From positions 1-36,550 of the IMG/VR virus record IMGVR_UViG_3300021225_000102: a DNA stretch of 36,550 bases; one strand, given 5' to 3'. This stretch comes from a virus. Position 1 is the stretch's first letter. Each line of letters opens with the position of its first letter. The position numbers were made by a program, and so were the translations under genes. A model generated the notes under the pieces. That model was not told the origin of the DNA, ran no database searches, and worked only from the letters and a program-made list of their open reading frames with translations. Of the stretch, positions 1 to 36,550 are shown in pieces.

Positions 1-1746
1 TGTTGCTGGTAAAGCAAAATGTTGGAACTCATTATATGTACCTGGCTCACCTTCCATTTCTTCTAGCATTTCAACTTGTTTATTGCCACCTGCTTCAGTA
101 ACAAATAAACCAATACCCACAGGATTAGAGAAGTGAGCTAAAACACTACCTACATTCATGGTTTCTTTTACGGCAAAAGACGCAAAATCTTTTAAAGAGT
201 AATCCGAAAATGACAATTCTGGATTTTGTTTAGCAAACTTAAGAGCCCTTTCTTCTTGTTCTTTTTTGCTACCTAATGCTACATTGCCCCAAAAACCGGT
301 TACTTCTTCAGCAATAGGAGATTCTTTGTCAAATAGATAAGCCATACCGTTTATAACCCCAGCCATAGAGGTATATTTTGTACCCCAATCTAAAGCCCCT
401 TCAATACCGGTAGCAGCAGTTTGAAATATTTGATTTCCAGATTCAATTATATTACTAATACGGCCCCAGTCTCTATTAAAACTATCTGCGAGATTTTCAT
501 AATCATTAAATTTCTCATAAGTTTTAGCTAATTCTGTATTTATATCCGTTTGTCTTTCAGAAAAATATTTAAAATAGTTTAAATTATTATTATACTCTTT
601 TATTAATTCTTCAGGAACAGGCAGGTTATCTTTAGCTAATTGATTAGCTGTTTCACTTATTTTGTCTAATTTAACAAAATTTTGGTATTTAAAATCTTCT
701 AATGCTTCCTCTTTCTTTTGATTTTTTAATATTGTAGCCTCAGCTTTTGCTACTTCATTTTTACTAAACGTTTTTATTATATCTTTATTAGTAGTTCCAG
801 CTTTATAAAGACCCCCTTTAGGAGCATAATTTTGATTTACAAAGTCTTCGTTAGCATCAAACCACTCTTGCTCTTTTTGTATAATAAGGGCTTTTTCGTT
901 ATCTTGTTGTCGTAATTTTATAGCTAAATCATAAATACTATTTTCATCAATAACCGGCTCTGGTATTTCATATAAAGGGTATTTTTTATTTTGTATTTTC
1001 CATGCTTCTTTTTTCTTTTTTAATTCCTCCTTAGCTTTATCGCTGTATTCTTTATTTATTGACCAATTCTTTTGCCAGCGATCCGGTAAATCAAACTTTC
1101 CATCACTAAGAGTACCTAGAGTGGCTGCATCTACAATAGTTCCCGCATATATTGCAGCAGCTCCTTTTACTTTCTCAAAAAACGTATTCCCATTTATTTC
1201 GTCTACAGCCTTTTTGCTTTGTTCTTCTTTTTCAGATGGATTTAATCCAATACTACTTATATACTCATTTGCTTTATCAAATACTACTTTATTTTCTGTT
1301 AAAAGCTTTTTATTAGTTCTTTTAGCCTCCCTCGCTTTTAATGCAGCCTCGTCTATTTCAAGTTGTTTTTTTTCTTCTTGTAATTTTTTTGCTCTTTCTT
1401 TTTTATATTCTTCAGATAATAGCATTTCTTTACCGCTCACCGCAGGTTGTGCAAGTTTTGTACCTACAAATGGATCAGTACTTGGCGTAAATGTTGGTTT
1501 AACCTCTTCTATGGTTTCTTTAACAACAGGAGTTTTCTTTTTTTCTGGTGTTGTGGCAGTAGTTTTTTTAGTTGTAGTGTCCACCCCTAAAAGCTCAGCC
1601 CCAGACTTTACTTTAGTTGTTTTTGGCTTTGGTTTATACCCATTTTTTTTAACTATAGCATCAAAGGAGGTTTTACCCTCCTTCGCCATTTTAGTAATTT
1701 GATCGTATGTAATTATGTTACCTGAACTGTCTATGTATTCAAACAT
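1..1746 (-). CDS. Large internal virion (ejection-type) protein, 3' end beyond window
   Basis: An open frame runs without a stop from an ATG at 1746 to the left edge, giving the first 582 residues of a longer protein. Residues about 30-75 are rich in Lys, Thr and Pro. From about 100 to 420 it is largely helical and charged, with many Lys/Glu/Gln stretches. The last visible part is more hydrophobic (VGSVLAHFSNPVGIGLFV). No catalytic motif is seen in the visible part. It follows two smaller internal-protein candidates at the end of the tail gene run, which is where podovirus-like phages keep DNA-ejection or cargo proteins. The role is inferred from position and composition; I do not recognise a named family. 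The leader is A/T-only with no Shine-Dalgarno sequence. Confidence 0.8.
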   Translation of the reverse strand, partial: MFEYIDSSGNIITYDQITKMAKEGKTSFDAIVKKNGYKPKPKTTKVKSGAELLGVDTTTKKTTATTPEKKKTPVVKETIEEVKPTFTPSTDPFVGTKLAQPAVSGKEMLLSEEYKKERAKKLQEEKKQLEIDEAALKAREAKRTNKKLLTENKVVFDKANEYISSIGLNPSEKEEQSKKAVDEINGNTFFEKVKGAAAIYAGTIVDAATLGTLSDGKFDLPDRWQKNWSINKEYSDKAKEELKKKKEAWKIQNKKYPLYEIPEPVIDENSIYDLAIKLRQQDNEKALIIQKEQEWFDANEDFVNQNYAPKGGLYKAGTTNKDIIKTFSKNEVAKAEATILKNQKKEEALEDFKYQNFVKLDKISETANQLAKDNLPVPEELIKEYNNNLNYFKYFSERQTDINTELAKTYEKFNDYENLADSFNRDWGRISNIIESGNQIFQTAATGIEGALDWGTKYTSMAGVINGMAYLFDKESPIAEEVTGFWGNVALGSKKEQEERALKFAKQNPELSFSDYSLKDFASFAVKETMNVGSVLAHFSNPVGIGLFVTEAGGNKQVEMLEEMEGEPGTYNEFQHFALPAT

Positions 1747-1761
1747 ATATCTATTGTTTAA

Positions 1762-3339
1762 TTATTTTTTTACTTTTTTTGCCGCTTTAGTTGAAGCACT
1801 TTCTAATGCATCTTTCATTTCCGCATATGTTTTATTTTTAGCTATAAGTGTACCACCTACACTTGTTGAAACATTATAAGTTCCGTCATCATTTATTTCA
1901 ACAACTCCTGACTGTTTAGTTCCATTAAAATAAACCGGTACTTTATCAATAGACCCATTGCCTAATACGTCTTGTACAGTTGTCCCTGTATTTGCTGCTA
2001 CATATTGTGTTCCGTTTTTCCCGCTCTTACCTGGCTTTTTTACTACTTTTTTAACAACCTCGGTTTTAACGGAGCCATCGTCGTTTAATATAGGGGTGAA
2101 TTCATATTGTTTAGTTAATAAATTTTTTTGGATCATGATATGAGCCAATTCAGCCATGTCTGTTTGGTCTTTGGTTACCGTGCTTATATCTCCTTTTTTA
2201 AGTTTACCAAATAAATTTTGTATTTTTTTAATTTCTTCTTTATCTGCATCGGTAACATCTTTGTCATCAGCCATTGCCGCAAGCTTAGGTTCAAGTATAT
2301 TAAAGTATAAGCTTTTTACAGATAATTCATGATCAGCCGTTGATTCAGCAAATATTTCTTTTTGTTTGAATACCCATTCTGGAGTAAAGATTTTAGCCAT
2401 ATCATTTCTTTGAAAAAATGTTCTAGTTGAATTTGTAACAACTCCATTTGTAGTTACAATATCAGTATCTTGATAAGCTTCCCCATTAATTATTTTTCGC
2501 CCTTTATATTCTGTACCTTGATCACCTGTAAACTTAAATGATTCATTTAAAACACCTGTAGGCACTAGTTTTCCATCTTTACCTGTTTTTGTTTTTTCCC
2601 ATATTGTGGCTTGACTTGCATTATAGGCTATACCCTCATCTTCGGTATTAGGCACTTTTAAAATAACACTTGAGCCTTTTGTTTGTATTTGCTTTATAAT
2701 ATTATCTCCAATAGTTAAAGGCGTAGTTTGGCCCTCGATCTCCCAAGACATAGAATTCTCCATTTGTTTAGTTTCATCATTATATATACTTGAAAAACTA
2801 GTTTTTTTAAGTTTTGGATTCATACCAGTTGCCGCTTTAAGTGGTTCTATAATCTCAGGTAAATTAAAAAATCTATCTATAGATCCTGCTGTTCCAAAAT
2901 CTTTTTTATAATCATCTTCAAACCCAGCCCCAACCGACGCAAGTGTTCCAATATAAGCTTCTACTCCACCCGGTGATAACTTCAAAGCATTTAGTTCTGT
3001 TTTTTCATCTTGAGTCATGCCTCCTTTTGCTTCTAAAAGCCCTAAATCACTTACTCTAGTAAGATTTTCATTAAATGTTTTTGAAAAGTCTATTTTTGTA
3101 TTTTTATTTGATACGGCGGCGGCATCTTTTTGATATGCTAAAGCAGTTGCAGCGGCTTCTCTTTTTTCTCTATCCTGTTGTTCTTGTTCTTTTTTTCGCT
3201 CTTCGGCATTAGCCTTCATTAGAGCTATATAGTCTGTACTTGTTTTGCTTACTATATTAGTTATATTAGCTGTAAGATCCCTAAAGTGCTGCCCAGTTTG
3301 TGTGTCTACGTATCCAGTTGGATTTGCATATTCTCCCAT
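1762..3339 (-). CDS. Putative internal virion protein (525 aa)
   Basis: The N-terminal 90 residues contain a charged coiled-coil-like segment (EERKKEQEQQDREKREAAA). The middle (about 95-430) is mixed alpha/beta with no recognised enzyme motif, and the C-terminus is Lys/Ala-rich, ending KAAKKVKK. It sits between the 248-aa T7 gp14-like candidate and the very large helical protein at the left edge, with gaps of 21 and 15 bases, so the three look like one co-expressed internal or ejection protein set. Function is inferred from position. It might instead be a structural protein of the tail interior. The basic tail could contact packaged DNA. Confidence 0.75.
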   Translation of the reverse strand: MGEYANPTGYVDTQTGQHFRDLTANITNIVSKTSTDYIALMKANAEERKKEQEQQDREKREAAATALAYQKDAAAVSNKNTKIDFSKTFNENLTRVSDLGLLEAKGGMTQDEKTELNALKLSPGGVEAYIGTLASVGAGFEDDYKKDFGTAGSIDRFFNLPEIIEPLKAATGMNPKLKKTSFSSIYNDETKQMENSMSWEIEGQTTPLTIGDNIIKQIQTKGSSVILKVPNTEDEGIAYNASQATIWEKTKTGKDGKLVPTGVLNESFKFTGDQGTEYKGRKIINGEAYQDTDIVTTNGVVTNSTRTFFQRNDMAKIFTPEWVFKQKEIFAESTADHELSVKSLYFNILEPKLAAMADDKDVTDADKEEIKKIQNLFGKLKKGDISTVTKDQTDMAELAHIMIQKNLLTKQYEFTPILNDDGSVKTEVVKKVVKKPGKSGKNGTQYVAANTGTTVQDVLGNGSIDKVPVYFNGTKQSGVVEINDDGTYNVSTSVGGTLIAKNKTYAEMKDALESASTKAAKKVKK

Positions 3340-3360
3340 GTTATATTAAAGTATTTGCTA

Positions 3361-4107
3361 TTATTCTTGCCCTTTTTTCCAAGCCGCATAACCTGTGCCA
3401 GTTGCCTGTGCAATACTGCCTAATGCACTAATACCCGAGGTTATTGCTCCAGTCTGATCAGCTTGTGCTTGTGCTGCTTGTTGGGCAGCAATACCGGCTA
3501 ATCCGGCTGTTCTGTCAATTTCTTGTTGTTGTCTGTTTTCAGTAGCACTAAATACAAATTGTTTACCAGCCACTTCAGCATTTTGTACTCTTTCTGCTTC
3601 AGATAATTGAATACCTTGTAGTCTTTGAGCCTCTGCCATTTTTGCTTGTTGCATTTGCTGTTGCCCTTCTGCTCTCAATTTTTCATTCTGTGCTTCTTGT
3701 TGTTCAATAGAAGCAGATATGCCTTGTTTACTTTTTAATGCTGCTTGGGCTAAAGCGGTTGCTCCACCTGCGCTAGCTCCTGTATCTCTAAGTGTATCTA
3801 ATGTGTTTGCTAGTGATAAGTCAACTTGTTCTGCCTCAAATTTAGCTGCTTGAGTTGCCACCCCTAAGTTTGCATATGGATTACTTATCATACCAGACAA
3901 ATCTTTTGCCATATTACTAAGGTTTTTTACATTAGCATATGGATTAATTATGGCTTGTCTGTTTTTTTCTAATTGAGCTAATTTAGCTAATTGTTTTCTT
4001 TTTTCTCTTTCAGCTCTTCTTTTTGCCGCGGAAGCAGAAGCAAAACCAAAAACTGAACTGGCTACAGAGAGACCTGCTCCTATAGACCCGGCTACTATCA
4101 TTGACAT
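3361..4107 (-). CDS. Small alpha-helical internal virion protein (T7 gp14-like type)
   Basis: This is a 248-aa, Ala/Gln-rich helical protein. A hydrophobic small-residue N-terminus (about 4-28, VAGSIGAGLSVASSVFGFAS) is followed by a basic stretch, two NPYAN motifs (about 56 and 77), a long Gln/Glu/Ala coiled coil (about 130-215) and a second hydrophobic C-terminal segment (about 220-240). Hydrophobic ends around a long coiled coil are typical of podovirus ejection proteins that enter the host envelope, such as T7 gp14 and P22 gp7. The order after the nozzle and before larger internal proteins agrees. No enzyme motif is seen. The start is an ATG 3 bases after the upstream cupin gene's stop. 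Confidence 0.75.
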   Translation of the reverse strand: MSMIVAGSIGAGLSVASSVFGFASASAAKRRAEREKRKQLAKLAQLEKNRQAIINPYANVKNLSNMAKDLSGMISNPYANLGVATQAAKFEAEQVDLSLANTLDTLRDTGASAGGATALAQAALKSKQGISASIEQQEAQNEKLRAEGQQQMQQAKMAEAQRLQGIQLSEAERVQNAEVAGKQFVFSATENRQQQEIDRTAGLAGIAAQQAAQAQADQTGAITSGISALGSIAQATGTGYAAWKKGQE

Positions 4108-4110
4108 AAT

Positions 4111-4584
4111 CTATTCGTTTAAAAGTTTATATTCTTTAAATTCATCGTACGATTTCCACGTAAGTAAATTTTCTAAAGTTTCTATATCTGTTATATTATC
4201 AGGGTTAGGATATACATTAACAAAAACACTATCCTCAAGCGCATGTAGAACTCTTTTTGTTCCCATTGGCGCAGTAACATAACAAGGTGCAATATAATGA
4301 TTAACGCCTTCACTGGTAGCTATTTCGAGTTCACCACTGAGCAAAAACCAAGTATGTGATATCTTATACATTTTCCCAATTACAAAGCCTCCTTTGCGCA
4401 TAAACATCTCCCTAACATATATACCTTCAGAGAAGGAATGCTTCAACGGGAAAGTGCCATCATCTCCTTTGGCAATACCAGGTAGGTCACTGCTTAATAA
4501 AGCTTTTTCAAGGTGATCCACTATATCCATGAAGTCACCATTTATTAATCCTTGTTCTGGCTTTAGTGTTATATCTCTATCCAT
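4111..4584 (-). CDS. Cupin-fold protein in the tail gene cluster
   Basis: The 157-aa protein has a central beta-rich region (about 55-130) with cupin spacing: SHTWFLLSGELEI supplies the first His and the Gly turn, and RVLHALEDSVFVNVYP supplies the second His. Cupins are small beta-barrels that often bind a metal ion or a sugar-like ligand. The ATG overlaps the stop of the 518-aa tail protein by one base (TAATG), so translation is coupled to a structural gene. A virion role such as a tail component, or a modifier of host glycans, is possible; the sequence does not decide. Not all cupin metal ligands are evident, so a non-catalytic barrel is equally likely. Confidence 0.7.
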   Translation of the reverse strand: MDRDITLKPEQGLINGDFMDIVDHLEKALLSSDLPGIAKGDDGTFPLKHSFSEGIYVREMFMRKGGFVIGKMYKISHTWFLLSGELEIATSEGVNHYIAPCYVTAPMGTKRVLHALEDSVFVNVYPNPDNITDIETLENLLTWKSYDEFKEYKLLNE

Positions 4585-6140
4585 TAATATGAAGATTCTA
4601 CATATCCTAACGACACCGCAAATAGTTCATTTCTACTATTAGGTGTTCCAAAAATACTATTATTTATTAACATAGAAACATTTGCATAATATCCTTTAAT
4701 ACCACTAATTGATTGTCCGAATACAACATCACCTGCCCCGGCCGCGGTATTATTTACAATGTTTGCAAAGTATTTATTTTCTTTTTTCTTGAAGTTATTA
4801 ATGGCTATTTGAGTTTCTAAGTTAGCCAATGTATTTGCTTGAGTACTATAAGCAATATCTACTGCACTATCCGTATCGGTTATTAAGTTTAACGATTGCC
4901 AGCCATTTGTTCCTTCGTAGTTTATAGTATTAAATGTTTTGCATCCTGATACTTCTGGATTAAATACAAACGCAATATTAGAATTGTAGACAGTACCATA
5001 GAAGCTTCCTCGGTATACATTGTTTACATAATGTCTCCATATGTTACCTTCTTTAAAAGTAAATGTTTCGTTTCTTAAACTTTTAATAACTTCAGGTTTG
5101 TATGTATATCTACTAATCCATCCTTTCGTATCCTCATCAAAAGCTAATGTTTCATAACCACTATTAGCCGGGAATTGCATAGATAAGATATATTGCTTAT
5201 TGTGCATATCCCATCCACCTACTACAAATCCATTATTGCTAACGCTAGATAAATTATCTCTAAAATAATCAAGCATACCATATGCGGATATTTCAGTTAT
5301 ACCATCTTGAGATAATCTTAATACTGCATTCTTTGTTCTATCTGTAAAGTATTTTCGATACCCATACATTGCAAAGCTTTCAGGGTTAGTGCTAATGCCA
5401 TAATTTCCACCATAAGCTTGTATTTGACCTATAACTTGTGCTGATGACGTAGTCACTGGGCTACCTTCCGCGGAATATATTGCATTTTTATCAATCAACG
5501 CCTGACTAACTTTGCCCTCTTGGAATATAATAAGGTTGGTATCTTCTGCATAAAGCTTTTGTATAGACCCATTTGCAGGATCCACAGCTTTTGTTATGTC
5601 TACCCCAACCGAAAATTCATTAGTTCTATTAACACCTGTTCTTGAGTTAAATATACCTGAATATATCATAGAATTGGCTAAATGTTGTTGCTTAACAACA
5701 TCATCTACTATATAAGCTTTCACCCCAAAATCAACAGTAGTATTATTATAACCACCTCTTATCCTAGCCTCTTCAATGTACCAATCTTCGTTTTCTACTT
5801 CTGCTGCTGCATAAGCCGCTGGTATATATGTAAAGTTGGATAGTGGCCCAAACGTTAATGTAGTACCTCCTGTTAATATGGCATCTAATGGAGTTGTTAA
5901 ATAAATTGTATTACCATCTACACTATATACAAAATTTGTTTTAGCATTAACCCCAGATGACCAGGATATTTTTTTGCCTACATTTATTTTAGCGTTAGCT
6001 TCTTCTAATGTTATAAATTCATCTCCTATTGCTCCTCCTGATTCGGCTACTTTACTGGTTGTATTAACAACTTCAGTAACTTTTTTCATCTTCTTTAGCC
6101 AGAAAGAGTTAAAATATTTTATTTCTAGTGTTGCAGCCAT
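4584..6140 (-). CDS. Tail nozzle/muzzle-associated structural protein (518 aa)
   Basis: It carries motifs I associate with the C-terminal half of large nozzle or stabilisation proteins in marine and Bacteroidota phages: ARIRGGYNNT near residue 126, SGIFNSRTGVNRTN near 160, then ISTNPESFAMYGYR and LRLSQDGITEISAYG near 240-290. The protein is beta-rich throughout, with no signal peptide or membrane segment. It lies 33 bases downstream of the 2180-aa protein, whose start resembles the N-terminal half of the same kind of protein, so the two probably assemble together in the tail. The family link is from remembered patterns; the split into two genes is inference. Confidence 0.75.
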   Translation of the reverse strand: MAATLEIKYFNSFWLKKMKKVTEVVNTTSKVAESGGAIGDEFITLEEANAKINVGKKISWSSGVNAKTNFVYSVDGNTIYLTTPLDAILTGGTTLTFGPLSNFTYIPAAYAAAEVENEDWYIEEARIRGGYNNTTVDFGVKAYIVDDVVKQQHLANSMIYSGIFNSRTGVNRTNEFSVGVDITKAVDPANGSIQKLYAEDTNLIIFQEGKVSQALIDKNAIYSAEGSPVTTSSAQVIGQIQAYGGNYGISTNPESFAMYGYRKYFTDRTKNAVLRLSQDGITEISAYGMLDYFRDNLSSVSNNGFVVGGWDMHNKQYILSMQFPANSGYETLAFDEDTKGWISRYTYKPEVIKSLRNETFTFKEGNIWRHYVNNVYRGSFYGTVYNSNIAFVFNPEVSGCKTFNTINYEGTNGWQSLNLITDTDSAVDIAYSTQANTLANLETQIAINNFKKKENKYFANIVNNTAAGAGDVVFGQSISGIKGYYANVSMLINNSIFGTPNSRNELFAVSLGYVESSY

Positions 6141-6173
6141 ATTTTATAATCACTTGTTTTTTTATATTTTTAA

Positions 6174-9100
6174 TTATCCGTTGTCATAAACAGTATCATA
6201 ACTCCATGCTCCTAAATATTGTATTAATGGTCTTCCATATACACCAGGAGTGTTCATATTCTCTTTTACGAATCTAACAGAAAACCCGTATGTTTTAACA
6301 TCGTCTCGATCCCAGTCACTATATAAGGTATCTGACGCTTTACCTACTCTAAAAAACCGATATTTTTTAGTAAAACCTTCATTTTCATAATATGTTGTCC
6401 AATAGTTTGCCTCCATATTTCTTCTGCCAAATCCCATTCCTTCTGCCCCTGTTATTCTAAGCCCATTACCTATTGCGGTAAATCCAAGATTGTCATTACT
6501 AGCCGGCGTAGTTTCTGTTGGCCAATGTGCTGTGCCTATTTCTCTCCAAAGAAAACTTGAACGGTCTAAATTACCAACAATGCCATATCCAAGATACCCT
6601 GCTTTTCTTAAAAGCAAAAATTGATCAAAATCAGGGTCAGATCCATAAGGTATCATCCATCCGTAAGGAGCAAGTCTATTGCTAGGGATATTTACATTAT
6701 TTGGATCTCTTGTAGTATAAAAATTGTATAATTTACCATATGTTTCTGAATTAGTTAGATCATTATTATAATCACAATATGCTCCGGTTGTTAAATTATT
6801 CCACTCGTTATGAGCAGTAACGTTTGGTATAGGGGTGCCATCTCTATATTCAGTACCATTATAATTTTTTGTGGTCCAAACATTACGATATACTTTAGGT
6901 GCATTGCCTTCTTTGTATGCAATATTTACATAAGTTGACTCTAAATCAGTAAATAAACCAGCGTCCCAACAAGTTTGAACATTAAATTTAACTTCTGTGC
7001 CTTGATTAACGTCTACGTGTACTTTTCCTTTTTCATTTAAATTCATGCAATATAATGGAGTGCTTGAAACTTTTCCAAGTAACAATGAGTCCGCAACACC
7101 AACTCCTTTCATATTTTGATCCGTTTGAGTTTGTACAACATAAAATTTATCCGCAACTGGCGGTTGCCATTTTAACAAACACGTTTCATCTCTATATAAT
7201 TGTCTTATAGAATTACCAAACTTTGTTCTAGCCCATAATTGTCCTGAATTATCTTGTGACTGTTTAATTATAATAATATCATTAACAGCTAATGTATTTC
7301 CAGGGGTGGAAGGGTTAAATCTAAATGTTGTATTATTTGTTACCGTTTCTACTCTGCCAATTTCTACAGCGGCGGATGGAGATTTTACTCCCGCGGGCAC
7401 TTTCCAAACAGTCATACCAGGAGACATATTGTCATTTACATTATATACACGTTGAATATTTGGTGTTTGAATACTGTTAATTAATTGATCATTATAAGGT
7501 GCTCCAAGAGCTCCAAAAGTTATTATTTGAGAGCCAGAAGGACCTGCTGTTACAACGGTTGTTTTATACATTGTAGAACTAAATGTTAATCTTGTTCTAT
7601 TGTCTTGCAAATGGAAAGGTATACTATCTAAATAAGGAGTAGCTCTTTGGTATGAACCATTAATAATGGTATCCAGCATCCCTGTTTTATATTCATACGC
7701 CTCGTTTGTTATAGGAGTTGTATCATTAAATATAAACTTTGGAGGATTTGTAGGGGTTATAGTTCCACCCCATGTACCATCATAATAGAAATTAGCATCG
7801 TGCACATAAACCATTGCATTGGCTCCTACAGAATCAAGAGGGGCAGTACAACCTGTACTAGTATCAACTAAAACTAAAGTTAAAGCCCATTCATAATCTA
7901 CGCCGTCTTGTGGAGCAGTTGTTGTAAATGAAGTCATTCTAAACCCTTTTTCGTCTTCAGCACAATCTAATTTTATTGCTAAAAAGTTTTCTCCATATTT
8001 TCCTGCTTTTGGTGCTGGATGAGGGTCTACTGGGTAATTGTTAATTATACCAGAGTTAGTTGGATTAGTAGTTATTCCTGATTTATATCTATCAGGGAAA
8101 TTTGAATTTATAGTACCTGTATCAAAGACATTATTATCATCAATTATCCTACTCCATGTATTTGTATTAGGTTGATTATTAGTTGCTGCTGGGCGTCTCC
8201 ATAAATAAGCTAATAATGACGCTTCTTGTATAGTTCCATTAGTAGCAGATGTGGTGCCTCCTAAAACTACGGTCCATCGCAATGTTCCTTTTTTAAAACC
8301 TACAGTGGCAGGTAATGGTGATGATGGAGTAGGTAAATTTTGTATATTTACGGCTGTTTCAATATTAACAAATCTTTGGTAATTTCGGGTGGTATTTGTG
8401 CCAAATTCAAAAGAACCAAGAACAGGAGTTGCAGGCAATTGATCTCTGGCTGTAGTATTTCCTAAAACATTAACAGACGTGTTATTTAATAATGGTTCTT
8501 TACCTACATATACTACACCGTATTTAACATTTGTAGTGCTAAAAGGAGCAGTTAGCCCAGTAGGCGTAGTAATTGGACTACAAACTCCACCAGTATTGCT
8601 TTGGTTATATAAGAAATTATTTTCTGTAATATAAGGTTTTATTTCACTATTAACAGGAGGAGGTAAAACATTAATGACTACTTTTGCAACGGTATATAAA
8701 CTTGTGCCTCCTCTAGCATTATCAGTTGGAGTTCCTTCATTAATCCCTGCGGTGGTTGTAGCGTCAGTTAATTTTACTATTATTTCGTATGAGTCATAGT
8801 CTTCTAATTGCACTCCATTTGCAACTCTTAATGCTCCTGTTAAATTATTTATTGAAAACTTATTAGAGTCATCAGAAGTTTCTATTTCCCAATATAACTC
8901 TTCTTGATTAGCAGAAACGGTATACGCTCCATTAACCCCTGTTAATGTATCTATGTTTATATCACTCGAAGTAATATTATATGTTAGTATGCCCTCGCCG
9001 TCTTCTATAATTGGTTGTGCATTACCTAATTGAACCCTATCTACTATTGAAAAAGTGTAATAATTAATAGATCCAGGTATTTGATATTTAAACTCTATAG

Positions 9101-12100
9101 TAAATGTATATACCTCGTTTAACGGGTCTCCGTAATTAAATACAAATGGGAACGACGGCGCTCCACTTGGTAGTGTTGCTATTCTTATTCTATATTCGCC
9201 TGGGTTTAATGATGGATTTGTAATACTATCTTCAAGCACAAATCTATCTGTAACATCCCCAGCTGTAGAAGCAACCGCCATTGTAGCCGTTGTTGATAAT
9301 ACAGGGATATCCTGATTATTCAATGTCGTAAACACATCTGATATATATGGTGAATTTGATGCTCCCGTGTCAGACCCTCCGCCATCATATTGATCTTCAT
9401 AAAATTCTAATTCTAAAGGAGTAACGCTAACAGGGCCTTCAAAGCCTGTTAAAACATCCCAATTTAGATCAGATATATATCCAGTAGTGGAACTTTCCCA
9501 GAATATATCTAATAAAGACTCTTCAGCTTTTGTTTCATATACTGCTAAAAACGGTAACATAACATTGCCGGCTTCAACACCAATTCCTGATTTAGTAGAT
9601 ATTCTACTCATTATAGGATTTGTTTGAAGTTGATAAAAATTAACACCTGCTGTGCCAGATATATTCTCTAATGAATTATCTAAGAAACTAAAGTCAAGAG
9701 CATTAGCTATAGACGTAGCTATATCCGCTTTTGTAGTTGGGAAATATTGTTCATTAGTAGAACTATATACAGGGAATGTAATATAAGACTCTGATGGGGT
9801 AGGCCCTAATAAAATAGTATTAGGCGGAGCAAAAGTTATTACACCATCACCAGTATCTGGGTCGTATACATTAGATACCACAACTGTATTTGCATACCAT
9901 TTATTAGGATTAGATAGAGGAGGAGTTCCGGGGATATCATCATTGGCTTCCTTACATTGGATTGAGTCTCCAGGTTTTATTGTTTGCCATGCATCCGATA
10001 GTTGACTTGCTGATTTGTATTTTATAGTAGTTGTTACAGAATCATAATCTGGCTGTTCTCCTATTATATTTCCTTTAAATACAGATTTATTTTGTACTCT
10101 TCCAAATAAACTTACACTACTTCTGTATTGTTTTTGATCCGGACCTACTTCTGATAAATCTCTAGGTATTTTATTAATGTTATCGTTTATTAAAACAACA
10201 TGTGCCGTTCTATTTGTTTCCCCAACCGGAAAATTTGTTGTATTTATACCATTTTGATTAGTTGCCAAAGAAGCATTAGCTAATTTTAATGATAGTTTTA
10301 TGGTTCCAGCAAAATTAGTGTCAGGAGTTATCTCTAAGGTATTTGATGTTATAGCTCTTATATAAGACGAACCAGCCCCAGTAAGATTATCCAACTCTGC
10401 ATCTCCAAAAGAAATTTTTAAATCAGCCCCTGAAACAGCTCCGGTTATAGTATATTGTACATTGTAGTAACTGCCAGGTATTGCTGAAATTGTTGTAGTT
10501 AATGGTAATGAGCTACCTATTATATGTGTATATCCACTTTCAAAACTTGATCCACTCCAATTACCAGTAGCATTACCTACGGTTGCTAATTCAACGCCGT
10601 CTGAATTACTATAAGTTAACTGTGAACCATATGTTTGTAATTCTGGATATCCGTTAAGAATACCAGGTAAATATACATTATAATAATTTTGCTCTTGTTG
10701 TCTAACAACAACCTTATATGAATACCATCCTATTTCATTTATAATATATGAATATTTAATATCTGGAACTATTGCAGAAAATTCTGGATTGTAATTATAC
10801 AAATCATTAATAGGCCCATCTGTTGTTATTGTAACAACGCCATCTTCACTCTCGCATGAAATTATTTCTACGTAATCTTTATATTTGCCACGAAGATATT
10901 GTCCTACAGAAGGAACAATAACATTATCGGGCCATGTAATAGAATCTAATTCAAATTCGTATACATTACCTGATATATTACTATAATTTATAGCAAATCC
11001 CAAAGGACTAATTGGTTCAGCATATAATCCAGATTGCCCAAGCAATGTGCTCTTATTAGAATTTAACGGGGTATTTACCACCATAGATAAAGCATTCCCA
11101 AACCACTTTCTAGTACCTGGGAATAATATATCTTCATTATCAATAAATGGTGCATAAACAGTAGATCCTCCAAAAACAGTTTCTCCACTTGTAACAGTAG
11201 ATAAATCTGCTTCTGATAAAATTACAGATGATTGTCTACCAAATTTATCCGCTAATACGAATCCAACTTGGTATGTTCTATTTTGTTTTAATGTATGATT
11301 AGGGTATTCTATAAAATTTGTAAATACATCAGACTTTGGTCTTGCCGCTGTATTATAATTTATAGTATTTTCAAAGAAATATTTATCTCTATAATTACCG
11401 TACACAACTCTATTACTAACTGTTTCCTGAGCTCTAGCTCTTACTGGGACTCTATCATATACCCTAACTGTTTGGTCCTCAGGTAGTGTCTTATATGGTT
11501 TTTGTGATTGATACTGAAACGTATATATGTTTGTTGTTAAATTGCTAAGAGGCTGTATCTTTACTGTCTCTACAACTTTAACTGCTAATGAGTCAGACTC
11601 TTTATATAATATATCTAATTCCGTTATTTTATATGAGTTTGAAACTAAATTTATTTGGTCAGGGAATGGTATTAATAATTCAATGTTATTAGTATTATTT
11701 TCCACCCATTTTACAACCGTACTTCTATATGCTTCGTTTTCGTCTCCATTTATAAAATATCCTTTCTGATTAGGTATATATGCTATTTGAGTAAATGGGG
11801 CCATTAAAGAATACTCTCCGTCATCAAATTTATATCTGTAACTGAATCTAACATACCTATCCTGCAAGAAATCTGGATCGCCAGGCCAATCAGCTACACC
11901 TGAGCGATCACTCATTGTGGAAGCTAAAAAAGTAACTTTGTCGCCGGCTTCAATTAAATCATCGTCAAATGGTCCATCTACTGTATTATATAATGTTACA
12001 TCATTACCAGTAACATCTACAACAATAGCAAAATCTCCTCCATTAATATTATTTGAAACTAATTGCATGCCTTTAGTTATGCCAGTAGCATCTTCTAAAG

Positions 12101-12716
12101 ACACTACATTGCCTACATTAGGTGCTGATGCAATCTTATTTAGCTTACGATACATCTCTATAGTTTCTACAGGAGCATACTTTGCTACAGATATTTGCAC
12201 CTCGTTTGTATAATACAATGGGTTACTTATAGCGGATTCAACATTTATTTTTCTTGGTTGGTTTCTATTGTCAGTCCAAAACAATAAATTTTCTAATAGG
12301 TTTAACCCTGTTATACTAAATTCAGGATTAGTTGCAAAATTTAAAAATGTTCCAGAAACCAATACCTTATAATCTGATGTAGTAAGATCGAACATAACAA
12401 TCTTATTAGTATATCCGTCTGGTTGTGGATCCATTATAACCGGTGATGGATCAAAATAGTTGGTTAAAAATTGGTATATACGATTATTTCTTTCATCCAT
12501 AAACGCCCCTATGCATCTCATAGTCTCGTCCTCTTCAATTGGATACCCATCTGGAATTGCATTACCCCATATTGGTTGTACAGTACCAATATCGCTACTT
12601 TCAGATTTACCTACTTGTATATTTAAAGCATCTCTATATTCTCCGTTTGGAATAAGTCTATCATCAAGATCTTTATTCATCTTAGCTGATAGAAAACTAT
12701 TTTTAACTTCTGCCAT
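6174..12716 (-). CDS. Giant tail nozzle/muzzle protein with C-terminal FISUMP lectin-like domain
   Basis: At 2180 aa this is the largest gene in the window. Residues 1-200 hold a start common in short-tailed phage nozzle or stabilisation proteins (NKDLDDRLIPNGEYRDALNI, then GTVQPIWGN and IGAFMDERNNRIYQFLTNY), consistent with beta-propeller blades. A long beta-rich middle follows, with a cadherin-like stretch around residues 1235-1355 (NNLTGALRVANGVQLEDYD). Residues about 1935-2155 match the FISUMP pattern: NYNGTEYRDGTPIPNV, YGKLYNFYTT, LAPYGWMIP, GFTAIGNGLR, ANYWTTYY, YGFSVRFVKE. FISUMP (Fib_succ_major) domains are common in Bacteroidota surface proteins and have a C-type-lectin-like fold. 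The protein probably forms the distal tail tube and may also bind the receptor. It follows the 404-aa adaptor by 4 bases. Confidence 0.85.
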   Translation of the reverse strand: MAEVKNSFLSAKMNKDLDDRLIPNGEYRDALNIQVGKSESSDIGTVQPIWGNAIPDGYPIEEDETMRCIGAFMDERNNRIYQFLTNYFDPSPVIMDPQPDGYTNKIVMFDLTTSDYKVLVSGTFLNFATNPEFSITGLNLLENLLFWTDNRNQPRKINVESAISNPLYYTNEVQISVAKYAPVETIEMYRKLNKIASAPNVGNVVSLEDATGITKGMQLVSNNINGGDFAIVVDVTGNDVTLYNTVDGPFDDDLIEAGDKVTFLASTMSDRSGVADWPGDPDFLQDRYVRFSYRYKFDDGEYSLMAPFTQIAYIPNQKGYFINGDENEAYRSTVVKWVENNTNNIELLIPFPDQINLVSNSYKITELDILYKESDSLAVKVVETVKIQPLSNLTTNIYTFQYQSQKPYKTLPEDQTVRVYDRVPVRARAQETVSNRVVYGNYRDKYFFENTINYNTAARPKSDVFTNFIEYPNHTLKQNRTYQVGFVLADKFGRQSSVILSEADLSTVTSGETVFGGSTVYAPFIDNEDILFPGTRKWFGNALSMVVNTPLNSNKSTLLGQSGLYAEPISPLGFAINYSNISGNVYEFELDSITWPDNVIVPSVGQYLRGKYKDYVEIISCESEDGVVTITTDGPINDLYNYNPEFSAIVPDIKYSYIINEIGWYSYKVVVRQQEQNYYNVYLPGILNGYPELQTYGSQLTYSNSDGVELATVGNATGNWSGSSFESGYTHIIGSSLPLTTTISAIPGSYYNVQYTITGAVSGADLKISFGDAELDNLTGAGSSYIRAITSNTLEITPDTNFAGTIKLSLKLANASLATNQNGINTTNFPVGETNRTAHVVLINDNINKIPRDLSEVGPDQKQYRSSVSLFGRVQNKSVFKGNIIGEQPDYDSVTTTIKYKSASQLSDAWQTIKPGDSIQCKEANDDIPGTPPLSNPNKWYANTVVVSNVYDPDTGDGVITFAPPNTILLGPTPSESYITFPVYSSTNEQYFPTTKADIATSIANALDFSFLDNSLENISGTAGVNFYQLQTNPIMSRISTKSGIGVEAGNVMLPFLAVYETKAEESLLDIFWESSTTGYISDLNWDVLTGFEGPVSVTPLELEFYEDQYDGGGSDTGASNSPYISDVFTTLNNQDIPVLSTTATMAVASTAGDVTDRFVLEDSITNPSLNPGEYRIRIATLPSGAPSFPFVFNYGDPLNEVYTFTIEFKYQIPGSINYYTFSIVDRVQLGNAQPIIEDGEGILTYNITSSDINIDTLTGVNGAYTVSANQEELYWEIETSDDSNKFSINNLTGALRVANGVQLEDYDSYEIIVKLTDATTTAGINEGTPTDNARGGTSLYTVAKVVINVLPPPVNSEIKPYITENNFLYNQSNTGGVCSPITTPTGLTAPFSTTNVKYGVVYVGKEPLLNNTSVNVLGNTTARDQLPATPVLGSFEFGTNTTRNYQRFVNIETAVNIQNLPTPSSPLPATVGFKKGTLRWTVVLGGTTSATNGTIQEASLLAYLWRRPAATNNQPNTNTWSRIIDDNNVFDTGTINSNFPDRYKSGITTNPTNSGIINNYPVDPHPAPKAGKYGENFLAIKLDCAEDEKGFRMTSFTTTAPQDGVDYEWALTLVLVDTSTGCTAPLDSVGANAMVYVHDANFYYDGTWGGTITPTNPPKFIFNDTTPITNEAYEYKTGMLDTIINGSYQRATPYLDSIPFHLQDNRTRLTFSSTMYKTTVVTAGPSGSQIITFGALGAPYNDQLINSIQTPNIQRVYNVNDNMSPGMTVWKVPAGVKSPSAAVEIGRVETVTNNTTFRFNPSTPGNTLAVNDIIIIKQSQDNSGQLWARTKFGNSIRQLYRDETCLLKWQPPVADKFYVVQTQTDQNMKGVGVADSLLLGKVSSTPLYCMNLNEKGKVHVDVNQGTEVKFNVQTCWDAGLFTDLESTYVNIAYKEGNAPKVYRNVWTTKNYNGTEYRDGTPIPNVTAHNEWNNLTTGAYCDYNNDLTNSETYGKLYNFYTTRDPNNVNIPSNRLAPYGWMIPYGSDPDFDQFLLLRKAGYLGYGIVGNLDRSSFLWREIGTAHWPTETTPASNDNLGFTAIGNGLRITGAEGMGFGRRNMEANYWTTYYENEGFTKKYRFFRVGKASDTLYSDWDRDDVKTYGFSVRFVKENMNTPGVYGRPLIQYLGAWSYDTVYDNG

Positions 12717-12720
12717 TTAA

Positions 12721-13935
12721 TTAGTGTTTAATCCATTTAGACTGACCTCTTAATACCTGTGTTATTTCTTCTAACTTGATATTAGATAATCTTATTTTTG
12801 TATTTCTTAATTTTGCTCTTCTTTCTTGTTTTAATCTATTAATTAGATAGTCCGGTTGATTAGCTCTAGTTGAAATAATAGCATGCAATATATGTGCATA
12901 CATTGCTTCCTCTGCTAATTTAGGAACTTTTGTGTCTAGTTCATAAGCTAATCCGTCTGATATATATTCTAATACAACTACCATACCAACTAAATCGCTA
13001 GAAAAAGATATTTTATTTTCTCTTTCATTTATTGTAAATGTACCATTAACATTAGCTAACTGTGGGTCAATTCCATAACGACGGCCATAAAATCCGCCAT
13101 ACCCCCAGTTATATCCATACCAACCATCATTATATCCTAATGTAGAGGCTATATTGTTAAGCCCCCCATGATTTCTAGCTCTTTCCTCTGCTATAGAAGT
13201 TCCTTCAATGTTATCATCAAAGTTACTTTGCATAGGTATTCCAAAGTTATCTTGCACGGGTAACTCTGTTGGATTTATTTTAAGCCTTGTTGGATAAATA
13301 GGGTGTTTGTTTCCTCCTCTATCAATCCACGACATCTTAACATAGTTTACATAATCTTGTGGTAATGGTATACTTAAATTATGTGGTACACCTAATTCTT
13401 GCGATTTAATACTTTTTAATGTATCATAACTAAATTCTTGCAATGCTCTTTTAGCGTGGAATATAACATCTGTTCTTTTAACATCATTTATTAACTTGCC
13501 ATTACCCACATATGCAACCATAAAGTTATCTATAACATCATTAAGCTTTATATAAGAGTAACTACCGTAATTCTCTTCCACAGTATTACCATATGCATCT
13601 TTGTCTCCATATTGGCCTCCATTTTGCATTTTAAGTTGGCAAACAAGTATTTCATCAAGGCCTATTGAGCTATCTAGTGTTATAGTATTTCCTTCTAATG
13701 TATAAGGCAATATGTATTCATCGTATGTGAGTCCATCAAAACTGTGGTATAATTTAAAATTATTTAAAGCATAGTTTACATCTGATGGATTATAACTACC
13801 TAAAATTAATTGTGTATCAAATGTAAATGTAAATACGGTATCATCTACTCCAAGTTCTTTAACTTGAAAGCCTTGAGAACCAGCGTAATACTGTCTATTA
13901 GTTTCGGTGATTAAACCTCCGTTTGGAAATGCCAT
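12721..13935 (-). CDS. Head-tail adaptor / tail tubular A-like protein (404 aa)
   Basis: The N-terminal 130 residues are beta-rich and resemble a fibre- or Ig-like module. The central part (about 135-225) carries a helical adaptor-type signature: VIFHAKRALQEFSYDTLKSI and then PLPQDYVNYVKMSWIDRGG, similar in character to T7 gp11-like gatekeeper and crAss-like ring proteins. Residues near 270-290 form an unusual Gly/Tyr/Trp-rich loop. The C-terminal 60 residues are a basic helix. It sits between the smaller connector gene and the nozzle gene, as expected for an adaptor joining portal and tail. The exact ring identity cannot be fixed from sequence alone. Confidence 0.75.
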   Translation of the reverse strand: MAFPNGGLITETNRQYYAGSQGFQVKELGVDDTVFTFTFDTQLILGSYNPSDVNYALNNFKLYHSFDGLTYDEYILPYTLEGNTITLDSSIGLDEILVCQLKMQNGGQYGDKDAYGNTVEENYGSYSYIKLNDVIDNFMVAYVGNGKLINDVKRTDVIFHAKRALQEFSYDTLKSIKSQELGVPHNLSIPLPQDYVNYVKMSWIDRGGNKHPIYPTRLKINPTELPVQDNFGIPMQSNFDDNIEGTSIAEERARNHGGLNNIASTLGYNDGWYGYNWGYGGFYGRRYGIDPQLANVNGTFTINERENKISFSSDLVGMVVVLEYISDGLAYELDTKVPKLAEEAMYAHILHAIISTRANQPDYLINRLKQERRAKLRNTKIRLSNIKLEEITQVLRGQSKWIKH

Positions 13936-13942
13936 AGTTTAT

Positions 13943-14857
13943 TTAGCTTTTTTCGTTAATCTTTTCTGATTGAGCTTGTTGAGATGCTACTTGTATAATT
14001 TGGGGATCTTTAATAATTATTCCAGAATAAAGTAGTATCTGTGTTATAATATTAACCTGCTCGGTTGGGTGTAATTCAAAATCTACAGATGATGCAGAAT
14101 TATATATATATTGACCCGTAGTAGTTGATGGTATAAAATTCCATCTTGGGTCTAGTGGTTTTCTTATATAAGATGCCGTTACTTTATCTGTTATAGTTTC
14201 TGGATACATATATATCTTAAAATCTTTATAACGATATATTGGGAACTCTTTTGTAGGCTCTGTAAGCTTAGATAATTTAATTTTCAATAGTTCATTAGCC
14301 TGAACATATTGGGCTTCTCTATGGTTGTCATATATAACCGTGCCAAGTTTATAAAAATTAAATGGGAATACCTGAACTATTATTGATTGTCCGGCGGTTG
14401 GTAATGTAGATAAAGATAAAGTGGTTCCAACAATGCTCCATGTTGCAGAACTTTGAACTGAACCATCAATAAAAACTACTACGGACCCGGAATCTAATGT
14501 ATCAGGGTCTATTTGTGTTAAAGTATATTGTGTTATATTAGCTACAGCCGTTATAGATTCTACTATAGACGATGTATTAGTATTCGGCACATTAAAATAC
14601 GGGCCAACATATTCACACTCGCTAAGTTCCTCAAATATAGCTATTTTTTCTTGTAAATTTTTTTGGCGATCAGAATACTCATTGTCATTATCAGGAATCC
14701 TTAACTGTTGATTAAGATTCTCAAAGTACGCATTAAATATATCTAGTTGTACTTGGGTTGCGGTTCTATTAAACTCATCTGGAGTCATATAACCACGATT
14801 CTCTTTATTAAGTATTAATAATACTGTTTTATATACTGTATCAATATTTACTGCCAT
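13943..14857 (-). CDS. Head-tail connector/ring protein (304 aa)
   Basis: The N-terminus carries TVYKTVLLILNKENRGYMTP followed by DEFN and QLDIFNAYF, a helical start I recognise from structural proteins next to the adaptor gene in many marine and Bacteroidota phages. The middle (about 105-170) is a beta sandwich-like segment and the remainder is mixed. No enzyme motif or membrane segment is seen. It lies after a perfect-looking hairpin and 7 bases before the adaptor, between capsid and nozzle genes, which suggests a connector ring at the portal-tail junction. The assignment is from position and pattern memory. Confidence 0.7.
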   Translation of the reverse strand: MAVNIDTVYKTVLLILNKENRGYMTPDEFNRTATQVQLDIFNAYFENLNQQLRIPDNDNEYSDRQKNLQEKIAIFEELSECEYVGPYFNVPNTNTSSIVESITAVANITQYTLTQIDPDTLDSGSVVVFIDGSVQSSATWSIVGTTLSLSTLPTAGQSIIVQVFPFNFYKLGTVIYDNHREAQYVQANELLKIKLSKLTEPTKEFPIYRYKDFKIYMYPETITDKVTASYIRKPLDPRWNFIPSTTTGQYIYNSASSVDFELHPTEQVNIITQILLYSGIIIKDPQIIQVASQQAQSEKINEKS

Positions 14858-14871
14858 ATCATATGCTATTA

Positions 14872-14910
14872 TAATATTAAGCGGTCACAATATGCAACCG
14901 CTTAGTATTA
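14872..14910 (-). terminator. Inter-gene hairpin, weak terminator or processing stem
   Basis: Two 14-base arms (14872-14885 and 14897-14910) pair with one internal mismatch around an 11-base loop (14886-14896). The core of the stem is AAGCGGT/ACCGCTT. In the minus-strand transcript the stem is followed by AATATTATAATAG rather than a clean U-run, so termination would be weak. It lies just 5' of the connector gene and 3' of the 291-aa gene, and could also be an RNA-processing or stability element. Confidence 0.6.
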
Positions 14911-14924
14911 ATTATTACGTGTTA

Positions 14925-15800
14925 TTACATTTTTTTCTCTATTGAGCGATAAATTTCTACACCTTCATCAGTCTTGAAGAATGCAGCCATAGCTGAATAT
15001 GGATTCTCGTCAAAAGGAACTGTCATAAGCTTTCTATCATTACTTCCCCAGTGGAATGTTCTTTGATCTTGCGACAATCGGATTATACCTTCTTCTGTAG
15101 CTTTAATAGCAAAGTTTCTTAATCCAACATTTTCGTCATTTGCAAGTTCAATAAACAAATGAGGGTTCTTTTTAGCAAATAACATTAAATCTCGTTTAAG
15201 TTCTTTAGAACTCATCTTACTAACTTTAGACCCCATCTCAACGCGCAATATTGCTTCTGCTTGATCAATATCCATTTCTTTAGCTGCCATTAAAGCATCT
15301 AACTCCGCTTCCATTTCCTCAAGATCATCAATCGCATTTGCTTGTTCGTCTAATTCTTTATATACTCTATTTAAGCTTGGGTGATACAAAGATAGTAATT
15401 TTTGTAAGTTTTGTTTTTCTTTTGGAACAAATAAAGTCCCATCTTTAAACATTATGTGCCCTAACGTAGCTTGCCCCTTTTGTTCACTTACAAGTGGAGA
15501 GTTTTGATTAGTAGCATAACGTAATTCTTTTTGTTCCCCCGTCTCTCTGTCAAACCATAATAACGGACTATGAGCAGTGTGTTTTGATTTCATCATATAC
15601 GTTAATGGAGCTGGCCCTATTAAATAATAATTTCTATCTTTTACTTCCCACTTAGGTTCCGTTTTCTCTTTTGCTTTTGGTTTTTCAATTACGGGTTCAT
15701 CAATTGTTTCTTCCACCTCTTTTTCAAAATCATTTAGAGGCTCAATATATTCTTTTTTAACAGCTACTGTTTTAGCTATTGGTTTTTTAGTTGTTGACAT
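14925..15800 (-). CDS. Conserved virion-module protein of unknown function (291 aa)
   Basis: The first 50 residues are acidic and Lys/Pro-rich and look disordered. A compact segment then reads NYYLIGPAPLTYMMKSK, LLWFDRETGEQKELRYATNQ and LFVPKEKQNLQKLLSLYHP (about 55-150). After that come a Glu/Ala-rich helix and a region with FHWGSNDRKLMTVPFDENPY near the C-terminus. I have seen the ELRYATNQ-type pattern in other marine phage structural modules, but no function is known to me. It lies between the capsid terminator and the connector genes, so a head-completion or capsid-accessory role is plausible. Its A/T leader next to the ATG resembles that of the scaffold candidate. Confidence 0.7.
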   Translation of the reverse strand: MSTTKKPIAKTVAVKKEYIEPLNDFEKEVEETIDEPVIEKPKAKEKTEPKWEVKDRNYYLIGPAPLTYMMKSKHTAHSPLLWFDRETGEQKELRYATNQNSPLVSEQKGQATLGHIMFKDGTLFVPKEKQNLQKLLSLYHPSLNRVYKELDEQANAIDDLEEMEAELDALMAAKEMDIDQAEAILRVEMGSKVSKMSSKELKRDLMLFAKKNPHLFIELANDENVGLRNFAIKATEEGIIRLSQDQRTFHWGSNDRKLMTVPFDENPYSAMAAFFKTDEGVEIYRSIEKKM

Positions 15801-15835
15801 GATATAATATAATTTAATAAATTAATTAATTGAAG

Positions 15836-15873
15836 AGTAAAAATCGCCCCCGTAAATTCAACGAGGGCAATTT
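15836..15873 (-). terminator. Rho-independent terminator after the major capsid gene
   Basis: In the minus-strand RNA, a 12-bp stem (arms 15862-15873 and 15841-15852, including two G-U pairs) with a 9-base loop is followed directly by a U-rich tract (GAUUUUUACUCUU). The stem core GCCCUCG/CGGGGGC is strikingly GC-rich for this AT-rich genome. It begins 12 bases after the capsid stop codon, so it would end or attenuate transcripts carrying the capsid gene before the tail genes. Confidence 0.85.
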
Positions 15874-15885
15874 CTACACTTTTTG

Positions 15886-17283
15886 TTATGCTGGATTTGT
15901 TGTAGTAGTAAATAATACAAAATTATTTGCTCCTTGAACACATAAACATCTTTCTGATAAGAAGTGAACTTCCATTGCATCTAATGCAGAAGTTTGAGCT
16001 CCAACAGATCCTGTAATCCAGTGTTTCATTCTTCTGTCGTCATATTGAGAAGCTCTATATCTTACGTGTAAGAATGGTCTACGGATGTTAGTCCCTAAGA
16101 TTTCATCATATACTGTAGAAGTACCTGCGGGAACTAATAAACCTGAAATAGAACTATTAGCTAATGCTCCACGAGTAGATGCATCATTCAAATATTTCCA
16201 GTCAGTTTTGTAGAAATCATAAGATCCTCTTCTAAATCCAGAGAACCCAAGATTCAATGCCATTTTTTCTGAGTTTTCAAATAAACCGTAAGATGTACCA
16301 CCAGCTCCGTAAGAGTTCATAGTTGCTAACATATCATCAATCAATAAAGACATTTGACGGTTGTTAAAGATCATGTTCTCTTCAATAGCTCCTTGAGTAT
16401 CTAAGTTTTTCAAAATAGTATCAAAGTCAGTTAAATCACCAGAAAAATCAGCAACTTGGTTACCTCTTTCTTTAACAGCAGAAAATAAACCTTGTGTACC
16501 TTTGATACCTAAATTTGTTACTGCGGTATTAGTAGCAAGTTCCCCCTCTACAACAGCCATTTCTAGGTAATCTTCAAAACGCAAACGCGTTTCAGATTCT
16601 GCTTTAAGGAACCAGAAGAAACCATCAGCACCTTCTTCAGTTGTAATTTCTACCCACCCAATCTGAGATGTATCTGAACCGTTAACAACGTATTTAGATT
16701 TAATTATAATAGGTGAATTACTATATTGTGTAAATGATGGTTGAACAGATGTTAATGAATCATCATCTGTACCTTTTCTGAACTCAGACCCATATACAAA
16801 TATTTTAAGATCTACATCATCAAAACCAGTCCATGCTGTTGTAAGATATGGGATAGCCGTTACATCTAATCCATTAACAGCACTTACGTATGCTTTAACT
16901 TCTTGCCCAGCGCCATCAATAACAACAATTGTTTGACCAACTGATATTACATTTTCAACGCCAACAGCTGTAGGGATTGTTAAAACGTTAGTAGCTCTCT
17001 CAACTCCTGTATAAGCAATATGCAAACGATTTTGTTCTGACCAAACAACTTGATCTGAAGTCATAGGCATTTCTGCTCCAACCATTCTTAAAAATCCAGA
17101 TAACGTTCTGTTTCCATAACGTTCTACTTCTTGCTCGTAGATTTCTGGTAAATATTGTTGTGCAAAAGTTGAAAAATTTGGATTTGCTGAATCCGTAAAA
17201 TTTAAATAGTTTGTTTGTAATGTCTGTGGCTTTTGAGAAGGCACAATAGACCCGAAAAACGGGTTTGGGTTAAATGTTGACAT
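15886..17283 (-). CDS. Major capsid protein (HK97-type, crAss-like)
   Basis: The 465-aa length and position after portal and scaffold fit a major capsid protein. The strongest evidence is the block around residues 300-370: EENMIFNNRQMSLLIDDML, then GGTSYGLFENSEKMALNLGF, then SGFRRGSYDFYKTDWKYLN. I recognise this as highly conserved in crAss-like phages and related Bacteroidota phage capsids. The C-terminus has RASQYDDRRMKHWITGSVGA. It would assemble as the main shell subunit. The gene has its own strong terminator 12 bases downstream, consistent with high-level expression. The ATG at 17283 is preceded by an A-rich leader (CTAAAAAATT) rather than a Shine-Dalgarno sequence. Confidence 0.92.
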   Translation of the reverse strand: MSTFNPNPFFGSIVPSQKPQTLQTNYLNFTDSANPNFSTFAQQYLPEIYEQEVERYGNRTLSGFLRMVGAEMPMTSDQVVWSEQNRLHIAYTGVERATNVLTIPTAVGVENVISVGQTIVVIDGAGQEVKAYVSAVNGLDVTAIPYLTTAWTGFDDVDLKIFVYGSEFRKGTDDDSLTSVQPSFTQYSNSPIIIKSKYVVNGSDTSQIGWVEITTEEGADGFFWFLKAESETRLRFEDYLEMAVVEGELATNTAVTNLGIKGTQGLFSAVKERGNQVADFSGDLTDFDTILKNLDTQGAIEENMIFNNRQMSLLIDDMLATMNSYGAGGTSYGLFENSEKMALNLGFSGFRRGSYDFYKTDWKYLNDASTRGALANSSISGLLVPAGTSTVYDEILGTNIRRPFLHVRYRASQYDDRRMKHWITGSVGAQTSALDAMEVHFLSERCLCVQGANNFVLFTTTTNPA

Positions 17284-17294
17284 AATTTTTTAGT

Positions 17295-18431
17295 TTAAGT
17301 TATTTTTTTAATTCTTAATTTGTTAGAATCCATGCCGTTAATTGCTTTGATTTTTATGCCATTTACAAATAAGCTCTCTGGAGTACTAGTTCGAGGAGTG
17401 GTGCTAACATTGTTAGATTTAGCCATTATCTCCTTAATCGCATCCGCCTTACCTTGTTCGTAAATTTGTTTCATAATCGTCTCAGAATTATCGGCAACGT
17501 ACATAGCTTTATGATACCCTTGAACATCTACAACTTCCCCTTTATCGTTTAAGAACTTCTTAACTAGGTTAGAAATATCTGATTGTTTATCAATAACTGC
17601 ATTGGTATTTGGTATATTATACCTTAATGTTTTTTCACCTAAATTAAAATCAAAACCTTTGAAATCATTAGTGAATAATTTTTTGGTATCTTCTTTAAAT
17701 TTACCATGCAATTGCTCTGAACGTTTTTCGTCCTGTTTATATCGGTTGAAAAATTCATTAGCTTCTTGTTGTTCTCTGCTAACTGATGGCCTCAACTTGA
17801 TTTCATCATAATACTTTGTTTTAACATCCTCCAAGAATCTTTTTGCTTTTTCAGCCTCTTCTTTAAATTCGAGTCTTTTTTTCTTGATGTCTCGATCATC
17901 GTCTTCTTCTTCATCGTAACTAAATTTTTCTTCCATGAGAAACTGGATCTCATCGTCGTCTAAATGTGGTCTTGACTTTCTATAATATTCTTTTATTAGC
18001 GTTTCGCTTTTTATATTTGAGTAATCTACATTTAATCTAGCATAATCATCTATTGTACCGCCGGTTTCTTTCATAAAAGCAATAAGCTTTTCTATATTTT
18101 CTGGTAAAGGTTCTCCTGATGTTTTTGCTTCCGAAACAATTTCATTTAATTCAGCAACCGTTCCAACTTCAGGCTGCGGTGCTGCAATCATTTCAATTAT
18201 TTCTTTTTCTTTGTTTTCGGTAATGACTTCAACGACTTCGTTTCCTTGGACCACTTCTTGCAATCCCATTTCGGGCTGTTGATTGCCCAACACGCTTTCA
18301 TTTGTTCCTTGCTCTTGAATGGCATCTTGTTCTTTTTTAGCTTTTAAATTTACTTTTGTTACTCCGTTAGTTTTATCTAACTTCCTAGGGGTTTTAATTT
18401 TAAATTCCCCTTCTTGTTTAATTTCTGACAT
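17295..18431 (-). CDS. Putative scaffolding protein (378 aa)
   Basis: The protein is highly charged and mostly helical, with a low-complexity acidic N-terminus (about 30-100), a strongly acidic patch (SYDEEEDDDRD near 172) and a long Lys/Glu coiled coil (about 180-240). It has no enzyme motif or membrane segment. It lies between portal and major capsid protein, the usual place for a scaffold that shapes the procapsid. The C-terminus is basic (NKLRIKKIT), and basic tails of scaffolds often contact the coat protein. I do not see a protease motif in it or next to it, so whether it is cleaved or recycled is unknown. Confidence 0.75.
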   Translation of the reverse strand: MSEIKQEGEFKIKTPRKLDKTNGVTKVNLKAKKEQDAIQEQGTNESVLGNQQPEMGLQEVVQGNEVVEVITENKEKEIIEMIAAPQPEVGTVAELNEIVSEAKTSGEPLPENIEKLIAFMKETGGTIDDYARLNVDYSNIKSETLIKEYYRKSRPHLDDDEIQFLMEEKFSYDEEEDDDRDIKKKRLEFKEEAEKAKRFLEDVKTKYYDEIKLRPSVSREQQEANEFFNRYKQDEKRSEQLHGKFKEDTKKLFTNDFKGFDFNLGEKTLRYNIPNTNAVIDKQSDISNLVKKFLNDKGEVVDVQGYHKAMYVADNSETIMKQIYEQGKADAIKEIMAKSNNVSTTPRTSTPESLFVNGIKIKAINGMDSNKLRIKKIT

Positions 18432-18461
18432 GATATAATATTATAAAATTGTTAATGTAAT

Positions 18462-20879
18462 TTATTCTCCAAATAAATCAAACCCTAAGCCATTCATTAC
18501 GTCACTACCGGATGATTCAAAATCTTTTGGCATAGATTGGTTTTGTCTTTGATCTATTAATTCACTTTGTTGAGTACCTTGCATTTTTACTCTTTTATCT
18601 TTTCGGTCCTCAATTTCTTTTATTTTGTTTTGTTCTTTTGCTAAACTCATTTGAGCAAGTTGAGAGCTATAATTAAATTCTTCTGCCATTAATATTCTTT
18701 TAAGTTCCATTTCTGATTGCATTCTTTGGATCTCAAATTGTGATTTAGCTTGCTCTATTTGTATTTGTGTTTGGGCTAAAGCTTCTTGTTTTTGTACTTC
18801 AGCCATTGCTGATTTTTCAGCCAACTCAGCATTTGCTTGTGCTTGTGCTTGAATATTTTGTTGCTGTTGCTGTTGCTCTCTAGCTATTTTTTTCTTTCTT
18901 TTATATTTAAGAGATTGATTAGCAAGCTTTAAATTTTTTATTTGTCTAATATCAATTGCATCTTCTAAATCTATGCCTCCTGATTGCAGTGCTATTTGTA
19001 TGTTTTGTTCAAGTTGTGCTTTTTCTTCTTCATCTGGTTCTAATTCTAAATATATACCAAAGTCATGAAGATTTAAATTGGCTATTTCTCTTAGTGTTTG
19101 TACGTTAAATGTAGATATACCTTCTGTTAAACTATTTGCTGTTAATGGATAATTTAATGATTCCGCTGCTTTTAAGCATATATTTTCACATAATCTTAAT
19201 GTTAAATACAAACTTGATTGTACAATGTGTCTTGTAGCTGTATTAGAATTTGCCGCAGCTAATTTTTGTAACCCAACCAAAGCATTTGGATCTGGAGTAC
19301 TGCCGTCTCTTGCTTCATTCAAGCCCGTAACATCCCGGATCATTTGTAAATAGTATTGATACGTGGCTATAAGAGATTGTATTTTAGCATTACCATTAGA
19401 CGACTGTAGTTCTTGTATTGGCATTCTAGCTGCATTCTGTCCGCCATCTTGATTCATTGATCTACCAACTATACTACCTGTTTGGAAATACATACTAAGT
19501 GCTTCTGCCGCATTATAGTTTGTACCATTACCAAGATCTACTTCCGCTAAACTATCAACATCCACAAATACTCCATCAGGTACAATCTTAGATAATACTT
19601 GTTGTAATTTTAAGTGTGTTAATTGAATCATATCAGCAAAACCTATAGTTCGGCTTACAAGTGACTCTATTCTTCCACGGTACATTCTAGGTGCACAGAT
19701 GGTATAGTTCATTTCAACCTTTGTAGTATCTGCATATGGGCGTGTCATAAACTCACTCATTTCCCATTTTAACATCTTTTCCTTACCTAATATTTTTACC
19801 CCAGAGTATAATACTTCTATTGATCTAGATACTCTTTTAAATGTATCGTTTTCAGGCGGGTTAAATCCATCGTCTTTTTCTATAGCTTTTTCTAATCCTG
19901 AATCAGTTTGTTTAATTTTAAACACCTGATCCATAAAGGTTTTATACTCAAAATATAATACCTGCACATTACTTGAGTCGTAACTTTGAGCGTAATAGGT
20001 ATTTCTATAATTAGTGTCTCCTGGGAATTTTTCAATCTCTAAAAGATCTTCTTCTGTTAAACTTGGAAATTGTTTTCTAAGTTCTTCAAAACTAATAGTT
20101 TTAACTTCGCCAACATAATATATGTCTTCAAAGTTTGGATCCTCTGTATATGAATATACTAGATTAGCTGGATCAACGTAATCTAATTTAATACCTTCCG
20201 CTTTATTCCAACTTGTTTTAGCTGCTCCTATACCTAATACAGTTAAATCGTAATTTATCTTTCTATTAAGTAATTCGTATTTATTTCTAGCTAATGTATT
20301 ATTTATAACTTCTTCTGCTGCTTCTTCAACAGCTTCTTTATATGTTAGTTGTAAACGCAATGATAATTCATCGGTGTCTTCCGGTAAATCATCTGGATTT
20401 GGAGAATTAAATAGGTCTGCACCTAAATTATTTTTTATATCCATAAGCATATCCTTTGCCATCATATCCCTTAATATGCCTGATGCATAATCTGTTTTTT
20501 TCTTTACAGAAACAGGGTCTTGAGCATATGCTTTTATTTCGTAACTTTTGCTTGATATTCCATTTACAACAATATCAACAAATTTTGGTAATACGGGTAT
20601 TGGTTTCCAATCTAAATTTAAATAAGATAAATCACCATTAACTGACAATTCATCTTTATATTTCTGTATAGGCTGTTCTCCTCTAGCATATAATCTTAGT
20701 AAGTGAAATTGATTCCAATTAGCGCTCCATCTATCACCGCCTATTCCCCCATTGCGATTACCACGGAACCATTCGTTCTCAATTGCCTTGGCAACAGCTG
20801 TTCCATACTCTAAACTGTTCTTTACAGCTGTAGGCACTACTTGACTAGGAAATGTGCTATTATTATTTGTATAAATCAT
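18462..20879 (-). CDS. Portal protein (crAss-like size and motifs)
   Basis: The 805-aa protein directly follows the large terminase, sharing its boundary. Near residue 55 it reads QFHLLRLYARGEQPIQKYK and near 90 LDWKPIPVLPKFVDIVVNG, a pattern I associate with crAss-like and flavophage portals. The central region holds the usual portal core, including a Met/Gln-rich helix around 430-520. Residues about 640-760 are a long Gln/Ala/Glu coiled coil with a six-Gln run. Portals form the 12-fold ring through which DNA is packaged and leaves; the long C-terminal helix probably forms the barrel or crown inside the head. The ATG at 20879 abuts the terminase stop. Confidence 0.9.
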   Translation of the reverse strand: MIYTNNNSTFPSQVVPTAVKNSLEYGTAVAKAIENEWFRGNRNGGIGGDRWSANWNQFHLLRLYARGEQPIQKYKDELSVNGDLSYLNLDWKPIPVLPKFVDIVVNGISSKSYEIKAYAQDPVSVKKKTDYASGILRDMMAKDMLMDIKNNLGADLFNSPNPDDLPEDTDELSLRLQLTYKEAVEEAAEEVINNTLARNKYELLNRKINYDLTVLGIGAAKTSWNKAEGIKLDYVDPANLVYSYTEDPNFEDIYYVGEVKTISFEELRKQFPSLTEEDLLEIEKFPGDTNYRNTYYAQSYDSSNVQVLYFEYKTFMDQVFKIKQTDSGLEKAIEKDDGFNPPENDTFKRVSRSIEVLYSGVKILGKEKMLKWEMSEFMTRPYADTTKVEMNYTICAPRMYRGRIESLVSRTIGFADMIQLTHLKLQQVLSKIVPDGVFVDVDSLAEVDLGNGTNYNAAEALSMYFQTGSIVGRSMNQDGGQNAARMPIQELQSSNGNAKIQSLIATYQYYLQMIRDVTGLNEARDGSTPDPNALVGLQKLAAANSNTATRHIVQSSLYLTLRLCENICLKAAESLNYPLTANSLTEGISTFNVQTLREIANLNLHDFGIYLELEPDEEEKAQLEQNIQIALQSGGIDLEDAIDIRQIKNLKLANQSLKYKRKKKIAREQQQQQQNIQAQAQANAELAEKSAMAEVQKQEALAQTQIQIEQAKSQFEIQRMQSEMELKRILMAEEFNYSSQLAQMSLAKEQNKIKEIEDRKDKRVKMQGTQQSELIDQRQNQSMPKDFESSGSDVMNGLGFDLFGE

Positions 20880-23102
20880 TTATCTTATTATTTGCGAGCT
20901 ATTACCTGTATTGTTAAATCTTTTAAAGTTTAATGGTACAACTTGTTTTTGTAATGGATTTGATGGATAGTATAAGTGTCTGTTACATGCCATTATAGCT
21001 AATCCTGAACTTATCGAGGCATCATGCTTAGTTCTATTATTTATATTAAACCTAGCCCAATCCTCTAACGTTCTTTGAAAGTACATATCGCCATATCCTT
21101 CTTCTTTTAACCCAACATAATTTTCTATATACGTTTCAATTGCAGCCGCATGGGCTTGCATTATATCTTGTGATGAATTAGGTATTCCACCAACCTCACG
21201 TTCAAATGGGGATAATTTATTATATGTTTTATCCGGTCTATTAATAGAGAAACCTCTATACCCTCTTCTTTTTATATGATATAATAATCTTGGCTTATTA
21301 TTTTCTGCTAATATAGGCATTCCGTAAAATACTATTGCCATAAGAACTTCTTCAAAAAATATCTCAGATGTTTGTGGTCTAGCTATATACTCTAAGAAAA
21401 ACCTATTAGGAGGAACATCTTCCATTGAAAATTTAGTTAAACCTGATAATGCTCCATTAGATGCTCTTGAGTCCACTGTTCCAGATATATCATAACTATC
21501 ACACCCAAATGCCCCGCAATGTTCATTACCCGGGTATTTAAGTCCATCCTTTATTATTACGTTATTTTGTAAATGTTTAGGAGGTATCCATGAAACTAAG
21601 AATCTGCCGTCTTTATTAGGGTAGAATATAACCCTAGAATCTAATATACCGTTCTCCCATTGAAAACTACCTCTTGTTAATACATTTGTATTTCTTAGAT
21701 CTTCATTATAATCTATCTGTTCGTATATCTTTGTAAGATTAAACAACGATTGTTTTGTTTCATCTCTGAATGCGTGTTGTTCCGTTTTAGGAAACTGTCT
21801 ATAGTATTCGTTTAATCCGTCTGGATCATTCTTTAAACCGTCAACTTCATTTTGCCAATGTTCTAATACTCCATATTCTATAATATTGCCATCAACACCT
21901 TTTACCGGTTTTTCTGGAGTGTCGAAGACAGGTATGCCATAAGTATCAATGAATCCCTCGTACGACCATTCCATAGGTATGAACAAACTATATAATCCTG
22001 AGCTAGTCTGTCCATTGCGGTTTCTTTTCTTAACATCTGAATCATAGTAGAGTCTTTTAAAATTTTCTCCTCCTTTATCAAGTGCATTTGATGTTGAACC
22101 CATCATACACTTACCAATAATTTTACTACCTAATCTTAGACAGGTTTTAGTAACCCTCCAATTATTCAATATATTATCAGGTCTCAACCATTTACCGCTC
22201 TCATCATGAACTAGTAATTTAAGTTTTTCACCATCATAAGAGTTATCACCAGTATTCTTCCAATCTATTGTTGTATCAAGTCCTTCAAGTTCTTCGGGAT
22301 TTTCTTGACTATCTAATTTTCTTCTTGTAAACTTTGAAGCAGGAACTCTATAAGCAAGTTCTGTTTTTGGTCTATCCATACCGTCTTGTATGGGTTTAAA
22401 GAAGAAAGGATAGTTAATTGAAATTGGAACAACTTTGTCTGTGAACATCGTTTTAGCATCTGCTCCTGATTTTGATAATATACCAAACCTAGAATCGCTT
22501 GATATAGTAGCTTGATTTACAATTTCAGAAGATGACATAAAAGAAAACCCGGAACGTCTATTCTTTAAATAACACATTCCATAACATCTTGAATCTGCTT
22601 TGCAAGCTTCCCAAAATATAAAAAATAATCTATTTGATTCTCTAAAGTCAGGGGCACCAACATCAATCTTACTCCATTGCAAGTACATATAATGTGTACC
22701 GGTTATATATGTAGGAACTCCATTATTATAAAATGAAAAACCTTCTTCTCTGCGTTTGAATTCGTTGTCTACATAGTCATACCATTTTTCCTTGAAGTGA
22801 TCTGGATATTTATTCCAATCAAATACACTTTTTATTTTTTCAAGTTCTTTTGGTATTTTTAATTGCTCCCAGTGTTGCTCTTCTTTCTTTGGAGTTCTTT
22901 TGAAAGAATCCTCAATTAAAGGCAATGCAATCCTTAAATTTTGTATCTCGTATATTTCACCAATCTTACCCGTTTTGCTTATAATAACTAAGTCGTACTC
23001 TTTATTATAACCGTACTTCCATTTATTATATCGGTTTTGTTGTTTAATCACGGAAGGTTTTACGTAGTCAGGTAGTATCCTATAAAGCGTTTGTTCGTAC
23101 AT
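20880..23102 (-). CDS. terL: Terminase large subunit (packaging ATPase-nuclease)
   Basis: At 740 aa it is long for a terminase but typical of crAss-like phages. The ATPase part has a deviant P-loop (KNRRSGFS, about 180-187), a clear Walker B (LKLLVHDES, D300 and E301) and a coupling motif (MMGSTSN, 333-339). The nuclease part has acidic metal-ligand candidates D535/D538 (GCDSYD), E600 (PILAE) and D646 (SSQDIMQA). YITGTHYMYLQWSKID near 132-147 is also characteristic of this group. It would pump DNA into the procapsid through the portal encoded next. Its ATG overlaps the stop of the upstream 91-aa gene by one base. Confidence 0.93.
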   Translation of the reverse strand: MYEQTLYRILPDYVKPSVIKQQNRYNKWKYGYNKEYDLVIISKTGKIGEIYEIQNLRIALPLIEDSFKRTPKKEEQHWEQLKIPKELEKIKSVFDWNKYPDHFKEKWYDYVDNEFKRREEGFSFYNNGVPTYITGTHYMYLQWSKIDVGAPDFRESNRLFFIFWEACKADSRCYGMCYLKNRRSGFSFMSSSEIVNQATISSDSRFGILSKSGADAKTMFTDKVVPISINYPFFFKPIQDGMDRPKTELAYRVPASKFTRRKLDSQENPEELEGLDTTIDWKNTGDNSYDGEKLKLLVHDESGKWLRPDNILNNWRVTKTCLRLGSKIIGKCMMGSTSNALDKGGENFKRLYYDSDVKKRNRNGQTSSGLYSLFIPMEWSYEGFIDTYGIPVFDTPEKPVKGVDGNIIEYGVLEHWQNEVDGLKNDPDGLNEYYRQFPKTEQHAFRDETKQSLFNLTKIYEQIDYNEDLRNTNVLTRGSFQWENGILDSRVIFYPNKDGRFLVSWIPPKHLQNNVIIKDGLKYPGNEHCGAFGCDSYDISGTVDSRASNGALSGLTKFSMEDVPPNRFFLEYIARPQTSEIFFEEVLMAIVFYGMPILAENNKPRLLYHIKRRGYRGFSINRPDKTYNKLSPFEREVGGIPNSSQDIMQAHAAAIETYIENYVGLKEEGYGDMYFQRTLEDWARFNINNRTKHDASISSGLAIMACNRHLYYPSNPLQKQVVPLNFKRFNNTGNSSQIIR

Positions 23103-23377
23103 TATTTAGACCTCCCTTCTGCAAATCCTTTAAAAGTCTTTATTGTAGGATCTTTATCTTCTTCTTCTAGCATACGAGTTTCATCCTGTATTCTACTTAG
23201 AATTTCAAAAGCATCAAATATAGCTAATTTTTTTGTTGCAGCTGCATTCTTTAATTTATCTGCGGATAAATCATCATCCCCATTATCTAATATAGCTTCC
23301 TCTGCAACTTTAATTAACTCAAGAACTGCTTTGTGCCCAGCTTGGATTATATTCTGCTTCGTTTCCTTTATATTCAT
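23102..23377 (-). CDS. Small helical protein upstream of terL, terminase small-subunit candidate
   Basis: This is a 91-aa, nearly all-helical protein (AGHKAVLELIKVAEEAIL, then KKLAIFDAFEILSRIQDETR). Its stop overlaps the terL start, and its own ATG lies 59 bases inside the 3' end of the 203-aa gene, so translation is probably coupled on both sides. Position directly before terL and the small helical design suit a terminase small subunit, but no helix-turn-helix is obvious and I cannot name a family. A DNA-packaging accessory role is the fallback reading. Confidence 0.7.
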   Translation of the reverse strand: MNIKETKQNIIQAGHKAVLELIKVAEEAILDNGDDDLSADKLKNAAATKKLAIFDAFEILSRIQDETRMLEEEDKDPTIKTFKGFAEGRSK

Positions 23378-23930
23378 ATTTAATTACAATATCATTTGAT
23401 TTCATACAATATAATCTTTCGCTGTCAACTATAAAGTCATATTCGCCATAAGGTTTATACCCCACTAGGTCCCCACGATTGATTTTAAGCTCGTTTAATG
23501 AGCTATTGTCATATTTTAGTATTCCAATAAGCCTTTGTTCTTTATCTAGTTTAAAATGGTCTATATTCTTTAACGGTTTTACAAAGCACCTGTCGCCAAC
23601 AGTATTCCATTTGCCATCTTGCTTATATAAATATATTTGATCCAACTCGCAAAAGTATAAATCTTCCATAAGATATGCGCGACTATTCTTTTGCTTTCCT
23701 CTAATATCATAAAATCTTCTAAATACATTATGATGTATAATTACTAAATCACCAACTTTTATATCAGTATTTTCTATTGCTAATGGAATAGCTACAACCT
23801 CAGCTAGATTATTTACAGATTTAAAACTTTCAATCGATGTATTGATAATTAATTCTTTATCCCCGACGGAAACCTTATTATCGTATCTGTCCCCAACTGG
23901 TCTCACTAAATAATTAAATACACTTCTCAT
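23319..23930 (-). CDS. Tandem GroES-like beta-barrel protein (203 aa), function unknown
   Basis: Two halves each resemble the GroES fold pattern. The first (about 8-120) has LVRPVGDRY at the start, then LAEVVAIP, DIKVGDLVIIHH and a late strand region ending RCFVKPL. The second (about 130-187) reads RLIGILKY, KINRGDLVGYKP, GEYDFIVDSERLY and KSNDIVI, like the second half of GroES (GEVLAVG, VKVGDIVIF, ESDILAI). No GroES mobile loop with a hydrophobic tripeptide is obvious, so chaperonin binding is not assured. The gene starts with a one-base TAATG overlap. It may be a virion or packaging factor that reuses the barrel fold. Confidence 0.65.
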   Translation of the reverse strand: MRSVFNYLVRPVGDRYDNKVSVGDKELIINTSIESFKSVNNLAEVVAIPLAIENTDIKVGDLVIIHHNVFRRFYDIRGKQKNSRAYLMEDLYFCELDQIYLYKQDGKWNTVGDRCFVKPLKNIDHFKLDKEQRLIGILKYDNSSLNELKINRGDLVGYKPYGEYDFIVDSERLYCMKSNDIVIKYEYKGNEAEYNPSWAQSSS

Positions 23931-24157
23931 TAGTATTCTAAATCATATTCAATTGCAACAGCCATATTAACATTAAACTTTTTCCATGGCATTACCTCAT
24001 CATTCTTCTTTATATGTATATTGTAAGAACTGTCCGCGATATCAAATAGTATATGGGAAATCTCATGCCCCCCATATACCATTTGTCCTACTGAATAATG
24101 CATTGCATTATCCTTATAATCTGTTCCAATACTTATTTTTCTTATAACTTGGTCCAC
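23930..24157 (-). CDS. Conserved small phage protein of unknown function (75 aa)
   Basis: The start is a GTG at 24157, two bases after the upstream stop. It is preferred because the likely conserved block KISIGTDYKDNAMHYSVGQ begins within the first 20 residues, and the next ATG would remove most of it. The rest is a small alpha/beta protein ending WKKFNVNMAVAIEYDLEY. I have the impression of similar proteins in other Bacteroidota phages beside the terminase genes, but I know no function. There is no signal peptide, membrane segment or metal motif. Confidence 0.7.
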   Translation of the reverse strand: MDQVIRKISIGTDYKDNAMHYSVGQMVYGGHEISHILFDIADSSYNIHIKKNDEVMPWKKFNVNMAVAIEYDLEY

Positions 24158-24159
24158 AA

Positions 24160-24405
24160 TTATTCATCTTTTTTCTCGATTTCGGTATATGAACCGTCTT
24201 CAAGATTAATATTTATAGCACCATATTCTTTTTCAAGTTCAGCTTTAGTCTCTTCAATTTCTTTATTAACCTCAGCAATCTGATGTAATAACGCGTGTTT
24301 TTGAGATTCTAAAATTCCAATATTGGACAGCATCATATTTAATGCTTTCTGCTGATCTGTAATTTTGTCTAATTGTTCTTTTGTGATTTTGTTTGTGTTT
24401 TCCAT
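24160..24405 (-). CDS. Small coiled-coil protein (81 aa)
   Basis: Residues 5-60 form a heptad-rich helix (ESQKHALLHQIAEVNKEIEE is typical), followed by a short conserved-looking tail (YGAININLEDGSYTEIEKK). Small coiled-coil proteins of this plan are frequent in packaging-region clusters of marine phages, with no established function. It stands 18 bases after the ferritin-like gene's stop and 2 bases before the next gene's GTG start. Confidence 0.7.
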   Translation of the reverse strand: MENTNKITKEQLDKITDQQKALNMMLSNIGILESQKHALLHQIAEVNKEIEETKAELEKEYGAININLEDGSYTEIEKKDE

Positions 24406-24423
24406 TTAATTTAATTTAATTAT

Positions 24424-24786
24424 TTATGATAGTGTTAATAAGTATTTTAATTTTGCTGTTTCTCCAGATAATGATTGCGCAAGGTTAGATATATCTCCAA
24501 ATTTTGCGGAATCGCCATATGCTTCTAATTCTTTTGAAAATTTCATTACTTCATCTGCAATTGTCATTGTATCTGCTTTTGGAGAAATAGGATCTATTTT
24601 TAATGATTGTATTTTTTTTCCTGTATAACCCATTAATTTTTCGATCACGTCGTCTTTAAAGTCTTGTAAGAATTCATAAAATGATCCAGTAGCTTTATGT
24701 TCTGCAAAACTTCTTGTCTCCCAATGAATCATATGAATTTGCTCATGGAAGAATGCTAATTTACCCGCAATTTCTTCTGTTGTCAT
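24424..24786 (-). CDS. Ferritin/Dps-like helical protein (DUF5856-type)
   Basis: The 120-aa protein is all helical. Its first helices read FHEQIHMIHWETRSFAEHKA, then GSFYEFLQDFKDDVIEKLMGY. The His/Glu/Asp placement (H14, H18, H21, E23, H29, then an acidic second helix) is reminiscent of four-helix ferritin-like proteins such as Dps, and I recall a phage family (DUF5856) of this form. Whether it binds iron cannot be told from sequence; the ferroxidase set is not complete in the classical spacing. The ATG overlaps the previous stop by four bases (ATGA). Confidence 0.65.
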   Translation of the reverse strand: MTTEEIAGKLAFFHEQIHMIHWETRSFAEHKATGSFYEFLQDFKDDVIEKLMGYTGKKIQSLKIDPISPKADTMTIADEVMKFSKELEAYGDSAKFGDISNLAQSLSGETAKLKYLLTLS

Positions 24787-25031
24787 TTGATTTTATTTTT
24801 AAATATTCTATTATATATTGTTTGTTTTTTTATAGGTATCTCTAATACTGTATTGCCTGGATAACTATAATCTTTACCTGGATGCATTATTTTTGAATTA
24901 CCTTTATTATCAATACCTAAAACGGGAAACTCCACATTTTTCATAGTGATTTCCCCGCTAGGTATTATATTATAAGGTCTATCTTTATCGGGACTATTTT
25001 TTTTATAACCTTTTACAGATAGATTTTTCAT
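24783..25031 (-). CDS. Small basic protein of unknown function (82 aa)
   Basis: It begins MKNLSVKGYKKNSPDKDRPY, continues NIIPSGEITMKNV and GIDNKGNSKIMHPGKDYSYP, and ends with a basic tail (FKNKIK). The composition is Lys/Asn/Pro-rich with short beta segments, without membrane or metal motifs. Similar sequences seem familiar from other Bacteroidota phages near the packaging genes, but I know no function. Its ATG immediately follows the upstream gene's stop with no gap, and its own stop is overlapped by the next ATG, so it belongs to a coupled string of small genes. Confidence 0.7.
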   Translation of the reverse strand: MKNLSVKGYKKNSPDKDRPYNIIPSGEITMKNVEFPVLGIDNKGNSKIMHPGKDYSYPGNTVLEIPIKKQTIYNRIFKNKIK

Positions 25032-25598
25032 TTAGTATTTCTTCATTTTAGCAGGAGCAGTCTTTTTTGAGGTTTTACCCATAGGCCTTAGTTGTTGCGT
25101 TGGAGATTGGCCTGTTCTTGGATTCCTTGTAACATTTCCTAATCTTGTGGCTGCTCCTAATACAGTTGGATTAGAAAAAGTTGAAGTAGGACCTTGCATT
25201 GCATTGTAAGTATTCTCATTTTTTGTTCTCCTAGCATTTACTTCCTTTACTTTTTTCTCACTTTGTGATACAAAATCGGTTGTGGCCTTCATGCCAGTTT
25301 TCCCTCTAAATATACGTTGTTCTTTACCGTCCGCACCATATCCATAAACTTCTGTATAATTATCTGGAGTGGAAGCGTATCTACGATTAAATGGCTTAGC
25401 TGTTGCTTGTAAATTGTTATTAATTGAAACTCCGGATTCCTCTCCAAATTTAGAACCTTGCGTAGTAAGGTTTCTTTGCCCTCTTGTTACACGTTGATTA
25501 TATTTACCAGTTATTTCTACTCCAGCTGGTAATGCTTGTTTCACGGGAGAAACTTTTTTTGCAACCATTTTTTTTGCTGCCATTTTATTTGTTGCCAT
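25032..25598 (-). CDS. Basic low-complexity protein with C-terminal PAKMKK motif (188 aa)
   Basis: The first 25 residues are Lys/Ala/Met-rich (AAKKMVAKKVSPVKQ). The middle is Arg/Asn/Gly/Thr-rich and probably disordered, with YTEVYGYGADGKEQRIFRG near 82. The end is KKTAPAKMKKY. The tail is nearly the same as that of the 55-aa protein at 26337-26504 (SPAKMKKC). The overall charge is strongly positive, as expected for a DNA- or RNA-binding or capsid-interior protein. No family is recognised. Confidence 0.7.
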   Translation of the reverse strand: MATNKMAAKKMVAKKVSPVKQALPAGVEITGKYNQRVTRGQRNLTTQGSKFGEESGVSINNNLQATAKPFNRRYASTPDNYTEVYGYGADGKEQRIFRGKTGMKATTDFVSQSEKKVKEVNARRTKNENTYNAMQGPTSTFSNPTVLGAATRLGNVTRNPRTGQSPTQQLRPMGKTSKKTAPAKMKKY

Positions 25599-25611
25599 TT
25601 TTTTTGTTTGT

Positions 25612-25977
25612 TTAGTTTTTATTATTTACTCTTGTATATATTAGCACACCTGGGTATTCGCTATTAACATCTAAAGCCATTGTATTTTCATTTATAATGG
25701 TAAATGTTGATGTTGATTCAAAGTTTAATTTTCCAAATACAGTTTTTAAATAAAATGTATTATCTATTATTTTGTACTCTAAAATAGTTAAAGGATCCCC
25801 TGTATAAGATGAGACCTCTGTTATTGTTAATTTGTTATTAGCTGAAACATTAAACCATATTTCAGTACCTTCTCCTTTGGAAGTCCATTGGCCCTTTAAG
25901 AACTGGTTGCTCATTTTTTGAGCATTAGCAAAAGAGAACATAAAAAATAAACCTAATAATAAAAATAATTTTTTCAT
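25612..25977 (-). CDS. Secreted lipocalin-like protein with Sec signal peptide (121 aa)
   Basis: Residues 1-19 form a classical signal peptide (MKKLFLLLGLFFMFSFANA, cleavage before Q20), with the SFANAQ ending common in Flavobacteriia. The mature part (about 25-118) begins LKGQWTSKGEGTEIWFNV and consists of regular beta strands, resembling small lipocalin-like domains in Bacteroidota secreted proteins. There is no lipobox. In a phage it would be exported to the host periplasm. The gene is likely of host origin; a role in envelope modification or superinfection exclusion is speculation. Confidence 0.75.
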   Translation of the reverse strand: MKKLFLLLGLFFMFSFANAQKMSNQFLKGQWTSKGEGTEIWFNVSANNKLTITEVSSYTGDPLTILEYKIIDNTFYLKTVFGKLNFESTSTFTIINENTMALDVNSEYPGVLIYTRVNNKN

Positions 25978-26020
25978 AATATATTTGATTAAAGTTATAT
26001 ATTATTATTATTACGCGTAT

Positions 26021-26335
26021 TTATTGCTTTTTATAAGCCTCTTTCTCCCAAGGAAGATTTTTAGCCCCTTCTTTCATTTTAGAACGAGCATACTTTTTGC
26101 CTTTCCAAATAACGTGAGAATCTGTGTAATCCAAATCCCCTCGTTTTATTTGATCAATATGAACCATCTCATGCTCTATCGTTTTATTTTTTTTTAACTC
26201 TAAAGGTGATGCATTCTGATTAATAAGTATTGTACCATTTGATTGCGCCATACCAAGAATATTGTCCTCCATATCTGTACTATAAATCGGAGTATTATTT
26301 AAAGTATACGGAGGACCTTTCATTATAAATGCCAT
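26021..26335 (-). CDS. Minimal HExxH metallopeptidase-like protein (104 aa)
   Basis: KTIEHEMVHIDQIKRGDLDY (51-70) contains a zinc-binding HEMVH motif (H55, E56, H59). A third ligand could be a Glu in the C-terminal NLPWEKEAYKK (E97 or E99), as in small gluzincins where an acidic helix follows. A Trp-Lys-Gly strand (VIWKGKKY) lies between. At 104 residues it is about the smallest size for such a fold. There is no signal peptide. It might process virion proteins or be a structural relic. Its ATG is one base after the stop of the upstream 55-aa basic gene. Confidence 0.7.
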   Translation of the reverse strand: MAFIMKGPPYTLNNTPIYSTDMEDNILGMAQSNGTILINQNASPLELKKNKTIEHEMVHIDQIKRGDLDYTDSHVIWKGKKYARSKMKEGAKNLPWEKEAYKKQ

Positions 26336-26336
26336 A

Positions 26337-26504
26337 TTAGCATTTTTTCATTTTAGCCGGAGATTTCATTTTAGCAGGAGGAGTTCTTTTAACTTTCCCG
26401 TATTCTTTTTTTTGCTCAGCTTTTGATTCAACTTTTTCGTGTTTTTTCATTGCTGCTTTAGAAGCATACTTTTCTCCGGTCTTTTTTTCTACTATTTTTT
26501 TCAT
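26337..26504 (-). CDS. Lys-rich mini-protein (55 aa)
   Basis: This short frame runs from an ATG at 26504 to a TAA at 26339-26337. It begins MKKIVEKKTGEKYASKAAMK and ends TPPAKMKSPAKMKKC, with over one third Lys. It fills the space between its neighbours exactly, one base before the next ATG, which argues for a real gene. The repeated PAKMK(K/S) ending also appears in the 188-aa basic protein 0.7 kb downstream. It is probably nucleic-acid-binding or packaged in the virion; no family is known to me. Confidence 0.7.
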   Translation of the reverse strand: MKKIVEKKTGEKYASKAAMKKHEKVESKAEQKKEYGKVKRTPPAKMKSPAKMKKC

Positions 26505-26518
26505 ATTTATATTATTTA

Positions 26519-27160
26519 TTAATTATATACTCTTATTTCTATTCTATTTTTTTGTAATATACTATCTGTTTGGACACCTTTACTTGTATATATAGTAATT
26601 TTATTAATATCATTTAAAGTAGTGTTTGCAATTAAAGCTAATCCTTGTGCATTTCCATCTTGTCCATAAGCATCAATATCTATAATTGTTTTGTCTATAG
26701 TAAATAAATTATTTGAGTTAGCTGAATATTGTCCAATATCATTGTATTCAAACCAAATATTCCCAATAGTATTCTCTAATACTGTTGCTACTGGAGCTCC
26801 TTCATTGTAATTTAATGCGGCGGCACCCCAATTATTAGGTGTTGTTCCTGTTGCAATAAAATAAGTATTTATATTATTATTAGGCGCTCCTACATTTGTA
26901 AAATCAAACTCACCAGTACTACCTGTTTTTATTTGATAAGTCACACCTATTGTTAAAGGATTATCTTCTAAAACCCCTCCACCATCTCCTCCACTCTGTG
27001 TTAATAAAGCTGTATACACTTTATAAGGGCGTATACTATCAGTAATATCCTGCATTGAGACCGGTTGAGTTTCACGATTTATTCTTGCTGATCTTCTCTC
27101 CCTTAAATTTACTGTAGGATTAATCCCTATAAAACGGGTATCATTAGGTACTTGTGCCAT
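26519..27160 (-). CDS. Putative virion structural protein (213 aa)
   Basis: A short Arg-rich start (VNLRERRSARINRETQ) leads to a segment reading YKVYTALLTQSGGDGGG near residue 48, then a beta-rich domain with TIGVTYQIKTGSTGEFDFTN and VATVLENTIGNIWFEY. The YTALLTQSG and VLENTIG patterns are ones I associate with structural proteins, often fibre- or decoration-like, in Bacteroidota and marine phages. It lies among small basic genes rather than in the tail module. The precise place in the virion is unknown. Confidence 0.7.
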   Translation of the reverse strand: MAQVPNDTRFIGINPTVNLRERRSARINRETQPVSMQDITDSIRPYKVYTALLTQSGGDGGGVLEDNPLTIGVTYQIKTGSTGEFDFTNVGAPNNNINTYFIATGTTPNNWGAAALNYNEGAPVATVLENTIGNIWFEYNDIGQYSANSNNLFTIDKTIIDIDAYGQDGNAQGLALIANTTLNDINKITIYTSKGVQTDSILQKNRIEIRVYN

Positions 27161-27161
27161 A

Positions 27162-27308
27162 TTATTTTTTTTTAGTTTTAGCTTTTATTTTTTTTGCTTC
27201 TGAAAGCATTGCTTTGGTTGGTTTTTTACCACTGCCTTTGTTTTCTCTAATGTTATCCCAAAGCCCACGTCTTGACGTAGACCCATCTTTTCTTTTTAAC
27301 AGTTCCAT
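27162..27308 (-). CDS. Basic mini-protein with GLWDNI motif (48 aa)
   Basis: This frame begins at an ATG at 27308, 13 bases inside the upstream DUF6321-like gene, and ends at a TAA at 27164-27162, one base before the next gene's ATG. It reads MELLKRKDGSTSRRGLWDNI and then a Lys/Gly-rich tail (KAKTKKK). Small proteins with an RRGLW(A/D)NI core and a basic tail recur in tailed phages of many groups without a known function. The tight overlaps on both sides support translation. Confidence 0.7.
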   Translation of the reverse strand: MELLKRKDGSTSRRGLWDNIRENKGSGKKPTKAMLSEAKKIKAKTKKK

Positions 27309-27568
27309 TTGTCTAATGCTAATTTTTTTCTTGTTGGTTCACCATTTGGTTTTTTCATAGGCCCTGGCATACCGGACATTCTAGCACAAAAAGATTTACG
27401 TCTTTTAGCGTCTTTACTACCTGCCTTTAATTTAGAAGGTTTTGTAGTAACCGCTGTTTGCAATTTACTACCTGGATTTTCTTTTCTATATGAAGCTACT
27501 CCTTTAGCGTTTAAACCGCCTTTAGGATCTTTGCCCTCTTTACGAGTCCATGCTGCCGTCTTTGCCAT
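27296..27568 (-). CDS. Conserved basic phage protein, DUF6321-like (90 aa)
   Basis: The start AAWTRKEGKDPKGGLNAKGV, the middle RRKSFCARMSGMPGPM and the end LALDKWNC match a small family I recall from marine tailed phages (DUF6321). It is rich in Lys, Arg and Gly and largely lacks hydrophobic core, so it probably acts bound to nucleic acid or inside the virion. Two cysteines are present. The ATG overlaps the upstream membrane-protein gene by 29 bases and its stop is overlapped by the 48-aa gene. Confidence 0.75.
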   Translation of the reverse strand: MAKTAAWTRKEGKDPKGGLNAKGVASYRKENPGSKLQTAVTTKPSKLKAGSKDAKRRKSFCARMSGMPGPMKKPNGEPTRKKLALDKWNC

Positions 27569-27662
27569 CTTTATTGCTTTTTAAATGAATCCATTTGTGT
27601 AATGTGTAACCTATAGATACCAAAAGTAAGGCTATCTTTAAGTACGTTTCTATATTAGTCAT
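27540..27662 (-). CDS. Single-span small membrane protein (40 aa)
   Basis: From the ATG at 27662 the protein reads MTNIETYLKIALLLVSIGYT, then a basic-hydrophilic tail (LHKWIHLKSNKDG). Residues about 8-20 form one membrane segment. A second ATG at 27671 would add three residues. An upstream GTG at 27770 would overlap the previous gene by 50 bases and add a non-hydrophobic part, so it is disfavoured. It could be a holin-like or envelope protein. It is not in the lysis cassette, so the role is open. Confidence 0.55.
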   Translation of the reverse strand: MTNIETYLKIALLLVSIGYTLHKWIHLKSNKDGKDGSMDS

Positions 27663-27720
27663 ACTAAGCATTAACGCTCCAGTATTTAATAGGTATATCC
27701 TTGTATCTGTAACGTTCACT

Positions 27721-27939
27721 TTATCGCATTTTAGCACGTTGCGTAATAGGCATACTAAGATGAGGCTCACAGTTGCAATCTCTTTTTAGTTTTATGCCAT
27801 TCTTTCCATTGCTAGCCCCTGGTTTCATTGGATATCCTGCTGTATCTAATGGCCCATCCCATAAGTGATTTAAACCTGATGTTTTAGGTTTTTCTACTTT
27901 TAATAAATGCGGATCGTTAATATCTGAAGTATACATCAT
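27721..27939 (-). CDS. Small protein of unknown function (72 aa)
   Basis: It begins MMYTSDINDPHLLKVEKPKT, continues with GLNHLWDGPLDTAGYPMKPG and ends RDCNCEPHLSMPITQRAKMR. It is Pro/Gly/Lys-rich with two close cysteines and no clear secondary structure. It is not recognised. It lies 8 bases after the Pro-rich 83-aa gene in the string of small genes following the chaperonin unit. Confidence 0.6.
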   Translation of the reverse strand: MMYTSDINDPHLLKVEKPKTSGLNHLWDGPLDTAGYPMKPGASNGKNGIKLKRDCNCEPHLSMPITQRAKMR

Positions 27940-27947
27940 ATATTTAT

Positions 27948-28199
27948 TTATAAGGTTGATAAATTATAATTTGGAACAACCGGGTTTTTAACGGCTGTTG
28001 GTGGGGGTTGAGGCATGGACCTATCAAACGATCCTTGCATTGGCATACCATACATATTAATCATTGATTGTTGGTCTCCAGGCGAAAACGGAACCGGGGC
28101 CCCTGTTGTTTTGACTCCTGGATTAAATAGTCTAGGATCCACAGTAGCAGATACAGGTTGTGCTGGTGTTTGTAGATTTGTAACTCCTGTATTATTCAT
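27948..28199 (-). CDS. Pro-rich small protein of unknown function (83 aa)
   Basis: The sequence is dominated by Pro, Asn, Gly and Met (VDPRLFNPGVKTTGAPVPFS, later MPQPPPTAVKNP) and is probably disordered. Its ATG overlaps the end of the winged-helix-like gene by 8 bases, so it is likely translated by coupling from that message. No family is recognised. Confidence 0.6.
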   Translation of the reverse strand: MNNTGVTNLQTPAQPVSATVDPRLFNPGVKTTGAPVPFSPGDQQSMINMYGMPMQGSFDRSMPQPPPTAVKNPVVPNYNLSTL

Positions 28200-28641
28200 A
28201 ATTGGTATTTTTATTTGCGTTATTTATAGACTTAATTAATACTGTGTCAGTATAAGTTTTACCTCTCATTATTTTATTACTTCTTGGGCTTGTTGGTATT
28301 TCTTCTTCTCCAATCATTATTCGATACATGCGATTTATCAGCATCCTACACTTAAAAGAAACTTTATATATATTGTATTTTTGGGTTGTATGATTTCTAT
28401 TTCTCCACACAACTATCCATCCTTCTTTTAATAAATTATTCCAACGTTTATTATCCCAACTATAAGCATATGTACCTATCTTGTAATCTTGCTTTGTGAA
28501 AAAATCCATACAATCAAAATAGATCAATAACTCTAAATCAGCATCGGTTAAATCATTATTCCTGCATGCCCACCTGCGAATTATCCTATAATGCTTTAAT
28601 ATATTGTTATTTCTGAGATCGTTAAATTCTAAACGTTTCAT
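28192..28641 (-). CDS. Winged-helix-like DNA-binding protein (149 aa)
   Basis: Residues 12-115 have the plan of a winged helix: HYRIIRRWACRNND, then DLELLIYFDCMDFFT, then KRWNNLLKEGWIVVWRNRNH as recognition helix plus wing, and a last helix CRMLINRMYRIMIGEEEIP. MarR-type regulators have this layout, and I recall similar proteins in marine and Bacteroidota phages. It may regulate late transcription or bind packaged DNA. The start overlaps the GroES stop by four bases (ATGA), tying it to the chaperonin genes. The basic, Asn-rich C-terminus (about 120-149) looks disordered. Confidence 0.65.
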   Translation of the reverse strand: MKRLEFNDLRNNNILKHYRIIRRWACRNNDLTDADLELLIYFDCMDFFTKQDYKIGTYAYSWDNKRWNNLLKEGWIVVWRNRNHTTQKYNIYKVSFKCRMLINRMYRIMIGEEEIPTSPRSNKIMRGKTYTDTVLIKSINNANKNTNYE

Positions 28642-28898
28642 AGTTTAACAACAATATCATCTATCTTTATTAACCTGTAATCTTTATCTATCCCTTCAAG
28701 CATATGACCAGCAACCATATCGTATAATATCTTAGTTCCCGGCTCTAAACCTAATATAGGCATACCTATTGATATAATTTCTGCTTCTCTATATCTTATG
28801 TCTTCTCTAGTTTTATTATCCATTAGAAGACCTTTTTCACTTTTGCTTAAAATATCTTTTTTAGGCAAAACTATTACGTACTTACCTATTGCTTCCAT
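28638..28898 (-). CDS. groES: Co-chaperonin GroES-like protein (86 aa)
   Basis: This is the ring-shaped lid of the chaperonin. It begins GKYVIVLPKKD like GroES (HDRVIVKRKE). Residues about 15-32 form the mobile loop, with GLLM at 23-26 in place of the E. coli GIVL that docks on GroEL. EAEIISIGMP matches GEVLAVG, EPGTKILYD matches KVGDIVIF, and KIDDIVVKL matches ESDILAIVE. It is slightly shorter than the usual 95-97 residues. The ATG at 28898 is inside the groEL 3' end (17-base overlap); a TTG three bases upstream is also possible but less likely. Confidence 0.85.
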   Translation of the reverse strand: MEAIGKYVIVLPKKDILSKSEKGLLMDNKTREDIRYREAEIISIGMPILGLEPGTKILYDMVAGHMLEGIDKDYRLIKIDDIVVKL

Positions 28899-30441
28899 CA
28901 ATTCTTAAATTATTGATTACACAATCTGTTGACAATATAGTGATAGCTACAGATGCCGCATTTCTTAATGCGCTTTTAGTAACAAGTAATGGATCAATTA
29001 TGCCGGCTTCTATCATATTAACAGTTTCACCTGTTACAACATTTAAACCGTATCCTACTTTTGATATTGCTTCTAAAGGTGCATTATCTATACCTGCATT
29101 ATCTAATATAGTATTAAATGGTGCTCTAATAGAATCTAATAATATTTCTTCTCCAAGTGAGAAGGCATCTATATTGTGAGAAGCGTTTAATAAAGCAATT
29201 CCACCTCCTGGCACAATACCTTCTTTAATAGCCGCTTTGGTTGCACATATTGCATCTTCAACTCTATCAGCTTTTTCTCTAAGCTCTATATCTGAATTAG
29301 CCCCTACTTTTATTACAGCAATTTTAGCGGATAGCCTAGCCAACCTTTTTTCTAGTCGAATTACTTCGTTAGGTTTTTTAGCTTTTGATATATCCTTTTT
29401 AATATTTAGGATAATATTATCCACCTCTTCTGTTTGTTTATTAATCTTTAGTATTGTTTCTTGATCGTATGTTATACTTTTTATACAATTACCTAAATGT
29501 TCTGGTTGTATTAAATCCATATCATCACCAAGATCTTCATTTATAACTGTGGCTCCTGTTAATAAAGCTAAGTCATATATTGTATCTTTTTTATTAACGC
29601 CATATGTTGGTGCGTTTATAACATTAACCTTTAGATTGCCTTTAACCTTATTCATGGCTAATGCAGCTATAACAGGTTGATCTAAATCTGCAATAATCAA
29701 CAATGCTCTTTTCTGTTCGATTGCATATTCTAATACAGATCTTATTTGTCTTATATTAGTTATAGGTGATTCAATTATTAAAACTAATGGATTATCTAAT
29801 TCAGCAGCTTTAATTTCAGGATTTGTAACGAAATGTGCATTAACTAATCCTTTATCATATTGAACCCCTTCTACTATTTCTACTTCTGTATCTGATAACG
29901 CTGAGTGTTCTAACATAACAACACCGGTATTTCCAACAGCTCTAAAGGCATCTCCTATTATTTTGCCTAAGTATGGATCATTGTTAGCAGATATTGTTGC
30001 AATCTGATCCAACATATTATCATCAACAGTTATACTTGTCTTTTCTAAATAATCTATTACTTTATTTACTGCTGAGGTTATGCCTTCTTTTATTTTTCTT
30101 TCATTTGGATTTTCAACCATATGAGCATTCTTTAAAATAGAATGTGCTAATATTGTAGCAGTTGTGGTTCCGTCTCCAGCTTCTTTAACAGTCTTGCGCG
30201 CGGCTTCTTTTAAAAGTCTAGCACCCATGTTTTCTATAGGGTCTAATAGTATAATACTATCTGCTACTGTTACCCCATCTTTTGTAATAACTGGATTACC
30301 AGAACTATCCTCAAGCATCACGCATTTACCACTAGCCCCTAATGTAGAACTAACGGCTTTAGTTAGTTTTGTTATCCCCTCGAATACTTTATCCCTAGCT
30401 TCATTTCCAAAGCTAAGATTCTTTACAATTGCATCTGTCAT
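28882..30441 (-). CDS. groEL: Phage-encoded chaperonin GroEL (519 aa)
   Basis: All three domains are present. Equatorial ATP-site residues are kept: TKDG with D55 (E. coli D52), GDGTTTAT at 89-96, VEDA with D396 (E. coli D398), PGGG at 411-414 and IIDP with D483 (E. coli D495). The TLGPKG loop is changed to TLGASG (33-38). Apical residues that hold substrate and GroES differ from E. coli: Y199 is L, Y203 is H, L234 is R, V263/V264 are A/M; F204 and L237 are kept. The C-terminus ends LRIDGSNR without the GGM repeats. It would fold phage proteins such as the capsid in the host cytoplasm, with the GroES encoded next. Confidence 0.95.
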   Translation of the reverse strand: MTDAIVKNLSFGNEARDKVFEGITKLTKAVSSTLGASGKCVMLEDSSGNPVITKDGVTVADSIILLDPIENMGARLLKEAARKTVKEAGDGTTTATILAHSILKNAHMVENPNERKIKEGITSAVNKVIDYLEKTSITVDDNMLDQIATISANNDPYLGKIIGDAFRAVGNTGVVMLEHSALSDTEVEIVEGVQYDKGLVNAHFVTNPEIKAAELDNPLVLIIESPITNIRQIRSVLEYAIEQKRALLIIADLDQPVIAALAMNKVKGNLKVNVINAPTYGVNKKDTIYDLALLTGATVINEDLGDDMDLIQPEHLGNCIKSITYDQETILKINKQTEEVDNIILNIKKDISKAKKPNEVIRLEKRLARLSAKIAVIKVGANSDIELREKADRVEDAICATKAAIKEGIVPGGGIALLNASHNIDAFSLGEEILLDSIRAPFNTILDNAGIDNAPLEAISKVGYGLNVVTGETVNMIEAGIIDPLLVTKSALRNAASVAITILSTDCVINNLRIDGSNR

Positions 30442-30502
30442 GTTGTATTTAATTTGATTTAATTTTATAACAGTATTATTACGTGATTTTTGCGGTTTTT
30501 AG

Positions 30503-30634
30503 TTATCCTTGTCCTCTAGATAACTTCTTGTAATTTTTAGATGTTTTTAAATTGGATGTTTTTGATTTAGCATGAATACCTGGTCTTGCAATATTCCTTA
30601 CAACACGTTTAACAGTCGCGATTTGTTTTGCCAT
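30503..30634 (-). CDS. Basic mini-protein overlapping the spanin gene (43 aa)
   Basis: A short frame starts at an ATG at 30634, 37 bases inside the 3' end of the spanin gene, and ends at a TAA at 30505-30503. It reads MAKQIATVKRVVRNIARPGI and then HAKSKTSNLKTSKNYKKLS, ending RGQG. It is strongly Lys/Arg-rich like the other mini-proteins of this window. Without it the span from the spanin to groEL would be an unusually long gap. The function is unknown; nucleic-acid binding is likely. Confidence 0.65.
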   Translation of the reverse strand: MAKQIATVKRVVRNIARPGIHAKSKTSNLKTSKNYKKLSRGQG

Positions 30635-31086
30635 AATAAATATATAATTAATATTAATAATATCCACCAAAAGAAAGTCCAATAATTTTGTTCTTTATCA
30701 ATTATTTTTGTTTTGTCAACTTGGTGTTCTTTTGTTTTTACTTTAGATGTTGCTGTGGAATCAATACGCTTAATATTAACCTCTTTTTTGGTATTTGTAT
30801 ATAATGTATTAGATTTATTTTTTTTAATCTTTAAAACAACATTTTTATAACTTTTACCATCAACTATAATTGTTTTACTTGAATCTATAGGTGTTATAAC
30901 AATTTCACTACTATCTGTATCTATAGTTACTTTTGTAGAATCTGTTTTATTCACAGTATCTATTTTTGTAACTGCTACTTTTGTTTCTGCAATACTATCT
31001 TTCTTTATATCAGTTTTATCAACTAATACTTTTCTTGAAGAGCATGATGTTAAAAACACCATTATTATAAATATAATTTTTTTCAT
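30598..31086 (-). CDS. Putative unimolecular spanin (lipoprotein with C-terminal membrane segment)
   Basis: The N-terminus is a lipoprotein signal (MKKIIFIIMVFLTSC) with lipobox LTSC, C15 being the lipidated residue for outer-membrane anchoring. Residues 16-133 are a Lys/Asp/Thr-rich periplasmic stretch. Residues about 135-152 are one membrane segment (NYWTFFWWILLILIIYLLW) followed by a short basic end. An outer-membrane lipid anchor and an inner-membrane segment in one chain are the layout of u-spanins such as T1 gp11, which fuse the two membranes in the final step of lysis. It directly follows the endolysin gene by 10 bases. The class is inferred from layout; spanins share little sequence. 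Confidence 0.75.
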   Translation of the reverse strand: MKKIIFIIMVFLTSCSSRKVLVDKTDIKKDSIAETKVAVTKIDTVNKTDSTKVTIDTDSSEIVITPIDSSKTIIVDGKSYKNVVLKIKKNKSNTLYTNTKKEVNIKRIDSTATSKVKTKEHQVDKTKIIDKEQNYWTFFWWILLILIIYLLWQNKSRLLNVL

Positions 31087-31096
31087 TTTTTTAAAT

Positions 31097-31555
31097 TTAA
31101 TCTTTAACTTGAAAATGCATCCAGTCGTAATTTTTTTCTCTACCTAAACTTTCAAACCCATGTTTGTAAAATATGTCGATCATCGGTTTATATTCCATAC
31201 GCGCAAATCTTGCGGTCTTTGAGGTTTCTTTTAATAAATTCCTACTTGGATTTAAATCAATAGCGCACCCCCAACTATGTACACTTAACTGAGTGCCTCC
31301 GCGCATTAAACGATAATTAAAACACCCACCATAATCATCAATCTTTAAATCGCTAATTGCATCCTGCCCATAGAATTCTAATATATCATTAAAGATTGCA
31401 AGTAGTTTGTCTGCAACTAATTTATGGCAACGGATTTTATTTACTTTTTTACCGTCATAATACATTGGGTAAGGCAAAGTTATTGGTACAATATATCCTT
31501 TCCCGTCTTTATTTGGGGTACCGTATTTAGCTATAAGTTCCTCCTGAGTTATCAT
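31097..31555 (-). CDS. M15-family peptidase endolysin (152 aa)
   Basis: Zinc ligands of the M15 peptidase family are visible: SVHSWGCAIDLNP gives H93 and D100, and YDWMHFQV gives the second His H147, with D144 placed as catalytic acid. The 152-residue size is that of single-domain phage L-alanyl-D-glutamate or D-Ala-D-Ala endopeptidases that cut the peptide stems of peptidoglycan. There is no signal peptide, so it needs a holin; the holin candidate gene overlaps its start by 29 bases and the spanin candidate follows. Confidence 0.9.
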   Translation of the reverse strand: MITQEELIAKYGTPNKDGKGYIVPITLPYPMYYDGKKVNKIRCHKLVADKLLAIFNDILEFYGQDAISDLKIDDYGGCFNYRLMRGGTQLSVHSWGCAIDLNPSRNLLKETSKTARFARMEYKPMIDIFYKHGFESLGREKNYDWMHFQVKD

Positions 31556-31751
31556 TGTTATTGTTTTTTATTTTAGAATATACCGTAACTGAGTCTAATA
31601 TTGTTTGACTGCTTAAATATGTTATTGCAATTAATGTCCAGTCTGACGACTCTAAATCTGCAAACATTAATAAACCACTAGCTATTAAGAAAACAAATAA
31701 CTTTCTACTTATCCATTTATTTATTAATGTGTCTAAATTTTTTCTACTCAT
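31527..31751 (-). CDS. Holin candidate (74 aa, two membrane segments)
   Basis: The protein has a basic N-terminus (NKWISRK), membrane segment 1 at about 18-32 (LFVFLIASGLLMFA), a short loop with acidic residues, segment 2 at about 38-55 (WTLIAITYLSSQTILD) and a hydrophilic Asn-rich tail. Its size and place just before and overlapping the endolysin by 29 bases suit a class II holin, which makes holes in the inner membrane to release the endolysin. Holins have no shared sequence, so this rests on topology and neighbours. Confidence 0.7.
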   Translation of the reverse strand: MSRKNLDTLINKWISRKLFVFLIASGLLMFADLESSDWTLIAITYLSSQTILDSVTVYSKIKNNNNDNSGGTYS

Positions 31752-31755
31752 TTTT

Positions 31756-33009
31756 TTAAATATTATAACTTGCTATTTGTCCTCCTGTTGTTGCTACTGT
31801 ACTTGCGTTTTGTAATCTGTCTCCAATACTATTAGCAGTGAAACCACTTGATATTAAATAGTTCCAAAACTGCGCAGGCGTCATTAGTAAAGTTCCCACT
31901 GTAGCATCTGTTCCAACACCTTGTAATACATTAGAAGGAGATGGCACAATCAACGTTCCTGTAAGTTCACTTGAAGCCCCATAAACAGTTCCAAGCCTTA
32001 CGTTATTTGTTGCAGGGTTTCCTAAAGCCACACCTGCTGCATACAATGTTCTATTACCACCTGTACTTATTTGAAATAACCAACTTGATGTGTTTGTATC
32101 AATAGTAACTCTTGGAGCAACTACTGCCATATTATTAGTTGAATTAATTACATTGCCACTTACTTTTACATAAGTGCCTGATGAATATCCACTTGTTAAA
32201 GCAAATGAAGAATATATTGCAGGAGATCCTGTTCCTGCTGTTATTATTCCTGTTACTGAAATTGTTGCTGCTGCTGTTACATTAAATATTGCAGGCTGAA
32301 CTATTGATCCATTTACGTTCCCTATTTGAGTATAAGTAACTGCACCATTCAAATAAACCGCTGATGTTGTATTAGCAGTAGTATTTCCTGTAATATTTAA
32401 AGTTCCCGCACTTACATTGATAGGGGCTGATGCTAGAGCGGTGCTAATTGATGCTGTAATATTACCTGTTATATTTATAACTCCAACAGTAGACATAAAT
32501 ATAGTGTTAACACTACCTAAACTTCCGATATATGTAGATGAAATATCTCCAACAATATTAAGAGTACCTGTTGAGGTTACTGATAAAATACTTCTAGCAC
32601 CTGTGCCATCTATACTATAGTTACCATTGCAATTTAAAGTACCACTACCTGATAATCTAATTGCAATATAAGATGTAGTAGCAGTCATTGTCAATACACT
32701 ACCATTAAAAGTAGCAGTGTTTGGACTTGCTAAAGTCATCTCTAAAGTTGGTGTAGTTGAACCTACATAAATAGCTTGAGCAGCAGTACAAGTTAAATTC
32801 CCACCATTAGCATATATAAACTGACCACCTGCCGCAATAACAGGAGAAGCATTAGACGTATTTCTAATTGATAAAACTGTAAAAGTTCCATTTATAGTAA
32901 CAGTAAAACCATTAGCATATACGTCATCAGTACTTGTTGGTAGTGTACCACCGTTCCAAGTTGCTGTGTTACTCCAATTACCTGTTGCTACTGCATATCT
33001 TACTGCCAT
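31756..33009 (-). CDS. Beta-helix adhesin / fibre-tip protein with G8-like start (417 aa)
   Basis: The first 60 residues resemble a G8 domain (TGNWSNTATWNGG, then VYANGFTVTINGT). The main body (about 65-330) is a run of short Thr/Ser/Asn/Gly-rich beta repeats that suggest a right-handed beta-helix. The C-terminal 45 residues (AQFWNYLISSGFTANSIGDR) match a tail found on many phage fibre or adhesin proteins. It sits after the fibre genes and before the lysis cassette, so it may be the receptor-binding or glycan-binding tip. No depolymerase active site is identified. Confidence 0.75.
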   Translation of the reverse strand: MAVRYAVATGNWSNTATWNGGTLPTSTDDVYANGFTVTINGTFTVLSIRNTSNASPVIAAGGQFIYANGGNLTCTAAQAIYVGSTTPTLEMTLASPNTATFNGSVLTMTATTSYIAIRLSGSGTLNCNGNYSIDGTGARSILSVTSTGTLNIVGDISSTYIGSLGSVNTIFMSTVGVINITGNITASISTALASAPINVSAGTLNITGNTTANTTSAVYLNGAVTYTQIGNVNGSIVQPAIFNVTAAATISVTGIITAGTGSPAIYSSFALTSGYSSGTYVKVSGNVINSTNNMAVVAPRVTIDTNTSSWLFQISTGGNRTLYAAGVALGNPATNNVRLGTVYGASSELTGTLIVPSPSNVLQGVGTDATVGTLLMTPAQFWNYLISSGFTANSIGDRLQNASTVATTGGQIASYNI

Positions 33010-33011
33010 AA

Positions 33012-33302
33012 TTAAAGATTTTTTTCATTGATAAATGTCTGCAATGCACCCATAATTGTTGATGCTGCATTTATAGCATCTGCATCTCCACTTTCAAAAA
33101 CATCCATGTAAGTTATAGGAATAGAATTGTCAGGAAGACTTACTGAGCTTCCATCTTCTAAAACTCTATAAGGTGTTAACCTCATAGCTACACTACCGCC
33201 TATATCAGTTGGTTTAACTAATGGGGATATTGCTAAATTAACCATAAAATATGGGTAAACATTCCCATCTACTTCTATTGGATTTGTACTTGTGATTGGC
33301 AT
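33012..33302 (-). CDS. Small fibre-module protein (96 aa)
   Basis: It reads MPITSTNPIEVDGNVYPYFM, later GGSVAMRLTPYRVLEDG and a helical end ADAINAASTIMGALQTFI. The ATG at 33302 lies 4 bases after the stop of the 753-aa fibre gene. A longer start at 33347 would overlap that gene by 41 bases and is less likely. It is mostly beta with a short terminal helix, no enzyme motif. Proteins of this kind accompany fibre genes in related phages; it may be a fibre-assembly partner or attachment piece. The function is not known to me. Confidence 0.7.
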   Translation of the reverse strand: MPITSTNPIEVDGNVYPYFMVNLAISPLVKPTDIGGSVAMRLTPYRVLEDGSSVSLPDNSIPITYMDVFESGDADAINAASTIMGALQTFINEKNL

Positions 33303-33306
33303 AATT

Positions 33307-35568
33307 TTATGTATATATTGTTGTTTCTCTATCTGTCCATTTAACATTTATTGCACTTGCAGTTGTAACTGCTCCTGCTAATGTTATTGTTAATCTTGTT
33401 ATTGTCCATACTGATGCACTTTCTAAACTATCTGCAGGAGCAATTCCACAATAATTAATACTGTTATTTGTTGAATTATTTGCGTTTCTTCTTTCTGCTG
33501 CTACGGCTAAAACATTCTTATGCTCCCACAACTGGGTTGTAGAGTTGTAGAATATACCATCGTTATTATTTGGATTAAGAGCATCTACATTATGAAGTTC
33601 TTGGAGCTCATACCCGTTTTGCACCCTTACATATATTCTACCTGCCGCACCATTACTTGCTGTTGTAACAACCCCAAGATAAACTAAGTGGTTAGGAGCA
33701 TAAGGTTTAATATTTGTAATTGTTCCTGCTGTTGCACCAAGATATACAGGATCACCATCTGCCCAAGTTGATGTTGGAAGGATACTTAATCCATCTAACA
33801 AACCTTGAATCATTATCAGACCCTTCTGATTAGTTGCAATAGAGGTAGATAATACTAATCCAACTGTCTGAGCAGAAGTTGCATCTCCTGTATTATAAGC
33901 TCTCTTTACAGTCATTCTATCTCCTGTGCCTCCAAAAGCATACACAGGCATTCCTTTTGTTAAAGTAACAGAATCTGCATTTGTAACATAAGCAAATAAA
34001 CTATTAGGAGCAGTTCCAATAACTTGAAATCTATTTGTTGTTGAATTATATACACAAAGCATTTCACCTCCTGAAATAATATCACCACCAATTAAAACTC
34101 CATCATTATTTCTATATAACGGTATTGCTCCTAAAGAATTTATATTTAATGTAGCACTTGAAGTATTACCATTAGTAAATCTAATCAAGTAGGCATCAGC
34201 ATCATTATATGCAGTAACTCCTGAAACTGTTGCAGTATATGTATCAGTTCCTGACGCAGTTGCATGAGGTATTCCACTTGTAGTTGGTATATCAGAAAGT
34301 AATGCTATTGTGCCGCTTGCATTTTGTAGTGTTTGAGTATTTGTTCCTGAAATAGTAGCAGGTGATTTTAAATATAAAATGTTTGCCCCATTTTGAAATG
34401 TAAGATCATCGTCTACTGATATTTTAGTAATTTTACCTGTAGTAATATTATTAAAATTAGCAAAAGACAATGTTAAGGCAGAATAATATGGACTTAACCC
34501 AGGATTTGTAATAGATATTGCGTTTGTACTAGTATTACCTGCGGTTGTAACTTGTTGTAAAGTTGGAACAGTAACACTTGGAAATGTAGCTAATGTACCA
34601 TCTCCTCTAATGTATTGTGATATTGTACCTGTAGGTATAGGATAGTATGTAGATGCTGCGTCAGTTATTGTTAAATATGTGTTTGTATCTAAAGCAAATG
34701 TTCCTGCGGCAGTCATCTTTACAAATGGAGTACCTGACACCCATATAGGATAATTTAATGCCCCCCATGTGCCAACTGTTGGTATATTGGAAGTTAAAGC
34801 TAAAGTACCAGAAGCATTAGGCAACTGCCAAGACCATGAGCCCGTTACTAGATCTGATCTTAAATTTCCATAACCAACTGAAGTTTGGAACACTATACTT
34901 CCATCATTAAGAAGTTGAGTATACAGGTCTGTTCCATTACCTACGAATAACCCGGCGTAAGGCACATACTGGAAATTATTAATTCCATCGTAAGAATCCG
35001 AAATATATATCCCATAACCATCCGAACTAAAGTTGCCTGAGGTTATACCCCCCACTGTTATTGAATTAGTAGTTATACTACCTTCGTCAGTTACTTCTTG
35101 AAGTGTTGGGATTGTAACCACCGGCACATCTGATAATAAAGCAACTGTACCAGACTTATCAGGGAAATCCCATATTTGATTAGCCGTTATATTACTTACT
35201 TCAAATGAACCTCTATACCCGGATGCCGAGAATGAACTAAACATATCTCTCTGCGCTCTGAATACTTCGCCATGCGTAACAGTATTAAAAGAAAACCTAT
35301 TCTGATTTAATGCGATATTACCATAGTTCGCTACAGGCGTATCATATAAATATAACTCCCCTATTTTAGCATCTAATAACGATGTATTCCCAACTAGTAA
35401 TACGTCGTCTAAAGATACATTCTGTTTAATGAACCCCGTTAAATCCCCAATACTAAAATTCTTTGTTGCATTTTTAGGCTGGCCATTGACTATCTTTGTA
35501 GACGTGCCAATGAGCATATCTTCCGCTAGGAGTATCGAATTTAAAGGATAATTATATATTATAGCCAT
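33307..35568 (-). CDS. Tail or head fibre protein (753 aa)
   Basis: The N-terminal module (1-130) begins MAIIYNYPL, then NFSIGDLTGF and FPDKSGTVALLSDVP; the same plan occurs in the 184-aa neighbour. Three copies of the (P/D/N)xSGT(V/L/I)AL motif and two PTLQ(E/Q)VT repeats mark fibrous segments (about 130-410). From about 425 a module common in marine phage fibres appears (LIRFTNGNTSSATLNINSLG, LTKGMPVYAFGG, YAPNHLVYLGVV, NGYELQELHNVDALNP). The N-terminus probably attaches to the virion and the rest projects outwards to bind the host. Whether it is a tail or head fibre cannot be told from sequence. Confidence 0.8.
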   Translation of the reverse strand: MAIIYNYPLNSILLAEDMLIGTSTKIVNGQPKNATKNFSIGDLTGFIKQNVSLDDVLLVGNTSLLDAKIGELYLYDTPVANYGNIALNQNRFSFNTVTHGEVFRAQRDMFSSFSASGYRGSFEVSNITANQIWDFPDKSGTVALLSDVPVVTIPTLQEVTDEGSITTNSITVGGITSGNFSSDGYGIYISDSYDGINNFQYVPYAGLFVGNGTDLYTQLLNDGSIVFQTSVGYGNLRSDLVTGSWSWQLPNASGTLALTSNIPTVGTWGALNYPIWVSGTPFVKMTAAGTFALDTNTYLTITDAASTYYPIPTGTISQYIRGDGTLATFPSVTVPTLQQVTTAGNTSTNAISITNPGLSPYYSALTLSFANFNNITTGKITKISVDDDLTFQNGANILYLKSPATISGTNTQTLQNASGTIALLSDIPTTSGIPHATASGTDTYTATVSGVTAYNDADAYLIRFTNGNTSSATLNINSLGAIPLYRNNDGVLIGGDIISGGEMLCVYNSTTNRFQVIGTAPNSLFAYVTNADSVTLTKGMPVYAFGGTGDRMTVKRAYNTGDATSAQTVGLVLSTSIATNQKGLIMIQGLLDGLSILPTSTWADGDPVYLGATAGTITNIKPYAPNHLVYLGVVTTASNGAAGRIYVRVQNGYELQELHNVDALNPNNNDGIFYNSTTQLWEHKNVLAVAAERRNANNSTNNSINYCGIAPADSLESASVWTITRLTITLAGAVTTASAINVKWTDRETTIYT

Positions 35569-35574
35569 TGCCTA

Positions 35575-36129
35575 TTATACTAGTCTTATTCTTACTATGC
35601 CATTATTATGATATAACCCCCCTACTGCAATACCTCCTGCTGCAGCCGCCGTGTCATTTGCAAAATTATTTTCTGTCTGCGGCAGATCCTCTATTAAAGC
35701 AACGGTTCCATTGGCATCCTGAAAAGTGACTGTTCTATTATCAGTAACAGTTGTTGGTTTCATAATATCAAGCTGATATTCATCTCCAGCATTTGCCAAA
35801 CTCAAAGTATCTTGACTTAAATTACCATAATACTCTCCTACGTTATTATAGAAATTAAATCTATTTTTATTTCCTGTAATATATGGATATCCAAGGCCGG
35901 ATGCCGCATGGTCATTGTATAAAAATATACCGCCTACCTTAGCATCAATCTGTGATACATTGTCGTTATCTAAAACGTCGTTAAGCGTTACAAATCCCTG
36001 TGTAAAAGAAGCAAGGTCACCCACACTATAGTTTTTAACTATTCGTGCCCCATTTTCCATTTCACTACCTAAAACCCAACTATCGTTTGTTACCACATCC
36101 GCTAACGGATAACTGTATATTAGTGCCAT
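35575..36129 (-). CDS. Short fibre paralogue (184 aa)
   Basis: The protein is a paralogue of the N-terminal module of the next gene: MALIYSYPL against MAIIYNYPL, KNYSVGDLASF against KNFSIGDLTGF, DAKVGGIFLYND against DAKIGELYLYDT, and ANGTVALIEDLP against KSGTVALLSDVP. It then ends after a short tail (GGLYHNNGIVRIRLV) instead of continuing into fibre repeats. It probably occupies the same virion attachment sites as the longer protein, or caps them. It arose by duplication or by loss of a distal part. Its stop is 6 bases before the next ATG. Confidence 0.75.
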   Translation of the reverse strand: MALIYSYPLADVVTNDSWVLGSEMENGARIVKNYSVGDLASFTQGFVTLNDVLDNDNVSQIDAKVGGIFLYNDHAASGLGYPYITGNKNRFNFYNNVGEYYGNLSQDTLSLANAGDEYQLDIMKPTTVTDNRTVTFQDANGTVALIEDLPQTENNFANDTAAAAGGIAVGGLYHNNGIVRIRLV

Positions 36130-36383
36130 TATTTTCTACCTTTAGTTATTTTATATTTTTTACTACCTTCTTTTTTAGTACCCTCTCCTTCATTACCACG
36201 ATTCTGTTTCACACTTTCAAATCTTCTATCCTCATGATCAAAGTCTTTACCTTTGCTACCAGGGTGTTTACGATGCATCCTCTGAGACTCCGCTTTCTTC
36301 ATTCTCCGATCATCGGTTTTTGCATATCGTAAGTCTCTTTCTGCTTTTGCCTTAGCAGCTTTCGGAGATAATTTCTGTGCCAT
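36129..36383 (-). CDS. Basic small protein (84 aa)
   Basis: The protein is strongly Lys/Arg/Glu-rich (KLSPKAAKAKAERDLRYAKT, later KAESQRMHRKHPGSKGKD) and ends KKYKITKGRK. It is almost without hydrophobic residues and probably disordered when free. Its stop overlaps the next ATG by one base (36129). It is the first gene of the leftward run after the 167-base leader. No family is recognised; a DNA-associated or capsid-interior role fits the composition only. Confidence 0.7.
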   Translation of the reverse strand: MAQKLSPKAAKAKAERDLRYAKTDDRRMKKAESQRMHRKHPGSKGKDFDHEDRRFESVKQNRGNEGEGTKKEGSKKYKITKGRK

Positions 36384-36550
36384 ATTAAAAATTTATTTAT
36401 AGTATATACTATTACGTATAAATACGAATTCTTAAAAATAAAAAACTGCGACATTAGCCTACTAGTATTATACTTAATAACCTAACGTCACACTATTAAT
36501 TTTGGGTTGAAAAAAAATGTTGTCACAAATATATAAGTAAGGGGTTATAT
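36384..36550 (-). promoter_or_regulatory. AT-rich leader with candidate Bacteroidota -7 element and palindrome
   Basis: This 167-base stretch is the longest gap in the window and holds no credible gene. In minus-strand reading it contains TATATTTG (36526-36533), matching the Bacteroidota -7 consensus TAnnTTTG; the matching -33 TTG would lie just beyond the window edge. A perfect 14-base palindrome (ATAGTATATACTAT, 36399-36412) lies 16 bases before the ATG of the first gene. The promoter assignment is tentative. Confidence 0.4.

Follow-up and report, generated by a model that had tools for sequence, protein, structure and literature searches.

A reversed viral groEL-groES pair and a predicted tandem Cpn10 lid encoded beside the terminase gene of a podovirus-like phage

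We report here that a podovirus-like phage encodes a group I-like chaperonin subunit, a single Cpn10 lid and, just before its terminase gene, a second lid protein predicted to comprise two Cpn10 domains. The DNA analyzed (the window) covers 36.5 kb of the 36.87-kb virus record IMGVR_UViG_3300021225_000102. With a probability of about 0.6, in our estimation, these proteins constitute a dedicated, phage-owned folding machine for virion proteins, made up of the phage's own GroEL ring, its GroES lid and the tandem lid. The phage would produce the ring and the matching single lid through overlapping translation, and the tandem lid would be supplied from the packaging module beside the terminase, portal and capsid genes. 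Substrate would enter the ATP-driven phage ring, which would be capped via a hydrophobic mobile loop by the single lid, by the N domain of the tandem lid, or by both in a mixed ring, and late phage proteins would fold within the capped ring. An altered apical groove would be expected to favor phage lids and clients over those of the host. This model, in which we infer complex formation, capping, client identity and lid specificity, is supported by the order and overlap of the gene pair in 72 contigs, dN/dS values, ATPase residues, mobile-loop motifs and the predicted tandem fold; the near fixation of the groove changes in the clade and the invariable position of the tandem gene beside terL also count in its favor.

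The groEL gene (positions 28882-30441, minus strand, 519 amino acids) matches Pfam Cpn60_TCP1 (2.2e-61) and PHROG groEL (8e-131), with a Cpn60 domain that spans the whole protein (Pfam 26-510; profile positions 1-487 of 490). The groES gene (28638-28898, minus strand, 86 amino acids) matches Pfam Cpn10 (2.8e-05, above the gathering score), and its product keeps the hydrophobic mobile-loop motif GLLM/GGLLL with a minimal roof segment, so that it passes as a Cpn10 domain with a mobile loop. Both proteins thus lie above the Pfam cut-offs, in agreement with the complete pair recognized in an earlier note on this sequence, and no further Cpn60 is present elsewhere in the virus record. The ATG start of groES at 28898 (stop at 28638) lies inside the 3' end of groEL, and the resulting 17-base overlap (28882-28898, minus strand), which is exactly as noted earlier, is a candidate for translational coupling; an in-frame TTG start would give an overlap of 20 bases.

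Relatives were collected by a scan of viral contigs, which gave 52 loci with GroEL proteins 54-98% identical to that of the window, and by a terminase scan, which gave 80 loci. On 71 of 72 distinct viral contigs with groEL, groEL is followed by groES, the reverse of the bacterial order. The overlap is mostly 1-23 bases, with a 1-base gap in four contigs and a 376-base gap in one; on the 72nd contig (L141), the longest-ORF call puts the groES start within groEL and gives an overlap of 65 bases, beyond the cut-off. Among 80 bacterial loci, 74 have groES-groEL and none has groEL-groES, which bears out the statement of the earlier note that bacterial operons are nearly always ordered groES-groEL. 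Mostly between 0.01 and 0.2, dN/dS indicates purifying selection on groEL, groES, the tandem-lid gene and the gene that adjoins groES. Because the open frame and the gene order recur on 72 contigs and dN/dS is far below 1, chance ORFs are excluded. Unusually fast evolution of GroES, suggested by identities of 41-44% as opposed to 66-77% for GroEL in some pairs, was considered and rejected, given that bacterial GroES and GroEL diverge in about the same proportion.

The arrangement is less unusual than had been claimed in the earlier note. The order groEL then groES is already annotated in Elemovirus (Flavobacterium phages elemoA-F, NC_055853), Maribacter phage Panino (PP540027) and podovirus MW202828, and the authors of the Panino description mention GroEL and GroES homologs (PMC11590407). 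These phages also share with the window a Cpn10-like gene of tandem length just before terL, annotated as plain GroES or as hypothetical, and related terL, portal and capsid genes; they differ in that their GroELs are 37-39% identical and the neighbor gene is on the opposite strand. The normal order groES-groEL is found in phages immuto, SJC03 and Calle and in a gut phage. The reversed pair was therefore known as an arrangement annotated in relatives, and what is new here is the recognition of the tandem lid and of fixed changes in the GroEL groove.

The groEL-groES pair represents a viral lineage of long standing and was not picked up recently, because phages with groEL-groES share one branch outside Bacteroidota. 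In a GroEL tree of 119 rows, the 22 members of the clade are set apart, outside Bacteroidota, by a branch with a support of 99. Some caution is needed, as Elemovirus, Panino and MW202828 have long branches; in a tree of 63 rows from which the longest branches were left out, a single branch with a support of 99/91 separates all phages with reversed order from the rest. Identity to the phage protein reaches only 40-42% among the best-matching bacterial GroELs, which are spread over many phyla. That the pair came from a host in one recent event, as a groE operon rearranged by chance, is thus very improbable, even though host-like capture does occur in other phages: the GroELs of SJC03 and LR756501 nest in Bacteroidota, and those of Vibrio phages phiKT1024, K356 and 1.255.O nest in the gammaproteobacteria. 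Since these sequences nest among bacteria, in phyla that match those of the named hosts, the tree method detects host captures. The earlier note had reserved the reading of a recent pick-up for a GroEL that groups inside one host genus and has relatives of normal gene order; the clade is located outside Bacteroidota and the order is reversed in all close relatives, and we reject a recent host capture on the basis of the GroEL tree and gene order together.

Numbered relative to E. coli GroEL, the catalytic residue D398 is present in all 72 clade members, D52 in 68 and D87 in 69, the remainder being gaps. Because these residues are kept, the ATPase of the phage GroEL is expected to work. At the apical groove, L234 is replaced by Q or R in 71 of 71 members, Y203 by H in 66 of 71 and V264 by M in 68 of 71, and there are also replacements of Y199 by L and of V263 by A, while F204 and L237 are kept. 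Positions L234, Y203 and V264 are nearly invariant in bacteria and changed almost throughout the phage clade. In E. coli, the residues changed here bind both substrate and GroES. The inter-ring contact residues S463 and V464 are gapped in every one of the 72 members, corresponding to a shortened inter-ring segment that would be compatible with single rings, and a GGM tail, present in 70 of 80 bacteria, was found in none of the 67 full-length clade members. Based on these replacements, client recognition, lid recognition and ring pairing of the phage GroEL are probably altered.

The groove changes remove substrate- and GroES-binding residues, and the ring could therefore be a non-encapsulating holding chaperone. 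According to this alternative, which we consider unlikely, the phage GroEL is an open holdase or buffer that works without lid capping, as in phage EL, and the lids serve the host GroEL in the manner of T4 gp31. The changed lid-binding residues and the inter-ring gap fit this alternative, as does phage phi19:3 (NC_021789), which encodes a tandem Cpn10 and a single 85-amino-acid Cpn10 and lacks GroEL across 76 kb; a lid can therefore exist, and be useful, without a phage ring. However, the order and overlap of groEL and groES are kept across the clade, suggesting that the two proteins act jointly.

The second lid, which the earlier note had overlooked, is encoded at 23319-23930 (minus strand, 203 amino acids), just before the terminase gene, and was recognized by fold prediction and by a profile match of its C-terminal half. 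The Pfam Cpn10 match is confined to the C half (7e-4), which profile comparison also identified as a GroES relative (E 1.2e-9). The N half aligns with the GroES profile in a collinear manner at a probability of 29%, and because this match is weak, the assignment of the N domain as Cpn10 rests on the predicted structure; a profile comparison of the two halves with each other gave no convincing match. An AlphaFold2 model based on 79 sequences (pLDDT 86.6, pTM 0.80; lower at the mobile-loop region, with 74 for residues 21-30 and 68 for residues 31-40) predicts two Cpn10 domains arranged head to tail. In a Foldseek comparison with the PDB, the tandem lid chains of a chloroplast ClpP complex, 7ekq_R and 7ekq_Q, rank first (E 6e-6, TM 0.53 over both domains), followed by many GroES chains and, lower down and weakly, by T4 gp31. 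Judging by their length, we take 7ekq chains Q and R to be CPN20/23. A sequence search of the PDB with the tandem lid retrieved no Cpn10, and fold comparison alone revealed the likeness. Among viral protein models, full-length matches to the tandem lid come from a "chaperonin cpn10" of phi18:3 and from unnamed proteins of about the same size.

A mobile loop, looked for in both domains as a mark of a tandem Cpn10, is present in the N domain only: the N domain keeps the hydrophobic motif in a conserved, probably flexible loop, and the C domain has a shortened loop from which the hydrophobic tripeptide is absent. Because the C domain lacks a mobile loop, we classify the protein as a tandem Cpn10 by architecture and not as a member of the Cpn20 family. 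The gene is present in every one of the 62 terminase-anchored loci whose upstream sequence was long enough, always beside terL. This fixed position, together with a ClpP-bound lid as the top fold match, could indicate that the tandem Cpn10, instead of serving as a chaperonin lid, acts in packaging or morphogenesis or caps a different heptameric ring, for example that of host ClpP, by analogy with the chloroplast complex 7ekq. We regard such a role as quite unlikely, in view of the conserved, probably flexible mobile loop of the first domain and of the presence of the tandem lid together with Cpn60 and Cpn10 in most relatives. A point against the folding machine is the symmetry problem posed by two-domain subunits on a sevenfold ring. 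Seven tandem-lid subunits might build a double-storey cap, or the tandem lid might join GroES in a mixed ring, as has been proposed for chloroplast Cpn10/Cpn20 (PMC5780408). Our more specific proposal is tentative: a three-part viral chaperonin parallel to chloroplast Cpn60/Cpn10/Cpn20, in which the one-loop tandem lid would form a taller or mixed cap and the cage would be specialized for capsid and portal proteins.

Chloroplast Cpn20/Cpn23 likewise has two head-to-tail Cpn10 domains alongside a single Cpn10, and a review describes a tandem-Cpn10 lid as unique to chloroplasts (PMC5780408). The phage protein differs from it by an identity of about 15%, with no match at the sequence level, and by the absence of a mobile loop from the C domain. 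In a search of openly licensed papers we found no description of a tandem Cpn10 in a phage, and a 2020 paper on Baltic Flavobacterium phages makes no mention of chaperonins. The families Pervagoviridae (Calle, phi38:1) and Pachyviridae (phi19:3) share with the window a tandem lid near terL and a single Cpn10, with the differences that Cpn10 precedes GroEL in Calle and that GroEL is missing in phi19:3; "chaperonin cpn10" is listed as a Pervagoviridae core protein (PMC8776804). Neither Cpn10 nor GroEL was found in phage Gundel. E. coli GroEL-GroES has in common with the phage system the Cpn60 and Cpn10 domains, the ATPase residues and a lid with a mobile loop, whereas bacterial systems differ in gene order, groove residues, GGM tail and inter-ring segment. 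T4 gp31 is also a phage-encoded co-chaperonin of the Cpn10 fold; it is a single-domain protein that pairs with host GroEL (PMC5780408), a use that fits phi19:3 but not the phage examined here, which has its own groEL. Phages EL and AR9 likewise encode a Cpn60, with an identity of about 26% and no Cpn10 found beside the gene, and their GroELs are separate from the clade in the tree, subject to the caveat of long branches. The EL chaperonin acts without GroES, and non-encapsulating holding has been proposed for it (PMC7185714). For viruses of the Southern Ocean, a GroEL/GroES analog has been reported in the majority (PMC8407431).

The best-studied phage cases thus diverge, T4 gp31 borrowing the host ring and the EL chaperonin working without a lid. 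The lineage of the window is abundant, with at least 600 terminase matches, and seems to carry a ring, its own lid and a tandem lid in addition. It provides a small system for asking how even-domain lids cap sevenfold rings, and a route to how a chaperonin becomes client-specific, for which relatives with lids but no ring, such as phi19:3, are a natural comparison.

As the earlier note observed, the pair is located amid structural and lysis genes. On one side of groEL is a lysis cassette of an M15 endolysin (31097-31555) and a lipoprotein (30598-31086), and on the other is the block of terL (20880-23102, minus strand; phrog_6681, 6.5e-167), a P22-like portal protein (18462-20879, minus strand; phrog_6547, 3e-143) and a virion structural protein (15886-17283, minus strand; phrog_13704, 1.6e-97), all three matching PHROG head-and-packaging families. 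The last of these is the probable major capsid protein and, we infer, a candidate chaperonin substrate; the suggestion of the earlier note that GroEL-GroES would fold the phage's own virion proteins is retained here as a supposition. The attribution to a Bacteroidota podovirus-like phage is supported by the named terminase relatives, which are all podovirus-type phages of Flavobacterium, Cellulophaga, Tenacibaculum or Maribacter, apart from one unassigned spring-water podovirus.

The description of a fused groEL-groES-wHTH coupled unit stands only with respect to the overlapping ORFs, as the genes are separate. The third gene (28192-28641, minus strand) overlaps groES by 4 bases, follows it in nearly all relatives and encodes a conserved 149-amino-acid protein of phrog_17028, to which no function is assigned. 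Its identity as a wHTH protein was not confirmed: it has no Pfam family, its all-helical model is of moderate confidence (pLDDT 78.9), and the model has no PDB fold match at E<=10. A DNA-binding role is suspected. Between the tandem lid and the terminase, a 91-amino-acid protein (23102-23377, minus strand), whose gene abuts terL and shares 59 bases with the tandem-lid gene, is by position a candidate small terminase. TerL comprises 876-879 amino acids in Elemovirus, Panino and phi38:1 vs 740 here, and a small-terminase-like part may have been split off from, or fused to, TerL among these phages.

Several other ORFs of the window, all on the minus strand, were observed. A 104-amino-acid protein with a zinc-protease-like HEMVH motif (26021-26335), located between groES and the tandem lid, is conserved in most relatives. 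Two adjacent fibre-like proteins (33307-35568 and 35575-36129) resemble each other in part of their N-terminal sequence, which suggests that a fibre anchor has been duplicated, and the C-terminal end of a structural-looking protein of 2180 amino acids (6174-12716) may be akin to the FISUMP-type domains of Bacteroidota. A basic ORF of 43 amino acids (30503-30634; MAKQIATVKRVVRNIARPGIHAKSKTSNLKTSKNYKKLSRGQG), absent from the ORF list, lies between groEL and the lysis cassette, and at least 23 of 66 relatives have similar peptides ahead of groEL.
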